This document shows positions 1 through 64,000 of a stretch of DNA of 64,000 bases, piece after piece. The notes beneath the pieces were generated by a model that worked only from the letters and a program-made list of their open reading frames with translations, searched no databases and was not told the DNA's origin. Both the position numbers and the translations under genes were made by a program. The stretch covers positions 496,001 to 560,000 of the forward strand of contig NZ_ATVQ01000001.1 of NCBI RefSeq assembly GCF_000420805.1, read 5' to 3'. How positions within the stretch are numbered: position 1 is the stretch's first letter; the number at the start of each line of letters is the position of its first letter. Origin of the DNA: Yaniella halotolerans DSM 15476. Lineage in GTDB: Bacteria; Actinomycetota; Actinomycetes; Actinomycetales; Micrococcaceae.

Positions 1-2
1 TC

Positions 3-917
3 GACAATGGCAAAAGACTCCAATACCGTTGGCTAATCATCGCAACAGGCTCGGAACCCCGTGATCTCATGGTGCCCGGCAAGGAATTATCTGGGCTTCA
101 TTCCGTTCGCACGGTGGAAGATGCCGATGCCCTGCGAGAATGTTTCACTAACGGTGGGCATACGGTCTTTATCGGCGGCGGATTCTTGAATCTTGAGGTG
201 GCAGCTGAAGCCGCCCGCCACGGTTCAGTCACCGTTCTGGAAGTCGCACCACAAATCCTTGGACGTGTGCTGAGTCGCCCAGCCGCTGAGGCATTAGCCA
301 AACACCATCAACAGCTTGGTGTCGACATCCGGTGCGGTACCTCAATACGAGCTATCCTTGGCGAAAACAATAAAGTCGCCGCAGTAGAGCTGGAAGATGG
401 CGAACGTATAGCTGCAGCGCGCGTAGTAGTTTCGGTTGGAGCTACGGCGCGCGATGAGCTTGCAGCTCAAGCGGGTCTGGTGACCGATGCAGGGATCATT
501 GTCGATGAACAACTTCGGACCAGCGATGACAGTATCTTTGCTATTGGCGATTGCGCCGTCTTTCCAAGCGTTTATGCAGACAGCACTATGCGTGTGGAAT
601 CTGTCCAAAATGCGACTGACCAAGCACGACACGTCGCCTCGGTCATAACAAAGGGCTCACTGGAAGATTATCAGGCGCTCCCGTGGTTCTGGAGTATTCA
701 GGGAACCCAGCGCGTACAGATTGCAGGTCTGGCACTTCCTGACGACGACACAAGAGTTGTACAGCACGATGAGGCCACAGGAAAGCTAGTCGTTGAGCGT
801 CTGCGAGACGATCGTCTGGTAGCAGTTGAAACTATCAACGCTCCTGGCCCTCACATGAAGGCCAGGAAAACGCTCGCAGCCTCGGTAACGCATCTGGCGT
901 CTCAAGTAGCGAGCTAA
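3..917 (+). CDS. Ferredoxin--NAD(P)+ reductase family flavoprotein, 5' end outside window
   Basis: Open from the left edge of the window in the frame beginning at base 3, so the N-terminal FAD-binding segment is missing. Visible in order: the IATGSEP strand at the window edge, a second Rossmann motif (VFIGGGFLNLE) for NAD(P)H, the FAD-contacting IFAIGDCAVFP segment, and a C-terminal Reductase_C domain beginning around LPWFWSIQG. This is the architecture of FAD-dependent reductases that pass electrons from NADH to a [2Fe-2S] ferredoxin or Rieske protein serving an oxygenase or P450. The partner is not in the window; it may lie to the left. Ends 60 bases before a convergent O-demethylase gene, with a shared hairpin between them. 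Substrate partner is unknown; family assignment is firm. Confidence 0.88.
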   Translation, partial: DNGKRLQYRWLIIATGSEPRDLMVPGKELSGLHSVRTVEDADALRECFTNGGHTVFIGGGFLNLEVAAEAARHGSVTVLEVAPQILGRVLSRPAAEALAKHHQQLGVDIRCGTSIRAILGENNKVAAVELEDGERIAAARVVVSVGATARDELAAQAGLVTDAGIIVDEQLRTSDDSIFAIGDCAVFPSVYADSTMRVESVQNATDQARHVASVITKGSLEDYQALPWFWSIQGTQRVQIAGLALPDDDTRVVQHDEATGKLVVERLRDDRLVAVETINAPGPHMKARKTLAASVTHLASQVAS

Positions 918-926
918 TGTCAGAGT

Positions 927-963
927 AATGGGCGGTGACGGGAAATTCCCATCACCGCCCATT
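927..963. terminator. Bidirectional hairpin terminator between convergent genes
   Basis: A 17-bp stem with one mismatch (arms 927-943 and 947-963, 3-nt loop) sits between the reductase stop (917) and the stop of the convergent O-demethylase (977). The arms start AATGGGCGG and end CCGCCCATT, so T-rich flanks are short on both strands. Position and symmetry support termination for both genes. Confidence 0.75.
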
Positions 964-976
964 ATGCACCGGGTGG

Positions 977-2338
977 TTATGCGCGATATGTAGTGCGAGC
1001 GAATTCCGTCAGTGGAGCTGGTTGGACCGTTGCACGGATCTGCACCTGCACGTGATCTTCGACCTGCAACTTCGACGATGGGGTGTCTTCACCCCATTTC
1101 ACCACCACTTCGGTTCCCGGTTCCGCAAATTGTGGATCAACCACAGCCAGGGAGAGCATGGCCCGTTCATTGGCGGAGTATCCCGTCCACGTGGACAGCC
1201 CAATGGTCCGTCCATTGACCTCGACCCGGTCGAAATGGAATGTATCATAGAGCGCCATCGGCAGATTGATGAATTTCGCGCCCGGGCCATCTTGAAACAT
1301 CGAGGCATACGCTTTGCCGACGTCGTCACCGTTCCACACCAAGGTCACTTTCTGACGGGCTCCCTCTGCTGACGTGTGTTCAAGGGCGTCACGACCGATA
1401 AAGTCATGGTCAAAGGAAATGATCTTGCCGTAGTCGAGTTCATACGGTGTGAAGTAGTAGTCTTCAATGTTTTCGGAATAAAAGCTCCCACCCAGTGGCG
1501 AGATGGTCTCGTAGGCGTTGTCATCCAGCCACCGACGGTAGTCGGCGAGTCGTTCACCGGTATAAATGGCAGGCAGGGGTCGCGGTAGCCACCCTGATTC
1601 TAGTGCGTTGGTGTGATAAGCGCGTGCACCGACCTGGACGAGGCCGTGCTGTTTCCCGGAGGCCAAGATGGCACCGTGTACCGCGTCGTGATGCTCCCAC
1701 GGTCCCCAAATTTCAACACCGGGCTCCCCCGCCATGCCGTGACGCAGCACGCGCACGGGCTTATCGGCGATGGTCACCGTGGTCATGTTGAAGAATTTGA
1801 GCTTCGGCGGTTGTGCGCCCATGGCCTCGGCCAGCACTTCCATAGCGCCGGGGCCTTGGAGCTGATAGCGGTACAGTTCTGGTGGTCCTTGGCGGACCGC
1901 GGAGCTGTCGTCGCGGCGAATTTCGACGTCATAGTTACCAGTTTCGGCGTGATACTGCATCCAGTTGATCGACGGCGGAATGCCAACCGCACGATATTCG
2001 TTCTCATCGAGATGAAAGAGGATGTTGTCTCCGATGATGTAGCCGTCATAGTTCACCGCGACGAATTGTTTGGCCTTGTCAACGGGAAAGTTTTCCATCG
2101 AGTTGATGGCGAGGTCTTTGATCAGGCGCAGGGCGTCGGGGCCTTTGAGGTTGAGATCGACCATGTGGTGCGACTGGTCGTAGATGACTGCTGTTTTGCG
2201 CCAGGCGAGTTGTTCATCTCGCCAGTTCGAAAATTCTGGGGCCAGCCGCGGAACGACCGACGGTGGTGTCTGGGCCTCCCACAACAGATTGACGGCGCTG
2301 CCGGCCTGCTGAATGGCTTCTTCAAGATTCTTGGACAT
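977..2338 (-). CDS. LigM-like tetrahydrofolate-dependent O-demethylase (aminomethyltransferase family)
   Basis: 453 aa. It matches what I know of LigM, the vanillate/3-O-methylgallate O-demethylase that transfers a methyl group to tetrahydrofolate: the conserved stretches APEFSNWRDEQLAWR, SHHMVDLNL, LRHGMAGEPGVEIWG, NALESGWLPRPLPAIYTG and GGSFYSENIEDYY are all present at the expected spacing, and length is close to LigM (about 470). The start at 2338 is chosen over an upstream frame start at 2374 because AAGGAG lies six bases before it and family homology begins there. It is a single gene, facing away from the M20 amidohydrolase. A role in folate C1 metabolism fits the sarcosine oxidase operon 4 kb away; demethylation of an aromatic methoxyl group would also fit the catabolic island. 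Exact methyl donor is unknown. Confidence 0.8.
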   Translation of the reverse strand: MSKNLEEAIQQAGSAVNLLWEAQTPPSVVPRLAPEFSNWRDEQLAWRKTAVIYDQSHHMVDLNLKGPDALRLIKDLAINSMENFPVDKAKQFVAVNYDGYIIGDNILFHLDENEYRAVGIPPSINWMQYHAETGNYDVEIRRDDSSAVRQGPPELYRYQLQGPGAMEVLAEAMGAQPPKLKFFNMTTVTIADKPVRVLRHGMAGEPGVEIWGPWEHHDAVHGAILASGKQHGLVQVGARAYHTNALESGWLPRPLPAIYTGERLADYRRWLDDNAYETISPLGGSFYSENIEDYYFTPYELDYGKIISFDHDFIGRDALEHTSAEGARQKVTLVWNGDDVGKAYASMFQDGPGAKFINLPMALYDTFHFDRVEVNGRTIGLSTWTGYSANERAMLSLAVVDPQFAEPGTEVVVKWGEDTPSSKLQVEDHVQVQIRATVQPAPLTEFARTTYRA

Positions 2339-2543
2339 GAACACTCCTTGTAATGCTTGACGCTGCGGCCACACTCCCAGTATCTGCGTGCTAGCTCACT
2401 TTGAAAAGCACATCGCGGTGCGGTTGTAACGCACCTGCAGCTCGGATGCGCTATCGATAGCGGGGGTCGATACACTGAAGCCAAGTCCACGGGTGAGCGT
2501 CCCGGCTGACCCGATGTCTTTGCTGATCCCACGGGAGGTTTCC

Positions 2544-3767
2544 TTGGCCGTAGACATACTGCATGAACTGGATGAACTGCTCGCTGAACAACGAGCCCTG
2601 TATCGCGATCTGCATCTGCAACCTGAACTCAGCATGCAGGAACATAACACCGCACAAAGAATAAACAACGAGCTGGACACACTGGATATAGAAGTTCAGC
2701 GCATCGGCGGCACTGGTGTGGTCGCCGTGCTACGCAACGGTGACGGGCCCACTATCATGGCCCGCGCAGACACCGATGCCTTACCACTGTCCGAACAAAC
2801 CGGGTTGGACTACGCATCGAAGATAGATGGTGTCATGCATGCCTGCGGCCACGATATGCATGTGGCCACGCTGTTGGGCGCGGTGAAAGTGTTGGCTGCC
2901 AAGCCGCAGGCCTGGGCAGGAACCTATATTGCCGTGTTCCAACCGGGCGAGGAGATCGCTGCCGGAGCCCAAGCAATGCTGGATGATGGTCTGGTCGAGA
3001 AGATCCCGCGCCCCGAGGTTGCCCTGGCACAACATGTCATGCCCACTGAAGCTGGCACCATCGGCACCAGCGCCGGACCGATTTTATCTGCCGGGGATTC
3101 CCTCAAAATAACCGTGCACGGACAAGGCGCCCACGGATCGATGCCGCACAACAGTATTGATCCGGTAGTACTGGCCTCCTCCATTGTGCTGCAGCTGCAA
3201 ACCATCGTCTCGCGAGAAACCCATCCTGGTGAATTCGCGGTTGTGACCGTTGGTGCGCTCAATGCGGGAACAAAGTCGAATATCATCCCCGATCGCGCGG
3301 AACTCTTATTGAATCTGCGCACCTACGACGAGGCAGTACGCGAGCGCATCATGAAATCCATTGAACGTATTGTGCACGGTATGTGCCAAGCCGCTGGGTC
3401 ACCGCTGGACCCAGCGTTTGCCTACTATGACCAGTTCCCGTTGACCACGAATGATGCTGAGGTCAATGCAAAGGTGACCGAAGCATTCACGGAATTTTTT
3501 GGCAGCAAAGCCGTTTATCAGACCGATCCATACACCGCGTCTGAAGACTTCAGCCGTCTCCCCGATGCATTTGGTATCCCGTATACCTACTGGGTGATTG
3601 GCTCCGTTGAGGCTGAAAAGTATCGTCAGGCGGTTGCCGAAGGCACGGTTGCCCAAAACATCCCCGCAAATCATTCGCCGGCTTTCGCACCGGACATTGA
3701 CCCGACGCTAGAGACCGGAATCCAAACACACGTGGTAGCCGCACTGGCCTACCTCGCTGCACCGTAG
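2544..3767 (+). CDS. M20-family amidohydrolase (hippurate/N-acyl-amino-acid hydrolase type)
   Basis: About 407 aa. Metallopeptidase M20D features are clear: RADTDALPL, the metal-binding HACGHDMHVATLLG, QPGEE with the general-base glutamate, HVMPTEAGT, the dimerisation/oxyanion HGQGAHGSMPH and the C-terminal SEDFS. These enzymes hydrolyse N-acyl amino acids or similar amides in the cytoplasm using two divalent metals. Start is not obvious: no ATG has a ribosome site. GGGAGG at 2533-2538 is five bases before an in-frame TTG at 2544, which I prefer; in-frame ATG (2514) and GTG (2493) lie upstream without a Shine-Dalgarno. Single gene, divergent from the O-demethylase. Substrate unknown. Confidence 0.85.
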   Translation: MAVDILHELDELLAEQRALYRDLHLQPELSMQEHNTAQRINNELDTLDIEVQRIGGTGVVAVLRNGDGPTIMARADTDALPLSEQTGLDYASKIDGVMHACGHDMHVATLLGAVKVLAAKPQAWAGTYIAVFQPGEEIAAGAQAMLDDGLVEKIPRPEVALAQHVMPTEAGTIGTSAGPILSAGDSLKITVHGQGAHGSMPHNSIDPVVLASSIVLQLQTIVSRETHPGEFAVVTVGALNAGTKSNIIPDRAELLLNLRTYDEAVRERIMKSIERIVHGMCQAAGSPLDPAFAYYDQFPLTTNDAEVNAKVTEAFTEFFGSKAVYQTDPYTASEDFSRLPDAFGIPYTYWVIGSVEAEKYRQAVAEGTVAQNIPANHSPAFAPDIDPTLETGIQTHVVAALAYLAAP

Positions 3768-3894
3768 CAACGACGATATCGTCCACGGCCCCAACGCCGT
3801 CTATGAGCCACCGTCAAGAGACCCTCAACGGGTGACCGCAACAATCTGACTCGACAGTCTCTGCCAGCGAGCTATCCCGCAGTACACTGGGCTC

Positions 3895-4263
3895 ATGGAT
3901 ACGCTGCAGCAATACCTGGAAACCGTCCCGAACCAAGAGCATCGAAACAGCATGCAGCACCTCATTGAGTGGGTGGCCGCGAACTTTCCGGATCTGAACC
4001 TTGAGATCAAATGGAATCAGCCGATGATGCTTCACAACCAAACATTCATTATCGGCTTCAGTGCAGCCGCAAAGTATGTTTCGATTGCACCCGAAACGGC
4101 CGTTTTGCACGAATTCCTCGATCGCATCATCCAGACCGGCTATGGGCACACGAAGATGAAATTCCAGATCAAATGGAACCAAGAGATCGATTATGCGCTC
4201 TTGAGTGACATCATCGAGCGCAGCATTGAATTCAAAAAGGGTTCAACAACGTTCTGGGCCTAA
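3895..4263 (+). CDS. DUF1801 / YdhG-like small protein (iron-chaperone annotated family)
   Basis: 122 aa, full length for the family. Diagnostic stretches are LEIKWNQPMM, FIIGFSAAAKYVSIAPE and the C-terminal MKFQIKWNQEIDY, typical of DUF1801 proteins related to Bacillus YdhG/Fra, described as intracellular iron chaperones. ATG at 3895. There is no signal peptide, so it is cytoplasmic. Stands alone between an amidohydrolase and an amidase. The fold assignment is good; iron handling in this organism is only inherited annotation. Confidence 0.75.
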   Translation: MDTLQQYLETVPNQEHRNSMQHLIEWVAANFPDLNLEIKWNQPMMLHNQTFIIGFSAAAKYVSIAPETAVLHEFLDRIIQTGYGHTKMKFQIKWNQEIDYALLSDIIERSIEFKKGSTTFWA

Positions 4264-4316
4264 CGGATTGTAGCCTGAACCACCTATCGTTCGCGCCGGG
4301 GTGCTAATGTGCGATT

Positions 4317-5783
4317 ATGAAATCCCATAATCCGCCCGCGCATGCCGCGGATTTATCCGTCATCGATGCCGCCCACGCGCTGCGCTGCGGGGAGCTCACC
4401 GCGGTTGAACTCCTAGAGGCTCAGCTTGACCGTATTGCGCAACGCAATGGTGGCGAACCAAGTTTTGATGGCGATGAGCAATCGATTAATGCCTGGGCGC
4501 GAGTGTATCCCCAACGTGGTCGACAGCAGGCCATAGCCGCCGATCAGCGGCTGAGAACCGAAGCGGACAGCGCACCAGCACTGTGCGGGATTCCCTGGGG
4601 CGCCAAAGATCTTTTTCCAGTTGCACAGCTACCTGTAACGGCGTCTTCTCGTGTGCTCGAGCACAACATTGCACAACGATCCGCGGCGGTCGTTGAGCAT
4701 TTGGAAGCACAATCCATGGTGTTGTTGGGGCACACCCACACTCATGAGTTTGCGGCCGGTGGTTCAACCGATCAGGTGGGCAATCCGTGGGATCTCAACA
4801 AGTCCGCCGGCGGGTCAAGCGGTGGATCGGCTGCTGCCATTGCCGCCGGCATGGTCCCGGCAGCCCTGGGCACCGACACCGCCGGATCGGTTCGCATTCC
4901 CGCGTCACTGTGCGGGATTGCGGCCATTAAACCATCCTTCAATCAAGTGCCCACGACCGGGGTCATACCACTTGCACCAACACTTGATCATGTCGGTGCT
5001 ATGGCTCGGACCGTAGCTGACTGTGCGCTGCTGCTCAATGAAATGAGTCAGGCTCCTATGGCAGGGCTTCCGTGGATGGGATGGGGCGACCCGAGCCTAA
5101 ACTTAGCCACCCAGCCGGATTTGAGCCGACGGCCGCTGGCCGGCACGCGCATTGCAGTTACCCAGCGCACTATGATCGACCTGGTTGACGACGATGTTGT
5201 TGAAGCCGTGGACGACGCTCGTGCAGCGTGTGAGCGATTGGGCGCAACGATCGTGGAACTGTCGGCTCCGGTGGAGATGAATAAAACCGACTACGACACC
5301 ATTTTGTTGGCCGAGGCGCGCAGCTACCATGCCCGCTATGCGGAACACGAGGAACTGTATCGGGGCAGTACGCGAGACTTTTTGGCGTTTGGGGCACCCG
5401 AGATGTCCGTCAGCCAGTATTTAGCATCGCAGCATGCGCGCATCGAGGCCACCGACCGTTGGCGCAACTGGTTCCGGGGCCACGGCATTGATGCGCTGCT
5501 GGAGCCAACCCAGGCGATTCCGGCACCCAAACGCGGCAGTGGTTATGATGCCGATCAAGCGGTTGGCGGAGAAGACCCAATGACCTTATTTACTGCGCTG
5601 TGGAACTTTACCGGGTTTCCTGCGGTGACCGTTCCCACCGCGCTTGGATCACGCAGTGGGTTACCGATGAGCATCTCGCTGATTTCTGGTCCCGGCCAAG
5701 AACATCGGGCAGTGCGCATCGGTTTGGCACTACAACGTTATGAATTTCCGTCGTTGACCCCGGTGTCAGCGTCCTCGTTATAA
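4317..5783 (+). CDS. Amidase signature family enzyme
   Basis: 488 aa. The Ser-cisSer-Lys catalytic triad of the amidase signature family is visible: lysine in [10 protein letters not shown] (about residue 97), the glycine/serine-rich [16 protein letters not shown] (about 162-177) and the nucleophile serine in [16 protein letters not shown] (about 184-199). Such enzymes hydrolyse carboxamides; relatives include GatA, AtzE and allophanate hydrolase. There are no gatB/gatC genes beside it, so a tRNA-amidotransferase role is unlikely. Its 3' end overlaps the convergent lipoprotein gene by 46 bases. Substrate cannot be read from sequence. Confidence 0.85.
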
Positions 5784-6295
5784 CAAGCACTCCAAGCAGA
5801 AATTTCTAACTGCGTCCCACCATCCTCGACGCTGCGCAACGCCACCATGTAGGCATCCTCGGTCACCAAACCCTGCTCGGTGCCGGCCTTGTCTTCGGTG
5901 ACCGACATATTCGTGGCGAGCCGCCAACCGTGCTCGACATGCAGCACATTGACGAGGTCATCAATAACTTCCGCTGCATCGGTTCCGTCAGCCAACGGCA
6001 CCAGCGTTTCACCGGGATAGTACAGCGCGGCACCAGCATTGCCGGTCTCAATGCCCTGACAGACCCGTGGTGCAGCATCGTGGTCTGCTAGCTCGGGCAG
6101 CGGCCGGGTGGTATCGACAACATCGTCGGGCACCAAGTCTCGAATAAGCTGCATGGTGGCGATACTGCCCTCGCGCGCTTCGGCTGCGTCAATCCACTCG
6201 CGTTCCTCGGACTCGTTGACACACCCCAGCAGTCCGCCGGCCAAGATGCCGACCGCCACCAAGCTTGGTGCCCTGAAACTCAACCATTGCTGCAT
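5738..6295 (-). CDS. Small secreted lipoprotein of unknown function
   Basis: About 185 aa from ATG 6295; an upstream in-frame ATG (6325) has no better ribosome site. The N-terminus is a lipoprotein signal: a hydrophobic stretch (SLVAVGILAGG) ending in the lipobox LLGC, then an acidic linker rich in Glu/Ser. The rest is acidic, soluble, with no domain I recognise. Expected to be anchored on the outer face of the membrane. It overlaps the amidase tail-to-tail by 46 bases, so the two 3' ends are read on both strands. No function proposed. Confidence 0.7.
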   Translation of the reverse strand: MQQWLSFRAPSLVAVGILAGGLLGCVNESEEREWIDAAEAREGSIATMQLIRDLVPDDVVDTTRPLPELADHDAAPRVCQGIETGNAGAALYYPGETLVPLADGTDAAEVIDDLVNVLHVEHGWRLATNMSVTEDKAGTEQGLVTEDAYMVALRSVEDGGTQLEISAWSACYNEDADTGVNDGNS

Positions 6296-6483
6296 GCTCT
6301 TACTGTAGCGAACGTCCCGTCGCATTTTTGATTCGCTCAGGATCGATTCTGATTCCGAAACGATCGGACCCATTGCGCACTAAAAAGCCAGAATACAGCG
6401 AAGTTTTGGAGTCATGAAGTGTAGTTAGGAGCTGTGTATTGAGATTAACACGACGCGTCACCAGGCTATTTACCAAACCTTGA

Positions 6484-6498
6484 CCGGGAACATCCCGG
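6484..6498. promoter_or_regulatory. Palindromic candidate operator in the leader of the sarcosine oxidase operon
   Basis: The 306-base gap between the lipoprotein and soxB contains a perfect 6-3-6 palindrome, CCGGGA-ACA-TCCCGG, about 100 bases before the soxB start. A second small hairpin (TACGAG/CTCGTA, 6567-6582) lies just before the soxB ribosome site. No glycine-riboswitch core was recognisable. The palindrome is a candidate regulator site; the regulator is not identified. Confidence 0.4.
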
Positions 6499-6601
6499 AT
6501 GCCAACCTGAAACTAACTGTAACGCAGCCCACAATTCAAGATTGGTTCACACGAAACGCAACCTCTACGAGCACGCTCGTATAAAGGACTTGATACGCGT
6601 C

Positions 6602-7876
6602 ATGACGACACAACATTCCGGCAAAAAACGTTCCCGCTATTCGGCATTCCAACTGTTTTCCAAGGGCCTTACCCAGGAAGGCTGGCCCGAGGTTTGGTCC
6701 CAGCCTGAGATGAAAAGCAGTTACGATGTGGTGATTATCGGCGGTGGTCTCCACGGCCTCGCCACCGCATACTATCTGGCAAAAAACCACGGCATCACAG
6801 ATATCGCTGTGATCGACAAAGGCTATATCGGAGGCGGCGGTTCCGGCCGCAATACCTCGATTCTGCGGTCCAACTACCTCACCCCAGAAGGCGTGCGTTT
6901 CTATGATCGCTCGCTGAAACTCTATGAAGAGCTCTCCGGGGAGCTGAACTTCAACCTGATGTTTGCTCAGATGGGCCACATGTCGTTGGCCCACGACGAC
7001 GGGGGCATGCGCACCATGCGCTGGCGCGCCGAGGTCAATAAAGCCCAGGGTGTCAATTCCGAGGTCATCGGTCCCGCAGAAGTTGAAGAACTCGTCCCCT
7101 ACATTGACGTCTCCAAAAACACCCGGTATCCGGTACTGGGTGCGCTCTACCACCCACCGGGCGGCACCATTCGCCACGATGCTGTGGTGTGGGGTTATGC
7201 TCGTGCCGCACACGAAATGGGCGTGCACGTTATTCAGCACACCGAAGTGACCGGCATTGACGTCGAAGGCGGCAAAGTCACCGGGGTGCAGACCTCACAG
7301 GGGCGCATCGCCACCGAGACTGCGGTCAACTGTACCGCTGGTTGGGCTTCACTGATTTCCGATATGGCCGGTGTGCGTATGCCGGTTACCACGTCGCCGC
7401 TGCAGGCGGCAGTCACCGAACCGGTCAAGCCGTTCTTGGGCACCGTCGTGGTCTCGGGAACCCTGCACGTGTATGTGAGCCAAACCGACCGCGGTGAACT
7501 CGTATTCGGTGCCAGTGTCGATCCATTTACATCGTATTCGATGCGCGGCACCCTGGAGTTCGTCGAAGGTCTGGCCACCAACGTGCTGAGCCTGATGCCT
7601 TCGCTGTCCAAAATGCGACTGCTGCGCCAGTGGGCGGGCCTGTGTGACATGACTCCGGACTACTCCCCCATCATGGGCGGGACCGAGGTCGATGGCTTCT
7701 ATGTAGATGTTGGGTGGGGCACCTACGGTTTCAAGGCCGGGCCAGTCGCCGGGGAATCCATGGCGGCACTGATCGCCACCGAGAAAACCCCGGAACTGAT
7801 CAAAGGCTTTGGCATGGAGCGCTTCTCGACCGGCCAGCTGGTCGGCGAAAAAGGCGCCGCCGCGGTAGGTCACTAA
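6602..7876 (+). CDS. soxB: Sarcosine oxidase subunit beta
   Basis: 424 aa flavoprotein of the DAO family. After a short tail comes the FAD-binding VVIIGGGLHGLATAYYLAK, followed by SGRNTSILRSNYLTPEG, the region that carries the covalent-FMN histidine neighbourhood in related enzymes, and a C-terminal GFYVDVGWGTYGFKAGPVAGE that closes the FAD site. In heterotetrameric sarcosine oxidase the beta subunit oxidises sarcosine to glycine plus formaldehyde or 5,10-methylene-THF with H2O2 formed. Start at ATG 6602 fits the usual subunit length; an AAGGA lies rather far upstream, and an upstream GTG at 6542 would add 20 unconserved residues. First gene of soxB-soxD-soxAG. Confidence 0.93.
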   Translation: MTTQHSGKKRSRYSAFQLFSKGLTQEGWPEVWSQPEMKSSYDVVIIGGGLHGLATAYYLAKNHGITDIAVIDKGYIGGGGSGRNTSILRSNYLTPEGVRFYDRSLKLYEELSGELNFNLMFAQMGHMSLAHDDGGMRTMRWRAEVNKAQGVNSEVIGPAEVEELVPYIDVSKNTRYPVLGALYHPPGGTIRHDAVVWGYARAAHEMGVHVIQHTEVTGIDVEGGKVTGVQTSQGRIATETAVNCTAGWASLISDMAGVRMPVTTSPLQAAVTEPVKPFLGTVVVSGTLHVYVSQTDRGELVFGASVDPFTSYSMRGTLEFVEGLATNVLSLMPSLSKMRLLRQWAGLCDMTPDYSPIMGGTEVDGFYVDVGWGTYGFKAGPVAGESMAALIATEKTPELIKGFGMERFSTGQLVGEKGAAAVGH

Positions 7877-7903
7877 ACCCGTCTCACCTCAAGGAGCTTC
7901 ACT

Positions 7904-8158
7904 ATGATGCAAATTAACTGCCCGTGGTGCGGACTACGCAATGCCACGGAATTCAAACAACACGGCGAAAAACCGCCACGTCCAGATGTCGCCACCACCA
8001 CGATGGAACAGTGGCACGACTACCTCTACTTCCGCAGCAACCACTGGGGCGTTGTGAAAGAAATGTGGTTCCACTCGGCAGGCTGCCGACAATTCTTCAC
8101 CCTGCACCGCGACACCTTTGCCAATAAAGCCATCCGTTCCGAAGGAGACCCTCGATGA
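7904..8158 (+). CDS. soxD: Sarcosine oxidase subunit delta
   Basis: 84 aa, typical for the small zinc-binding delta subunit. The N-terminal CPWCGLRN supplies zinc ligands and the GCRQFFTLHRDT segment near the C-terminus is the standard SoxD signature. AAGGAG precedes the start with ideal spacing (a second ATG follows directly at 7907). The stop overlaps the soxA start as ATGA, so the two are translationally coupled. Delta is structural in the tetramer. Confidence 0.93.
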   Translation: MMQINCPWCGLRNATEFKQHGEKPPRPDVATTTMEQWHDYLYFRSNHWGVVKEMWFHSAGCRQFFTLHRDTFANKAIRSEGDPR

Positions 8159-11100
8159 CATCCTCTGAACACAACAACCAGCCGCAGCGCCTGCCAACCC
8201 AGCCCAACGAGGTGATTGATCGTTCCAAGCGCGTCACCTTCACCTGGAACGGCAAGTCCTACACCGGCTATGAGGGTGACTCAGTGGTTTCGGCACTCGC
8301 GGCCGCCGGAGAACGCGTCTTCTCGCGCAGTATGAAACTGCACAGCCCCCGCGGTGTGCTCACCGGTTCACTGCACGATCCGGGCACAATCATGCAGATC
8401 GATGACGAACCCAACGTGCGTGGGGCACACCGTCGCATTGAAAACGGCATGAACGCCGGCTCCCAGAACACCTGGCCTTCGCTGAAATACGATATTCGTT
8501 CAATCAACCAGCTGGGCAGTCGGTTTTTGGGTCCGGGTTTCTACTACAAGACCTTCATGAAACCCGATTTCCTGCGCCCGCTATATCAGAAGGTTCTGCG
8601 CGGCTTCGTCCACGGCGGTGTCGTCGCCGACGAACGGCCAGCAGAAACCTATGAAAAACGCTACGCACACACCGATGTATTAGTCGCCGGTGGTGGACCC
8701 GCCGGGATGTCAGCCGCCCTGGCAGCTGCCGAAACCGGTGCTTCGGTCATGCTCGTGGAAGAAGACCACGAACTGGGCGGCCACTTGCGTTGGGCCGACG
8801 GCGATCTGGCACGCCAGCTGCGCTCCCAGGTCGAATCGACCACCAATATTCGGGTGCTCACCAACTCAACGGTTGCAGCTCGCTATGACGATAACTGGAT
8901 GGCCGTTGTCCAGCGTTCACCGAAACCCGGCATGCATGAGCGCATCATCAAGACGAGGGCTCGCAGCCTGGTGGTGGCCGCCGGTCTCATCGAACGCCCC
9001 TACGTATTTGAGGGTAACGATCTGCCCGGCGTCATGCTCTCCACCGCGGTCCGCCGTTTGATAAACCTGCACTCGGTTCGTCCGGGTCAGCGTGCGGTCG
9101 TGCTGACCGCCAACCCCGAAGGCGACGCCGTAGTTGCTGATCTCCGAGCAGCCGGTGTGGATGTTGCAGCGGTTGTTGATGCTCGCGCCGGTGAAACCGT
9201 AGTGAAAGCCCGCGGTCGCGGACAACTCCAGTCCGTACAACTGTCCACCGGTCAGCGCGTGGATGCTGATCTGCTGGTCACCGCGGTGGGTTGGACCGCT
9301 CCAACCTCGCTGCTGAACATGTCCGGGGATAAGCCGTACTACGAACCACGGTCTGCACGCTTCTTGCCAGGTGGCACCGAAGAAGGCGTATACGCGGCCG
9401 GTGGTATTGCCGGTGACGGCACCGCCCAAGAACTGATCGATCACGCGGCATCCGTTGGGGCACGCGCCGCAGCACATGCGCTGACCGAACGCGGTCAAAA
9501 GATCGCCTCGGCTCCAACCGTAGCGGGTGACCAGGATGGCCTGGCGCAAGCCCAGCTGCCGGACATCACCCCGCTGCATCTTCCCGAGCACCCCGAAGTG
9601 TATCGCTCTTCAACCCACGGGTATGTGGACTTCTCCGAAGACATCACCTCGGCAGATCTCGTCTCAGCCGTTGAGGAAGGCTATGACTCAGCAGAGCTGG
9701 TCAAGCGTTTCACCACGGTCACCATGGGGCCGCTACAGGGCAAGATCGAGCTGATGAACTTCATCGCGATCATTGCCGAAGCCACCGGAAAAACGATCGC
9801 TGAAACCGGCACGACCACGTGGCGTCCGATGTACGCACCGGTCACGCTGGGTGCCCTGGCCGGTCGCAACTATGATCCGGTCCGGTACTCCTCGATCCAG
9901 CCGTGGCATGATGCTCACGGTGCCACTCCGATGGTCGCCGGTGCTTGGATTCGTCCAGAACACTACGGTGACCCCGAAGCAGAGGTCCGCAGGGTCCGCG
10001 AACAGGTCGGCATTATCGATGTCAGCCCGCTGGGCAAGATCGATCTGCGCGGCCCGGATGTCCCGAAGCTGCTCAACCTGCTCTACACCAATAAGTGGTC
10101 CAAACTGGATATCGGCAAGGTCCGCTACGGTGCCATGATGTCCGAAGACGGCGTGGTCATGGACGACGGCGTCACCGCTCACCTGGGCGAGGACCACTAC
10201 CTGCTCACCACCACCTCCGGTGGCGCGGGTCGTGTCTGGGACTGGATTGAAGAATGGTTGCAGGCCTACCGCCCAGAATGGCAGGTCCATGCAACACCGG
10301 TAACCACCGCGTACACCAGTATCAATATCGCCGGACCGCATTCCCGTACCCTGCTGTCACGGTTGACCGATGTCGACCTGTCAGCCGATGCATTCAAGTT
10401 CATGCAGGTGCGCACCGGCACGGTCGCTGGCGTTGCCGACTCCATTCTGTGGCGCATTGGGTTCACCGGGGAACTCTCCTATGAAATCCACGTCCCGGCC
10501 GCCTATGGTCTGCACGTGTGGGAAGCCCTGTTAGAAGCCGGCAAGGATCTGGGTGTTGGACCATTCGGCATCGAAGCTCAGCGCGTGCTGCGTCTGGAAA
10601 GCGGTCACCTCATTGTTGGCCAAGATACCGACGGCCTCACCCAGGCCTATAGCGCCGGGTTGGACTGGGCGATCAAACTGGATAAAGACGACTTCGTTGG
10701 CAAACCGGAACTGTTGTGGCAACAACAGAAACAAGCCGGTGCCCGACTGGTGCCACTGCAGCCGCTGGATCCGACCGTTGTGCCGACCGAGGCAAGTCAG
10801 ATCATTCGAGACAACGGCAAGATTGCCGGACGAATCACCTCGAGTCGCCACTCCCCAACCCTGAACCGGTCGATCTGTTTGGCACAAGTCGATATCTCAC
10901 TGTCTGAACCGGGAACCATCGTCAATGTGCGGCTTCCGGATGGTTCCACCATCCAGGCCAAAGTCACGTCGCAAATGTCTGCGGTTGATGCCGAAGGTAC
11001 CCGGCTGGACAATGACACTGTGCCGCAGCCGATGGGTAGATTTGCCGAACCGGTTGCACGCGGTCCGGTTGCCTTAGGCGCAGCGACGACTCGGATTGGT

Positions 11101-11661
11101 GATTGGGAAGTCAGCGCCCAGCCATCGACGGCAGCACTGACGCTCGAGGATCAGTCGGCACTGGCCAAGATTGAGGTCCGCAGTCAGGCCAATGGTGCGG
11201 TTGCCCAGAAACTACAAACCCACTTCGGTCGCACCTATCAGGCTGAAGGCGGCACGTTAGTCATTGGTTCCGGTCCGGGCCAGTGGCACGTGATTTCCGA
11301 GGTCGATTCCCAAGCCAGCGCGCTGGCTGACCTACAACAACTTGGTGACGACAGCGACGAGCTGACCACGGCCGTGGATCTTACCCACGGACGAGCCATG
11401 TTCCGGCTCACCGGTGACGAGTCGGCTGAAGTGCTCAATAAGCTGTGCTCGTTGGAATTCGCCGACGATATGGTGCCCAATGGGGCAGCACTGCGCAGTT
11501 CGGTAGCCGGTGTGGTCACCGATATTGCCCGCAATGATCTCTCGGGGCAGCGTAGTTACGTGCTGCACTGCGAGCGGTCATCGGGTCAGTACCTGTGGAA
11601 CACACTGCTCGATGCCGGTAATGAATACCGCATCGAACCAGTAGGGTTCAGCGCAGGCTAA
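8155..11661 (+). CDS. soxA: Sarcosine oxidase alpha subunit fused to gamma subunit
   Basis: 1168 aa, about 200 longer than ordinary SoxA (roughly 965-1000). Domains in order: N-terminal Fer2_4-like segment (VTFTWNGKSYTGYEGDSV), a dinucleotide-binding region starting VLVAGGGPAGMSAALAAAE (about residue 180), a GCV_T-like folate-binding aminomethyltransferase domain from about 590, and its C-terminal barrel ending near residue 950. From about 955 to 1168 the sequence is SoxG: VDLTHGRAMFRLTG, NGAALRSSVAGVVTDIARNDL and YVLHCERSSGQYL are SoxG hallmarks. No stop or start separates the parts, and no separate soxG follows; a strong terminator does. Alpha binds NAD and channels the methylene group to tetrahydrofolate; gamma is structural. 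ATGA-coupled to soxD. Confidence 0.92.
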   Translation: MTSSEHNNQPQRLPTQPNEVIDRSKRVTFTWNGKSYTGYEGDSVVSALAAAGERVFSRSMKLHSPRGVLTGSLHDPGTIMQIDDEPNVRGAHRRIENGMNAGSQNTWPSLKYDIRSINQLGSRFLGPGFYYKTFMKPDFLRPLYQKVLRGFVHGGVVADERPAETYEKRYAHTDVLVAGGGPAGMSAALAAAETGASVMLVEEDHELGGHLRWADGDLARQLRSQVESTTNIRVLTNSTVAARYDDNWMAVVQRSPKPGMHERIIKTRARSLVVAAGLIERPYVFEGNDLPGVMLSTAVRRLINLHSVRPGQRAVVLTANPEGDAVVADLRAAGVDVAAVVDARAGETVVKARGRGQLQSVQLSTGQRVDADLLVTAVGWTAPTSLLNMSGDKPYYEPRSARFLPGGTEEGVYAAGGIAGDGTAQELIDHAASVGARAAAHALTERGQKIASAPTVAGDQDGLAQAQLPDITPLHLPEHPEVYRSSTHGYVDFSEDITSADLVSAVEEGYDSAELVKRFTTVTMGPLQGKIELMNFIAIIAEATGKTIAETGTTTWRPMYAPVTLGALAGRNYDPVRYSSIQPWHDAHGATPMVAGAWIRPEHYGDPEAEVRRVREQVGIIDVSPLGKIDLRGPDVPKLLNLLYTNKWSKLDIGKVRYGAMMSEDGVVMDDGVTAHLGEDHYLLTTTSGGAGRVWDWIEEWLQAYRPEWQVHATPVTTAYTSINIAGPHSRTLLSRLTDVDLSADAFKFMQVRTGTVAGVADSILWRIGFTGELSYEIHVPAAYGLHVWEALLEAGKDLGVGPFGIEAQRVLRLESGHLIVGQDTDGLTQAYSAGLDWAIKLDKDDFVGKPELLWQQQKQAGARLVPLQPLDPTVVPTEASQIIRDNGKIAGRITSSRHSPTLNRSICLAQVDISLSEPGTIVNVRLPDGSTIQAKVTSQMSAVDAEGTRLDNDTVPQPMGRFAEPVARGPVALGAATTRIGDWEVSAQPSTAALTLEDQSALAKIEVRSQANGAVAQKLQTHFGRTYQAEGGTLVIGSGPGQWHVISEVDSQASALADLQQLGDDSDELTTAVDLTHGRAMFRLTGDESAEVLNKLCSLEFADDMVPNGAALRSSVAGVVTDIARNDLSGQRSYVLHCERSSGQYLWNTLLDAGNEYRIEPVGFSAG

Positions 11662-11675
11662 TCAAGAACCACCAA

Positions 11676-11710
11676 AAAGTGGCCGGTCCCGAAATGGGGC
11701 CGGCCACTTT
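11676..11710. terminator. Bidirectional terminator after the sox operon
   Basis: A 15-bp stem with one G-U pair (arms 11676-11690 and 11696-11710, 5-nt loop) begins AAAGTGGCCGG and ends CCGGCCACTTT, giving A/T-rich edges for both strands. It separates the sox operon from the convergent gamma-glutamyltransferase gene. Confidence 0.85.
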
Positions 11711-11735
11711 ACTGTGCTATTGAAGACAACGTGAG

Positions 11736-13454
11736 TTATTCTTCGACGTCGGTGACCGCAAAGTCGGCGTCACGGCGCGAGTCCTGAGCACCGATGACAC
11801 TGCCGTCCTCATAGTTGATTTCGAGTGCTTGGACCGAACCGAACACCGCATCGGCACGAGTCGTGACCTGGGCTTCCCATCCGCGGTCATCGATCAGGTC
11901 GGAAACTTCTGCGCTGGGCTCTTGTTCCATGGCCAGCACACCATCCTGCAGGCTATGGCGCGGTGCATCGATAGCTTCTTGCAGGGGTGCATCATGCAGT
12001 GCCCACGGGACCATGACGGAGGTCAGGATATTTGGAATCTGGTGACCACCCGGAGTACCAATACCCATCACAACGCGTCCCTGATCGTCCAGGACCATCG
12101 AGGGTGCAGACCAACTGACGGATTTCCGCCCGGCCTCAGGCTGGTTGGAAGGGGTATCGATCGCGTCGAATCGTGACAGCTGGTCGTTGAGGAAAAACCC
12201 GCCCACGTACTCAGATTCATTGCCACCCCAGAAGCTGGTCAGGGTGTTGGTCATCGAGACGGTGAGCCCGGATTCATCGACCACGGTCACGTGTGTGGTG
12301 TTGCCCGCTTCGATTTCTGGGCGTTCACCCTCCTCGGTCATTGGTCGCTGTGCCGAGGCAGGTTCAGCCGAATTCGCATTGGCTTCAGCGTCGGTGAGTT
12401 GATCGGTTGGCACATCGACGAAGTCAGGATCCCCGAAATGATCGCTCACGCTCTGATTCGCGGTTTGCCACGCCTGGGACGTTTGGTCGATGTAGTCGGC
12501 CGATCCGGGTGCCGAGTCACCGGCTCCTAAGGATTCGGCTATTTGGAGTTGCTGGACGACGGCAGCGCCTGGCAGTGGTGGTGCGGCCGAGACGAATTCA
12601 TAGTCGCCGAATGGGCCGCTGACCGGTGGGGCTTCTTTGGTTTCATAGTTGGCCAGGGTTTCAGCGTCGAGGCCATCGACCTCGGAGAGTTCATCGGCGA
12701 TCGAACCGGTATAGAAGGCTTCGGCACCCTCATCGGCGATCGTTCGTAGCGTCTCGGCGAGCTCTTCCTGGACCAGAGTGTCACCAGCGTCCAGTGGCTG
12801 CCCCCAGCTGTGAAAGTGACTAAGCCCGGAGATCGAAGCCGGTCCCCAGTCGCTTTCAAACCGCTGCGCTAACAGTTCGGTGACTTCAAAACCCTCCTCG
12901 GCCAATTCGATAGACGGCGCCAAAAGTTCGGACCATTCCATGCTGCCGTGTTCTTCGTGCAGGGTGGCCATGCCATCAACCATGCCGGGCACGCCGGTAC
13001 CGGAGTCTGGGATCTCACCGTTTTCAGCCACGACCTCACGGTAGTCATAGCCCACCGGTTCCATGCTTGGACTGGCCAGCAGGGTGGAACCACCTCCACC
13101 AATACCCGAGGCATAGGGTTCGACCACGCTGATCGCAAAGGACGTGGCGATCGCGGCATCCACGGCGTTGCCACCATCTTCCAGAATCTGCATCCCGGCC
13201 TCAACCGCTTCCGGATGGGCTGCGGCCACACCTTGCTGGTTCAATTCAGCAGCGGCTTCGGCCTCCTCATCCTGGTCTGTGGGTTCTTCAGAGGGTGTTT
13301 CCGCAGGCGTTGACTCACTCGGGGTTGGCGGGGGGATCGGGTCCTGTTCTTCCGTTTCGTCAGCACAACCGGCTACGGCAAGCAGTGCCGCCACCGACGT
13401 CATGGACATGAGCGCACGAAAACGAGACCGCGTTTTCGGTAGGTGCCTCGACAT
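11736..13454 (-). CDS. ggt: Gamma-glutamyltransferase, lipoprotein form
   Basis: 572 aa from ATG 13454 (GGAAGGAA just upstream). The N-terminus is a lipoprotein signal with lipobox VAGC, followed by a long Pro/Glu/Thr linker, so the enzyme is expected on the outer membrane face. The Ntn-hydrolase body begins with GVAAAHPEAVEAGMQILEDGG; the conserved GNTTHVTVVDE contains the threonine that becomes the N-terminal nucleophile after self-cleavage, and GIGTPGGHQIPNIL is the small-subunit glycine loop. GGTs transfer or hydrolyse the gamma-glutamyl group of glutathione and peptides. Single gene with terminator behind it. Assignment firm; physiological substrate inferred only. Confidence 0.9.
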   Translation of the reverse strand: MSRHLPKTRSRFRALMSMTSVAALLAVAGCADETEEQDPIPPPTPSESTPAETPSEEPTDQDEEAEAAAELNQQGVAAAHPEAVEAGMQILEDGGNAVDAAIATSFAISVVEPYASGIGGGGSTLLASPSMEPVGYDYREVVAENGEIPDSGTGVPGMVDGMATLHEEHGSMEWSELLAPSIELAEEGFEVTELLAQRFESDWGPASISGLSHFHSWGQPLDAGDTLVQEELAETLRTIADEGAEAFYTGSIADELSEVDGLDAETLANYETKEAPPVSGPFGDYEFVSAAPPLPGAAVVQQLQIAESLGAGDSAPGSADYIDQTSQAWQTANQSVSDHFGDPDFVDVPTDQLTDAEANANSAEPASAQRPMTEEGERPEIEAGNTTHVTVVDESGLTVSMTNTLTSFWGGNESEYVGGFFLNDQLSRFDAIDTPSNQPEAGRKSVSWSAPSMVLDDQGRVVMGIGTPGGHQIPNILTSVMVPWALHDAPLQEAIDAPRHSLQDGVLAMEQEPSAEVSDLIDDRGWEAQVTTRADAVFGSVQALEINYEDGSVIGAQDSRRDADFAVTDVEE

Positions 13455-13609
13455 AGACGGGTTCCTTCCGATCAGAGCATAACTTGGGCCACAGTAACAC
13501 GACTGCATCAGCCCTATTTTATTCGTATCGGCGTGTTTGGCCTGGTCAAGCCAAAACATATCGCGTGTCCAGTTAGCATGAAACTAAAGCCCCTAGACTT
13601 CCAATCCTG

Positions 13610-14734
13610 ATGCCCTCCACACGAAACCAGAACCCGCATATGCCTCAAGCTCCGGTCTCCAATACCAAAGATCGCAGCGCCGGTAAGTCACACAGGCTCC
13701 ATGGCCTGGACGCAGCCCGGGCGCTTGCCATCATTGGGATGCTGGCCGTTAATGTGGGCCCCCGCAAAGAAGACGGCGAAACCCAACTGGCCGTACTCAT
13801 CTACGATCTGCCCCACGGCCGAGCATCACTGTTGTTCATGATCCTAGCGGGCATCGGGATGTCGCTGATGACCAAGCGCTCGCGCACAACAGGTGCCCCA
13901 TTGCCGTGGCAGACCATCGTCTGGCGGGCGACACTGTTGATCTTGAGCGGTGCAGCACTCCAAATGCTCGATCACGATATCAGCGTGATTCTGACCTACT
14001 ACGGAGTGCTGTTTTTCTGTGGCCTGCCGCTGCTGCGAGCCCCCACCTGGTTGGTAACGGCGCTGGCGCTTGTGAGTCTGGCAGCTGGACCGGTGGTCTG
14101 GCTGTATCTGCAGCAGCAGACCGCAACGACGTTTGATTTTATGGCCCCGGCATTGACCGATCCGCTGTGGACCATGGTGCACGCGACCTTGCTGACCGGC
14201 GCTTATCCGTTGGCAGTGTGGTTCGCACCGTTTCTGCTCGGCCTCGTTTTGGGGCGGCTGGCTCTTTCGGAGACAGCAGTGCAACATCGGCTCATCGGCT
14301 GGGGTGCTGTAGCAACGACGGTCCCGATGCTGGCCTGGTTATACCTGGTCATGAACTTCGGTTTCCCAGACTCGGAATACGGTTGGGACCGCCTGATGTC
14401 AGCTGAACCGCATTCCCAAATGCCCCTGTGGATGATCTCGGGTTGCGGCAGCGCGGTGCTGGTGATCGGTATGTTCCTACGGGGTGAAAAAGTCGTTGTG
14501 CATCGGCTGGGCTGGTTGGTTTCAGCCGGACGCCTGGCCCTGACGATTTATGTGGCACACCTGTTCATGCTTGCGTGGCTGGTGCGGCCTGGTCCACACA
14601 ACGTGGTCGAAGGGTATCTCACCATCGCGATCATGTCGGTGTTCTTTATTGCCGCAGCACATCTGTGGTGGCGACACCTGGGTATTGGCCCACTGGAACG
14701 GCTGCTCCGCTGGCCACCACGCCTTACTCGCTAG
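13610..14734 (+). CDS. Polytopic membrane protein, DUF1624/DUF418 (YeiB-like) family
   Basis: 374 aa with about ten hydrophobic segments. HGLDAARALAIIGMLAVNVGP near the N-terminus is the signature of the heparan-alpha-glucosaminide acetyltransferase-like (DUF1624) module and the C-terminal third (GRLALTIYVAHLFML) is DUF418-like. Members are integral membrane acyltransferase relatives of unproven substrate. The gene is divergent from ggt, and its stop overlaps by four bases the stop of the convergent DUF3237 gene. Start at ATG 13610; ATG 13640 is an alternative, neither with a clear ribosome site. Confidence 0.72.
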   Translation: MPSTRNQNPHMPQAPVSNTKDRSAGKSHRLHGLDAARALAIIGMLAVNVGPRKEDGETQLAVLIYDLPHGRASLLFMILAGIGMSLMTKRSRTTGAPLPWQTIVWRATLLILSGAALQMLDHDISVILTYYGVLFFCGLPLLRAPTWLVTALALVSLAAGPVVWLYLQQQTATTFDFMAPALTDPLWTMVHATLLTGAYPLAVWFAPFLLGLVLGRLALSETAVQHRLIGWGAVATTVPMLAWLYLVMNFGFPDSEYGWDRLMSAEPHSQMPLWMISGCGSAVLVIGMFLRGEKVVVHRLGWLVSAGRLALTIYVAHLFMLAWLVRPGPHNVVEGYLTIAIMSVFFIAAAHLWWRHLGIGPLERLLRWPPRLTR

Positions 14735-15225
14735 CGTACGATCCACAGGTCAATAATGACGGCCTCGGGTTCGCGCCGTCCTGAACCAATCAGCACGGTG
14801 GATTCCAACCACTGCCACGAAGTCTCAGCGGTATCGGCAACCTCAAACCGTGGGGCGCAGCGGAAATAGATGCGCTGGGCCGGAACCTTGTCGCCCCGAG
14901 CAATGGCAGCAATATCTTCGGCGGCACCGGTCCGATAGGCCATATTAGTGACAAACACGCGTGCGCCATCGTCGAATTCCATCACGTAACGTGCATCAAG
15001 ATCAGATTCCGTTTCACTTCGGATAACTTGAAAATCCGCACCGGCATTCAGGATCCTGCCCGATACCTTTGGCCCGGTGACCGTACCCCCGGTTATTGGA
15101 ATGACCCGGCGTTGGCCGGCATGAGTATGCCCAACTTCCACCGGTGCGGCCACTTCAATATGCAGTGTGCCGAAGTATTCGAGATCTGGCGCCTGGGGTG
15201 TGGTGTTGTCCGATGCAGTAGTCAT
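14731..15225 (-). CDS. DUF3237 family protein
   Basis: 164 aa, soluble. The pattern LEYFGTLHIEVAAPVEVG, then RRVIPITGGTVTGPKVSGRILNAGADFQ, and the C-terminal YFRCAPRFEVAD...WLESTVLIGSGRR is that of the DUF3237 (UPF0311) beta-barrel family. Function is unknown; members often sit near aromatic or steroid catabolism genes. Four-base tail overlap with the upstream convergent gene. Divergent from the histidine kinase operon. Confidence 0.78.
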   Translation of the reverse strand: MTTASDNTTPQAPDLEYFGTLHIEVAAPVEVGHTHAGQRRVIPITGGTVTGPKVSGRILNAGADFQVIRSETESDLDARYVMEFDDGARVFVTNMAYRTGAAEDIAAIARGDKVPAQRIYFRCAPRFEVADTAETSWQWLESTVLIGSGRREPEAVIIDLWIVR

Positions 15226-15362
15226 GTTGATTACCTTACTCGGATGAGTCCCACCTACAGCGCCTGGGACTCAACCTCGAGGTTGAATCTTCGGGTTTTC
15301 CATAATCAAAGTGTCCGGGTTCCTCGGTGTTGCTTTGTCGTACGGGACCATACTGTTAAAGC

Positions 15363-16643
15363 ATGACTTCAACAACAGCTCCCCCAGCGGCTCACACAGC
15401 CCAACGCCCACCATTACGGTTGGGCCTGACACTGCTTCATCTGGCCGTGATGGGTTCATTTGGCTGGGTAATCATCGGACTGCTTGGCGGTGCGATCGGC
15501 GCCGGCGTCGGATTTCTATTCGTGCTTGGTCTTGGTCTCATTATCCTGCTGGGCGTGCTCTACACACTGTTCGGGCTTGCCTGGTTCGAAATCGAACGCA
15601 TTGCCAGTCTCTACAAACTGCCGGCCCACTCGTTGACGTGGCGGCCACGAATCCAACAGACATTCGGCGGCTACCTCAAATCGTTGGGCAGCAACCTCGC
15701 CAATGGTCGTATGTGGGCGGCGCTTGGGAACTTCCTGCTCGCATCCATCATGGGTGCCGTGACCCTGGCCGCTTTTCAGGCCATGCTGCACTTCGCGGCC
15801 GGTGTGTTCACTCCGGCATCGAATGCGGACTTCGTGGTTGCTGCACCCTTCAACATGGAAATCGAGGCCTCCCAGGTTGCCTGGCTCGTGGCGCTGGCCC
15901 TACTATGTGCTGGCGTGGTGGTGGGCATGGTGTTCCTCCACCGCGCCATTTCGGTGGCAATCATCGGCGCAACCGCCAGAGAGTCTGATCTGACCGAACG
16001 GGTACGGACCACCACGGTGCAGCGCGAAGGCGCCATGCGTGCCGCTGCCGTAGAACGAACCCGCATCGAACGCGATCTGCACGACGGCGTCCAACCCCGT
16101 TTAGTCTCAGTCGGCATGACCTTGGGCATCGCCAAGCAACAGATCGACGACAACCCCGAACAGGCTAAAGAACTCGTGGATGAAGCCCACACCTCCACCA
16201 AAGCAGCGATTACCGAGCTACGTCAGTTGACCCGCGGCATCTACGCCTCGGTACTCGATGATCGAGGTTTGGATGCTGCACTGTCGGCGGTGGCCGGGCG
16301 ATCCCACATTCCGGTCAACCTGGATGTACGCCTCCCCCACCGGTACGACCGGGATGCAGAAGCCGCCGTCTACTTTGCGATCGCCGAGGGCCTGACCAAT
16401 GCGGCCAAGCACTCGCGAGCATCCGAAGCCCGGGTGAGCGTCCGGCTGCGTGAAGACAACAACGGCAGACCATACCTGTGGGCTCGAGTCGAAGACAACG
16501 GCACCGGTGGCGCCAAAGTACTGCCCGGTGGTGGACTCGACGGCATAACCAACAGGGTGGTTGCCGCAGGTGGCACCATCACCATCGACAGTCCTGCCGG
16601 TGGTCCAACAGCCCTGGAGGTGAACGTGCCATGCGCATCCTAA
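15363..16643 (+). CDS. Two-component sensor histidine kinase (NarL/LiaS-type)
   Basis: 426 aa. Membrane segments fill the first 200 residues (a sensor-type domain with at least four helices). The HisKA_3 dimerisation motif ERTRIERDLHDGVQPRLVS places the phospho-acceptor histidine at residue 240. The HATPase_c domain follows with the N box AEGLTNAAKHSRASEA and a DNGTGG loop. The cognate response regulator starts 13 bases inside this gene, and a DUF4097 membrane protein follows, so this is a three-gene signal unit. Such kinases in Gram-positives usually sense envelope stress through the membrane. The stimulus is not known here. Confidence 0.9.
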   Translation: MTSTTAPPAAHTAQRPPLRLGLTLLHLAVMGSFGWVIIGLLGGAIGAGVGFLFVLGLGLIILLGVLYTLFGLAWFEIERIASLYKLPAHSLTWRPRIQQTFGGYLKSLGSNLANGRMWAALGNFLLASIMGAVTLAAFQAMLHFAAGVFTPASNADFVVAAPFNMEIEASQVAWLVALALLCAGVVVGMVFLHRAISVAIIGATARESDLTERVRTTTVQREGAMRAAAVERTRIERDLHDGVQPRLVSVGMTLGIAKQQIDDNPEQAKELVDEAHTSTKAAITELRQLTRGIYASVLDDRGLDAALSAVAGRSHIPVNLDVRLPHRYDRDAEAAVYFAIAEGLTNAAKHSRASEARVSVRLREDNNGRPYLWARVEDNGTGGAKVLPGGGLDGITNRVVAAGGTITIDSPAGGPTALEVNVPCAS

Positions 16644-17317
16644 TCTGTGAAGACTCCGTGCTGTTACGCGAAGGCTTGGTCCGGCTCCTGGAGCATTCAG
16701 GACACCAGGTGTCTGCCGCATTACCCGATACGACCGATCTGATCTCCACGTTGCAAACCGATATGCCAGATCTTGCGATCCTGGATGTTCGGTTGCCACC
16801 CACCTACACGGACGAAGGCATTCGGGCAGCACTGCAGATTCGGCACACCTACCCCGACCTGCCATTGTTGGTGCTGTCCCAGTACGTTGAGGAACGCTAC
16901 GCATCCGAGCTGATTTCCGCGCACAGTCCGGCACTGGGCTACCTGTTGAAAGACCGGGTGGCGGATGTCGCTGACTTTGTGGAATCGCTACAACAGATCC
17001 AAGCCGGCGGCACCATTTTGGATCCGGAAGTGGTGGCACAGCTCTTGAGCAGAAATCATCACGACGACCGCATGCAACGGCTCACCGCCCGCGAGCGCAC
17101 CGTGCTGGCAGCGGTGGCCGAAGGGAAATCGAATCAGGCCATTGCGGCCCTGCTGCACCTGTCAGCGGCCAGCGTGGAGAAACACATCACCGCGATCTTC
17201 CAAAAACTCGAACTTGAAGCCGATGGCACCGGGAACCGCCGCGTGCTTGCTGCCCTGGCACACATAGAAAATCAGGGGCCACAGTCCGGCCCGCAGTCCA
17301 GACAGGAACAGCCATGA
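16631..17317 (+). CDS. LuxR/NarL-family response regulator
   Basis: 228 aa. Receiver domain with acidic pair E7-D8 and phospho-acceptor D52 (LAILDVRLPP); the lysine lies in GYLLKDRV. C-terminal LuxR helix-turn-helix: TARERTVLAAVAEGKSNQAIAALLHLS followed by EKHITAIFQKL. The start lies inside the kinase 3' end (13-base overlap) and the stop overlaps the next gene as ATGA, so all three are coupled. It is expected to be phosphorylated by the preceding kinase and to activate genes including probably its own operon. Confidence 0.93.
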   Translation: MRILICEDSVLLREGLVRLLEHSGHQVSAALPDTTDLISTLQTDMPDLAILDVRLPPTYTDEGIRAALQIRHTYPDLPLLVLSQYVEERYASELISAHSPALGYLLKDRVADVADFVESLQQIQAGGTILDPEVVAQLLSRNHHDDRMQRLTARERTVLAAVAEGKSNQAIAALLHLSAASVEKHITAIFQKLELEADGTGNRRVLAALAHIENQGPQSGPQSRQEQP

Positions 17318-18186
17318 GTATCCACGACACCTCTCAGACCTCGGGCAACGCCCCATTGCATACGCCCCAACCCCCACGCTCCCCGGCTACCAGACCGATC
17401 ATGATCCTCATCGCCATCATCGGCGGGCTCACCCTCCTGGTGGTCGCCGCGACCGCGGTGTTCTCCTCTACCATAAACTTCAATCGAGGATCAGCTAACC
17501 TAACGGCCGATACGACCGGCATCACCGGCGTCAATATTGAGGCCAACGCTTCGGAATTCAACCTGGCATTTGGTGATGTCACCGAAGCAACACTGCGCAC
17601 CGACGGCGTGAATGCGGAAAACTGGCAGTTGCGCCGCGAAGGCGACGAGCTGTTAGTCACCGCCCCGGATCAGTGGTTCAACTGGTGCTTCTTCAACTGC
17701 AACTTCGAAGAAAACCGTGTCACCCTGACCCTTCCGGAAGAACTCAATGACGGCAGCCTCAACGCCGATATGGATTTGTCAGCCGGGCGGCTCATTGCCG
17801 ACGGCAACTTTGATCATCTCGAAGTAGAACTGGGCGCCGGGGAAGCCACCGTCAATGGCTCGGCTAACGCGCTGGATGCCCAGCTGAGTGCCGGCAGCGC
17901 CAACCTCAATCTGGCCGACGTCCAGACCGCCGAGTTTGAGGTGTCAGCCGGACGGTTGACCACCGAACTCACCGGCAGCGCACCGGACACTGTCAACACC
18001 GAGGTCAGCGCGGGGCAGTTCGATCTGACCCTGCCGGATACCCAATACGCGGTCACCTCAGAGATCAGCGCCGGCGACCTAGACAATCAACTGCAAACCA
18101 GCTCGGACTCGAACCATAAGGTTTTCGTGGAGCTGTCAGCAGGCGGCGCGACCCTGCGTCCAGGAGAACCCGCCACACAGCAGTAA
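17314..18186 (+). CDS. Membrane-anchored DUF4097 beta-strand repeat protein
   Basis: 290 aa. A proline-rich cytoplasmic N-terminus, one TM helix (IMILIAIIGGLTLLVVAATAV, about residues 30-50), then an exported domain made of repeating short beta strands with recurring ELSAG/EVSAG/DLSAG turns spaced about 20 residues apart, characteristic of the DUF4097 adhesin-like beta-helix family. Translationally coupled to the response regulator. In LiaFSR-like systems a protein of this general kind modulates the kinase; that role here is inference. Confidence 0.82.
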   Translation: MSIHDTSQTSGNAPLHTPQPPRSPATRPIMILIAIIGGLTLLVVAATAVFSSTINFNRGSANLTADTTGITGVNIEANASEFNLAFGDVTEATLRTDGVNAENWQLRREGDELLVTAPDQWFNWCFFNCNFEENRVTLTLPEELNDGSLNADMDLSAGRLIADGNFDHLEVELGAGEATVNGSANALDAQLSAGSANLNLADVQTAEFEVSAGRLTTELTGSAPDTVNTEVSAGQFDLTLPDTQYAVTSEISAGDLDNQLQTSSDSNHKVFVELSAGGATLRPGEPATQQ

Positions 18187-18232
18187 CAGCACGGCCTATA
18201 GAACAACTGAATAGGCTCAATCATTGAGCGTC

Positions 18233-18280
18233 CTAGGGCAGAACCTGCAAAACATAATCGCTTGCTAGGTTCTGCCCTAG
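18233..18280. terminator. Inverted repeat after the two-component operon
   Basis: Perfect 14-bp arms (18233-18246, 18267-18280) separated by a 20-nt A/T-rich loop that can extend the stem by four more pairs. It follows the DUF4097 stop by 46 bases and precedes the convergent TetR stop. There is no T-tract, so termination is likely but not certain. Confidence 0.55.
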
Positions 18281-18348
18281 ATGGTTATCCCCCCGGCTGC
18301 GAAATAACCTTTCGCACAAAGCCCGGACACAAAAACAGCGAACCGCTC

Positions 18349-18936
18349 TCAGGCGCTCTCACGCGGGGTTAAACCAGCTAATGCCAGATCTAGTACCCGG
18401 TCGCTCCACGCTTTCTCCAACGGCCCGGACTGGAACAGTAAGCGGAAATAAATCGGGGCGTAGATTAAATCGGCGACGCCGACGGGGTCCAGTTCCGCCC
18501 AAATATCCCCTTCTTCTTGGGCACGCCGGATTATCGAGACAGCCGCATCACGCCGGTTATGCCAAAAACGTTCTTTGAACTCATCCATTGCGCCGGGGTC
18601 GTGCTGACACTCAGCGATCAGTTGCGAAACAAGTCGCCCCTCATGGGTCGCATAGGTCTCTACTAGCGCCCCCATATGTTCGCGCAATGCTTCGATTCCT
18701 GGCAAATCCTCGCGTATGGGAGTACGCGCAATATGGCTGGCTACGAAACTATCAATGACGACCGCAACCTTACTGGGCCACCACCGATAGATCGTGGTCT
18801 TACTGACACCGGCCACTCGAGCTATTCGCTCAATCGACAGTTTCTGCACCGACACCCCCTCCCCGCTCTCTGGGTCGAGGAGCTCCATCGTTGCATCAAG
18901 AACCGCTTTATGACTTGCTTCACTACGTACTGCCAT
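18349..18936 (-). CDS. TetR/AcrR-family transcriptional regulator, candidate master repressor of the catabolic island
   Basis: 195 aa. N-terminal TetR helix-turn-helix: LSIERIARVAGVSKTTIYRWWPSKVAVVIDSF (about residues 33-65); the C-terminal ligand domain ends with the LIYAPIYFRLLFQSGPL helix common in AcrR-like members. It is divergent from an aromatic-acid MFS transporter, and the 179-base intergenic region holds two copies of the CGATACG-type palindrome that recurs upstream of all other units in the island. This context makes it the best candidate for binding that motif and responding to a pathway substrate or intermediate. Family call is firm; the regulon assignment is inference. Confidence 0.9.
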   Translation of the reverse strand: MAVRSEASHKAVLDATMELLDPESGEGVSVQKLSIERIARVAGVSKTTIYRWWPSKVAVVIDSFVASHIARTPIREDLPGIEALREHMGALVETYATHEGRLVSQLIAECQHDPGAMDEFKERFWHNRRDAAVSIIRRAQEEGDIWAELDPVGVADLIYAPIYFRLLFQSGPLEKAWSDRVLDLALAGLTPRESA

Positions 18937-18957
18937 GGAGCCAATCCTACACTCATT

Positions 18958-18974
18958 CGATACGATACGGTCAC
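18958..18974. promoter_or_regulatory. Island operator site 1 (tetR side)
   Basis: CGATACGATACGGTCAC: left half matches the CGATACG half-site exactly, right half is degenerate. It lies 22 bases before the tetR start codon, well placed for autoregulation. Confidence 0.6.
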
Positions 18975-19047
18975 CTTTAGTGCCCTACGACCAAATGCTC
19001 CGCAAAAAAACTTTGATGAATGTGATGCGCAACACGCCTGGGTGAGG

Positions 19048-19075
19048 TATATTCGATACGACACGGCCCGTATCG
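19048..19075 (+). promoter_or_regulatory. Promoter -10 and island operator site 2 for the MFS/VAO unit
   Basis: TATATT (19048-19053) is a good -10 box; directly after it comes CGATACG, and CGTATCG follows eight bases later, a perfect 7-bp inverted repeat (19054-19075). The -35 region is weak, as expected for an activated or tightly controlled promoter. The transporter start is 56 bases downstream of the predicted transcription start. Confidence 0.65.
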
Positions 19076-19115
19076 CTACGTTTTCATCTATCCCTAATTT
19101 CATGCAAGGTTCAAA

Positions 19116-20504
19116 ATGACTACCAAATCTCTTAACGGACACACGTTGTCGGATGCCATAGATGCCGGTGGCCTCAACTGGCGCCACTGGCTCTTTTTCG
19201 GCCTCCTCTTCTTCCTCTTCGTTACCGATGGCATGGACGCCACGATCGTCAGCCATATCTTCCCTTCACTTATTGCTGAGTGGGGTGTCTCGATCGGCGG
19301 GGGAATTTCCCTCGTGGTCACCGGCGGCTTCATCTTCATGGGCATCGGGGCTCTGATTTCTGGACGTCTATCAGACCTCTTAGGACGGAAGGTGGTGTTG
19401 ATTGCTGCCGGTCTACTCTTTGCTATTGGCACTGGTCTTGGTGGCACCTCGCCAGACTTCAATATGTTCATGACCTGGCGCTTCCTCGCGTGCCTTGGCA
19501 TCGGCGCAGTCCTGCCCACCGGCGTTGCATTGCTATCAGACCTCATTCCCGGCAAACAGCGTGTCGCCATGGTTGCCGCCTCATATGCTGGACTTGGCAT
19601 CGGCACTTCCCTTGGTGCGGTCCTGGCCGGATTTGTGCTCCCCACCCTTGGGTGGCAAACGCTCATGTACCTGGGCGGCATCCTTCCTCTTGTGTTCATT
19701 GCGCTTATTTGGCTCATCATCCCTGAATCCCCAATATTCTTGGCCCACAAAGGACATCACGGCCGTGCGCGCCATGCGATACTGCGAATCAACCCACGCT
19801 TTAATGTGGAAAGCATCGACCTGGCGAGTGCGGAAATCTCAAGTCACTCCACCCGCGGACTGAAACAGCTTCTCACGGTTAGCTTCCGCCGAACCACCAT
19901 CGCCCTGTGGGTTTTTGCGTTCTTTTCTTTGGGAACCCAGATGGTCATTGTGCAGTACTTGCCGCTGCTCTTACAACAGCCCTCCCCGGGCATGGATACC
20001 GCCCAGAGCAGCACTATCTTTGCGCTCTATGGCTTTGCCAGCGTTTTGAGCATGCTCTTGCTGGGCTCGGTTCTGGTCAAGCTGCCGATGTACCGTACAG
20101 TCGCAGTAGCGATAACTCTCGCGGCCTTTACCGCAGTCTTGGTGAGCGTCACTTCGGATGCCGGCTTCGGCACCTTGCTCATCACCTTGACAGCGGCCGG
20201 ATTCTTTATCCCTGCGGCCGTGGGCCCGACACGCAATGTGCTCACGGTTGGCGCCTATCCAGCTGACCTCAAGGGCACCGGCCTAGGGGTCATGGAGCTT
20301 TATGCCCGACTCGGATCGGCAGGCCTCGGCGCCGCTGGAGGAGTCGTCGCTGGCGCAGGAATTGGTCTTGGTGGCTTCTTCCTTGTCCTCCTCGTTCCCT
20401 TGGGTATTCTTGGCGGCTCACTTGGCGTACTCAAACGCTCGCAACAGCGCAAAACAAAACAAGCACACGCTCAAGAGAAGCCCCTCGTGAATTCTCTGAC
20501 CTAG
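19116..20504 (+). CDS. MFS transporter, aromatic acid:H+ symporter (AAHS) family
   Basis: 462 aa with twelve predicted TM helices. The TM1 motif DGMDATIVSHIFPSLIAEWG resembles the DGxD motif of PcaK/BenK-type aromatic-acid symporters, and the loop 2-3 signature SGRLSDLLGRKVV is standard MFS. TM4 region (RFLACLGIGAVLPTGVALLSDLIP) also fits AAHS. It should import an aromatic carboxylate with protons. It follows an operator/promoter shared with tetR and precedes the VAO-type oxidase by 135 bases in the same direction, suggesting co-transcription. Actual substrate unknown. Confidence 0.85.
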   Translation: MTTKSLNGHTLSDAIDAGGLNWRHWLFFGLLFFLFVTDGMDATIVSHIFPSLIAEWGVSIGGGISLVVTGGFIFMGIGALISGRLSDLLGRKVVLIAAGLLFAIGTGLGGTSPDFNMFMTWRFLACLGIGAVLPTGVALLSDLIPGKQRVAMVAASYAGLGIGTSLGAVLAGFVLPTLGWQTLMYLGGILPLVFIALIWLIIPESPIFLAHKGHHGRARHAILRINPRFNVESIDLASAEISSHSTRGLKQLLTVSFRRTTIALWVFAFFSLGTQMVIVQYLPLLLQQPSPGMDTAQSSTIFALYGFASVLSMLLLGSVLVKLPMYRTVAVAITLAAFTAVLVSVTSDAGFGTLLITLTAAGFFIPAAVGPTRNVLTVGAYPADLKGTGLGVMELYARLGSAGLGAAGGVVAGAGIGLGGFFLVLLVPLGILGGSLGVLKRSQQRKTKQAHAQEKPLVNSLT

Positions 20505-20639
20505 ATAAACCTGCCCCTATGCGGATGCTGCACACCACTGTGCAGCCAATGCACTATCAACCCCACTTCTCCCTAAAAGTTCGAAGAACTTGGTGTGATG
20601 AGTATCACCGCATGCACGAATTTCGAAAGGAAGACTACG

Positions 20640-22247
20640 ATGACTCAAAACGTTGAAAACCAGACCAAAGCTGTCCCACCCGGCGTCACCGAAGAAGGCC
20701 TAGAAAAGGCCCTGGACGCCTTCGTTGAAGCGTTGGGCGCAGAGAAGGTCGCCTCCGACGACGAGACACTCAAGACTTACCGCGACCCGTACCAAATCTC
20801 CACTTGGACCACCAACCTTGCTGCTGCTGTCGTCAAGCCCACCAGCACCGAAGAGGTCCAAGAGATCGTCCGCCTGGCAAATGAACACCGCATCCCGCTG
20901 TGGCCGATTGGTCGTGGAAAAAACAATGGTTACGGCGGGCCGGCTCCACAAGTCAACGGATCGATCATTGTGTCGTTTGAAAACATGAACCGAGTGCTGG
21001 AGATCAACGAAGAGCTGGGTTACGCCATGGTGGAACCCGGCGTCAGCTGGATCGACCTGTATGAGGCAATCGAAGCCGGTGGCCACGATTTGGCTGCTTC
21101 CATCGTTGACGTTGGCTGGGGTGGCGTTGTTTCAAACACCCTGGACCATGGGCTGACCTATATGCCCTACTCAATCGACCAGGCGTCACACTGTGGCATG
21201 GAAGTTGTTCTCCCAGACGGCGACCTCATTCGCACAGGCATGGGCGCGATGGAAGGCAATAAGACCTGGCCGCTGTATAAGCGCGGTTTAGGCCCGACGT
21301 CGACTGAGCTCTTCATGCAATCGAACAACGGCATCGTCACAAAAATGGGCTACTGGCTCATGCCAAAACCCGAGGTCTATATGCCTCTGTGGCTGCGTTC
21401 ATGGAACGAAGATGACGTAGGCCCCATTGTGAATGCACTGCGTGAACTCATGCTTGATGGCACCATCGATATGCGCCCACAGTTCTCCAACACGCTCATT
21501 ATGGCCTCCATGATGACCTCCCGAAAAGACTGGTGGGATGGCGACGGCCCAGTGCCAGAACACATCATCGACAAAATCGCCAAAGAATTGAACCTTGGCC
21601 GCTGGATGATGCGTTTTGCTCTGTATGGCGATGAAGCAGTAGTGGATCACCGCTACGCGAAGCTCAAGAAACGTTTCGAATCGATTTCCGGCGTTGAAGT
21701 CACCGGCAAGAAATACGAAAAATCCGAGTGGAAGAACTTACAGAACCCTCACGAACAGATCCAAATCGGGATCCCGAACCTCGACCTTTACAAGATGGCC
21801 TCGTGGTACGGCGGAGACGAAGGCGGTCACGTTGACTTCTCGCCGGTTATTCCACTCACCACAACTGACACCCTGGCCGCCCAGTCTCTCATGAAAGAGA
21901 TGGTACAAGAAGCCGGTTTGGACCTCATGGCCGGACTGCTTCCCATCAACGCACGGTCGACCACTTTCATCAATGTGCTTGCTTTCGACACCAAGGACGA
22001 AGATCAAACCCGTCGAGCGTACGAAGTCGCCAAGAAGATGGTGGCCATCGCCGGCAAAAAAGGCTACGGCGAATACCGTGCGCACCTCTCATTCATGGAC
22101 CTCGCTGCGGACCAGTTTGGATTCAACAACCACTCGCAACGACGCTTCAACGAAACCATTAAAGACGCCCTTGACCCCAATGGCATCCTCGCTCCAGGAA
22201 AGTCAGGTATTTGGCCGGCCCGCCTACGCAACGGCAATAACGCCTAG
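20640..22247 (+). CDS. VAO-family flavoenzyme resembling eugenol oxidase / vanillyl-alcohol oxidase / 4-cresol dehydrogenase
   Basis: 535 aa, close to bacterial eugenol oxidase (about 526). PP-loop FAD-binding region WPIGRGKNNGYGGPAPQ, then DVGWGGVVSNTLDHGLTY, VVLPDGDLIRTGMGAMEG and QSNNGIVTKMGYWLMPKP. GGHVDFSPV contains His397, matching the histidine that bonds covalently to FAD in eugenol oxidase, and the C-terminal GYGEYRAH plus DPNGILAPGKSGIWP are typical. These enzymes dehydrogenate para-substituted phenols at the benzylic carbon. ATG 20640 is preferred over 20595 because AAAGGAAG precedes it. It gives the clearest hint that the island handles a para-alkyl or allyl phenol. Oxidase versus dehydrogenase use cannot be read; no cytochrome partner is nearby. 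Confidence 0.88.
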   Translation: MTQNVENQTKAVPPGVTEEGLEKALDAFVEALGAEKVASDDETLKTYRDPYQISTWTTNLAAAVVKPTSTEEVQEIVRLANEHRIPLWPIGRGKNNGYGGPAPQVNGSIIVSFENMNRVLEINEELGYAMVEPGVSWIDLYEAIEAGGHDLAASIVDVGWGGVVSNTLDHGLTYMPYSIDQASHCGMEVVLPDGDLIRTGMGAMEGNKTWPLYKRGLGPTSTELFMQSNNGIVTKMGYWLMPKPEVYMPLWLRSWNEDDVGPIVNALRELMLDGTIDMRPQFSNTLIMASMMTSRKDWWDGDGPVPEHIIDKIAKELNLGRWMMRFALYGDEAVVDHRYAKLKKRFESISGVEVTGKKYEKSEWKNLQNPHEQIQIGIPNLDLYKMASWYGGDEGGHVDFSPVIPLTTTDTLAAQSLMKEMVQEAGLDLMAGLLPINARSTTFINVLAFDTKDEDQTRRAYEVAKKMVAIAGKKGYGEYRAHLSFMDLAADQFGFNNHSQRRFNETIKDALDPNGILAPGKSGIWPARLRNGNNA

Positions 22248-22309
22248 TCTCGTAGCACTCAGCGCCAAAGCGCTTCCGGGTTACGAGAGCCAGTCATAAA
22301 TTCGACCTC

Positions 22310-22343
22310 AGATGCCCTACCTCTTGCTTGAGGTAGGGCATCT
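22310..22343. terminator. Terminator after the VAO-type gene
   Basis: Perfect 14-bp stem (22310-22323, 22330-22343) with a 6-nt loop, 62 bases after the stop codon and before the AraC promoter. Confidence 0.75.
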
Positions 22344-22359
22344 GCACTACCACCATCAC

Positions 22360-22405
22360 TTGTGACTATCATCACCATACATTAGAATCGGTACGAACCG
22401 TACCG
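22360..22405 (+). promoter_or_regulatory. Promoter and perfect island operator site 3 for the AraC gene
   Basis: TTGTGA (22360-22365), 17-bp spacer, TAGAAT (22383-22388), then immediately CGGTACG-AAC-CGTACCG (22389-22405), a perfect 7-3-7 palindrome. This is the most symmetric copy of the island motif and the cleanest example of the operator abutting the -10 box. Confidence 0.75.
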
Positions 22406-22425
22406 GATGGAAGGTAGTTTGTTTG

Positions 22426-23406
22426 ATGTCGACGCTCCTGAATACTTCGGCAGTCCATCCATTAGGCCGGGTGGATTATTGGACCGGTGGGATTGCAGAG
22501 CATTTCTTCGAAACACGCTTCAGCCCCCTGGGTCCAAGACCGTTCGAGGGCTGGATGAAGGGCTCGCAAGTCGGACCGGTTACCATTCGAGCTATCAACG
22601 GTAGTCCGCACCGGATTGAACGGGAGCCCACGGAAATCTCGCAGTCTGATCCTGAGCACATCTTGTTGTATCTGGCTCGGCAGGGTAATTTCCGGATCGG
22701 CCAAGACGACAGACGATGCGTCCTCGCAGCTGGCGACATGGGAATCCAGGACACTTCTAGACCTTCGATTGTCGAATCTCCGGGGAACTTATCCTTATTT
22801 GTGCTGAGCTTTCCCAAGCAGCTTTTGGGCCCGCGCGCAGATCATATCTCGCAGCAAACCGCCCAACGCCTCAGCGCGCAAAAATCCCCTTTCGTCCAGC
22901 TCGCTGCTCCTTTTGTGGCACGGCTTGCGAGCGCCGCTGACCGAGGTGACTTGTTGAGTCATGAGAGCGAAGGTGCCTTCGAAATGCTTCTCACGATCCT
23001 CCAGACAGTCCATGGCGATGCAGATGGCACCACCTTGGCACGTCACTCGCAACGCAAGACCATGCTGTCGCAGCTACGCGCTTATGCGTTGGAGCATTTA
23101 CATGAGCCTGATCTGGGTCCTGAACGCCTGGCGCAAGCCCACTATATTTCTGTACGCTACGTGCATCGCCTTTTTGCAGCGTCCGGGACCGGTGTTGCTG
23201 AATGGATTCGGACCCAACGTCTCGAAAAGGTCATGAAGGCTTTACAGGATCCGGCGCTTGCGACCACACCTATTGCGGCCGTTGCGATCAGCTGCGGCTT
23301 TACTGACCCGTCAAGTTTCAGCCGAAGTTTTCGTCAACACTTCGGCAAGACCCCCAGTACGGTTCGAAAAGAGTATATGGAACGCAGCCTCAATCGGGTT
23401 GCCTAA
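22426..23406 (+). CDS. AraC-family transcriptional regulator
   Basis: 326 aa. C-terminal double helix-turn-helix: ERLAQAHYISVRYVHRLFAASGTG and the second unit PIAAVAISCGFTDPSSFSRSFRQHFGKTPSTVRKEY. The N-terminal half looks like the cupin-type AraC_binding_2 sensor domain (YLARQGNFRIGQDD, RCVLAAGDMGIQDT). Start is ATG 22426, with GGAAGG about twelve bases upstream. It has its own promoter with the perfect island palindrome and its own terminator, so it is likely a second-tier activator controlled by the TetR-type repressor. Effector unknown. Confidence 0.9.
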   Translation: MSTLLNTSAVHPLGRVDYWTGGIAEHFFETRFSPLGPRPFEGWMKGSQVGPVTIRAINGSPHRIEREPTEISQSDPEHILLYLARQGNFRIGQDDRRCVLAAGDMGIQDTSRPSIVESPGNLSLFVLSFPKQLLGPRADHISQQTAQRLSAQKSPFVQLAAPFVARLASAADRGDLLSHESEGAFEMLLTILQTVHGDADGTTLARHSQRKTMLSQLRAYALEHLHEPDLGPERLAQAHYISVRYVHRLFAASGTGVAEWIRTQRLEKVMKALQDPALATTPIAAVAISCGFTDPSSFSRSFRQHFGKTPSTVRKEYMERSLNRVA

Positions 23407-23456
23407 TCTGTTGTCCCGAAATGCTCACAGGCAATGAGCTCTCCACAGCCGGCACA

Positions 23457-23509
23457 AAACACAAAAGCTCGTAGTCACTTCAGTGAAGTGACTACGAGCT
23501 TTTGTGTTT
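23457..23509. terminator. Very strong bidirectional terminator
   Basis: Perfect 25-bp stem (23457-23481, 23485-23509) with a 3-nt loop; the arms begin AAACACAAAAG and end CTTTTGTGTTT, giving T-rich exits on both strands. It separates AraC from the convergent long minus-strand operon. Confidence 0.9.
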
Positions 23510-23544
23510 GCGGTTGGTGCCGTTGGCCGCAATGGCCCTAGCGA

Positions 23545-24345
23545 TTATGCAGGTCGGGCTCCGTTGGTACCAGAGTCGACAATGTATTCGCTGCCGGAGA
23601 CCATGCGGCTTTCATCAGACGCCAAGAACAGAGCGCAATAGGCAATATCTACGGGCTGGATCGCCCCGGGCAGCAAGTTGATGCGCTGACTAAAGTAGTC
23701 TTTGATCTCTTGAGGCATACCGCTCGTACCCGGACTTTCAACAAACCCGGGTGTCACAGCATTGACCCGAATGCCGTATTGTGCCCCTTCGGCAGCTAAC
23801 TGTCGGGTTAACCCAAGGACTCCTGCTTTAGCGGCCGCATGAGCAGCAAAGCCCATGGGCGCCACACCCATACTGGCATTGCCAGAGGAAGCATTAAGAA
23901 CGCTACCTCCGGTTTTCATGAGCTGGGGCCATGCAGCCGATGTCACGGTAAAGAGGATCTCCAACTCATTGACCATGGTGAAACGCCACTGGTCGAGAGT
24001 CATTTCGTGAAACGGCGCGATGGCCGGAGCCGAGGCATTATTGTAGAGCACATCGATTCCACCCAGAGTCTCAATGGAAGTCTCTACCCAGGTTTTGGCG
24101 GCCTGTGGGTCAGCAAGGTCGACATCGTGTCCTTCGGCATGAAAACCTTGTTCGCTCAATTCAGCTGCGGTTGCAGCGGCCGCTCCTGGAGTGACGTCAC
24201 AGCCGATGACGTGGGCACCATGCGTACAAAAGAGTCGCTGGGCTGCAGCTCCTTGGCCGCCGCCCGTGCCGGTGATGAGTATCCGTTTGCCTTCTAAACG
24301 TCGTCCCATGGTTTCCTGTGAAAAATGCGTTGTTGTTTCAATCAT
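23545..24345 (-). CDS. SDR-family oxidoreductase with histidine in place of the catalytic tyrosine
   Basis: 266 aa from ATG 24345 (AAGAGGA just upstream; another ATG at 24360 has no such site). Rossmann motif ILITGTGGGQG (about 22-32), the NNAS strand motif (102-105) and LNASSGNASMG with the catalytic serine (about 153). The usual YxxxK is HAAAK here: His169 and Lys173. I recall a subset of SDRs with AHxxxK at this place, so this may be a natural variant, not a dead enzyme. Last gene of the nine-gene-long minus-strand operon. Likely oxidises a hydroxyl of a pathway intermediate, perhaps a 3-hydroxyacyl-CoA before the thiolase. Confidence 0.85.
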   Translation of the reverse strand: MIETTTHFSQETMGRRLEGKRILITGTGGGQGAAAQRLFCTHGAHVIGCDVTPGAAAATAAELSEQGFHAEGHDVDLADPQAAKTWVETSIETLGGIDVLYNNASAPAIAPFHEMTLDQWRFTMVNELEILFTVTSAAWPQLMKTGGSVLNASSGNASMGVAPMGFAAHAAAKAGVLGLTRQLAAEGAQYGIRVNAVTPGFVESPGTSGMPQEIKDYFSQRINLLPGAIQPVDIAYCALFLASDESRMVSGSEYIVDSGTNGARPA

Positions 24346-24427
24346 GCTGTCCTCTTTCATCCACCGCTCTAGAGCATAAGTTCCAGTCGTTTTTTACTTC
24401 TTGCACCGTTGCCGTCGGAAGCAAGCG

Positions 24428-24823
24428 CTATGCGCGTTGGGGTTTGATAGTGCGTCCGAAACCTCGATATAAAGCAACGGTGGCTTCTCCGATGCGCACC
24501 GTGACGTCCACAATGACCCGACGATCGGTCTCATATGTCACGTTGGCATCTGCGACCAAGAGGTCTCCTACCCGGGCGGGAGCCAGGTAGCTAATCGAGC
24601 TTTCCGAGGTGACCGTTCCCGCGTTGACCGCATTGGCGGCAATCGCAAAGACGGTATCTGCTAGGGAAAATACTAGGCCGCCGTGACAAATTTGGTGCCC
24701 GTTGGCCATCTCTTCAGTGACCAACATCGTAGCGACCCCAGATCCGGATGTTTCGTTCACCACGTTGATCCCCAGCAAGGACAAGCTCTGGTCTGCTCGA
24801 AGCATTTGTTGTACTGCACTCAT
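24428..24823 (-). CDS. PaaI-type hotdog thioesterase
   Basis: 131 aa. The hotdog signature HGGLVFSLADTVFAIAANA carries the catalytic aspartate, after the PaaI-like start LRADQSLSLLGINVV. PaaI enzymes hydrolyse dead-end aromatic or acyl-CoA thioesters formed during ring catabolism. ATG at 24823 starts two bases after the thiolase stop; an upstream TTG/GTG extension would run into the thiolase. Position between a thiolase and an SDR supports CoA-thioester intermediates in the island. Confidence 0.88.
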   Translation of the reverse strand: MSAVQQMLRADQSLSLLGINVVNETSGSGVATMLVTEEMANGHQICHGGLVFSLADTVFAIAANAVNAGTVTSESSISYLAPARVGDLLVADANVTYETDRRVIVDVTVRIGEATVALYRGFGRTIKPQRA

Positions 24824-24825
24824 GT

Positions 24826-26037
24826 TCAGATCCTCTCGATAACCATGGCCATACCTTGGCCGCCACCAACACACAGGGTTGCAAGCCCCATGCTGCGGTC
24901 TTGAACCGTCAAACCGTTGAGAAGCGTGCCCAACAAACGAATGCCGGTTGCACCGAAGGGGTGGCCTAACGCGATGGCACCTCCGTGTGGGTTCACTTTG
25001 GAGGGGTCGGCACCGAGTTGATCGACAACTGGTACGACCTGCGCAGCGAAGGCTTCGTTGAGTTCGACAATGTCGATGTCATTGATGGTCAAACCCAGTC
25101 GTGCCAGGAGTTTGTTGGTCGCTTCCACGGGGCCGAGCCCCATGATCTCGGGTGATAGCGCACTGGCCGCTGACCCTAGAATCCGCGCAAGCGGCGTGAT
25201 ACCGAGCTCTTGAGCCCGCGCAGCACGCATGATGACCATGGCTGACGCGCCATCATTGAGTGGACTCGCATTGCCAGCGGTTACGGTCCCGTTGGGATGA
25301 AATGCTGGGTTGAGTCCCGCCAACCCCTCTGCTGTTGTCGTGGGGCGTGGCCCGTCGTCCTTGTCGACTACAGTCCCATCACAGCTCGTATGCGCCGCAA
25401 TCTCCGAAGCAAAATAGTTAGCCTCCAGGGCGGTGGTGGCGCGCATCTGCGATTCGAGCGCCCAATCGTCTTGGGCATGCCGCGTGGTCCCGGTGGTTCG
25501 AGCGACGAACTCGGCTGTCTTACCCATGCTGATATAAACATTCGGGATCCCACCGGTTCTCCTGGGATCGGTCCAATCCGCTCCGGCCTCAAAGGCTTTA
25601 TCGGCGCGATCTGCGGCGTCAAGAAACGCCGGATGGGGTTGGACATCGAGGGGACGTTGAGTCGAAACTGACTCCACTCCCCCAATGAGAATTGCTTGAG
25701 CGTCGCCTGCTTTGATAGCCTGCGAGGCCATCGCCGCTGCCTGCAAAGAGGAAGCACAAAATCGATTCACCGTGGTAGCAGGCAACTTATCGTATCCTGC
25801 CAACACCGCCACTCGCCGTGCAATATTGTCCCCTTGGAATCCTTCGGGGACCGCACAGCCAAGATAGAAATCGTCCAGTTCTGCGGGCTGCAAGGATGGT
25901 AGAGAGGCCAGCGCGGCAGAAACCGCCGTGAGGGATAAATCTTCTGGCCGTTCCTGTGCCAGCGAGCCTTTGAATGCGCGACCGATAGGTGTGCGTTTGA
26001 CAGCGACAATGACAGCGTCGTCAGGTTTGAGTTTCAT
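24826..26037 (-). CDS. Acetyl-CoA acetyltransferase / 3-ketoacyl-CoA thiolase
   Basis: 403 aa, normal thiolase length. Active-site cysteine 94 in NRFCASSLQA, the ELNEAFAAQVVPV motif, GGAIALGHPFGATGIR with the catalytic histidine, and CVGGGQGMAM with the second cysteine. It cleaves a 3-ketoacyl-CoA, with acetoacetyl-CoA the obvious candidate because an acetoacetate-CoA ligase lies two genes upstream. Degradative FadA/PaaJ-like subgroup versus biosynthetic cannot be decided by eye. In the middle of the minus-strand operon. Confidence 0.92.
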   Translation of the reverse strand: MKLKPDDAVIVAVKRTPIGRAFKGSLAQERPEDLSLTAVSAALASLPSLQPAELDDFYLGCAVPEGFQGDNIARRVAVLAGYDKLPATTVNRFCASSLQAAAMASQAIKAGDAQAILIGGVESVSTQRPLDVQPHPAFLDAADRADKAFEAGADWTDPRRTGGIPNVYISMGKTAEFVARTTGTTRHAQDDWALESQMRATTALEANYFASEIAAHTSCDGTVVDKDDGPRPTTTAEGLAGLNPAFHPNGTVTAGNASPLNDGASAMVIMRAARAQELGITPLARILGSAASALSPEIMGLGPVEATNKLLARLGLTINDIDIVELNEAFAAQVVPVVDQLGADPSKVNPHGGAIALGHPFGATGIRLLGTLLNGLTVQDRSMGLATLCVGGGQGMAMVIERI

Positions 26038-26056
26038 TCGAAATATGTCCTAGCGG

Positions 26057-27376
26057 TTATTTCTTCTCGGAGGACGCCTTGGCTTTTGCCAGACGATCGG
26101 CGATGCTCATCAGCAATGGCGAACCGGCCGCTGCGACAAACGCCTTATCCACGGGTCGCTTTATTCTGTTGACAATCGGTTCGGGTGTTCCGGTTAATTC
26201 GGCTTCCCGTCCCATTTCGGGGTTCAACGAACACCGAACCGGGATATTCGTCATCAAGCGGCGGATGCACGAGTTGTTATGGTCACACCAGGTGATCGCA
26301 TCCGTGCGGTTCTGTAGCACTTTATTTGGGAAATCCGGATCGGCGAGCATCTGGCGACCAAGCATGATGGCATCGGCGTGGCCTTCTTCGATTGCCCGAG
26401 CGGCCTGTTCCGGCTCATAGGTGTTGCTGAGCAGTAAGGGTGTATCGGGTAGTGCCTCTCGGAAGATCTGCGGCTCGCTGTGGGCCAGCATCGGGCCGGA
26501 GGTTTGTGGCAGGTTCTGGTCCATAGACTCGTAGTTCCCGTCGGTCAGTGCGATATACCCCAGACCCTCGTTCGCAATGTGAGCCGCAACTTCGGCGAAT
26601 CCTTGCGGGCCCTGGCCATCCGGTAGATGGTCATTGACGCTCATGCGCAGGCCAACAGGATAATCTGGTCCGACTTCGGCGCGAATAGCCCGTACTGTAT
26701 CGGTGAGGATACGCGCTCGGTTTTCTGCTGAGCCGCCGTATTCATCGTCTCGCCAGTTCGTCCGTGGGGACAGGAACGAGGAATACAGGTAACGCATGTG
26801 TGCGCCGATTTCGATACCGTCAAATCCGGCTTTTTTCGCTCGGAGCACCGAGGCCACGGTTTCTTCTTGAACTTCAAGAATTTCTGCTTTGGTAATTTCT
26901 TGAGGCACCGGCATTGTTCGGCCACCCGGAATGAACAGTCCGTTTGGTAACCGTGGTGCAGCCATACGCACTGGTTTCGGGCTTGCAGCTCGGGTTGGTC
27001 GACCTTCTGCTGGCACGCCCATGGCACCAAAACTTGGGAAGATCTGCGCAAAAATCGGTGTCCCGTGCGCATGAACGGCTTCAACCATCCGCTTCAGCTC
27101 GGGGATGTAGCGGTCGTGGTCAAAGCGCATCGAGGGACTAAACGGCGCCTCATCGTTGCCCCGCACGGTCGCGGATCCACCGCCGATAATCAGCAGTCCT
27201 GCCCCGCCTTGAGCCCTACGTGTAAGAAACGCGATGGACTGCTCACTTGGATGGCCGTCTTTGGTGGGTCGCAGCACGGCCATCGGGCTGAGCACGAATC
27301 GGTTTTTGATGGTCAAGCCGTCGATATTCCACGAGCTACCAAGCACTTGGGTGACGGTATTGGTTGTTTGAGACAT
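26057..27376 (-). CDS. NADH:flavin oxidoreductase, old yellow enzyme family
   Basis: 439 aa FMN TIM barrel. Motifs: LTIKNRFVLSPMAVLRPT at the start, HAHGTPIFAQIFPSFG, GFDGIEIGAHMRYLYSSFLSPRTN and HADAIMLGRQMLADPDFP. The C-terminal cysteines (WCDHNNSC..VRCSLNPEMGRE) echo the Fe-S segment of 2,4-dienoyl-CoA reductases, but the CxxCxxxC spacing is missing and there is no C-terminal FAD/NAD module, so it is a single-domain type. It would reduce an activated C=C bond with NAD(P)H. GAGGAG precedes the start. Substrate unknown; enone or ring-derived dienoate are options. Confidence 0.85.
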   Translation of the reverse strand: MSQTTNTVTQVLGSSWNIDGLTIKNRFVLSPMAVLRPTKDGHPSEQSIAFLTRRAQGGAGLLIIGGGSATVRGNDEAPFSPSMRFDHDRYIPELKRMVEAVHAHGTPIFAQIFPSFGAMGVPAEGRPTRAASPKPVRMAAPRLPNGLFIPGGRTMPVPQEITKAEILEVQEETVASVLRAKKAGFDGIEIGAHMRYLYSSFLSPRTNWRDDEYGGSAENRARILTDTVRAIRAEVGPDYPVGLRMSVNDHLPDGQGPQGFAEVAAHIANEGLGYIALTDGNYESMDQNLPQTSGPMLAHSEPQIFREALPDTPLLLSNTYEPEQAARAIEEGHADAIMLGRQMLADPDFPNKVLQNRTDAITWCDHNNSCIRRLMTNIPVRCSLNPEMGREAELTGTPEPIVNRIKRPVDKAFVAAAGSPLLMSIADRLAKAKASSEKK

Positions 27377-27492
27377 TTGAAGCTCCTCATGTAGTCTCCG
27401 AAGGATGGCGACACAACTCAGCTATGATTCGGATCGTGTTGTGGAGTTGGCCGTTCCAGTTTTCGTCTTGTCGTGTTGAGGGGGCTATATTG

Positions 27493-29481
27493 TTAGACTG
27501 CCGCGCGCGTGCGTTGTTCGAGGTAGTTCCGGGCGAATGCAGCGTACTGGGCAAAGAGCTCGGCATCATCAATCGCACCGAGATCTACGACGTCGCTGGC
27601 CGCTTCGCCCTGCAATAAGCGTTTCACCGGTACCTCGAGTTTCTTGCCGGTCTTGGTATGCGGAATGGCGCGCATTTCAATGATGTCATCGGGCAAGTAC
27701 CTGGGTGAGAGGTGTTTGCGAATTGCAGTTACAATGTCGGCGCGAGTCTGTTCTGCATCGAAACCGGCGGCCGGTTGAATGAACAGCGGCATGTAGTAAT
27801 CCTCAGCGTTAATCTCCGCGCCGATCACCATGGCTTCGGCCACTTGTGGAATCGCCTCGACCACTGCATAAATCTCAGCGGAACCGAGTCGCAATCCATG
27901 ACGATTCAATGTCGAGTCTGATCGCCCGTGGATCAGAATCCCCGAGTCATTGAACTCGATAAAGTCTCCGTGGCGCCAGACTCCCGGATACATCGTGAAA
28001 TAGCTATCCCGGTATCGACTACCGTCTGCATCGCCCCAGAAAAACAGTGGCATGGACGGCATCGGGTCAGTTACGACCAGCTCACCTTTTCCGGTGGTCG
28101 GCTTTCCGGCGTTGTCCCAGGACTCAACTCGCACTCCCAGAGCAGGGACTTGAATATGTCCCGCGTAAACCGGTTCAGTAACCACGCCACCCACGAAGAT
28201 GGAGCCGATGTCGGTTCCACCACTCATGGAAGACAGCCACACGTCCCCGACATTGGCGTAGACCCAACGGTAGCCGTCCAACGACAGTGGCGAGCCGGTT
28301 ACCTGGAGGCATCTCAAGTGTGACAGATCGTAACTCTCCGATGCTGCCAATCCAGTTTTCTCACACGCGTGGATCAGGCCTGCGCTGACCCCAAGGGCAG
28401 TGGTCTTAGTGGCTGCGGCGACTTCCCAGACCCGGCTGTGCGATGGGTAGGTGGGGTTGCCATCGACCAAGACGGCGGTCGCTCCGACACCCAGTGCACT
28501 GACCAAAGCGTTCCACAATACCCAACTCGTCGAAGCGACATTCAGGTATCGATCGCCAGGGCGCAGCTCGGTGTGGAACATGAGCATTTTCAGTTCCTCA
28601 AGTAACGCCCCGCCGTGGCTATGGACAATCCCTTTCGGCTTGCCTGTGGTGCCTGAAGAAAACAGCACCCACAGTGGTGAACTGAACTCCACATCAGTAA
28701 ATTCCAGTGGGGCGTCCTGGAGGATAATCTCCTCCCAACGCGCGGCTGGCACTCCAAGAGCAGGTTCAGTGATGACAGTATCTCCGGCCACCCATACCAC
28801 GTGTTCGATCGAGGATACTTCGTCAAGCACCGCCTGTAGCGTCGCGGTGTTATCGCGGTCCTTGCCACCCAGGGTGTGGCCCGGTGAGGTGATGAGGACC
28901 TTCGGCTCTAACTGCGTAAAGCGCGAAGCGATCGCACCGGGACCAAATTCGGGTGAACAAATTGACCACACCGCACCGAGGGACGCGGTTGCTAAAAACG
29001 CAGTCACCGCTTCGGCGATATTTGGCAAGACAGCGGCGACTCGGTCGCCCTGTTCCACACCCAAGTCCCGAAGGTGCTGCGCCAGTGCGGCAACATCATG
29101 TCGCAATTGTTGCCATGAGACCTCGGTTTGTTGGCCGTCTTCTGCCACGGCCAGAAGGGCGGTACCTTCGTGACCTTCCAGTAGTTGACGGGCAAAATTC
29201 AGACGTCGACCGGGGAACCATTTGGTGTTTGGCATCGGGTCGGTCGTACGGATCGGCCGGGGCGCGGGCTCCATGTAAACGCCGGCGAACTCAGCGAAGG
29301 CCTGCCAAAAGGCTGCTGGTTCATCGACCGACCATTGCCAGAGCTCTTCATAGGCATCACCAATCTCGACGCCCTGTCCTTGCACGTACTGCCGAAACTC
29401 CGTCAGCTGCGCAGTCCGAACAGTCTCTGGATCTGCCCGCCACATCATTTCTCCGAATTCGGCTTGCTGGTCGATAATCAT
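27493..29481 (-). CDS. Acetoacetate--CoA ligase
   Basis: 662 aa, the expected size. ACAS_N domain (ELWQWSVDEPAAFWQAFAEF), ATP-binding P-loop LFSSGTTGKPKGIVHSHGG (about 265-283), WVLWNALVSAL, and C-terminal GRSDSTLNRHGLRLGSAEIY with the lysine-containing tail HTKTGKKLEVPVKRLL. It activates acetoacetate to acetoacetyl-CoA, which the thiolase downstream can split to two acetyl-CoA. A related short 3-ketoacid is possible. Coupled by four-base overlap to the upstream cupin gene. Confidence 0.92.
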   Translation of the reverse strand: MIIDQQAEFGEMMWRADPETVRTAQLTEFRQYVQGQGVEIGDAYEELWQWSVDEPAAFWQAFAEFAGVYMEPAPRPIRTTDPMPNTKWFPGRRLNFARQLLEGHEGTALLAVAEDGQQTEVSWQQLRHDVAALAQHLRDLGVEQGDRVAAVLPNIAEAVTAFLATASLGAVWSICSPEFGPGAIASRFTQLEPKVLITSPGHTLGGKDRDNTATLQAVLDEVSSIEHVVWVAGDTVITEPALGVPAARWEEIILQDAPLEFTDVEFSSPLWVLFSSGTTGKPKGIVHSHGGALLEELKMLMFHTELRPGDRYLNVASTSWVLWNALVSALGVGATAVLVDGNPTYPSHSRVWEVAAATKTTALGVSAGLIHACEKTGLAASESYDLSHLRCLQVTGSPLSLDGYRWVYANVGDVWLSSMSGGTDIGSIFVGGVVTEPVYAGHIQVPALGVRVESWDNAGKPTTGKGELVVTDPMPSMPLFFWGDADGSRYRDSYFTMYPGVWRHGDFIEFNDSGILIHGRSDSTLNRHGLRLGSAEIYAVVEAIPQVAEAMVIGAEINAEDYYMPLFIQPAAGFDAEQTRADIVTAIRKHLSPRYLPDDIIEMRAIPHTKTGKKLEVPVKRLLQGEAASDVVDLGAIDDAELFAQYAAFARNYLEQRTRAAV

Positions 29482-30083
29482 GACACTGCTGCTTTTCCAT
29501 AGGCTTTGCGCTGGGCGGCGATGTCTTCGGCGGATTGCGGTGGGGTTCCGATCAGCACGAACAACATCCGCGCAGTCTTGTCAGTCCGATTTGACCAGGC
29601 GTGGCTGGTCGCACGTTGCACGACGACATCACCAGCGGTGAGAGTGGTTTCACCCTCATCAACTAACAACGTGATCTCGCCTTCGAGGACCACCGCATAA
29701 TCTAATGAGTCGGTCCGGTGAAACCAGAAATGATCACTATTATTGTGCTCGTTGCCGGCTTGGGCTTCTTCCTGCCCATCGAGTTCCGTGAAAATCAACG
29801 ACTCGGCGTCGTCTGGGTATACCGCATCCGGTGGGAAATCTGCGATACGCAGGATCGTTTCACCTTCGGCGGGGAATGAGGGGATCTCACTGTCGGCGGT
29901 GGCTAGATCTTCGTCGGAGACGTGGTCGATGCCCTTCGCCTGGGTCCACCACGGTACGGTCGCTCCGAAACCGGGGATATTTGGTGATTCGAAACTATTT
30001 GGCGCCGCTCCGTCATAGAGGATGATGGCTTTGCCTTCATCATCATGTCCGGTGACGACGCGTCGTACAGCTGCTCTTGCCAT
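29478..30083 (-). CDS. Cupin-domain protein
   Basis: 201 aa. One cupin barrel in the C-terminal half: HFWFHRTDSLDYAVVLEGEITLLVDEGE then LTAGDVVVQRATSHAWSNR, with several histidines and acids in metal-ligand positions (H..H..E in motif 1, H in motif 2). The N-terminal half (NIPGFGATVPWW) is conserved in small cupins encoded beside FAH hydrolases and FAD hydroxylases in aromatic pathways. Overlaps the acetoacetate ligase start (ATGA) and follows the FAH gene by two bases, so tightly coupled. It could be an isomerase or dioxygenase-like enzyme; no direct evidence. Confidence 0.82.
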   Translation of the reverse strand: MARAAVRRVVTGHDDEGKAIILYDGAAPNSFESPNIPGFGATVPWWTQAKGIDHVSDEDLATADSEIPSFPAEGETILRIADFPPDAVYPDDAESLIFTELDGQEEAQAGNEHNNSDHFWFHRTDSLDYAVVLEGEITLLVDEGETTLTAGDVVVQRATSHAWSNRTDKTARMLFVLIGTPPQSAEDIAAQRKAYGKAAVS

Positions 30084-30085
30084 GC

Positions 30086-31102
30086 TTAATTCTCCTCGTT
30101 TTCAAATGGGTATGGGCGTGGTTCTGGCCACCACGGTGGGACTTCTTTGGTTGCCGCAATCTGGTTACGTAGGGTTCCGACACCTTCGAGTTCTAGCTCG
30201 ACGACGTCACCGGGCTCAACGAAGCGACCAATTTCGACGCCGCCGCCGAAGCCCATGGTTCCGGAACCGATGAGATCTCCGGGTTGTAGACCGTTGAAGA
30301 TCGAGATGTAGGCGACCAGTTCTTCCGGTGTGTAGACGAAGTTTTCAACGCGGGTGTCCGAACGGACTTCTCCGTTTACACGAACCTGGCCCTTGAGTCC
30401 TTCAATGGAGTCGATCTCATCCATCGTGGTGATCCAGGGGCCGATACCGTAGGCGAAGTCCTTACTGTGTTGGGCCCCCATTCCAATGGGGCCTTCCAAC
30501 GCTTGTACGTCTCGCAGGCTCCAGTCGTTGAAGATCGTGATCCCAAAGATGTGGTCCATGGCGTCATCTGGTGTCAGATTACGACCAGGTTTGCCCATGA
30601 TGTATCCGATTTCTAACTCGTAGTCGAGTTTCTCGGAGATATTTGGGTACGGAATGACTTGGTCATGACCAAACACGGTGGACGTCGTGCCCTTGAAGTA
30701 GCCGGGGCGCTCGTAGACGGCACGAACCGGCTTAGTTTTCGCAACGTTTTTGAAATAGTTTTCAATGTGCGTTCCAAAGGTCAGGCCGTCTCGAATTACT
30801 GGCGGATCGATGGCGGCGCGCCACTGTACGTCAGCAATCGCAGTCGACGCGTCATCGGCGGCTGCCAACGCGTCATGGGCGATATCCAAAAACGCGTCGC
30901 CAATGGCGATCGCATTGGACAGGCTGGCAGGAAAGATACTCAGGGCAAGCTCGCGGGCTCGTTCCGGGGTGGCACCGCGGCGCTGCAGCGTCAACGCATA
31001 CGCTCGGGCAAGGTCGATGACTCGGTCATGTTCTGGTTCGACAGCTACGGTGCGTAGCTGTTCTCCGTCCGGGGTGGACACGGCAATTCTTCCAAGCTTC
31101 AT
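30086..31102 (-). CDS. Fumarylacetoacetate hydrolase family protein, copy 1
   Basis: 338 aa. FAH C-terminal fold with the metal-binding glutamates in YELEIGYIMGKPGRNL and the aspartate in GITIFNDWSLRDVQ; C-terminal GDLIGSGTMGFGGGVEIGRFVEPGDVVELE closes the site. The family cleaves or hydrates C-C bonds of beta-diketo acids such as fumarylacetoacetate and acylpyruvates. AAGGAG is eight bases before the start. Directly upstream of cupin and acetoacetate-CoA ligase, which suggests acetoacetate may be one of its products. Not orthologous in detail to copy 2 at 44.5-45.5 kb. Confidence 0.88.
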   Translation of the reverse strand: MKLGRIAVSTPDGEQLRTVAVEPEHDRVIDLARAYALTLQRRGATPERARELALSIFPASLSNAIAIGDAFLDIAHDALAAADDASTAIADVQWRAAIDPPVIRDGLTFGTHIENYFKNVAKTKPVRAVYERPGYFKGTTSTVFGHDQVIPYPNISEKLDYELEIGYIMGKPGRNLTPDDAMDHIFGITIFNDWSLRDVQALEGPIGMGAQHSKDFAYGIGPWITTMDEIDSIEGLKGQVRVNGEVRSDTRVENFVYTPEELVAYISIFNGLQPGDLIGSGTMGFGGGVEIGRFVEPGDVVELELEGVGTLRNQIAATKEVPPWWPEPRPYPFENEEN

Positions 31103-31277
31103 AAGACGACTCCTTAGGGTCTACTTTTTCTGTTTGGTTAGTGGGTTTTGGGATCAAGAAGCGTGTTTCGACCGCTTGAGCCTTCGACAGGCCCGTATCC
31201 GGGTCGTTGCACATCTCTTGGGTGATGAAATCCACCTGATTGGCGATACCCCACGATTGCAGGGGTTCGCGCGAACG

Positions 31278-32792
31278 TCAGGTAAAGACGCTGGCTGATT
31301 TTTGTTGAATGTCTGCCAGGGGTAGTGCCTCGATGAGGTCTTGTAGCTGCGCCTTGTCGGAGGCGGTACCGAAGATATAGCGGTCTGGTCGTACAACGGC
31401 CGCTAATGCATTCGACGCTTCGAGCACTTGAGCATTTTTTGTCGGATCCAGCAGCACAACGATGTCCCGGCTGTCTTCGATGCGAGCACGAAGTGCCTCA
31501 TCCAGCTGTTCATACATCTCGGGTTGTGCAGCGAGCACAAAACGCACGTCAAGCGTGTCATCCAGTCGGATGTCATCTGTCAGGATCGGTTGAACGCTCA
31601 GTCTGCCAGCCTGCTCATCGAGTGCCCCTCGATGCAGGCCTGCACCCAACGGCGGTGAAACCGGTGCCGCAGCCATGGGGTTGGCACGGATATTAGCATC
31701 ACGTCGATCCGCTGCTTCAGCATCGGTGGTCTGTAAGAAACCGGCGGCAGTGACCGCTTGTTCGACCCAAAATTTGGCGTGAGGCTTTCGTTCTGACTCG
31801 TAGGTATCCAAAATGGAGGCATCAGCTTGGCCGCGTTTGACCAAGTCCAACTTCCACGCCAGGTTGGCAATATCGCGTAGACCGGCGCACAATCCTTGAC
31901 CGAAGCACGGTGGGGCCAGGTGTGCGGCGTCGCCGGCGAGGAAGACATTGCCTTGGCGCCAGGACTTCGCGATCCGACCACGGAACATATAAATTGCTTG
32001 GCGCTCTGGGTCGAATTTTGAAGCCGGCAGAACGCCATAACTAATGCGTTCGATGGCCTCAGGCGTGATGATTTCGTCTGGATGATCATCGTCCATCACC
32101 ATGAACTCCATCCGCACGCGAGTTTCAGGGAGTCGAATCCACATGGCCGGGCGCGTGTGATGCAGCAAGAAAATCATGTCGTCTTCGTAACCGGGACTGT
32201 CGTGCAGGTGGCCATCGACCACGACCCAGCGGGCATCTTCACCATACTTGTCGGCACCGATCTCGAGTGAGCGGCGCACAAATGACTTGGCGCCGTCGGC
32301 ACCGATGAGCCAGCGTGCCGTGTACACGCCCTGCGAGCCATCGGTTTCGCGAACCGTGACTCGTACCCCTTCGTCGAGGTTTTGAAAGTGTATGACTTCC
32401 ACACCACACCGCAACTCTACGTCCGCGGTTTCCTCTACGACTCCGCGCAGCAGACGTTCCACGTCGGGCTGGTGGAACGTCACGTCATTATGCCAACCTT
32501 GAGAGCCGAGCTGCCCTGTCGGCACCGACACCAGCTGTTCGCGGTCTTCGTTTTGCATATGCATGGTCATCATGGGCTTGGTGACCTTAGCGAGTTCCTC
32601 AGCAATCCCCAAGGTTTGCAGCACTCGCATGACTTCACCATCGAAGTGCACGGCCCGTGCGGTAGGCCACATTTCTGTTTCTTTTTCAAAGCCGATCGCA
32701 GTGAGGCCAAGTCGCCCCAAGAGCGCTAGGGCTCCTACTCCGACTGGGCCGCCGCCAACGACGATGACGTCTGCGTCAAATTCTTGAGACAT
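31278..32792 (-). CDS. FAD-dependent aromatic hydroxylase (MhpA/PheA-like), copy 1
   Basis: 504 aa, class A flavin monooxygenase. GxGxxG FAD motif VIVVGGGPVGVGALALLG, the DG motif WLIGADGAKSFVRRSLEI (about 165) and the GD motif NVFLAGDAAHLAPPCFGQGLCAGLRD (about 290). It hydroxylates a phenolic ring using NAD(P)H and O2, giving a catechol for ring cleavage. Start ATG 32792 with GGAAGG seven bases upstream. First gene of the long minus-strand operon; promoter and operator lie directly upstream. The 175-base gap to FAH copy 1 holds no clear hairpin. Shares most motifs with copy 2 (43-44.5 kb). Confidence 0.88.
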   Translation of the reverse strand: MSQEFDADVIVVGGGPVGVGALALLGRLGLTAIGFEKETEMWPTARAVHFDGEVMRVLQTLGIAEELAKVTKPMMTMHMQNEDREQLVSVPTGQLGSQGWHNDVTFHQPDVERLLRGVVEETADVELRCGVEVIHFQNLDEGVRVTVRETDGSQGVYTARWLIGADGAKSFVRRSLEIGADKYGEDARWVVVDGHLHDSPGYEDDMIFLLHHTRPAMWIRLPETRVRMEFMVMDDDHPDEIITPEAIERISYGVLPASKFDPERQAIYMFRGRIAKSWRQGNVFLAGDAAHLAPPCFGQGLCAGLRDIANLAWKLDLVKRGQADASILDTYESERKPHAKFWVEQAVTAAGFLQTTDAEAADRRDANIRANPMAAAPVSPPLGAGLHRGALDEQAGRLSVQPILTDDIRLDDTLDVRFVLAAQPEMYEQLDEALRARIEDSRDIVVLLDPTKNAQVLEASNALAAVVRPDRYIFGTASDKAQLQDLIEALPLADIQQKSASVFT

Positions 32793-32809
32793 TCCCCGAC
32801 CTTCCGATT

Positions 32810-32855
32810 CGGTGCGTTTCGTATCGAGTGTAATTCATATCACAAACTTGTGCAA
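32810..32855 (-). promoter_or_regulatory. Promoter and island operator site 4 for the hydroxylase-1 operon
   Basis: Read on the minus strand: TTGCAC (32855-32850), 17-bp spacer, TACACT (32832-32827), immediately followed by CGATACG-AAA-CGCACCG (32826-32810). The same -35/-10/operator layout occurs before hydroxylase 2. Predicted leader about 28 nt. Confidence 0.72.
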
Positions 32856-32887
32856 TGTGTGTCGCAAAACTTCAGCTCGAAGACCAA

Positions 32888-34264
32888 CTAGGCCCGCCAG
32901 ACGGTCTTCAAATTGCAGAATTCGCGAATGCCCTCGGCAGCCAACTCGCGTCCGTAGCCGGAGTTTTTAATTCCGCCAAACGGTAGCTCTTGGTAGGACA
33001 CAGTCATGCCATTGATGAAGACAGCACCTGCTTCTACATTGCGCAGGAACCACTCTTGCTCTTCGATGTTGGTCGTCCACACGGCACTGGAGAGCCCAAA
33101 GTCGGTCTGGTTGGCGATCTCGAGCGCCTCTTCGGCAGAGTCCACCTTGTACACGGTGGCGACAGGTCCAAATGCTTCTTCTTGCACCAGACGCATGTCC
33201 TCGGTCAGTCCAGCAAGCACGGTCGGTGCGTAGAAATACCCGGCACCTTTAGGGATGTAACCACCGGTGAGGACCTCGGCCCCCTTGTGCACCGCATCGT
33301 CCACGAGCTCCGCGAGGTCATCTCGACCGTCTCGAGTAGCCAGTGGACCAATCTGCGTTTCTGGATCCAACGGATCGCCGACCTTGAGGTTGGCCATGTG
33401 CTCGGCGAACGCTGCGGTGAATTCGTCGTAAATGTCAGCGTGAACAATGAATCGTTTGCCGGCGATACACGACTGACCATTATTATTGGTGCGCGCCAAT
33501 ACGGCGGTGGAGGCGGCCGCTTGGACATCGGTGGACGGCATGACAATAAACGGATCTGAGCCGCCCAACTCCAACACAGATTTCTTAATGTGGTCGCCAG
33601 CTATCGAGGCGACCGAGCGTCCCGCAGGTTCTGACCCGGTCAGCGTGACGGCTTTTACTCGCGGATCAGCAATGACCTGCGCCACGTCGCCGCCACCAAT
33701 CAGTAACGCACGGAAGGCACCTGCCGGAAACCCTCCGTGCTCGAATAAGGTATCGAGAAATAGTGCTGCTTGAGGAACATTCGAGGCATGCTTTAGCAGT
33801 CCGGCATTTCCGGCCATCAGCGCAGGTGCGGCAAAACGCACAACCTGCCAGATTGGGTAGTTCCAAGGCATCACGGCAAGCACGACACCCAGCGGCTCAT
33901 AAAACGTCCAGGCACTCGAGGCGTTCACCTTTGACGGATCCTCCAGCTGCTCCCCCGCCAAAAACTCCTCAGCATGATCGGCATAGAAGCGCATAGCGTT
34001 GGCAGACTTATGAACTTCTGCTACCGACTGGTGGATAGGCTTGCCCATCTCAATGGTAATGAGGTTGCCGAGCTCTTCGGCCTGCTGCTCTAAGAAGTCG
34101 GCCGCCGCATGCATCCAGGCGGCCCGCTGGGCAAATGTAGTATCTCTCAACTCAAGGGCAGCTTGAGCCGTCTGAGCGATTCGTTGCTCCACTTCTTCGG
34201 GAGTATGTCGGTCAATGACCATTTCAGTGGATTCATTTGCTGGGTTCACAGTTACAAGCGACAT
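32888..34264 (-). CDS. NAD(P)-dependent aldehyde dehydrogenase (succinate-semialdehyde type)
   Basis: 458 aa. Catalytic cysteine in NNNGQSCIAGKRFIV, general-base glutamate in VLELGGSDPFIV, cofactor region VTLTGSEPAGRSVAS and the MPWNYPIWQVVRFAAPALMAGN stretch. Family members of this length are often annotated as succinate-semialdehyde dehydrogenases but accept many aldehydes; in this island a benzaldehyde or side-chain aldehyde is more plausible. AAAGGGG precedes the start. Divergent from the imine reductase-like gene with operator site 5 between them. Confidence 0.88.
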   Translation of the reverse strand: MSLVTVNPANESTEMVIDRHTPEEVEQRIAQTAQAALELRDTTFAQRAAWMHAAADFLEQQAEELGNLITIEMGKPIHQSVAEVHKSANAMRFYADHAEEFLAGEQLEDPSKVNASSAWTFYEPLGVVLAVMPWNYPIWQVVRFAAPALMAGNAGLLKHASNVPQAALFLDTLFEHGGFPAGAFRALLIGGGDVAQVIADPRVKAVTLTGSEPAGRSVASIAGDHIKKSVLELGGSDPFIVMPSTDVQAAASTAVLARTNNNGQSCIAGKRFIVHADIYDEFTAAFAEHMANLKVGDPLDPETQIGPLATRDGRDDLAELVDDAVHKGAEVLTGGYIPKGAGYFYAPTVLAGLTEDMRLVQEEAFGPVATVYKVDSAEEALEIANQTDFGLSSAVWTTNIEEQEWFLRNVEAGAVFINGMTVSYQELPFGGIKNSGYGRELAAEGIREFCNLKTVWRA

Positions 34265-34301
34265 GGTCGCCCCTTTCTTCTGAGACTTGGATCACCTACA
34301 C

Positions 34302-34324
34302 TATATAAGATACGATGCGTTTCG
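34302..34324 (+). promoter_or_regulatory. Promoter -10 and island operator site 5 between aldehyde dehydrogenase and OCD-family gene
   Basis: TATATA (34302-34307) is followed directly by AGATACG-ATG-CGTTTCG (34308-34324), a 7-3-7 arrangement with imperfect arms; TACGA/TCGTA also pair around the centre. It can control the plus-strand pair and, by position, the divergent aldehyde dehydrogenase. Confidence 0.6.
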
Positions 34325-34384
34325 TACAGCATTGTTTGAAAACTCGCTCAAGAGGTTTCAGAAAGACTCGAAGCAAGGAGTGAA

Positions 34385-35398
34385 ATGAGCATTGAGAATA
34401 ACCCCGACATTCGGCGACCGTTATTCCTGACAGACCAAGATGTTGCAACGCTGGCGAATTTTGAAGATGCGATTGCGGCGATTCGGGCAGCTTATTCAGC
34501 TGCTGAAGATGAGCAACGAACACCCGGACGCATTTTTGCAGACTCCCAGCGTGAATGGATGCGCATCATGCCTTCAATTCCTGCTTCGGGTAAGCTCTTC
34601 GGCGCGAAATCCATCGTGGGAAGTTTCGCCGACGGTCTGCAGGTCAGCTACATGATCAATCTGTTTGATAAAGAGACCGCCGAACTGGTCGCGTTGATCG
34701 ACGGCAATCGTGTCACGGGGCTGCGAACAGCTTCGACCACTGCGGTGGGAGCCGCTACCATCTTGCCGAACAAACCGGTGTCCGTTGGGGTGATCGGCTC
34801 TGGCTTCGAAGCACGCTCGCACCTGCAGGCGCTGGGCACTGTAGCCGAGTTTTCGTCCATCCGAGTCTTCAGTCCGACAATTGCCAATCGAGAAGCTTTC
34901 GCGGCCGATTTCAGCACCAAAGATGGCTCACACGCTATCCCAGTTTCGAGTGCCGATGAGGCGGTAGAGGGCGCTGACTTGATCTTGTGCGCGGCTCGTT
35001 CGCGTGACGAAACACCTATCATTCGGGCCGAAACAGTGGCCCGCGATGCCACGGTCATATCCATTGGCTCGACGACGCGTGGTCAGCGCGAAGTCCCCGT
35101 CGAATTGATCGATCGGGCCTCCACAATTGTGGTGGACACGTATGACGAAGTAGTCCACGACAGCGGCGATATGTTGGCCGCACAAGCCGAAGGGATCAAC
35201 CTCAACGGCAAAGTACTCAGTTTGAACACCGCACTGAGTTCTGAGTCTTCCATCGACACCTCGAATGGAATTCGAATCTATAAATCCACGGGCTCTGGCC
35301 TCCAGGACATCGTTGTCGCTGAGATGCTATACAACCGTGCCCGCGCCCTGGGTATGGGCACCGAACTCCCCGTAACCATCGTTACAAGCGCTAAATAA
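34385..35398 (+). CDS. Ornithine cyclodeaminase / mu-crystallin family protein
   Basis: 337 aa. Family marks: LFGAKSIVGSF with the active-site lysine, VTGLRTASTTAVGA with the substrate-carboxylate arginine, Rossmann VGVIGSGFEARSHLQALG (about 138-155) and VVVDTYDEVVHDSGDM with the aspartate. The family contains ornithine cyclodeaminase, alanine dehydrogenase and ketimine reductases; without ornithine-pathway neighbours, an NAD(P)-dependent imine reductase or amino acid dehydrogenase activity is more likely. Twelve bases before the aldolase-like gene, so co-transcribed. Confidence 0.85.
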   Translation: MSIENNPDIRRPLFLTDQDVATLANFEDAIAAIRAAYSAAEDEQRTPGRIFADSQREWMRIMPSIPASGKLFGAKSIVGSFADGLQVSYMINLFDKETAELVALIDGNRVTGLRTASTTAVGAATILPNKPVSVGVIGSGFEARSHLQALGTVAEFSSIRVFSPTIANREAFAADFSTKDGSHAIPVSSADEAVEGADLILCAARSRDETPIIRAETVARDATVISIGSTTRGQREVPVELIDRASTIVVDTYDEVVHDSGDMLAAQAEGINLNGKVLSLNTALSSESSIDTSNGIRIYKSTGSGLQDIVVAEMLYNRARALGMGTELPVTIVTSAK

Positions 35399-35410
35399 CT
35401 AAGGAGCAAA

Positions 35411-36457
35411 ATGTTGAACTACTCAGTAACAGAAGCACGCGCATGGGCGCGTGAAGAATTTGTGGGGGCAGCTGCCGTCACCCATCCATCGTTTACTGCG
35501 GATTTCTCGCAACTGAACGAGGATGCAATCCAACACGATGTCGTACGCCTCAAAGAAATGGGATACACCGGCACCCTTCTGGTTGCCGAAGTAAATATCA
35601 CCCCTGAAGAAAACGCCCGTATGGCAGCGATCGCCCGCGAAGCCGCTGGCCCTGACTTCGGACTGTTTTTCCACGCTATTTACGGCACCCTGGAACAAAA
35701 CATCGAGGCAGCAAAATTAGCTACCAAATCCGGTGTGGATCGCGCCCTATTGGCGTATCCAGCCTCATTCTGGCCCACGTCATTGGACGAAGTATTTGAC
35801 TACACCAAACGCTTTACCGAAGAAACCCAACTGGCCACTATGCTGTTCCCACTCCCAGCTTGGGGGTTCGAACGCATCCACCCGGCAGGCATGCCCGTCG
35901 ATTTCGTGCGTCGCATTATCGATGAGTTACCAAACATCGTGGCGATCAAAGCAGAACAAGGTTACCCGGGGATTCCGGGGCTCATGGAGATGTATCACCA
36001 CTTCCGCGATGAGGTCGTGATTTCCTCCCCCATCGAAGCCAGCACCATTCCGTTGATGTCACAGCTGAAGCTTCAATACTCAGCGACCGCCAACACGAAC
36101 TGGATGGGCGACTACTACCCTCGGGTATTCGATATGGCACGTAAGGGCCAATGGGAAGAGGCTATGAAGCTCTACTGGCAGGTTACTCCGGCACGGGCCG
36201 CAAACGATGCAGTATCAGCAACATCCACTCCTGGAACGAACATGATCAGCCGTACCCAGTGGAAATACCAAGAGTGGCTATCTGGGTATAACGGCGGGGC
36301 ACTTCGTCCTCCAGCCACCAAACTTCCCGATCGCTTCATGAAGCAGCTTCGTGCAAGCCTGGAAGCTTCGGGACTCTATGTGACCGACTCTCCTGATGAG
36401 GAATTCATGCAGGGGCGCATTCCAGCTCGCGCACCTAGAGTGTCCGTCGGAGCCTAA
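35411..36457 (+). CDS. Dihydrodipicolinate synthase-family aldolase/hydratase
   Basis: 348 aa class I aldolase TIM barrel. Schiff-base lysine K180 in PNIVAIKAEQG; GVDRALLAYPASFWPTSLDEV and the N-terminal LKEMGYTGTLLVAEV are typical of the family and length matches hydratase-aldolases (about 330) better than DapA (about 290). At the place of the DapA YNxP tyrosine this protein reads FPLP, so the usual catalytic tyrosine looks like Phe146. Relatives include trans-o-hydroxybenzylidenepyruvate hydratase-aldolase, which releases an aromatic aldehyde and pyruvate; the divergent aldehyde dehydrogenase would fit such a product. Coupled to the OCD-family gene. AAGGAG before the start. Confidence 0.85.
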   Translation: MLNYSVTEARAWAREEFVGAAAVTHPSFTADFSQLNEDAIQHDVVRLKEMGYTGTLLVAEVNITPEENARMAAIAREAAGPDFGLFFHAIYGTLEQNIEAAKLATKSGVDRALLAYPASFWPTSLDEVFDYTKRFTEETQLATMLFPLPAWGFERIHPAGMPVDFVRRIIDELPNIVAIKAEQGYPGIPGLMEMYHHFRDEVVISSPIEASTIPLMSQLKLQYSATANTNWMGDYYPRVFDMARKGQWEEAMKLYWQVTPARAANDAVSATSTPGTNMISRTQWKYQEWLSGYNGGALRPPATKLPDRFMKQLRASLEASGLYVTDSPDEEFMQGRIPARAPRVSVGA

Positions 36458-36468
36458 ATCTGACATGC

Positions 36469-36514
36469 AAATGCCGGTTCCTGCAGCTTATATCAGCTGC
36501 AAGAACCGGCATTT
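36469..36514 (+). terminator. Terminator after the aldolase-like gene
   Basis: A 20-bp stem with one mismatch (36469-36488, 36495-36514), 6-nt loop, ending CATTTTGTT. Lies 11 bases after the stop codon. Confidence 0.85.
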
Positions 36515-36651
36515 TGTTATCCAACCTTTTCCGCCCGATATGGGTGGGTCCGATCCGTCACCCCGAGACGTATGCGACGGGATTTGTGTGGTCTTCGTAA
36601 CAGCGACACATCAATGCCAACCCAGAGGTGACCAGACTGAGCACGCCGAAA

Positions 36652-36705
36652 ACGTCTAACGACCGTTGCACCCCTCAACAGGTAGGTGCAACGGTCGTTA
36701 GACGT
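36652..36705 (-). terminator. Terminator of the ABC transporter operon
   Basis: Perfect 21-bp inverted repeat (36652-36672, 36685-36705) with a 12-nt loop, 22 bases downstream of the permease stop on the minus strand and followed on that strand by a short T run. Confidence 0.75.
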
Positions 36706-36727
36706 GTGAGCCGTCAACTGTTCGACA

Positions 36728-37753
36728 TTAGAAGCGGTTGCGGACGTGCCTTTCGCGGCCATAAAGAAATGCTGCTGCAATGACGACGAAACCGTAAATG
36801 ATGCGACTTTCGGACTCGCTCATTCCGACACTCAACACAATCGTGGACAACAAAGTCAGGATCAGTGCACCTAACACTGTCCGGGTATAGCTGCCATGGA
36901 TCGAACCGAAAGTCGTACCGCCCAGCAGCACCGCGGCCAGACCAGTAAAGAAGTACGGTTCGCCGATATTGGCGGACCATCCGGCACTAAAGCTTGCAAT
37001 AAACATCCCTGCGATCCCTGCGGTTATCCCCGACGTGGCAAACGTCAAAGTCCAGACTTTGCCGGTGTGGACCCGCGTCAACTCGGCGGCTCGGGCATTC
37101 GTTCCGGTGGCATACAGGCGACGGCCACTGGCAGTCCGGGTCAAAAACAACCACACCAGCACGACCGCAGCGAGCACAATCAACAGGATCGGCGGGATGG
37201 GAAGCCCGAAGGTCGTCCCGTTAATGGCGGTCAGCGCTCGAAGAGCATCCGGCGGAGCGGATGTGAAATTCGCTTTAGCCACAAACAGGGTGCCGCCGAC
37301 CAGTGCGGCATTTATCCCCAGCGTCAGCACGAGGGGTTGAACATTGTATCGATGACTAACAAATCCAACGAAGGCGCCCACGAGACCACATATGACGACT
37401 GTCATCAGCAGCGCCAGAGGTATCGGCCATCCAGCTCCCCCTGCGAGATTCGAGGAGATAAAAGCACCCACGATAATATATCCGGGTATCGCTAGATCCA
37501 GACCCCCAATGAGGACCACGAAAGTTTGACCCAGTGCTGCAAGCGCGAGCAGCGCCGCAAGAATGAGCACAGATACGATAGACAGCCGATTAACGAATGC
37601 CGGAATGCTGATGACAAGCCACAGAATCAGCGCCAACAGAACCGACAACTGCAAAATCGGAAGTCTCAAGACGAAGAAGCGAAACTTTGTCCATCTGGAC
37701 GGAACTACGGGCGCATCAAGACGCGCGTTGACAACGGTACTGGTGGTGGTCAC
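36728..37753 (-). CDS. ABC transporter permease, CUT2 (RbsC-like)
   Basis: 341 aa, about nine TM helices. The RbsC family pattern is seen in FVVLIGGLDLAIPGYIIVGA and the conserved GINAALVGGTLFVAK and GLAAVLLGGTTFGSIHGS stretches. It forms the membrane channel with the second permease. Its start overlaps the upstream permease stop by four bases. Last gene of ATPase-permease-permease. Confidence 0.9.
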   Translation of the reverse strand: MTTTSTVVNARLDAPVVPSRWTKFRFFVLRLPILQLSVLLALILWLVISIPAFVNRLSIVSVLILAALLALAALGQTFVVLIGGLDLAIPGYIIVGAFISSNLAGGAGWPIPLALLMTVVICGLVGAFVGFVSHRYNVQPLVLTLGINAALVGGTLFVAKANFTSAPPDALRALTAINGTTFGLPIPPILLIVLAAVVLVWLFLTRTASGRRLYATGTNARAAELTRVHTGKVWTLTFATSGITAGIAGMFIASFSAGWSANIGEPYFFTGLAAVLLGGTTFGSIHGSYTRTVLGALILTLLSTIVLSVGMSESESRIIYGFVVIAAAFLYGRERHVRNRF

Positions 37754-38709
37754 TGGACTTTTCCTCTCTGCCGCGCTGACAACAGGGTCGCACTGACGAG
37801 TACGCCAACGACAAGAACGATGCCGTAAGCAAACTGGATAAGATTTGACTGCACGCCACCTGCAGTCAGCAGCTGCTGGATGAGATAGATGGCAAAGGCT
37901 CCAAAGAGGGTTCCTAACATACTCCCGCGGCCTCCAAGAAGACTGGTGCCACCCAGGACGACCGCTGCGAGGCCCAAGAGCGCGTAGGTGGTAGCCAACG
38001 CTGACTCTGAAGATTGCAGCAGCGCCGCCAGTGCGATGCCACCAATACCAGCAAAGAGTCCGCCGAGACCGTAGGCCAAAATCCGGACCGCCGTCACGTT
38101 GACGCCGGAGCCGAAAGCTGACTGATCGCTATCCCCTGTTGCCAACAGGTTACTGACAAATGCGGTGCGCCTAAGCAAAAACCAAATGAGCGCTGCAGCG
38201 CCAATGGTCAACAGTGCACCAGGAATGAAGCCAAGGGTTCGTGCCAATCCAGCACTCCACCGATCGGCAGCTTGAACCGGGTTTGGTGCGATGGTTTGTG
38301 ATAAACCAATAAGTATGAAGAGCATTCCTACTGTCGCAACGACCGGGTGCAATCTGACCACCGCAACAAGGATTCCGTTGATCATGCCGACAATTGTGGC
38401 CAGAATCAACAGAATCGGTACCGAAAAGTACCAAGAGCCAAGCCCCGCGGGCATCAGCACAGCGATGAAGATGACACTAATGAAGGTAGTCAGAGGTCCC
38501 ACTGAAATGTCCATCCCACCGGAGAGGACTGACGGTGTTGAGGCGAAGCCCACCAGCGCAAACGGTGCGAAGGTGCCCAAGATGGCCGGCCAACGAGTGG
38601 GATTCGCAAAGCTCGGCGAGACGATAATATTGAGAGCCAGCAACACGATGCATAACAGCAGTGCAAAGGCATAAGGACGTTGTTGGAGAAAAGCAAATAT
38701 CCTATTCAT
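37750..38709 (-). CDS. ABC transporter permease, CUT2 (RbsC-like)
   Basis: 319 aa from ATG 38709, which lies inside the ATPase 3' end with GGAAG upstream; a longer frame to 38733 lacks support. TM-rich; VLSGGMDISVGPLTTFISVIF, GMLFILIGLSQTIAP and LGLAAVVLGGTSLLGGRGS are RbsC-type signatures. Heteromeric partner of the other permease. Eight-base overlap with the ATPase gene. Confidence 0.9.
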   Translation of the reverse strand: MNRIFAFLQQRPYAFALLLCIVLLALNIIVSPSFANPTRWPAILGTFAPFALVGFASTPSVLSGGMDISVGPLTTFISVIFIAVLMPAGLGSWYFSVPILLILATIVGMINGILVAVVRLHPVVATVGMLFILIGLSQTIAPNPVQAADRWSAGLARTLGFIPGALLTIGAAALIWFLLRRTAFVSNLLATGDSDQSAFGSGVNVTAVRILAYGLGGLFAGIGGIALAALLQSSESALATTYALLGLAAVVLGGTSLLGGRGSMLGTLFGAFAIYLIQQLLTAGGVQSNLIQFAYGIVLVVGVLVSATLLSARQRGKVQ

Positions 38710-40228
38710 ACTGCACTTCCATTTCTTGGCCAAAGTATGCGGTCACAATAGACTGCTGGTGAAGATCCTTGCCGGCAAGCTCGGCAAAAACGGTCTTGTC
38801 CCGAAAGACCAGCGCTCTGTCCGTCAGTTGGACGATTTCGTCGACTTCGCTTGAAAGCACCACAATCGCAGTTCCTTGTAATGCAAGGTCCTGAAGCGTG
38901 CGGTATATCTCAAGCTTGGTTGAGATATCGACTCCACGAGTGGGATCATTGAGCAACAGAACCGAAGGTTCCGTCGCCAACCACCGTGCAAGCAGCACTT
39001 TTTGTTGGTTCCCGCCGGAGAGCGTGGTGATGGAATCGTCGGGACTCCCTAACTTGATACTGAGACTTTGGATATACTCTCGAAAGCGCGCAGCCATGCG
39101 TTTCCTGCTCAGGAATGGTCCAATCTTGTCTTGACGCATCGTCGGCAGCACAAAATTCTCCTGGATGGACATCTGTTCAAATAACGATTCACCGCGACGC
39201 TCTCTGGGCAGATAAGCAACCCCCAAACCTGCTGCATTGCGCCGTCCCACAGGAGTAGCTGAATTATTTTGCTCTACTTCGAGCCGCGATACACTGCCCG
39301 GTCCCCCTGCGAAACCGCTGAGGCGACGAATGAAGAGGTCCTGCCCATGTCCTTCGAGTCCGCAGAGTCCGATGATTTCACCGGCTCGAATGTCCACGTT
39401 GATTTTCGTAGCCTGTTCGGCCAATTGGATATCTCTAGCTTGCAGAACTACCTTGCCAGGTTCTCGAGGGGGCTTGAAACTCTCCTCTGGACTAACTTTT
39501 GAACCGGTCATATCTTGTATCAATCCGCTTATGGTCATTGTTTCCCTTGTAACCGTGGAGATAGTCTGCCCGGAGCGCAATACGGTAACTCGATCTGAGA
39601 TTTCGGCTACTTCGTCCATGCGGTGAGAGATAAATAGCACTGCCGAACCCTGCGCGGTTAGCCTACGGATCTCGTTAAAAAGCCGGTCTCTGGTTTGTAC
39701 ATCGAGTGCAGCGGTTGCTTCATCCAGAATCAGGACGCGAGGTCGACGAACTAACGAGCGAGCAATACTCACGGCCTGTCGTGCTGACAAAGAAAGCTCA
39801 GCTGCAGGGACATCCAATTGGGCGTCGCCCAGAAGCCGCTCCAATACTTCGGTTGCCTGCTGTCGTTGGGTCGCCGTCTTAAATCGTCTCCGAAATATCC
39901 CGTCTGAGCCGAGCCAGATATTCTGCAAGACGGATTGGTGGCTTGCAGTGAGTACTTCTTGGAAGACCGTCTCGATGCCATAGTGACTAGCTCCGCGGGG
40001 GCTACGCAGCGTTAGATCCGCACCGTCAAGAAGTATCTTGCCACTGTCTGGCTGGTGGACACCTCCAAGAATTTTTACTAGCGTGCTTTTTCCAGAGCCG
40101 TTCTCCCCCAGGAGTGTGTGAACGTCTCCGGGGAATAGTTCGATATTGGCTTCTACTAACGCCCTTGTGGCGCCAAAGTTTTTTTCAATCTTCGCCATCT
40201 GCAACAACGGCTGTCCTCGTTTTTCCAT
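38702..40228 (-). CDS. ABC transporter ATP-binding protein with two nucleotide-binding domains (RbsA/MglA type)
   Basis: 508 aa from ATG 40228 (GAGAGG upstream; the frame extends to 40348 without support). First domain: Walker A LLGENGSGKST, signature LSLSARQAVSIARSLV, Walker B VLILDEATAALD. Second domain has the degenerate Walker A of this subfamily (ICGLEGHGQDLFIR) but keeps LSGGNQQKVLLARWL and VLLLNDPTRGVD. It energises import by the two downstream permeases. Divergent from the binding protein gene, with operator site 6 between. Confidence 0.92.
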   Translation of the reverse strand: MEKRGQPLLQMAKIEKNFGATRALVEANIELFPGDVHTLLGENGSGKSTLVKILGGVHQPDSGKILLDGADLTLRSPRGASHYGIETVFQEVLTASHQSVLQNIWLGSDGIFRRRFKTATQRQQATEVLERLLGDAQLDVPAAELSLSARQAVSIARSLVRRPRVLILDEATAALDVQTRDRLFNEIRRLTAQGSAVLFISHRMDEVAEISDRVTVLRSGQTISTVTRETMTISGLIQDMTGSKVSPEESFKPPREPGKVVLQARDIQLAEQATKINVDIRAGEIIGLCGLEGHGQDLFIRRLSGFAGGPGSVSRLEVEQNNSATPVGRRNAAGLGVAYLPRERRGESLFEQMSIQENFVLPTMRQDKIGPFLSRKRMAARFREYIQSLSIKLGSPDDSITTLSGGNQQKVLLARWLATEPSVLLLNDPTRGVDISTKLEIYRTLQDLALQGTAIVVLSSEVDEIVQLTDRALVFRDKTVFAELAGKDLHQQSIVTAYFGQEMEVQYE

Positions 40229-40264
40229 GGAACCTCTCAGCGTGGTGTTGTGCTTTGCATCACA

Positions 40265-40287
40265 TGTATACCATACTGTACGTATCG
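40265..40287. promoter_or_regulatory. Island operator site 6 between ABC ATPase and binding-protein genes
   Basis: TGTATA (40265-40270) precedes CCATACT-GTA-CGTATCG (40271-40287); the right half is an exact half-site, the left half matches at five of seven positions. It sits between two divergent transporter genes and could control both. Confidence 0.55.
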
Positions 40288-40357
40288 AACCGCGTCGATT
40301 CTTTTCGCGCACACACCCTCGATGCAAAAAACACGTTCTGTACACCAAGGAGAAAAC

Positions 40358-41599
40358 GTGACTAAACGCAATTCATCACGCCCCCGATTACCTATTCTTT
40401 TAAGCGGCGTTGCTACGACCACCTTGCTGCTGAGCGGCTGCACTGGAAATGGCTCCGAAGAGAATGATGCAGCTGCCGTAGCAGACGACTCTGCTGTTCA
40501 GGCCGGCGCGTGCGGTTCAATCCCCGAGATGACGCCAAACGACCCCAGCGCCCTGCTCGGAGAAATGAGCGAAGAAGTTCAAGCCGCCTATCAGGGCTAC
40601 CCATATGAGGTCAAGAAATCGCAGTGGGAGGATTGGAAGCCAGACCATGACGGACCATATACGGCCGCTATGGTCACGGATCCCCCTACCAACCCATTTC
40701 AGGTGGCGCTCTATGAATCGATGCGGAACACCCTTGCAGAAAATGATGTCGAGCTGATCGCCGAGTACGCGCCAGCTTCGCATGCGGATGTACCACAGCA
40801 GTTGCAACAGTTTGAAGAGGCTATCTCCCAAGATCCAGATATCATTTTCTTCTTGCCCCTAGCGCCCGATTCCACTCTCGACGCTCTCGCCAGTGCGGCT
40901 GATGCAGGTATCCCCGTCGTCATTATTCAGGTCCCGGTAGATTCTGAACACGCTGTGAGTGTCTCGTTAAACCCTGTGCTTCAGGCGGCTGAAACTGGTG
41001 CATCGGTGTTTGAATCAATGGGTGGAGAAGGGTCCATCCTGCGGGTGCTAGGTGTTCCTGGGAACTCCACTGACACCTTTGCCACTATGGGCTATGACGC
41101 AGCACTGGAACAGTGCCCTGACATCACCGTCGCCGGTGAGGTCACTGGCACGTTCGAACCGGGAACAGCACAGGCCGAGACCTTGAACTTCCTATCTAGC
41201 AACCCGACGCCTGTCACCGGCGTGGTTCAATCTGGAACGATGGGCGTTGGGGTCCTGCAGGCCTTCTTAGACTCAGGACGTGACCCTGTCCCGATCGCTG
41301 ATATTGGTGCCACCCAGGGTTTCGTCAGCTGGGCAATCCAAAATCCTGAATATCCCTACACCGGTTCGGTAAGCCCTGCCAGCAGAATGGGCGATGTATA
41401 CGCAAATGTAGGCATCCGGATGCTCAATGGCGACGGCCCAAAGGTTAACCAGATGATCACTGCAGCTCAGATTCTCGACTCCGAGAATATCGTGGAACTT
41501 GGCGATGTTTCTTGGGAGATTACTGACCAAAGCCTCTTTGACGGTGAACCGGAAGCATTCTTCCCGGAAGAACACCTCGATGAGTTATTCACCAACTAA
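40358..41599 (+). CDS. ABC transporter substrate-binding lipoprotein (periplasmic-binding 4/RbsB-like)
   Basis: 413 aa from GTG 40358, chosen because AAGGAG stands just before it and the lipoprotein signal begins there (KRNSSRPRLPILLSG, lipobox LLSGC). The body resembles type 1 periplasmic binding proteins: TAAMVTDPPTNPFQVALYESM, DPDIIFFLPLAPDSTLDALASAADAGIPVVII and GGEGSILRVLGVPGNSTDTF. It delivers the ligand to the divergently encoded CUT2 transporter. CUT2 systems usually carry sugars; its place in the island suggests a glycoside, polyol or other pathway substrate, which is inference. Confidence 0.9.
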   Translation: MTKRNSSRPRLPILLSGVATTTLLLSGCTGNGSEENDAAAVADDSAVQAGACGSIPEMTPNDPSALLGEMSEEVQAAYQGYPYEVKKSQWEDWKPDHDGPYTAAMVTDPPTNPFQVALYESMRNTLAENDVELIAEYAPASHADVPQQLQQFEEAISQDPDIIFFLPLAPDSTLDALASAADAGIPVVIIQVPVDSEHAVSVSLNPVLQAAETGASVFESMGGEGSILRVLGVPGNSTDTFATMGYDAALEQCPDITVAGEVTGTFEPGTAQAETLNFLSSNPTPVTGVVQSGTMGVGVLQAFLDSGRDPVPIADIGATQGFVSWAIQNPEYPYTGSVSPASRMGDVYANVGIRMLNGDGPKVNQMITAAQILDSENIVELGDVSWEITDQSLFDGEPEAFFPEEHLDELFTN

Positions 41600-41614
41600 G
41601 TCTTGACGAAGGAG

Positions 41615-41658
41615 TTATTCGCCTTCTCGTGGTTCTAACATCGCGAGAGGGCGAATAA
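41615..41658 (+). terminator. Hairpin after the binding-protein gene
   Basis: 15-bp arms with one G-U pair (41615-41629, 41644-41658), 14-nt loop, 15 bases after the stop. No long T run. Confidence 0.55.
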
Positions 41659-41824
41659 TAGACTCGTACTCGATCAATACCGACAAGAGCTTTAATACCG
41701 AGACGCTCTTTTTAGCATGACATCGCGGAGCAGATTGAGATTATGAATCGCAATAGATACACCGATTTACGACAAAATGCACCAACAACCTAAGAGTCAT
41801 GGTCAAACAGCAGGCCACAATTAA

Positions 41825-42746
41825 TCGTCACCCCTAAGAGCCGCCAAGGCCGGTGTGGAGTCGGTGAAGATTATCATAGTGCAGCCCGTCGCTGTAGATG
41901 GCGCCGTGGGCTTAGTCGCTGTACTACGTGTCAACATAGGCCTATTCCTGGGTCAGCGTTCGGTTGAAGCGTTCGGACTAGCCACTGGCTTGAGGTCGGT
42001 AGGGTTTGATGAAACGATGCTTATTGGTCTCACCGAGGGTGGCTTCGAATAGGTGTGAGCGATAAAAGCAGCCGTTATCAGTCATCACGGTGCTCCCGGC
42101 ATCAGCGAAGAAATCTTGCGCGCGTCGCCCTAATCCGGCAGCGGTTTCTTGACGTTGATCGGCCAGGATCTCGGAGTAGGCACGCCGGGAGTGGTCATCT
42201 ACCGCATAATGCCGACCAGTCTAACCGCGGCCCCTGTTACCGTACCCGTTGTTTTTGCGCCCGGGCACCGCGAGTTTTCGGTGGCTACCATCGAGAATCC
42301 GGCCGAATGTCTTGAATCTCACATGCACCAACTTACCGGGCGCCGACTTATCATAGTGGATGGAGGTCAGTGTGCGCACCGGTAGTCCGGGCGCCCGATC
42401 CAACCGCGCCAAGCGTGGCCTCTGATACCGACACAACGACCGGTGCACCGAGGACCGGAGACCCGAAATGGTAACTGATCCGATGCCAATTCCCCTGACG
42501 TCTAAACCGCAACGAAAGAATGCGTCGCTACCGCTGGCGAACAGCCGGTTAGGTGAGATATGCTGCCGCCAGGACCGACCCATCAGCAGGTCCTCGGCCT
42601 GATTACCGGATCGCCCGTTTCGAGGCGATGGCGGGTGAGGCTTGGAATCGTTGGCCAGTTCGACAGATCGTCCAGTCGTCTTCCACAATCAGCACGGCCA
42701 GGCGACGACGTCCTTCAGGAGTCAAGGGTGCATTTCAGGTGGCCAT
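41825..42746 (-). pseudogene. Decayed IS481-family transposase
   Basis: Read on the minus strand from ATG 42746, the frame gives APLTPEGRRRLAVLIVED (the IS481 N-terminal helix-turn-helix start), then across shifts SAPGKLVHV..KTFGRILDGSHRKL, YAVDDHSRRAYSEILADQRQETAAG, QDFFADAG, VMTDNGCFYRS, RFIKPYRPQASG and RFNRTLTQE near the 3' end. These are the DDE integrase-core landmarks of IS481, but stops and frameshifts interrupt them throughout, including a TGA three codons after the start. No intact inverted ends were identified. It fills most of the 1.35-kb gap between the binding-protein gene and hydroxylase 2; the rest of the gap shows nothing. Confidence 0.8.
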
Positions 42747-42950
42747 GAAGCCCTCCGGTTTGATGAGTGTTGTGGTAAACCCATCTTTGCCGGAAGGCTT
42801 CTTCCTACCGCAAGTGTTCACAACCTTCCAAGGCACGACCTAGGAAAGATCGACTCTGAACGTGAAGGACGCTTATAGTCAGAGCTCGTGTCAGTCGTTA
42901 GCACTTCGCGGCCGACCTCAGTGAGACCTCCTATTGCTAGGGGCTAGGAC

Positions 42951-44456
42951 TCAAACGCTCTGCTGTGCCTGAACTGATATTCCAGGCAGAAGCTGCACCA
43001 GACGTTCAAGATCAATTACAGAATCCCCCACACCGAGTATGTAACGATCCGGACGGACGATGATCGCCGAAGAACCACTAAATTCCAGAAGCTGATTGGT
43101 TTTCTCTGGTTCATTCATGACGACGATGTGGTCGCTGGATTCAATCTGCTGGCGCACGTCCGAACCCAGTTGGTAGTACAGCTCTGCATTCGCGGCGATC
43201 AAAAACCGCATTCCCACCAGGTCGTCCAGGCGCGTACCGTCCGCCAGCATGGGCTGCATGCTCAAGTAGCCTGAAATGTCACCTTCGGTTGAGTCATGTA
43301 ATCCTGGGCCAATGGGCGGAGAGACAGGAGCTGCATCCATTGGATTGGCCCACAGATATTCGTCTCGCTTACGTGCCGCTTCTGCGTCCGTTGTCTGAAG
43401 AAACATCGCGGCGTTGGTCGCTTGCTCCACCCAGAACTGGGCATGCGGTTTGCGTTCTGCCTCATAGGTATCCAGAAGGCTTTCATCCGCGACCCCTCGT
43501 TTGATGAGTGCTAACTTCCATGTTAGGTTCGCAACATCTCTGATCCCTGCACAAAGCCCTTGCCCAAAACACGGAGGGGCTTGATGAGCGGAGTCTCCGG
43601 CGAGGAATACTCTGCCTTCTCTCCATCGTTGAGAAATTCGTCCTCTAAATGTATAGACTGCCTGACGGTCTGGATGGAATTGCGCCGCTGGAAGTATTCC
43701 TCGACTGATGCGTTCAATTGCCGCCGGGGTGACAATCTCGTCGAGATCGTCTCCTTCCATAACCATGAATTCCATCCGAACACGAGTCCCTGGTAAGCGG
43801 ATCCATAAGGCTGGTCGAGTGTGGTGACAAAGGAAAACCATGTCGTCTTCATAGCCGGGGCTGTCGACTAAATGGCCGTCTACGACGACCCATTCGGCAT
43901 CCTCGCCGAATTTTTCACTTTCAATTTCCAAAGCTCGGCGTATCGGCGAGCGCGCACCGTCAGCCGCAATGAGCCATTTTGCACGAAGTACTGCTTCTTG
44001 GCCGTTGGAGTCGACAATATTGACTTCGACCCCTCCCGAGATATTTCTGACTTCACCTGCAGTCACACCCCGGCGCAGTTCAATGTTGGGCAGTTCAGAG
44101 ATCCGCTGTCGTATTAGACGTTCGACTTCGGGCTGGTGGAAGGTGATGTTATTGGGCCATGCTTGCGGACCGAATTCTCCGGTGGGCACCGAAATTAAAA
44201 CCTGCCCAGTTTCATTTTGAAAATGAGTTGAGGACATTGGCAGGGTAGCTGCAGCGAGCTCTTCTGTTACGCCCAAGGTTTGTAGTACCCGAAAAATCTC
44301 CCCGTCGAAATGTACAGCACGCGCGGTGGGCCACGCTTCAGGGTCTTTCTCAATGCCAATAGCAGTCAGGCCGAGTTGACCCAACATCGCTAGCGCAGTT
44401 ACTCCGACCGGGCCTCCACCGACCACGATGACATCTGCGTCATGAACCTCAACCAT
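42951..44456 (-). CDS. FAD-dependent aromatic hydroxylase (MhpA/PheA-like), copy 2
   Basis: 501 aa from ATG 44456 (GGGAG upstream; a TTG at 44492 would begin inside the operator). Same motif set as copy 1: VIVVGGGPVGVTALAMLG, WLIAADGARSPIRRALEI, VFLAGDSAHQAPPCFGQGLCAG, and the shared VRMEFMVM and PPIGPGLHD stretches. Clear paralogue of the 31.3-32.8 kb gene along its full length. Expected to hydroxylate a phenolic substrate. It has its own promoter-operator; FAH copy 2 lies just upstream on the same strand. Confidence 0.88.
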   Translation of the reverse strand: MVEVHDADVIVVGGGPVGVTALAMLGQLGLTAIGIEKDPEAWPTARAVHFDGEIFRVLQTLGVTEELAAATLPMSSTHFQNETGQVLISVPTGEFGPQAWPNNITFHQPEVERLIRQRISELPNIELRRGVTAGEVRNISGGVEVNIVDSNGQEAVLRAKWLIAADGARSPIRRALEIESEKFGEDAEWVVVDGHLVDSPGYEDDMVFLCHHTRPALWIRLPGTRVRMEFMVMEGDDLDEIVTPAAIERISRGILPAAQFHPDRQAVYTFRGRISQRWREGRVFLAGDSAHQAPPCFGQGLCAGIRDVANLTWKLALIKRGVADESLLDTYEAERKPHAQFWVEQATNAAMFLQTTDAEAARKRDEYLWANPMDAAPVSPPIGPGLHDSTEGDISGYLSMQPMLADGTRLDDLVGMRFLIAANAELYYQLGSDVRQQIESSDHIVVMNEPEKTNQLLEFSGSSAIIVRPDRYILGVGDSVIDLERLVQLLPGISVQAQQSV

Positions 44457-44473
44457 TTCAACTCCCTTAAGTT

Positions 44474-44519
44474 CGAACCGTTTCGTATTCAATGTAATTC
44501 ATGTCACACTTTAATGCAA
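44474..44519 (-). promoter_or_regulatory. Promoter and island operator site 7 for hydroxylase 2
   Basis: On the minus strand: TTGCAT (44519-44514), 17-bp spacer, TACATT (44496-44491), then directly GAATACG-AAA-CGGTTCG (44490-44474). The layout and even the spacer (ending GACATGAAT versus GATATGAAT) match the hydroxylase 1 promoter. Confidence 0.72.
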
Positions 44520-44550
44520 TGCTCTTGAAGTGGCCCCTCCAAGAAGTCAA

Positions 44551-45534
44551 CTACGCCCTGTTACCTGCGGATGGGTCGCGAACGAGATTGCGCTGCGTTC
44601 CTAGGCCAGTGATATTGCCTTCAATGACGTCACCAGCTTGAAGGAACCTCCCCCAGTGCGAACCGTTACCTTGTGGCGATCCAGTGATCACCATGTCACC
44701 GGGATGCAATGACATAAACGACGATATATACGAGATCAGTTTCGGAATATTAAAAACCATGTCACTGGTGTTCCCCTGCTGCATTGGAGTTCCGTTCAGT
44801 GACAAACGGATCTCGAGGTCGTGAGGATCTTCGACGAATGCGGCTGGCACAATATATGGGCCCGTGGGGAAGAATGTCGGATGGTTCTTCGAGCGCATCC
44901 AATCGGTTCCCATCATTGGAATATCTTTTCGAGGCACAAGGCTGCGAGTGGTGATATCGTTGCAAATCGTGTACCCGGCCACATAATCCATGGCGTCTTG
45001 TTCAGAAACGCGGTAAGCGTCCCGCCCAATGACTACTCCGAGTTCGAGCTCCCAGTCATGATCGTTACCGACCTCCGGAAGGAGCACGTCGTCATATGCG
45101 CCAGACATTCCCGAAGCAGATCCGATCCACACATAAGGTTCTCCATTTTGTGCTCGCTCGTCTACTTCCTGTGCTGCTTGCTCACGCAGAGCTTCGGCAG
45201 AAGCGTCAGGGTCACCCAGCTGATGCGCTACCGTTATTTCGATGACATGTTGGCGATAGTTAGCTCCAGCAGCTATCAGCTGACCTGTTGGAGTCACCGG
45301 CGGCAAGGTCTGAAGATCTACGACCGGAGTGGAGTCGAAAGCTGCGCGCTTTTGCTCATCTTGAGCAAACTCATTCAAGCGCTCGAAGTTACTTTTCCAG
45401 TCAGAAAGCAGAACTGTTGTACTGGTGACCTCAGGGATCACGCTAGAAATACTGTATACCCGGTCTGCGATCACCATGCCCGGGAAATATTTCCCCCCTG
45501 CACTAAATGTGCCTATTGAAAACTGAACTCCCAT
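44551..45534 (-). CDS. Fumarylacetoacetate hydrolase family protein, copy 2
   Basis: 327 aa. Metal ligands in DWELELGVVIGRDAYRV and GYTICNDITTRSLV; C-terminal GDMVITGSPQGNGSHWGRFLQAGDVIEGNI. Typical FAH-domain C-C hydrolase/decarboxylase. Ninety-four bases upstream of hydroxylase 2 and downstream of the NMT1-fold gene. With the extradiol dioxygenase in the same cluster, cleavage of a meta-cleavage product is plausible. Confidence 0.87.
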   Translation of the reverse strand: MGVQFSIGTFSAGGKYFPGMVIADRVYSISSVIPEVTSTTVLLSDWKSNFERLNEFAQDEQKRAAFDSTPVVDLQTLPPVTPTGQLIAAGANYRQHVIEITVAHQLGDPDASAEALREQAAQEVDERAQNGEPYVWIGSASGMSGAYDDVLLPEVGNDHDWELELGVVIGRDAYRVSEQDAMDYVAGYTICNDITTRSLVPRKDIPMMGTDWMRSKNHPTFFPTGPYIVPAAFVEDPHDLEIRLSLNGTPMQQGNTSDMVFNIPKLISYISSFMSLHPGDMVITGSPQGNGSHWGRFLQAGDVIEGNITGLGTQRNLVRDPSAGNRA

Positions 45535-45617
45535 AGTATTCCTTCCATCATTGGCCGCGTTTACCGCAGCATTCGAACACGACTCTCAGGCGTCCGATAG
45601 TGAATGTTGTGTAAAGG

Positions 45618-45642
45618 TTTCGTGGTTTTTACCGCCACGAAA
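45618..45642 (-). terminator. Small hairpin after the NMT1-fold gene
   Basis: Perfect 8-bp stem TTTCGTGG/CCACGAAA with a 9-nt loop, 50 bases past the stop of the NMT1-fold gene on the minus strand. Could terminate or attenuate before FAH copy 2. Confidence 0.4.
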
Positions 45643-45691
45643 AAGTTGAGGATCAACGATGTAGACCGATGTGTTTGGCTCAGTCCTGGCG

Positions 45692-46558
45692 TTACGAACT
45701 CCCCAAGGCTGCCTCAAGTACGTCAGACCTCCACAGTGAATGAATATCTTGAAATGCGGACGGCAGCATACCCAGCTCATCACGCATATGGACAAGCAAT
45801 TCAAGGCCAGCAGCCGAAGGGACAAGGGTAGCCGGCCTGGCATCCCATCCCGATTCTCGAGCCCGTGGACCGAAACCTGCTTGTGCCAGCAACTCGAGAC
45901 CTTCTTGCCGGCGTACGCTAGCGGTCCAAGTAACTGCTTCATGTAGTAGTTTCAAATACAAGTGCAATCGCGGCTGAATCTCGTCGAGTCGAGACTCGCA
46001 TACCACGATGCCCTGGCCGGGATAGTCTCTAGCCAAATCATTGACCGTTGCCAACTGAGTAAGACCTTCTTGCTCGGCCATTTCATCAAAAGGTGGACCA
46101 AGCAACGTTGCGTCCACCCGCTCTTCTAAAAGTGCAGTCAAACGTTGGCTCACACCGCCGATTTCGACGAATTCGACATCTGAGATTTTTCCTACAGTAA
46201 GTAAGTATTTCGCGACGATAGCGAACCCATTGGAGGCTGCATCAACTGCGAAACGGAGTCCGGAAAGATCTGAGAAATCAGATAAGCCCGGTCGTGCATA
46301 AAGGCCAAGAGGAGTCGTGCGCTCAATTTGTCCTACCAACCGAAAATCATCAACGTGCTGATTCCACACCAGCATGTTGTCGATGGCAGTTATGGCAACA
46401 TCGCACTCTCCGTTGAGGAGATCGTCCCGCTGCTCATTGCTAGATCGAGTGACCTTTGAGTCCACATTGAGCCCGATTTTCTCGAAAACATCAAGATGCT
46501 TCGCTACAACCACCGGAACTGGGGGCACGAAATATGTTTGCCTAAGCGTCTCAGCCAT
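45692..46558 (-). CDS. NMT1/THI5-like substrate-binding-fold protein without signal peptide
   Basis: 288 aa. The sequence has the type 2 periplasmic binding fold of the NMT1/SsuA/TauA group: PVVVAKHLDVFEKIGLNVD at the start, NGECDVAITAIDNMLVW, the hinge-region LSGLRFAVDAASNGFAIVAKYLL and VDATLLGPPFDEMA. Unlike transport proteins it begins directly at the first beta strand with no signal peptide or lipobox, and there are no permease or ATPase genes beside it, so it should stay in the cytoplasm. Cytosolic members of this superfamily include enzymes (THI5; 4,5-dihydroxyphthalate decarboxylase-type proteins). A catalytic or sensing role in ring catabolism is possible; function not assigned. Confidence 0.75.
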   Translation of the reverse strand: MAETLRQTYFVPPVPVVVAKHLDVFEKIGLNVDSKVTRSSNEQRDDLLNGECDVAITAIDNMLVWNQHVDDFRLVGQIERTTPLGLYARPGLSDFSDLSGLRFAVDAASNGFAIVAKYLLTVGKISDVEFVEIGGVSQRLTALLEERVDATLLGPPFDEMAEQEGLTQLATVNDLARDYPGQGIVVCESRLDEIQPRLHLYLKLLHEAVTWTASVRRQEGLELLAQAGFGPRARESGWDARPATLVPSAAGLELLVHMRDELGMLPSAFQDIHSLWRSDVLEAALGSS

Positions 46559-46560
46559 AA

Positions 46561-46578
46561 TTCCTATTCCTATTCCTA
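46561..46578 (-). repeat. Triple TAGGAA repeat forming the ribosome site of the NMT1-fold gene
   Basis: Three tandem copies of TAGGAA on the minus strand end two bases before the ATG at 46558, giving three overlapping Shine-Dalgarno-like AGGA elements at about 2, 8 and 14 bases from the start. The middle one is at optimal spacing. A hexamer repeat at this place can change copy number by slippage. Confidence 0.7.
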
Positions 46579-46708
46579 TTTGCTGCCCAGTCGAACCTGC
46601 TGTAAAGGCTTGGGCTGTTCACCGAATTAGTGGAACCAATCGTCTGACCAGGAGGCCTTGTACCTTGATGCCGGCACCCAGGACGGACTAGATCAACAAT
46701 GATCCGGC

Positions 46709-46738
46709 CTCGTCGAGAAGCCCAAGCCTCTCGACGAG
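46709..46738 (-). terminator. Hairpin downstream of the extradiol dioxygenase gene
   Basis: Perfect 10-bp stem CTCGTCGAGA/TCTCGACGAG with a 10-nt loop, 12 bases past the dioxygenase stop; no T run. Possible terminator or attenuator before the NMT1-fold gene. Confidence 0.45.
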
Positions 46739-46750
46739 ACCGCGGGAATG

Positions 46751-47773
46751 TTACTGGTTAGGTCGGTGTGTAGCGCCCATGCGTATCAGTTCGTCCTCAG
46801 TGCCCGGCACGAGACCTTCTTCGGTCGCAGTCGGTTGCGGGGCTGGCGGAAACGCCTCGAGCATCGACTGCGGTAGTTCCTGATTGCGGTAGTAGTCGTT
46901 TGGCCCGTCCTCAGGCAGAAAGTACGGGGGTTCCCAATCGGGAACATAGTTGCGATAGCCACCTGTATTCACTTCCGTGCGAAGACCGCTTGGATCCCGG
47001 AAGTACAGGAAGTCTTGCTCACCCATGCCATGCATTCCAGGACCAAACTCGACGCCTGTGCCGTTCTCCATCAACAGATCTGCGGCGCGTCGCAACTCGT
47101 CGGGAGTATCAAGCCAATACGCATAATGATGGATGCGGCCGGGAACGTCGGAAGCGTCCAGTATGATTCCCAGGTCGTGGGACTTCTCGTTCGTGGTGAT
47201 TTGACACATGAAGGTAACGTTGCCGTCATCAATGCCGACCATAGCCATAATGCGGAAGCCGAGATGATCACGGTACCACTCACCTAGCTCCCGCGGATCG
47301 CGCGATGCGATGGTGATGTGGTCGAGCTGGCGCGGAGCAAGGCCATGGAAAGTGCGGCGTTGTGGCCGTTCGATCGAATTAGACTTGAACTCTCCGTCGG
47401 CTTTGTAGCGCTCGACTTCCCAGAAGAGGCGCATGACATGCCCATGCGGTCCGGTGAAGATGTAAGAGCGACCGATCCCGGCCTCTGGCTCGTGCCATTC
47501 ACCCTTATATTCGGTCGCGTCGATTCGCCGAGCAGCTTCCTCAAGTGCCTCCTGGGAACTTGTTCTCCACGCCATGAAGGACATTCCAGGCTGTTCCCCT
47601 GGTTTGAGGATGACGCTGAACTCGTAGTAGTCGCTCCAGCAGCGCAGGTAAACTCTGTCGTTCTCACGACGAGTGACGCGCAGGCCTACCTCTTCCTCAT
47701 AGTATTTGACCGATTCATCCATATCGGTTGCGTAGATTTCAATGTGCGCAACGTGCGCGAGTAGCTTGCTCAT
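46751..47773 (-). CDS. Extradiol ring-cleavage dioxygenase (catechol 2,3-dioxygenase type, VOC fold)
   Basis: 340 aa, two-domain type I extradiol enzyme. Fe(II) ligands are visible as His152 (QLDHITIASRD), His215 or 216 (GRIHHYAYWLD) and Glu267 (GLRTEVNTGGY). The N-terminal domain starts HVAHIEIYATDMDESVKYY. It opens a catechol ring next to the diol (meta cleavage). AAGGACAC lies before the start. Farthest-right gene of the island and first of its unit, under operator site 8. It supplies the ring-cleavage step that the two FAD hydroxylases would feed. Confidence 0.9.
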   Translation of the reverse strand: MSKLLAHVAHIEIYATDMDESVKYYEEEVGLRVTRRENDRVYLRCWSDYYEFSVILKPGEQPGMSFMAWRTSSQEALEEAARRIDATEYKGEWHEPEAGIGRSYIFTGPHGHVMRLFWEVERYKADGEFKSNSIERPQRRTFHGLAPRQLDHITIASRDPRELGEWYRDHLGFRIMAMVGIDDGNVTFMCQITTNEKSHDLGIILDASDVPGRIHHYAYWLDTPDELRRAADLLMENGTGVEFGPGMHGMGEQDFLYFRDPSGLRTEVNTGGYRNYVPDWEPPYFLPEDGPNDYYRNQELPQSMLEAFPPAPQPTATEEGLVPGTEDELIRMGATHRPNQ

Positions 47774-47813
47774 AGCTGTGTCCTTTTCCTAATCGTAGGT
47801 CAGCGATTATGTA

Positions 47814-47861
47814 CTGAACGTATCGTATCGATAAGTGTAATGTCAACCACACTCCGCACAA
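47814..47861 (-). promoter_or_regulatory. Promoter and island operator site 8 for the extradiol dioxygenase
   Basis: On the minus strand: TTGTGC (47861-47856), 16-bp spacer, TACACT (47839-47834), three bases, then CGATACG-ATA-CGTTCAG (47830-47814). A TTGACA nearer the operator is an alternative -35. Left half-site exact, right half partial. Confidence 0.65.
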
Positions 47862-48139
47862 TTTTTCAAACCTGAGATGTTCGCATTCTCCCCGAACTGC
47901 CCCCCCCCCGCTAGGTGCGAAGAGACCCATCTGCTGGCTCCCGCCGGCCAGCCGGATTTCGCGGTGGCTTCTCCGATGACCTAATCGGTCGGGTGGTCAC
48001 GAGCACCTGAGCAGTGGTGCAGGAGGTCTGACGACGGGTCTCCAACTAGATCGGCAGACGGGCGTCACCCCCGGTGGCGTTGCGGCTGTCAGCGCCGGTC
48101 CTGCAGTCTATGTGTCTGACGGCGATAAGACATCAGCAG
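47862..48139. other. Noncoding gap with a ten-C tract, end of the catabolic island
   Basis: Together with the promoter this leaves about 365 bases without a gene. It holds a run of ten C at 47900-47909 and then a G+C-richer stretch whose frames on both strands carry stops; it may be a relic of a mobile element but no family could be recognised. It marks the change from island genes to unrelated cell-surface genes. Confidence 0.45.
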
Positions 48140-48763
48140 TCAGCACCGAATGCTTGTCTGCCAAACAGCCTTCAAGAACGCCGCGTTCTCATACACAAGG
48201 TGATAACCCCATTGAGCGACATTGAGGTCTCGATCGGAAAACACGACGTTCACATCAACCTCGTCACCCAGGCACTGATCGAAAATAAATCGAGTCCGGA
48301 ACGCATGATATTCATCGGTGACCACGGTCAGGGAATCCCACGACCGCTCGGCTGCCATTTCACTGATCGAGTAGGCTTCACCAATCGTGGCGGCTTCCTC
48401 AGGCGTAAAACACTTGATACCTTCTCCCCCACCGGACTCACAGTAGTTCGACACAGGAACGGGATCGTCAGCAGCACCAGAACCGCCACGGCTCACGTCA
48501 TCGGGAAAGTATGAGATCACCAGCGTGTCTGCGACTTCCTCTTCGACAAGTTGTTCTGCCAGCGGTAAGCGATGAGCTTGCGGAGCCAAACTCGCAACCG
48601 CGTCGCTACGGGTTTGCAGCTCTCCTTGCGATGGAGACACAATATTTACCGAGGCGAAGAGGACCCAGGCAGCCAACAGGGCAACGATCAGACCGCCGAC
48701 AATTTTCAGACTTTCTCGAGTATGTTGAGTCTGTGGGCGCGTCCTCGTGGAGCTAGCTGTCAT
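48140..48763 (-). CDS. Membrane-anchored DUF218 (YdcF/ElyC-like) family protein
   Basis: 207 aa. One N-terminal TM helix (LKIVGGLIVALLAAWVLFASV, about residues 20-40) with the rest outside. LPLAEQLVEEEVADTLVISY, TIGEAYSISEMAAERSWDSLTVVTDEYHAFRTRFIFD and VYENAAFLKAVWQT match the DUF218 pattern, a domain linked to envelope polysaccharide metabolism. No active function is proven for most members. It stands alone before an O-antigen-ligase-like gene, in keeping with surface polysaccharide context. Confidence 0.7.
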   Translation of the reverse strand: MTASSTRTRPQTQHTRESLKIVGGLIVALLAAWVLFASVNIVSPSQGELQTRSDAVASLAPQAHRLPLAEQLVEEEVADTLVISYFPDDVSRGGSGAADDPVPVSNYCESGGGEGIKCFTPEEAATIGEAYSISEMAAERSWDSLTVVTDEYHAFRTRFIFDQCLGDEVDVNVVFSDRDLNVAQWGYHLVYENAAFLKAVWQTSIRC

Positions 48764-48924
48764 CCGCTCTCATTTCAATGTTGATCGTTTGCGCTGCTGT
48801 CATCGCTTTGCTTCAGCTCAGGCAATGGCGTGGCGAAGCCATACAACAGCATAGCCACGAGCCAGGGCCTGCGCGTCCTCGCACCGTCTTAGATCATGGC
48901 GCGTGAGAGTCACCGAAGGTGAAC

Positions 48925-49986
48925 CTACTTTTGACTGAAGAAATCGTCGTTGCGTTCCTTATCCTCTGATGAATGCGTATTGAATCCACTCCACCCAAGG
49001 ATGACCCCGCCCATGAAACCGACTATGGGGAAGTCTTCGAGGTGATCAATGCTCGAATGGACAGCAAGAGCCGTCCAGGCCGTTATTGCAATCAGAGCTA
49101 CCGTTCGACTCCCCCGAGCCGCGAACAAGAGACCGCCAAGGAACAAGGTCGCCAGCAGCACAACTCCCAGGGCTCCCAGCTCGGCACCTACTTGGAGTAT
49201 CAATGAATGAACTGCAACAAGGCTTGGCGTACCCGAAGCAAGCTCGGATGAGGGCGTAAATGATCCAGGTCCAGACCCGAACAACGGTTCTGTCGCCCAC
49301 AGACGGAGAGCGTCAGACCACAATGTATGTCGAGCACTGCTCAAACTCTCGCCCGCAGACAACCAGGATGGCCACGTATCACGGCTCCCCAAAAGAATAA
49401 CTGCGAACCCTGCCATCGCAGCTACGCAGAAGCCGAGAACAACTGATACCCACTGAGGCGGGCCATGTCGTTTCCAAATAGTCAACACAATGATTACTGC
49501 CACCGGAAGAGTCAGGGCGATTGCAGCCTGAGAGCCGATCACCAGATAAATCCCCGCTAGAACTGTTAACGCTAGAACCATAGCGGGCGGTAAGACACTG
49601 TATGGATCGGCTGAATCTTGATTGTGTTCCCCCAAGCGTTGCCTGGCTTTCATCGCATCTTGAAGGTCCAGCATGGCAAGCCCAGCTAGCGCAACGAAGA
49701 GTCCGCCAACTGCCGCGCTTGCGTTAGCGTAAATCGGTATGGATATTGCGGTCACAACGGATACGACGACAAGGGGCAGAAGGAGTCCGCCGCGCCGCCA
49801 AGATCGTCGTAGATACGCCCCGCAAAGGGCGCCCAAAACCAGTACGACCGGTGTGACGATGTACGGGGAGCTAAATCCTAGAGGAAACTGTGAGGTAGAG
49901 CTTGTGATAAGCACCCACACCATCCAGGCTACAAAACCGGTGATGCAGAAAATACCCGATCTCCCAATGTGGTGGCGCACTGTCAT
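48925..49986 (-). CDS. O-antigen ligase-like polytopic membrane protein, copy A
   Basis: 353 aa from ATG 49986 (GGAGGAA seven bases upstream). About ten TM helices with the long periplasmic loop of Wzy/WaaL-type proteins: SAGESLSSARHTLWSDALRLWATEPLFGSGPGSF, then HSLILQVGAELGALGVVL, where the conserved histidine and arginine of the family lie. Expected to polymerise or ligate a surface glycan. Close paralogue of copy B at 51.6-52.7 kb; a broken nucleotide-sugar dehydrogenase separates them. Confidence 0.78.
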   Translation of the reverse strand: MTVRHHIGRSGIFCITGFVAWMVWVLITSSTSQFPLGFSSPYIVTPVVLVLGALCGAYLRRSWRRGGLLLPLVVVSVVTAISIPIYANASAAVGGLFVALAGLAMLDLQDAMKARQRLGEHNQDSADPYSVLPPAMVLALTVLAGIYLVIGSQAAIALTLPVAVIIVLTIWKRHGPPQWVSVVLGFCVAAMAGFAVILLGSRDTWPSWLSAGESLSSARHTLWSDALRLWATEPLFGSGPGSFTPSSELASGTPSLVAVHSLILQVGAELGALGVVLLATLFLGGLLFAARGSRTVALIAITAWTALAVHSSIDHLEDFPIVGFMGGVILGWSGFNTHSSEDKERNDDFFSQK

Positions 49987-50226
49987 CACAGATTCCTCCA
50001 CATCCCGCTGCCCGTACCCCGCAAGATCAACTATAGCTTCTGGCCTAACAACCAGGTTCTTCTGGAAAACGGAAATATCGTAATCGCCTAGCTGCCCGAG
50101 CTATCGATGATCTGAGGATACAGCCAAGACCATCCGAGGCCGTGCTGGAAAGTCAGCCCACGGAGTCATACGGCCTCACACCAGTGTCGATAGGTCATAA
50201 CCGTTGCGCTCAAGGAAGCGAACTTA

Positions 50227-51383
50227 CTACAGTCGCTCAGCCGAAGACCCCTCCATGACGTTACGCGTATCCAATACAGGTAGACCTTCCAACAGCGAAA
50301 GGTCAAGGTCAGAGTGTGGTGTCACAACGACTGCAGCGTCTGCTCTTTCAAGTGTCTCTTCGTTGAGTTCAAGGCGTTCAATGTCTTTGTTCCATTGGAA
50401 TGCAGGGACATGGCTATCAGCCGCAATAACGGTCGCCCCGTACTCTTGGAGCAGTTCAATGATCTTCAATGACGGCGATTCTCGCTGGTCACCCGTATCT
50501 GGCTTATACGCCACACCGACGACGAGCACGGTTGAACCATTCAGTGCTTTCTTTGTACGGTTCAGGAGTGTCAGTAAGCGCTGCACAACATAATCTGGCA
50601 TGTGATCGTTGACGTCGTTCACGAGTTCAACAAATCTGAAATTCGCGCCGAGTTTCCGGCGTACCTGCCAAGAGAGATAGCTTGGGTCCACCGGGAGACA
50701 GTGACCGCCGACCCCGGGACCAGGAGTAAACTTCATATATCCGAAGGGCTTCGAGTTTGCTGCCTCGATGGACTCCCATCTATTCACACCAAGCTGATGT
50801 GCGAACACTGCAAGCTCATTCACCAACGCAATGTTCACATGGCGGAAAGTGTTCTCGAGCAGTTTTGTCAGTTCGGCTTCTTTCGGTGTCGAAACTGCAA
50901 CTGTCTTCTCCACGAGTTGCTCGTAAATTTCGCGGACTTTCTCAAGCGAGGCTTCGTTAACACCTGAGATGACTTTGGGTGTGTTCACGAAAGTCCAGGT
51001 CTTATTACCCGGATCAATCCGTTCTGGTGAATAGCCAACGTAAAAATCCTCGCCAGCTTTCAGCCCACTACCCCGCTCCAAAATTGGAACTAACAGTTTT
51101 CCTCAGTGGTGCCCGGGTATGTCGTCGATTCAAGGACGACGGTGGCTCCCGGCGAAATGTGTGGAGCAAGATCTGCCCCAGCCGCTTCGATGAACCCGAG
51201 ATCAGGCATCGATTCCTCGAGCGGCGTTGGCACCGTAATGATCGCGAAATCAAAACCAGCCGCATCACTGTAATCGGAACTAGCACGATAGTTGCCGCTA
51301 TCGATGACGTGCTTGATTTGCACATCAGAAATATTGTCGACGAACGAGTCCGCCTTCTTCAGCGACTCATAGGTAGGCTCCAA
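50227..51383 (-). pseudogene. Nucleotide-sugar (UDP-HexNAc type) 6-dehydrogenase, 5'-truncated and frameshifted
   Basis: Two frames make one protein. 51383-51090 encodes the middle of the N-terminal domain (FAIITVPTPLEES, VVLESTTYPGTTEE) and then stops; the frame 51081-50227 continues with GEDFYVGYSPERIDPGN, LLENTFRHVNIALVNE, the active-site GPGVGGHCLPVDPSYLSW and the C-terminal VVGVAYKPDTGDQRESPS. Restoring one A in the A4 run (T4 at 51097-51100 on the plus strand) rejoins them as EEKLLVPILERGSG. In addition the first 50 or so residues with the GxGxxG NAD motif are absent upstream, replaced by unrelated sequence, so the gene cannot be repaired by the frameshift alone. It belonged to a surface polysaccharide pathway. 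Confidence 0.85.
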
Positions 51384-51569
51384 TTACCGCCGAAAGGCAT
51401 CCTCCAAGAAAGTTCAGAATATAGTCACCTCTGAGTTGGCTTCAACGCTGCTCAACCGCTCGTGTTCGGTACAGAAACGCGCGATGTCGGGGGCTCATTC
51501 GACAGGCGTAGCAAAACTGTCGCCTGCCATCCTCGACAGTTTCTAACCAATGACGATGATGAAAATGGC

Positions 51570-52682
51570 TTACCCTTGGCCAACGAAATCCGCATTGCGT
51601 CTGTAACCCTCTGATGAGTGCGCACCGAGCCCACTCCACCCAAGAATTACCCCACCCATGAAGCCGACTATAGGGAAGTCTTCTAGATGGTCCATGCTCG
51701 AATGCACAGCGAGAGCCGTCCAGGCTGCCATTGCAATGAGAGCTACCGGCCGGCTCCCCCGAGCCACGAATAAGAGACCACCAACAAATAGGAGCGCCAG
51801 CAGGACGACGCCTACTGCTCCCAGCTCGGCGCCTACTTGCAATGGCAGAGAGTGCACCGCGGCAAGGCTTGGCGTATTCGAGGCAAGCTCGGAGGACGGA
51901 GTGAATGATCCAGGCCCAGAACCGAGGATAGGTGCCGACGCCCAAAGACTCAGGGCATCAGACCACGGGGTATGCCGAGCACTACTCAAGCTCTCGCTTG
52001 CTGACAACCAAGCTGGCCAAGACTCTCGACTTCCGAGCAAAATAACCGCAATTCCTGCCCCGGCAGCCACCAGGCACCCAAGCAGCACTGCTATCCACTG
52101 CGGTGAGCCACTTTGTCTCCACACCGTCAACGCAATGACGAGCGCAATAGGAAGGGTCAGAGCAATGGCTGCTTGAGAGTCGAGGACCAGCAGCACACCC
52201 GCACAGAGCATGAGTGCGAGAACAAGCGCTTGGCGCAACGCGCGGTCTTCAGCTGCGGGAGCCCAGCGAGATCCCGCCAACGACTGATTGGGTTGCATCG
52301 CTTCTCGGAGATCAAACATCCCCAGCCCAATTAGCGCAATAAAAAGGCCTCCTACTGCTGCACTCGCATTGGCGCACAGGGGCAGAGAAATAGCGGTTAC
52401 GACCAACCCCACAATGGCAAAGTACCTGGCTTTTCCGCGACGCCACTGTCGACGGAGCAAGCCGCCCGCCACGATACCCAGGACAAGCACAGCAGGTGCT
52501 ACCAGGTAGGGAGAAGTCAGGTCGAGAACGTACTTCGAGGTGACGCCAGAAACGACCGCCCACAGGCACCAACGTATAAGTCCAACTTCCGTGGGCAGTT
52601 CAATGCATCGACGGGGTCTTCTCGCTGTGGCTATACTGAGCCTGTACGCAACCTGGGTAACATCTGAGTGATTGGCACGCAT
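51570..52682 (-). CDS. O-antigen ligase-like polytopic membrane protein, copy B
   Basis: About 370 aa. Full-length similarity to copy A: SLPLCANASAAVGGLFIAL, SQAAIALTLPIALVIALTV, SASESLSSARHTPWSDAL, GSGPGSFTPSSELAS and DHLEDFPIVGFMGGVILGW are all shared. The start is uncertain: ATG 52682 has no ribosome site and lies back to back with the EcsC-like start; no better start is seen, and the open frame beyond it only runs antisense to the neighbour. Tandem duplication with copy A, with the damaged dehydrogenase between. Confidence 0.75.
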   Translation of the reverse strand: MRANHSDVTQVAYRLSIATARRPRRCIELPTEVGLIRWCLWAVVSGVTSKYVLDLTSPYLVAPAVLVLGIVAGGLLRRQWRRGKARYFAIVGLVVTAISLPLCANASAAVGGLFIALIGLGMFDLREAMQPNQSLAGSRWAPAAEDRALRQALVLALMLCAGVLLVLDSQAAIALTLPIALVIALTVWRQSGSPQWIAVLLGCLVAAGAGIAVILLGSRESWPAWLSASESLSSARHTPWSDALSLWASAPILGSGPGSFTPSSELASNTPSLAAVHSLPLQVGAELGAVGVVLLALLFVGGLLFVARGSRPVALIAMAAWTALAVHSSMDHLEDFPIVGFMGGVILGWSGLGAHSSEGYRRNADFVGQG

Positions 52683-52683
52683 A

Positions 52684-53787
52684 GTGAGTGACGAGTACGA
52701 CGAATCTACGGCTGGGGACCTTGTGAGCTCTGAACTTATTGAGCCCTTGGCCCCGGATGAACACGTACCTTCGGTCGAGTCCGACGCTTCGAATAGTATC
52801 CAGGATATGTTGGACGAACAAGACAAAGAGGCTGAGGACTTTGCCAAGAAGTTCATCACAGCCACTTTGCGACTCCGCGGCGTGCGGATAGAACGCGAAC
52901 ATTTCCTCAAGTCCGAGCTGCACAAGCGCGGGGTCGGACAAGACGAAATCGCTAGAGCGATCGAAGACTCCCCCGCTTTCGTTGGTATCTATCCAGCCTT
53001 ACTAGATGAGATCGCTCAAGCCTCGATTGACTTCGAAAGAAATAAAACTTCCGGCATTTCTTTCGCTGCCGGTGTTCCCGGTGGACTGGCTATGTTCGCA
53101 ACAGTGCCGGGAGATGTTACGCAGTTTTATGTTCATGTTTTCCGGATCATGCAAAAACTCGCTTATGTCTACGGTTGGCAATCATTTCTCGATGACGCGG
53201 AAAAGATCGATGACGAAACGCTGGGAATGCTCAGCGGGTTCCTCGGAACCATGATGGGTGTCGCTGGGGCTGCCAGTTCCCTCCGGCATTTCGCGCACAA
53301 ATTCGCACGCCCCGCTCTTGAAAAGAACATTGCGAAAGTCGCGCTGAGTAAAACGGTTTGGTACGGACCCATGAAACAGACGCTGCGAGTAATCGGCGTG
53401 CACGTCACGAAACAGAGCTTTGCCCGAACGGTCACCAAAGTCGTTCCCATAGTTGGAGGCGCGGTATCAGGAGGCTTCACGTATGTCACGTTCAATGCCC
53501 AATCGAAACGTCTCATGCAACACCTCCGCGAGCTCCCACCGCCAAACGTTGATGCCGCTGAATACCTTGCGGCTGTTCGAGGTTCCGAGAACGCTTCTGC
53601 GTCAAAGCAGGAGCAATCTGACACTGTCGATGACATCCGGCCTCGTACTCGTTTCTCGGCGAAGCGACTTACCCAAGCAGTGGCACCCACTCTCAAAAAC
53701 GCACGCTCGACAGTGGCTAACAAAATAGATACCTGGCGGCGCCCGAAACACGACGATCAGACGGATACCGAGGATGACGAAAACTGA
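52684..53787 (+). CDS. EcsC-family-like protein
   Basis: About 367 aa from GTG 52684 (a TTG at 52672 would overlap the divergent gene; neither has a clear ribosome site). An acidic N-terminus of about 50 residues is followed by a helical domain with FAAGVPGGLAMFATVPGDVTQFYVHVFRI and, later, VVPIVGGAVSGGFTYVTFN, amphipathic glycine-rich stretches typical of the EcsC family, which is loosely membrane-associated. The basic/acidic C-terminal tail is low complexity. Function unknown; divergent from O-antigen-ligase copy B and convergent with mcrC. Confidence 0.68.
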   Translation: MSDEYDESTAGDLVSSELIEPLAPDEHVPSVESDASNSIQDMLDEQDKEAEDFAKKFITATLRLRGVRIEREHFLKSELHKRGVGQDEIARAIEDSPAFVGIYPALLDEIAQASIDFERNKTSGISFAAGVPGGLAMFATVPGDVTQFYVHVFRIMQKLAYVYGWQSFLDDAEKIDDETLGMLSGFLGTMMGVAGAASSLRHFAHKFARPALEKNIAKVALSKTVWYGPMKQTLRVIGVHVTKQSFARTVTKVVPIVGGAVSGGFTYVTFNAQSKRLMQHLRELPPPNVDAAEYLAAVRGSENASASKQEQSDTVDDIRPRTRFSAKRLTQAVAPTLKNARSTVANKIDTWRRPKHDDQTDTEDDEN

Positions 53788-53859
53788 GAAGCAAGCCCAG
53801 CAAATACTGGTAACTACTCACCTGTTCATCGGCACCAACAACACCTGCGAGCGCTCCGA

Positions 53860-55170
53860 CTAGTCTTCGTCGCTTCTAAACCAGCTTCGCAAGAATGTTA
53901 TGCACTCTTCTCTTCTGATTGGAAGGCGCAAAAATTCCAGTTGTGCCCCGCCAGGAGAGCTCCATGGCCCGTTGAGCTCTGGTGAGGACGGTGATGCCTC
54001 AATCATCGGGTATGCAAGAAGCGCTTTGGTGGACCTGAAACTTTGGCTATATGCGTGGAGCTGGTAGAGATCTTCACGGTCTACTCCCCTTGGGTCAACC
54101 AGGGGCTTATATTTAGCGTCAATAACAGCACGAGCTGACGCATGGTCCGGGGACGGTCCGATAAGGACGTCAGGATAGAGTCGCCCCATCCCCTTGACGG
54201 GTACGACCTCGGAATGGAGTAAGTGCTGGCGGAGGCTGTCAGCAGTCCCGTGCACCACGTTTTCGGCAGTTGCTTCGGCAGCGCAGTGCAGCACGAACCG
54301 TTCCCATAGCTCGGCCACATCAATCAACAGGCCGTAGGTCGCTGAACTTTTCGCAGTGTGTTTCAGCAGCCGATTCGACGCAATACGATGAGATAGTTCA
54401 GCAGCTTCGCGCCATTTCATGGTGATAGGCGTATACCGTACCCGACTGAGTCGGGCTCGAGATGGAAGCTTGGGATTTGCACCCACTGCCTTGCGTAGGT
54501 GGCCGAGTTGGTCGCTGATGCGCTGGCCACGCCACATTGGATTTCCCATTTTGCTGTTAAGTACTCGGTCGGCAGCGACGATAGCAGCATTTGTTGGGGA
54601 GACCAGCGTGTTTTGTTTCATCGTCGAAACGACCCCTGGGTACCCGGTAGCGCGGAGTCGGCTAGTGGCAGCGCCGTCGAGGTTACCTTTGATTTGCAGT
54701 CCGGTTGTGCTACGCCTGATCTTTTGTTTGGCGAGGCTATGACTGCCGGCTTGTGCGATGACGGCGCGCCACAGAGCTGCCGCAAGTTGGATGATCAAGG
54801 ATTGATTACCGTGGGAGCGATCGGCAGCTTCTGGGACGATCTGTACGTTATGAATGGCACTCAACCAGTCAGCGATGGTGTCAATTTCCAATCGTGGCTT
54901 GATGTGAAGCGTTCGCCCCTGATGATGGATCTCGCCAATATAGCGACCAGTCCGCCAACCGTGCAGGTCTCGATCCAAAATCGGCTCGAACATGGGCTTG
55001 TTCTTGGACTGTCGGTGCGGAGGTTGGTCAGTGAGCAAGAATTGTTCCGGCTCGAGACGTGCAATGGATTCCAGCCATGCATGATCCTCTCCGCTCAGCT
55101 CTACTTCCCACTCGGACTGGGGCGTGAGATCTTTGATGGTCATGCACGCGTTTTTGGAACGTTTACGCAT
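53860..55170 (-). CDS. mcrC: McrC-type nuclease subunit of a McrBC restriction system
   Basis: 436 aa. C-terminal PD-(D/E)xK nuclease: aspartate in GRLYPDVLIGPSP (about 335) and VIDAKYKPL (about 350). The N-terminal part (GEIHHQGRTLHIKPRLEID, TNAAIVAADRVLNSKMG) is the McrC DUF that contacts McrB. McrC cleaves methylated DNA when driven by McrB GTP hydrolysis. Its start overlaps the mcrB stop by eight bases. Assignment is strong. Confidence 0.92.
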   Translation of the reverse strand: MRKRSKNACMTIKDLTPQSEWEVELSGEDHAWLESIARLEPEQFLLTDQPPHRQSKNKPMFEPILDRDLHGWRTGRYIGEIHHQGRTLHIKPRLEIDTIADWLSAIHNVQIVPEAADRSHGNQSLIIQLAAALWRAVIAQAGSHSLAKQKIRRSTTGLQIKGNLDGAATSRLRATGYPGVVSTMKQNTLVSPTNAAIVAADRVLNSKMGNPMWRGQRISDQLGHLRKAVGANPKLPSRARLSRVRYTPITMKWREAAELSHRIASNRLLKHTAKSSATYGLLIDVAELWERFVLHCAAEATAENVVHGTADSLRQHLLHSEVVPVKGMGRLYPDVLIGPSPDHASARAVIDAKYKPLVDPRGVDREDLYQLHAYSQSFRSTKALLAYPMIEASPSSPELNGPWSSPGGAQLEFLRLPIRREECITFLRSWFRSDED

Positions 55171-56977
55171 GGGGCGCTCCAGGAGGAGCCATAAAAGTTT
55201 TTTCGAAACCGGTGAGCAAGTCGTCCTGAATATCAGAACCTGCTAAATATTGCTCAAGTAGCGGCCGGATGGAGAATTCCCACATACTAATCAACGCTCG
55301 TGTGGGATTGCCTGCGCGCGTCCACAAAATTCCGTTAAGGTCCGGCCGTCGGCCAGGAAATGCTTCGTCCACCAGAAATGCTAATTCACTGAAAAAGGCG
55401 TGGCCGACTTGGTAAGCACGCCCTAGGTCCGGGGTGCTTGCAATCTCGGCGTTGAGCGTTTCAATGTTGTCAATCAAGTGCTCAAGCTGAGGCTCAGCAT
55501 CGTCATGGGAAACTCGTGGGCGGACCCGCTCCCATTCGTCCTGCCAGATAGCGCGCAGCCCTTCGGCATCGAAAGAGGCATTGAACCAGAGAAAACGACG
55601 ACGTAGCGCAAAGTCGAGTGACTCAACGGAGTGGTCGATCTCATTCATCGTGCCGATAATGTACAAGTCTTCTGGAATCACCAGGGTGAAGTTATTACCC
55701 TCCTGGTCCGTGGCAGGCAACGTGACCGGGGTGCCGCGTTTATCAGCTTCGATGGCACTAAATGCTTCACCCAACATTGCCGAAAGGTCGGTCCGGTTAA
55801 TTTCATCCAGAAGCAAAACATGGGGCAGCGGAGCAAGCTCACCGGAATCCATGTCGTGCATCTGCCGAATGATTTGAAGGAGTTTGCCCTCCTGATACTC
55901 CGTCCTATTACCCTCACCAAGCTGCAAACCCGCTATGAATTCTGAGTAACCGAACCCCGGATGCAACTGCAGGCGCGTCACATGAGTCTCGAGCAGTTGC
56001 TCAATACGCTGTCTATTCGCGTAATAATCCTCGACGCCCCACCGTTGGATAGCACTGGAGCGGATGAGACTCTCGGCTAGCTCATTGGCGGTAAAGGTTT
56101 TCCCGGTTCCCGGTGGGCCGTGAAACACGATCTGCTTCTTACGCAACAACGCTGACAGCGGGGACACCTTGGTATCTTCGCGTGGTGCTGTCCGCCATAT
56201 GGATTCGAGTTCATCGGAAAAGAAGTCAAGCTGTTCTTCCTCACCCGGGACGCTTTGCTCGAGAACCTTTCGGATCCCGTAGAGTCTCTGATCCAAGTTT
56301 TCGTCCTCTGCGGCATCGTAGAGTCCGGCAAAGGCCGTGTGCACGTCTTGCTTGTTCCCGGTTGCAGCGATGCGCTCAAAATATTCGGGATACACCAAAT
56401 GACACAGGATATTGCGCATCACGTGCGGCTTTTGTTCAGTATCATCAGCGAAATCCATGAAACCCCAAGGGTTGTCTTCTAACAACTCCCTGCGCTCTGT
56501 GGTTGCTAGCCTTTTGATCCGCTTCGCAAAATCGATGAGGTAGCGCACCGGTAAGTACTGCGAGGTGTTGTACCCCATGCCGGGTGCGCCGATCCAATTG
56601 CGGAACGCATGCTGCACATCTTCATCAGTTACGTCCGGTCCTGCATCGCCAATGGTGGCGTTGACCATCTCGAGTTTCCGGTTATATCCAACGGTATTTG
56701 TAAACAGGTAATACACCGCCAGAATTTCGGCTGCAACTAAACGAACATCTTGGCTAGCGCCGGACAGCTGTTCTTCCCATTTGGCGTCAAATCTTCCTTC
56801 GCCTTCGATAGGGTTCTCAACGAAACGCACATAGAGGTCTTGCACATTCTCATAGGCCCACGCATGAGGAAAATCATCTGGATAGAGCAGCGAAGCATCG
56901 CCCAGCAAGGAGTGCTCTCGCCACCGGTCCACCACGCGATCACTACCACTACGATCCATCGGAGAATACCTGGCCAT
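55163..56977 (-). CDS. mcrB: McrB-type AAA+ GTPase of a McrBC restriction system
   Basis: 604 aa. AAA+ motor: Walker A FHGPPGTGKTFTANELAES (about 286), the sequence VLLLDEINRTDLSAMLGEAF as Walker B (about 387) and the GTMNEIDHSVESLDFALRRRF motif (about 438), a variant of the MNTAD GTP-specificity signature with sensor arginines. The first 260 residues are not the E. coli McrB DNA-binding domain and I do not recognise them; such N-termini vary and select the modified base. Forms type IV restriction with mcrC. Divergent gene to its right is broken by nested IS elements. Confidence 0.92.
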   Translation of the reverse strand: MARYSPMDRSGSDRVVDRWREHSLLGDASLLYPDDFPHAWAYENVQDLYVRFVENPIEGEGRFDAKWEEQLSGASQDVRLVAAEILAVYYLFTNTVGYNRKLEMVNATIGDAGPDVTDEDVQHAFRNWIGAPGMGYNTSQYLPVRYLIDFAKRIKRLATTERRELLEDNPWGFMDFADDTEQKPHVMRNILCHLVYPEYFERIAATGNKQDVHTAFAGLYDAAEDENLDQRLYGIRKVLEQSVPGEEEQLDFFSDELESIWRTAPREDTKVSPLSALLRKKQIVFHGPPGTGKTFTANELAESLIRSSAIQRWGVEDYYANRQRIEQLLETHVTRLQLHPGFGYSEFIAGLQLGEGNRTEYQEGKLLQIIRQMHDMDSGELAPLPHVLLLDEINRTDLSAMLGEAFSAIEADKRGTPVTLPATDQEGNNFTLVIPEDLYIIGTMNEIDHSVESLDFALRRRFLWFNASFDAEGLRAIWQDEWERVRPRVSHDDAEPQLEHLIDNIETLNAEIASTPDLGRAYQVGHAFFSELAFLVDEAFPGRRPDLNGILWTRAGNPTRALISMWEFSIRPLLEQYLAGSDIQDDLLTGFEKTFMAPPGAPHA

Positions 56978-57149
56978 CTTTACCCTTTAACTTCGCGATT
57001 TACACGTCTCCAGCCCAATCTATGTTCAACGACACAGGACAGCAGAAAGATGACCGGATGGCAAGAAGTAGTTTATGCGCAAAGGCTCAAGCTTCAGCTG
57101 TTAATCTATGGAGGTACGACAAGGCACGAGAAACCGGAGGCTTACCGCC

Positions 57150-57867
57150 GTGAGAAGTAGATTCCGCGCACTCATCGATTACCTGCGCTTCGTCTACGGT
57201 AGCGAATGGCCCTACGCGGTGGGACTCTTCAGCAGCCTCTTGGCAGTAGTCATCAGTACGCTAGAACGTGAAATCTCTCGCGATGTTGTCCTCGCCGCTG
57301 GCAGCGCCGGTGCGCTGATTACTAGTGTGCTGCTGCTCTATGACTCGCTCAACCTCTATCACCCTTGGGCAGGCGCTGTCCTGCGTTTCGGTGGCATCCG
57401 AGATTCTGAAAAGTACTTCTCCGGGGTGCAATGGCAAAACAGTGTCGAACCCGATGACGACAATGACGGTTTCGTTGATCTCGTGGGATCTGGTGACGGC
57501 ACAACGGTCGAACGGATTTGGCGAGATGCCGCCGTGGACCGGGCCCTGTGGGACGACGCCAAGAAAAATACAGACCCAAATGCGGATACACACCAAGCTC
57601 GGATAGAACTGCGACGCACACGCTACATATTGCCGGACAGTCTGAAAGATATCGCCCCGCGAGCGCTACGAGCCACCAGTGGTGGCTCTGATGGTGAGTT
57701 CCGGGATCGCAGACCAATCTGGTTCAACGGTAAACTCGCTCGGCTCATGACCGAACCCACCGTTCACGGGCTGGCAACCAGCCCGTTAGGAATGCAGTCG
57801 GTGAGCTTCTACGACGGGCAATCCAGCAATGAGCTGTGGTCCTGGACGCAAGTACGAATTGGCCTAG
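57150..57867 (+). pseudogene. Two-TM membrane protein of unknown function, interrupted by an IS3-family element
   Basis: Starts at GTG 57150 with GGAGG at good spacing. About 239 codons remain before the IS boundary. Two hydrophobic helices close to the N-terminus (WPYAVGLFSSLLAVVIST and VVLAAGSAGALITSVLLLYDSL), then a soluble, charged domain with RIWRDAAVDRALWDD and ILPDSLKDIAPRAL. The frame runs into IS sequence and ends at 58016 with non-native residues. It is divergent from mcrB by 172 bases, so it could have been a restriction-associated gene; no homologue recognised. Confidence 0.65.
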
Positions 57868-57882
57868 TGAGCCGCCCCGTGT

Positions 57883-58473
57883 TTAGATCCAGGCGGTATG
57901 TGAGTCAATTTGTCGCATTGTATGGGTGCAGGTTTGAGCGTAGTCGACTGGGGCAATGTATCCCAGCGATGAATGCCTCCGGTCATGGTTATATTCATAT
58001 TTCCAGTCGCCGATGATGACTTGTGCATGCAACATCGAGTAGAAACTATTGATATTCAGACACTCATCACGCAACCTGGCGTTGAACGATTCCACGTAGC
58101 CGTTATGCCATGGCTGGCCTGGCGGGATGTATGACAACGCCGTCCGGGTGGACGCCCAGGTCATCACCGCTTTGGAGATGAATTCAGGCCCGTTGTCACT
58201 GCGCAGCACTGCCGGAGCGCCGCGCTGGATGATGAGTTCTTCCAGGTGGTCGATGAATCGGTCTGCGGTGATGGATCGTTCGACCAGACCGCCGATACAT
58301 TCACGAGTATGTTCATCCACGATCGAGCAGATCTTGAGCGCTTTGCCTTGTTCACAGACATCGAACTGAAAATCGACTGCCCACACCACATTGGGGGCAT
58401 CTGCTACCGGCGCGTCGATCGTGGAGGCGCCTACCCGTTTGCGTCGGCGTCGTTGCGGTACCCGAAGTCCCCC
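57883..58473 (-). pseudogene. IS3-family orfB, C-terminal fragment
   Basis: From LRVPQRRRRKRVGAS to the stop at 57883 this is the rve/DDE core: APNVVWAVDFQFDV, LRSDNGPEFISKA, PPGQPWHNGYVESFNARLRDECLN and the terminal YNHDRRHSSLGY. The open frame continues upstream to 58674, but that part is IS110 end sequence. The catalytic D, D and E are all here; the N-terminal part lies beyond the IS110 insert. Confidence 0.85.
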
Positions 58474-58719
58474 GTTACCTTTTAGGTAGCACTGTTTTCC
58501 GGCAGGATATGCAGTGTAGGTAACCAGCTGGTTCCGGCATGATGGTTGCCCCCAGTCGTTGATGATCAGGGGGGTGTAGTCACCGGAACCAGTCTGGTTC
58601 GTTCGGATCGCTAATAGAAGCACGCTCCAAAATTTTGTGGGTCTTCGTAACGTGGATGTGAACGCACGAACCACCGGTCACCTTGTTTTTATTGGAACGC
58701 ACCCAAGAAGGTGATCGAT
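58474..58719 (+). ncRNA. Noncoding end of the IS110 element, candidate bridge-RNA locus
   Basis: IS110-group elements express a structured bridge RNA from the noncoding end before the transposase; here that region is about 245 bases. It can fold several hairpins, including TGCCCCCAG ... CAGGGGGGTG (around 58548-58574), whose C and G runs also match the C-run target in which the element sits. The RNA assignment is by analogy with the family; not proven by sequence alone. Confidence 0.4.
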
Positions 58720-59919
58720 ATGGAACCCCAAGTATTCGTTGGTATCGACGTCGGAAAGTCTCAGCATCACGCCACCGCAGTCAATCAGGAGGGCGGGGTG
58801 GTGCATGACAAACCGCTGCCACAATCCGAGCCCAAGATTCAGGAACTCCTGACAGATCTTGTCGCCAAACACGGCGAGTTGCTGGTCGTAGTAGACCAGC
58901 CGAAAACTATCGGTGCGCTGGTTGTCGCTGTAGCTCAGCAGATGGATGCTCAGGTGGCGTAGTTGCCAGGACTGACGATGCGTCGAGTCGCTGATCTGCA
59001 TCCGGGTCAGGCGAAGACGGATGCCCGAGATGCTTACATCATTGCCGAAACTGCCCGCACCATGCCACACACGCTGCGGGGTATCACCGTGGCTGAAGAA
59101 CAGATCGCGGAGTTGTCAATGCTGTGTGGTTTTGATGATGACCTGGCAGCCCAGCTGACTCAAGTCCGCAATCGGCTCAGAGGGCTGCTGACGCAGATCC
59201 ATCCAGCATTAGAGCGCGTGCTGGGGCCACGGTTGGCACACCCAGCAGTCGTTGATTTACTCGGCAGGTATCCAACTCCTGCGGGGTTGAAACGCGCCGG
59301 TCGAGGCCACGTTCGAGCTCGGCTCAAAAAGCTTGCGCCGCGCATGGCAGCACGGTTGACCGATGAGATCTTTAGGGCATTAGCCGAGCAAACGACTATC
59401 GTGACCGGCACTCATGCTGCTGAGCATATTATTGGTCGCTTAGCTGCCCAACTACAGCAACTCACGCAGCAACGCAGTGATGTTGAAGCTGAAATTTTGT
59501 TGGTGGTTGATGCGCACCCTCTTACCGAAGTCCTGACTTCCATGCCCGGTGTTGGAGTCAGGACTGCCGCACGCATTCTCACCGAAGTGGTCGGTAAAGA
59601 CTTCAAATCCGCAGCTCATCTAGCATCTTATGCTGGCATCGCACCGGTCACTCGGCAGTCTGGCACCTCAATCCGTGGTGAGAGTCCGTCCCGACGCGGC
59701 AACAAAGTCCTCAAACGCGTCCTGTTCTTGTCAGCCTTCGCCTCGATCAAAGGCGATCCCGTGTCCCGTGCCTACTACGATAGAAAACGAGCCGAAGGAA
59801 AGCGCCACAATCAAGCCATCATCGCCCTCGCTCGACGCAGATCAGACGTGCTCTTCGCGATGCTCAGAGACGGCACCTTCTACGAATCCCGGCCTACTCA
59901 ACTTGCAACAGCAGCTTGA
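58720..59919 (+). pseudogene. IS110-family transposase with in-frame amber stop
   Basis: From ATG 58720: the DEDD/RuvC-like N-terminus (VFVGIDVGKSQHHATAVN), KTDARDAYIIAETARTM, and the C-terminal transposase_20 domain (LTSMPGVGVRTAARILTEV, SYAGIAPVTRQSG, RRGNKVLKRVLFLSAFAS with the catalytic serine region). A TAG at 58960-58962 divides it after codon 80, at a place where the family normally has an aromatic residue before LPG; TAC-to-TAG would explain it. Downstream frame remains open from 58963. Probably inactive unless the stop is read through. Confidence 0.85.
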
Positions 59920-59936
59920 CGAAAACTATAGAAGCA

Positions 59937-60226
59937 CCCCCCTCCCGCCACAGACACTGAATTTTCTTGTGATTGACGTGCCATCCTTGGCCCCCGGGCA
60001 TCATGATAGGCACGGCGATATCCCCATCGCGGATGCTCCTTGGCGTATTGGCACAACCAGGCACGTAACGGCTGATCAGGGTCCACCACGGTGTCCTGGT
60101 TCAGCGGTCTGCGCCAGGCAGAGCGGGACAGCCCAGCCAAACGGCATGCCATACGCTCACTGATCGCAAACGACCGGAGCAAGTGAGCAATGGCAGCACG
60201 GCGTCTGCCTGGGCCTAGAAGTTTCC
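59937..60226 (-). pseudogene. IS3-family orfB, N-terminal fragment with frameshift
   Basis: Reads GPGRRRAAIAHLLRSFAIS, MACRLAGLSRSAWRRP and HPRWGYRRAYHDARG, the HTH_21 start of orfB. After HDARG the frame shifts: removing one G in the G5 run restores GQGWHVNHKKIQCLWRE, which leads into the C-terminal fragment. So orfB is damaged twice, by the frameshift and by the IS110 insertion. Confidence 0.78.
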
Positions 60227-60499
60227 CTCTGCAAGTTCTTTCAACGCGGCTTTCTCCAGCTCAGCCTCAGCCAGCAGCCGTTTCAGTGTGGCGTTTTGTT
60301 TCTCGAGTTCCTTCAGGCGTTTTGCGTCGTTGGCTTTCATGCCACCGTATTGGTTGCGCCACCGATAATAGGTTTGCTCAGCGACTTCCAATTCGCGGCA
60401 CACGTCAGCCACGGTCTTGTCTTCACCGAGAAGGCGATCTGCTTGGCCAAGCTTCCGAACTATCTGTTCCGGAGTGTGGCGCTTTCGTTGATTACTCAT
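60215..60499 (-). CDS. IS3-family orfA (HTH transposase subunit)
   Basis: 94 aa from ATG 60499. Helix-turn-helix KRHTPEQIVRKLGQADRLL and VADVCRELEVAEQTYYRWRNQYGG, followed by a leucine-zipper-like tail (LKELEKQNATLKRLLAEAELEKAALKELA). Intact. orfB continues in another frame at its 3' end, as usual for IS3 elements. Confidence 0.9.
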   Translation of the reverse strand: MSNQRKRHTPEQIVRKLGQADRLLGEDKTVADVCRELEVAEQTYYRWRNQYGGMKANDAKRLKELEKQNATLKRLLAEAELEKAALKELAEGNF

Positions 60500-60572
60500 C
60501 GTATGATCCATTCTCCCCGAAAACCTCAGGGTTATGGACTCACATAACGATTGGACCTAAAAAATGGGGTCA

Positions 60573-60748
60573 GGCCACTGGCGATCATGTTGTCACGCAA
60601 AACTACCGGCGCCATCCAGCCAGATGGCGATACTCGCCAGATGCTGCGTCCCGGTTATGCCACCAACGCCGATTCGCTGACCATGGCCGCCCACGTCGTC
60701 GCCGTTGAATTCGCGACTGTAGCGGCCGCCAACTACTGGCGCGACTAA
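60573..60748 (+). pseudogene. Orphan 3' end of an unknown gene beyond the IS3-family element
   Basis: After the IS end an open frame reads TTGAIQPDGDTRQMLRPGYATNADSL... to the stop at 60746-60748, with host-like composition and a terminator behind it. It has no start of its own. It is not in frame with the interrupted gene at 57150-57867 if the flanks are simply rejoined, so it may come from a different gene and indicate a deletion, or the junction carries extra changes. Confidence 0.5.
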
Positions 60749-60777
60749 CGCACGGCACCAACCTGCAATCTTGAGAC

Positions 60778-60803
60778 ATCGCCCGCCCATTGTGGCGGGC
60801 GAT
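60778..60803 (+). terminator. Terminator after the orphan gene end
   Basis: Perfect 10-bp G+C-rich stem ATCGCCCGCC/GGCGGGCGAT (60778-60787, 60794-60803) with a 6-nt loop, followed by AGGTTT. Confidence 0.7.
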
Positions 60804-60851
60804 AGGTTTATGGTGTTGAGATAGCATCAGCAAAGCCGCGAAAGAAGCACC

Positions 60852-61934
60852 GTGCAACCCATCCAATATCAGCAACAGTCCCATACGCATGGCACTACGC
60901 CAACGACCACACCGTGGTGGAGTCCGCGCGATCTGACTCCCGGTTACTTTGCCCTGGTGATGGGCAGCAGCATCGTCTCAATCGGTCTTCACCTGCGCAG
61001 CTACTTCATCGCGTCCATAGTGCTACTGCTCATCGCGGCGGTGGCCTATGTGGCTTTGGTGGGGCTGAACCTGTGGCGGCTCATCGCCCACCGGTCCGCT
61101 ATGGCCGAGGACTTTTATGATATCCGCCAGTCCTTCGGCTTCTTCACGTTCGTGGCGGGCACCTGTGTGCTGGGCTCGCGGCTGGCACTGTCCGGCTGGT
61201 GGACGACCGCCGCCGTCCTACTGGTGATCGCAGCCAGCTCCTGGCTTGCACTGGGGTACCTGGTCCCGGTCGTCGCAGTACTGGGCAAAGCTGAACGTCC
61301 AATCATCAAAGGCGCCAACGGTTCCTGGTTTGTCTGGGTCGTGGGCGCGCAATCAGTGGCCGTACTGGCTGCCACCCTGGAACCGGTGCTGGCCGGCGGC
61401 ATCCGTGACATCCTCGCGATCACGGCAGTCTTCGCGTGGTCGATTGGCTTGGTGCTCTATGTTGCCGTCGCGGTATTCGTAGCCCTTCGCATGATGAGCT
61501 ATCCACTAGATCCACGCGAATTCAACCCACCCTACTGGGTGTCTATGGGAGCCCTTGCTATCACCGTGGTGGCCGCAACCCGGATCGCTGAAATGGCGTC
61601 CTCGCCGATGGTTGATGCCACGCGTGGGCTCGTGGCCGGTATGGCCGTGTTGTTGTGGTGCTTTGCGACCTGGATGATCCCGGCACTGTTTGGCATCGGC
61701 ATCTGGCGCCATGGAATACGCAGTGTCCCGCTGGTCTATGCACCCGGTTTGTGGAGCATTGTGTTCCCGCTGGGCATGTACTCGGTGGCCGGAATATATC
61801 TTGGCAGGGTCAATGACTTACCGATTGTGGAAGCCGTGGGGACGGCGTGGATGTGGGTGGCTGTGACCGCCTGGAGCATCACCTTTGTCGCAATGCTGCG
61901 CGCCATTGTGCCGCGCATCTCACCCCGGCGCTGA
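60852..61934 (+). CDS. TDT-family transporter (TehA/SLAC1-like, tellurite resistance/C4-dicarboxylate)
   Basis: 360 aa, ten predicted TM helices. RDLTPGYFALVMGSSIVSIG at the start and RQSFGFFTFVAGTCVLGSRLA and YWVSMGALAITVVAATRI are typical of the SLAC1/TehA fold, which forms anion channels or dicarboxylate exporters. GTG start at 60852 with a weak AAGAAG upstream. Twenty-one bases before alanine dehydrogenase, so likely one transcript. The transported anion is unknown. Confidence 0.8.
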   Translation: MQPIQYQQQSHTHGTTPTTTPWWSPRDLTPGYFALVMGSSIVSIGLHLRSYFIASIVLLLIAAVAYVALVGLNLWRLIAHRSAMAEDFYDIRQSFGFFTFVAGTCVLGSRLALSGWWTTAAVLLVIAASSWLALGYLVPVVAVLGKAERPIIKGANGSWFVWVVGAQSVAVLAATLEPVLAGGIRDILAITAVFAWSIGLVLYVAVAVFVALRMMSYPLDPREFNPPYWVSMGALAITVVAATRIAEMASSPMVDATRGLVAGMAVLLWCFATWMIPALFGIGIWRHGIRSVPLVYAPGLWSIVFPLGMYSVAGIYLGRVNDLPIVEAVGTAWMWVAVTAWSITFVAMLRAIVPRISPRR

Positions 61935-61955
61935 GAAAAGGAGTATTCTGAAACC

Positions 61956-63098
61956 ATGTTGATTGGTGTACCCACAGAAATTATGAATAACGAAAACCGC
62001 GTTGCCCTGACCCAGGGTGGTGTGCACGAGCTCGTCGAAGCCGGCCACACCCTCTTGGTGCAGGCCGGAGCCGGAATTGGCTCGGGTATTGCGGATGAGG
62101 ATTACCGCAGCGTCGGTGCCGAAATCGTTGACGATGCAGCCCAGGTATGGGAACGCGCGGAGATGATCCTGAAGGTCAAAGAACCGGTGGGTGAGGAACT
62201 CACGCAAATGCGCGAAGGTCAAATTCTGTTCGCCTACCTGCACCTGGCGGCCTCTGCCGAATGCACCAAGGCCATCTTGGATTCCAAGGTCACCGCGCTC
62301 GCCTACGAAACCGTGACTCGTGGTCGCGCACTGCCACTGTTGGCTCCGATGAGCCAGGTGGCCGGTCGGCTCGCCCCCGTTGCTGGTGCTTACCATCTCA
62401 CCCAGTCCCAGGGTGGCTCGGGTGTACTGATGGGTGGTGTTCCCGGGACCCGCCGTGCCAACGTCGTCGTCATTGGTGGTGGTGTCGCCGGTGAAGCAGC
62501 TGGCGTGATTGCTGCGGGTATGGGTGCCAATGTGAAGGTCATTGATCTGAACCTGGAACGCTTGGCCGAACTTGAAAAAACCCACCAAGGCCGTCTCGAT
62601 ACGTTGGCCTCCAACGCCATGAACATCGCCGAAGCCGTGGCAGATGCAGACCTGGTCATCGGTTCGGTGCTTATCCCGGGTGCTGCGGCGCCAAAACTTG
62701 TGACCGCCGAAATGGTAGAAACCATGCGGCCTGGTTCTGTATTGGTTGATATTGCTATTGACCAGGGCGGTTGTTTTGAAAATTCGCGTCCAACCACGCA
62801 CCAAGATCCCACCTATTTGGTGGGCGACAAGATTTACTATTGTGTTTCCAATATGCCTGGTGGTGTCCCGCAGACTTCCACTGCGGCGTTGACCAATGCC
62901 ACGCTGCCCTACATCCAACGTGTTGCTTCCCAGGGTTGGGCCGGGGCACTGTCTCATGATGCTGGCTTGGCCGCTGGTCTCAATGCACATAACGGTCAGC
63001 TGGTACACCGCGGTGTCTTCGATGCTATGGCAGACCAGCTATCGCTGAACCAGGCACACGACTTCACACCCGTTGAGGATGTGCTCGCCAACGCCTAA
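61956..63098 (+). CDS. ald: Alanine dehydrogenase
   Basis: 380 aa, normal for the family. MLIGVPTEIMNNENRVALT with the substrate arginine, EMILKVKEPV with the lysine, the histidine in FAYLHLAASAE, NAD-binding VVVIGGGVAGEAAGVIAAGMGA (about residue 168) and DIAIDQGGCFENSRPTTHQDPTY. It reversibly converts alanine to pyruvate and ammonia with NAD. AAAAGGAG precedes the start. Followed after 18 bases by the DUF1989 gene. Confidence 0.95.
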   Translation: MLIGVPTEIMNNENRVALTQGGVHELVEAGHTLLVQAGAGIGSGIADEDYRSVGAEIVDDAAQVWERAEMILKVKEPVGEELTQMREGQILFAYLHLAASAECTKAILDSKVTALAYETVTRGRALPLLAPMSQVAGRLAPVAGAYHLTQSQGGSGVLMGGVPGTRRANVVVIGGGVAGEAAGVIAAGMGANVKVIDLNLERLAELEKTHQGRLDTLASNAMNIAEAVADADLVIGSVLIPGAAAPKLVTAEMVETMRPGSVLVDIAIDQGGCFENSRPTTHQDPTYLVGDKIYYCVSNMPGGVPQTSTAALTNATLPYIQRVASQGWAGALSHDAGLAAGLNAHNGQLVHRGVFDAMADQLSLNQAHDFTPVEDVLANA

Positions 63099-63116
63099 GT
63101 GGAGGTGGCAGGAACG

Positions 63117-63962
63117 ATGGATCTGACCAAAGCCGCTTATCAAGCTGCACCCGGTGGACCGCTAGATGTCGATGAAACGTTCTATGCGGCAATCCGGGAT
63201 CGCACCGGTCAACAGCAGCAACTGGTTACAGAACTCACGGTTCCCATCCGCTCGGGTCGGGCCTGGGTTGTGCCTGCCGGACATGTGTGCCGTGTAACGA
63301 CCATCGAGGGTGCGCAGGTGGCCGATATGAATTTCTGGAATCTGGCCGACCCGCGAGAACGAATGTGGGCTGCCAGGACCCGGCAGCTGCAGGCTGCTCA
63401 CGTAACGGAATTCGACCGTCTCTGGTCAACTCTGCCGTTTCTGCGGCCGATGGTGACCATCATCGGTGACTCACTGCGCGACTACGGTCAGGACACCGAG
63501 GGCGGCAGAGTGCACGATCTGCTGGGCACCCGCTGCGACCCGTATGTCAGCCGCATGCTTGAAGGTGAAGACTTTGATTACCATTGCCATTCGAACCTGA
63601 CACGGGCCATAGCGCCGTTCCATCTCACGGAATTCGACGTGCACGATGTGTTGAATGTTTTCCAGTGCACTGGCCTGAATGCGGCCGACGAGTACTTTAT
63701 GAAGACCTCCCCGGCGCAACGCGGAGACTACTTTGAATTCTTTGCCGAGTTTGATCTACTCGTCGCACTCTCCACCTGTCCGGGTGGCGATCTCTCGGTG
63801 CCGATGTTCGGCCCAGATGCCGGCGATGCGCTCAGCGTATGCAATCCACTGGGCGTCGAGGTCTTTTCCCTCCATAACGATCTCCTCGAGGGGTGGATCC
63901 CACCTGAGCGTGCGGCCTACGCAGGACAGCATGGCATGAAGAGCCACGACTGGACACAGTAA
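63117..63962 (+). CDS. DUF1989 / urea carboxylase-associated family protein
   Basis: 281 aa. Motifs VPAGHVCRVTTIEGAQVADMNFWNL, ERMWAARTRQLQAAHVTEFDRLWS, HSNLTRAI and NVFQCTGLN with the metal-binding cysteine/histidine positions of DUF1989, a family found near urea carboxylase and amino-acid catabolism. GGAGG lies about ten bases before ATG 63117; a GTG at 63099 is an alternative. In operon with ald, so a role in nitrogen metabolism is plausible. No urea carboxylase is in the window. The last 38 bases hold nothing. Confidence 0.8.
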   Translation: MDLTKAAYQAAPGGPLDVDETFYAAIRDRTGQQQQLVTELTVPIRSGRAWVVPAGHVCRVTTIEGAQVADMNFWNLADPRERMWAARTRQLQAAHVTEFDRLWSTLPFLRPMVTIIGDSLRDYGQDTEGGRVHDLLGTRCDPYVSRMLEGEDFDYHCHSNLTRAIAPFHLTEFDVHDVLNVFQCTGLNAADEYFMKTSPAQRGDYFEFFAEFDLLVALSTCPGGDLSVPMFGPDAGDALSVCNPLGVEVFSLHNDLLEGWIPPERAAYAGQHGMKSHDWTQ

Positions 63963-64000
63963 TCAACCACAAGCTGACGTAGTCCAAAATATAAGCTCAA

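Follow-up and report, generated by a model that had tools for sequence, protein, structure and literature searches.

The product of the open reading frame at 45692-46558 is very probably a cytosolic protein dedicated to one catabolic pathway, and it is probably an enzyme rather than a binding protein. We propose that it is a cytosolic enzyme derived from a receptor fold, most likely the hydroxypyranone-carboxylate decarboxylase of a single ring-cleavage pathway, and we put the probability of this reading at roughly 0.38. The cytosolic, pathway-dedicated role is favored because its relatives share the absence of an export signal, the same gene set recurs around them, a gene of the FAH family lies close by, and the protein co-occurs with a cupin. 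The preliminary description had suggested either a catalytic step or an intermediate-binding protein; the pathway-dedicated cytosolic role common to both is well supported, whereas the fold leaves the choice between enzyme and binder undecided.

A fuller version of this proposal is offered tentatively, and with more doubt than confidence: the signal-less protein would supply the decarboxylation part of the unassigned X2-to-X3 step in the breakdown of the flavonoid A ring, at the point where the 5-hydroxy and 5-deoxy routes meet, and would be the founding member of a receptor-fold family of hydroxypyranone-carboxylate decarboxylases, distributed over actinobacteria and proteobacteria.

The gene and its surroundings

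The gene is found on the minus strand of the window (the whole 64-kb stretch of DNA analyzed) and begins with ATG, as had been described; the preliminary placement between an extradiol dioxygenase and an FAH hydrolase is likewise correct, and all three genes are on one strand (Table 1). Upstream of it lies the catechol-2,3-dioxygenase-type gene, and downstream are the FAH hydrolase and an FAD hydroxylase of the MhpA type. The protein scores above the curated cut-offs of both PF13379 (NMT1_2, E 1.3e-11) and PF09084 (NMT1, E 2.8e-10); a distant HemC match in the profile search (E 0.0015) is taken as shared fold and nothing more. Its closest named relatives come from a Micrococcaceae genome (91%) and a Candidatus Yaniella genome (89%), which points to a Yaniella-like actinobacterium as the probable source. 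Among solved structures, the neighboring hydrolase FAH-a matches L-2,4-diketo-3-deoxyrhamnonate hydrolase (171.6 bits) and, almost tied, an HpaG-type isomerase/decarboxylase (170.7 bits).

Table 1. Features of the window around the signal-less protein, in window coordinates
Feature	Position	Strand	Remark
Acetyl-CoA acyltransferase (thiolase)	24826-26037	-	Above TIGR01930 cut-off
Acetoacetate-CoA ligase	27493-29481	-	Above cut-off
Cupin (cluster c5)	29478-30083	-	Co-occurs with signal-less protein; putative IfcD counterpart by cluster content only
Second FAH-family hydrolase, FAH-b	30086-31102	-	Separate clade; nearest solved relative HpaG-type isomerase/decarboxylase
Second FAD hydroxylase	31278-32792	-	Same cluster (c7) as 42951-44492
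Aldehyde dehydrogenase, succinate-semialdehyde type (c3)	32888-34264	-	
Ornithine cyclodeaminase-family protein (c6)	34385-35398	+	
DHDPS-family protein (c4)	35411-36457	+	Possible pyruvate-type aldolase; 61% identity to best proteobacterial counterpart
Sugar-type ABC transporter with own lipoprotein receptor	36728-41599	.	Permeases and receptor lipobox named by eye
ABC transporter permeases	36728-37753 and 37750-38733		By eye
ABC transporter ATPase	38702-40348		
ABC transporter lipoprotein receptor	40250-41599		Lipobox by eye
FAD aromatic hydroxylase, MhpA type	42951-44492	-	Above NF004829 cut-off
FAH-family hydrolase, FAH-a	44551-45534	-	
Signal-less NMT1/THI5-fold protein	45692-46558	-	288 aa; proposed decarboxylase
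Extradiol dioxygenase, catechol 2,3-dioxygenase type	46751-47773	-	340 aa

Absence of an export signal

From the ATG, the frame remains open on the 5' side for 20 residues to the nearest stop (TAQAFTAGSTGQQIGIGIGI), and these 20 residues hold no signal sequence; the upstream in-frame signal that the preliminary description allowed might have been missed is therefore not there. Its claim that the protein has neither signal peptide nor lipobox was borne out by this upstream stretch, by the relatives, and by controls from the same genome (2.78 Mb in six contigs), in which the other six of the seven PF09084 matches all carry an N-terminal lipobox, as judged by eye, and the 45692-46558 protein does not. 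Residues 1 to 3 of the AlphaFold2 model align with residues 23 to 29 of SsuA, TauA, and ThiY, so that the protein would start about where the mature forms of these receptors begin, i.e., at the end of their signal peptides. Plain N-terminal hydrophobicity does not decide the question of export: the 12-residue run of highest hydrophobicity within the first 45 positions averages 1.57 in the window protein (residues 8-19), 2.52 in the signal-less protein of one relative (locus L054), and 2.13 to 2.62 in exported proteins. This measure fails to separate the groups because the domain itself starts with a strand and a helix that are hydrophobic.

No signal was seen in the relatives at any of 34 named loci (0/34) in Actinobacteria and Proteobacteria. 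For these proteins we took the 15-residue stretch with the highest mean Kyte-Doolittle value on the N-terminal side of the aligned part, a measure that applies where at least 15 residues are open and thus leaves out 11 of the 34 loci; the signal-less relatives reach at most 1.15, as against 1.95 and 2.27 for the signal-bearing relatives at L027 and L026, respectively.

The preliminary description had also stated that permease and ATPase are missing. None seems to belong to this protein, and no PF00528 permease occurs in the window at E<=0.001, the nearest being about 126 kb away; a sugar-type ABC transporter does, however, lie 4-9 kb from the gene, and is a candidate uptake system. At two other loci, L015 and L031, the signal-less protein is accompanied by an NMT1-family lipoprotein receptor followed by two permeases and an ATPase (cluster c37). 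As this receptor is separate, the signal-less protein is not the receptor of that transporter. At L030, an NMT1-family receptor and one permease are found at the edge of the stretch and were not counted as a full transporter. The NMT1-family receptors found with transporter genes at L015 and L031 (and, at the edge, L030) offer a natural contrast to the signal-less protein.

A conserved signal-less group

Within the family (395 Micrococcaceae genomes), a search recovered the protein in 11 (E<=1e-15), and a scan of the genome collection yielded the 34 named loci. Their actinobacterial genera include Arthrobacter, Glutamicibacter, Microbacterium, Georgenia, Salinibacterium, Streptomyces, Micromonospora, and Rhodococcoides; the proteobacterial genera are Pseudomonas, Variovorax, Paraburkholderia, and Pseudomaricurvus. 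We aligned 34 members, i.e., the proteins of 33 of the 34 loci (L037 was excluded) together with the window protein. Thirty-one columns are invariant, among them S40, Q43, T57, D60, W65, E79, T81, T82, D106, N110, G111, F112, R139, P155, P156, P180, G181, G183, and R259. No His, Cys, or Lys is invariant in this alignment, and no Cys occurs even among the nearly invariant columns. Read against the DSSP line of the model, about 21 of the 31 invariant columns fall at strand-end or helix-start positions, which are the usual site of the ligand cleft in this fold; the conserved columns are thus predicted to lie mostly at the cleft. Any assignment of a catalytic residue in the 45692-46558 protein would be a guess.

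In a protein tree, 24 signal-less cluster proteins form one group (support 93/91, not starred), apart both from their signal-bearing relatives and from the NMT1-family receptors of three of these loci; this tree held the 24 members and 10 others, drew a long-branch warning, and includes an outgroup row (L030) with a misplaced start. The signal-bearing relatives (L026, 8872-9873; L027, 8881-9870; L070, about 5900-6900) occur near VOC, FAH, and YciI genes in Rhizobium AB2/73 and on plasmid pA81. They share the core residues S40, Q43, T57, D60, N61, D106, R139, and R259 with the signal-less group, and have replacements at W65, E79, T81, T82, P155, P180, and G183. Because so many core residues are held in common, the exported version may have similar compounds as its substrates or ligands.

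Two irregular copies were also seen: that of Bradyrhizobium sp. 2S1 (L076, 7983-8683) is annotated as two overlapping CDS, and that of Paraburkholderia sprentiae (L075, 5902-6405) is short and apparently truncated.

Predicted fold and its known enzymes

An AlphaFold2 model built from the 34 aligned members (mean pLDDT 93.7, pTM 0.90; strand 1 at residues 3-9) was compared with solved structures using Foldseek and VIA-align 2. We are confident that the predicted structure is a type-II periplasmic-binding-protein fold over nearly the full length. Three receptors, ThiY (Z 26.2, rmsd 3.1, 274 residues aligned), SsuA (Z 25.3, rmsd 3.5, 272 aligned), and TauA (Z 24.9, rmsd 2.9, 276 aligned), are among the matches, as are the enzymes THI5 (PDB 4esx, 4h67; Z 25.1, rmsd 3.8, 278 aligned, 13% identity), MqnD (Z 20.8, rmsd 3.5, 249 aligned), DszB (PDB 2de2, 2de3; Z 19.6, rmsd 3.5, 277 aligned), 4,5-dihydroxyphthalate decarboxylase (9jp7_B; Z 17.9, rmsd 3.6, 261 aligned, 13% identity), and MqnA (6o9a; Z 17.0). 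The top score in this comparison of a model belongs to a receptor, and enzyme and receptor cannot be told apart from the fold alone. The structure prediction and comparison with decarboxylases that the preliminary description proposed gave matches to 9jp7, DszB, and MqnD; the kinship that it drew to THI5 and the dihydroxyphthalate decarboxylase holds at the level of the fold only, given 13% identity in each case.

The protein shares its fold, near full length, with the NMT1/SsuA/TauA/ThiY receptors (PF09084, PF13379), and scores above the Pfam cut-offs. Unlike these receptors, it has no signal or lipobox, lacks a neighboring permease or ATPase of the matching kind, and sits amid ring-cleavage genes. 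The 4,5-dihydroxyphthalate decarboxylase of Comamonas testosteroni has in common with it the fold, a place in aromatic catabolism, and the type of reaction proposed here; it belongs to a different pathway, and the likeness is known from the fold only. A link in sequence was not found: the decarboxylase is unlisted in searches of PDB sequences by phmmer (E up to 1) and by profile (E up to 0.1), which distant kin could escape. We found no usable literature on its active site, the accessible part of one review (PMC13040137) giving pathway text and references.

THI5, the HMP-pyrimidine synthase, likewise lacks a signal. The motif of THI5 is CCCFC. A THI5-like synthase was rejected as a candidate: the fold matches, but the protein has no such motif (its two Cys are at positions 52 and 187, and CC occurs nowhere) and its group has no invariant His. 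The desulfinase DszB, which acts on 2'-hydroxybiphenyl-2-sulfinate and so takes an acidic group off a ring, depends on a Cys (the solved mutant is C27S), whereas the signal-less group has no invariant or nearly invariant Cys. With these proteins in mind, the 45692-46558 protein is best seen as a variant within the known set of receptor-fold enzymes.

A gene set that recurs in two phyla

We compared 41 regions (21 actinobacterial and 20 proteobacterial), consisting of the 34 loci, L015, L023 to L027, and positions 22001-54000 of the window. They were picked for holding the signal-less protein (39) or a signal-bearing relative (2, L026 and L027), and L036 and L037, which have identical FAH rows and are apparently one region, are counted twice. 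Genes inside each stretch were called by our own ORF calling and grouped by single linkage, so that high-GC shadow ORFs may remain, and the c2 group unites proteins of only about 31% identity across the phyla; cluster functions were read from representatives. FAH-family genes are present in 40 of the 41 regions, followed by a glyoxalase-type dioxygenase (c2; 32), aldehyde dehydrogenase (25), a DHDPS-family gene (24), the cupin (23), an ornithine-cyclodeaminase-family gene, often adjoining the DHDPS-family gene (20), an MhpA-type hydroxylase (19), beta-keto acid cleavage enzyme (15), acetoacetate-CoA ligase (12), and an LysR-type cluster, c12, named from annotation (12). One beta-keto acid cleavage enzyme scores above the cut-off of NF053538 (3,5-dioxohexanoate:acetyl-CoA acetone transferase), and a second one tested falls below it. 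In 32 of 41 regions, an FAH gene lies within 400 bases of the signal-less or signal-bearing gene and shares its strand. In a quick tree of 67 FAH rows (length filter, 220-420 residues), two clades each span both phyla: FAH-a, with 37 rows, 31 of them beside the signal-less protein, and FAH-b, with 21 rows, six of them beside it.

Median best identities between the phyla are as follows: DHDPS-family gene, 64%; FAH, 48%; cupin, 47%; ornithine cyclodeaminase family, 42%; signal-less protein, 40.5%; aldehyde dehydrogenase, 37%; and c2 dioxygenase, 31%. Each of the two hydroxylase clusters, c7 and c17, occurs in a single phylum. By these figures, the downstream genes are common to both phyla, and the entry step (hydroxylase and dioxygenase) differs; the signal-less protein therefore goes with the downstream part and not with the entry step. 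Between the window's own cupin and its closest proteobacterial counterpart, identity is 46%. Of the genes shared between the phyla, the DHDPS-family gene is the best conserved, and at 64% median identity its product probably catalyzes one and the same reaction in the two phyla.

The cupin, searched for independently in the 395 Micrococcaceae genomes (E<=1e-30), was found in the same 11 as the signal-less protein, even though the two genes are about 16 kb apart in the window. In the genus to which Variovorax sp. OV700 belongs (101 genomes), the protein (E<1e-100) and the cupin (E<1e-90) again occur in the same seven, and the Variovorax c2 dioxygenase (E<=1e-60) is found in those seven and in three more. 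At E<=1e-20 the protein search matched 14 genomes of that genus; seven weaker matches (best E about 1e-37 to 1e-42) and one weaker cupin match (G461) were set aside as other families, and with them included the two sets differ. These counts, which come from clustered genes and related genomes and are not independent trials, show that the signal-less protein and the cupin are kept or lost together.

A proposed place in flavonoid breakdown

In Variovorax V35, according to the 2024 study (PMC11069340), daidzein is hydroxylated at C8 by IfcA, and the dioxygenase IfcB yields a peak that matches X2 in mass (m/z 301.035); the compound identified after it is X3, 2-hydroxy-5-(4-hydroxyphenyl)-4H-pyran-4-one (m/z 203.035), on which the cupins IfcD1/D2 act; by its authors' account, the gene for the conversion of X2 to X3 remained to be identified. 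We infer that X2 is the C8/C8a cleavage product, with a 2-oxobut-3-enoate side chain. The atom balance then closes exactly: X2 plus water minus pyruvate gives an aldehyde, C12H8O5; addition of oxygen gives C12H8O6; and loss of CO2 gives X3. On the 8-hydroxygenistein route, hydrolysis of an assumed acylpyruvate side chain gives pyruvate and the same C12H8O6 acid. This chemistry would account for the presence of DHDPS-family and aldehyde dehydrogenase genes in about 60% of the regions, for FAH-a, whose top solved relative splits a 2,4-diketo acid, and, as both routes reach C12H8O6, for a shared decarboxylation. The pathway assignment is an argument from chemistry and gene content rather than a demonstration.

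In the scheme that we propose, an FAD hydroxylase would generate a catechol (step 1) and the extradiol dioxygenase would open its ring (step 2). Loss of pyruvate from the side chain would fall to FAH-a in the case of an acylpyruvate, and to the DHDPS-family aldolase together with aldehyde dehydrogenase in the case of a 2-oxo-3-enoate (step 3). Both routes would lead to the same acid of the beta-keto (hydroxypyranone) type, which the signal-less protein would decarboxylate by protonation of the carboxylate-bearing carbon and release of CO2 (step 4). The cupin would then open the hydroxypyranone (step 5), and FAH-b, or in many proteobacteria a beta-keto acid cleavage enzyme, would free acetoacetate (step 6), to be taken up by acetoacetate-CoA ligase and thiolase, two enzymes that fit such a late release. 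The predicted fold, the missing signal, the recurring gene set, the co-occurrence, and the conserved residues were obtained here; that this protein performs step 4 we infer.

The proteobacterial loci match the fde cluster of Herbaspirillum seropedicae and the ifc cluster of Variovorax, as described in the accessible parts of the publications (PMC8552027, PMC11069340), in the glyoxalase-type dioxygenase, Rieske ferredoxin, FAD hydroxylase, cupin, and phenol-MetA-type protein, and the genera overlap; the likeness rests on these published descriptions, and c5 is a putative IfcD by cluster content. No fde terms were found in PMC4440368. Unlike these sets, the actinobacterial loci have an MhpA-type hydroxylase and a c2 dioxygenase only 31% identical, with the downstream genes in common, and the fde/ifc-like cupin is present in the window cluster as well. 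The window cluster has MhpA-type hydroxylases and, in place of the dioxygenase type at most other loci, a C23O-type enzyme: with a Microbacterium c2 query (E<=1e-10), no c2 dioxygenase was found in the source genome, the sole match being its own C23O-type protein (23%), and its close relatives L028 and L029 gave no good c2 match. One genome (G085, which holds L015) carries both a C23O-type gene and, elsewhere on the contig, a c2 gene. Because no c2 was found with this query and the hydroxylases are of MhpA type, the organism may use a flavonoid, a chromone, or some other ring leading to the same kind of acid; that its substrate is flavonoid-like at all is a proposal, and we trust the substrate less than the type of role. 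As described in the available part of PMC7356986, the 4-hydroxypyridine cluster of Arthrobacter IN13, considered as a parallel and then dropped, has no protein of this family and a dioxygenase of another type.

Alternative explanations

The fold, which includes known cytosolic lyases, one of them a decarboxylase, allows the activity proposed, by analogy. Several observations count against it. The best matches of the model are the transport receptors ThiY, SsuA, and TauA; the window dioxygenase is of another type than that in most of these loci; within the stretch, 13 of the 41 regions have neither aldehyde dehydrogenase nor a DHDPS-family gene, and 18 of 41 have no cupin; and the signal-bearing relatives share many core residues, those at L026 and L027 also being found with VOC and FAH genes. 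An FAH enzyme could itself perform step 4, because an HpaG-type isomerase/decarboxylase is the best match of FAH-b and the nearly tied second match of FAH-a. X2 could also be converted to X3 by an aldolase and loss of formate, with no decarboxylase, and acids of this kind may lose CO2 unaided. Genes of the ifc cluster were disrupted in the Variovorax study, as the accessible part of PMC11069340 reports, and this gene may be among the disruptions that had no effect. It is possible, at well short of even odds, that the protein is instead another cytosolic enzyme of the same pathway, i.e., a lyase, tautomerase, or hydratase acting on the ring-cleavage product, or a helper in pyranone opening. The context and co-occurrence suit such an enzyme as they do a decarboxylase, MqnD and MqnA share the fold and act in menaquinone synthesis, and the passage from X2 to X3 takes several chemical events, for which FAH-family genes could supply the decarboxylation; however, hydrolysis, retro-aldol cleavage, and oxidation are already within reach of FAH, aldolase, and aldehyde dehydrogenase, which would leave less for a further enzyme to do.

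That the protein is a noncatalytic cytosolic binder, which sequesters an intermediate that is reactive or dissolves poorly, or serves as its regulatory sensor, we consider unlikely. It would agree with the receptor fold and with conserved columns that the model places mostly at the cleft, and such a domain is regulatory inside the cell in CmpC and NrtC, both of which appear in the fold list; yet no regulator is fused or constantly linked to the signal-less protein, the LysR-type cluster being found in 12 of 41 regions, and the pairing with FAH-a and co-occurrence with the cupin suit a metabolic step better. We give very little credence to an orphan transport receptor that is exported by a nonclassical route or has just lost its signal, and that serves an ABC importer such as the one at 36728-41599. 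The top fold matches, the proximity of this transporter, and the existence of signal-bearing relatives would speak for such a receptor, but a signal is missing at all 34 named loci in two phyla, the transporter close by comes with a receptor from another family, the window holds no PF00528 permease, and the transporters at L015 and L031 have a separate lipoprotein receptor.

Annotation and significance

We found no published signal-less NMT1 protein in a catabolic cluster, in a search made mostly without subscription papers. In annotated plasmid records, members of the group carry the name "hypothetical protein", and looser relatives are labeled "ABC transporter substrate-binding protein"; should the group be enzymatic, a catabolic step lies hidden behind these names. 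The group provides one testable candidate for the step left without a gene in the 2024 paper, and the results suggest that in actinobacteria a different entry leads into a shared downstream part of that pathway. If enzymatic, the group would also be one more of the few examples of a transport-receptor fold turned enzyme. Three looser signal-less NMT1 proteins annotated as transporter receptors (L071, 5989-6924; L072, 5947-6870; L074, 5956-6861) lie in operons that contain either UbiD and xanthine-dehydrogenase genes or P450 and amidohydrolase genes, and no annotated permease adjoins them in the stretch shown.

Elsewhere in the window, two similar O-antigen-ligase-like membrane proteins (48925-50001 and 51570-52925) flank a UDP-sugar-dehydrogenase-like gene in what looks, by eye, like a duplication, and the gene pair at 53860-56977 resembles, also by eye, what we take to be a McrBC-type restriction system.
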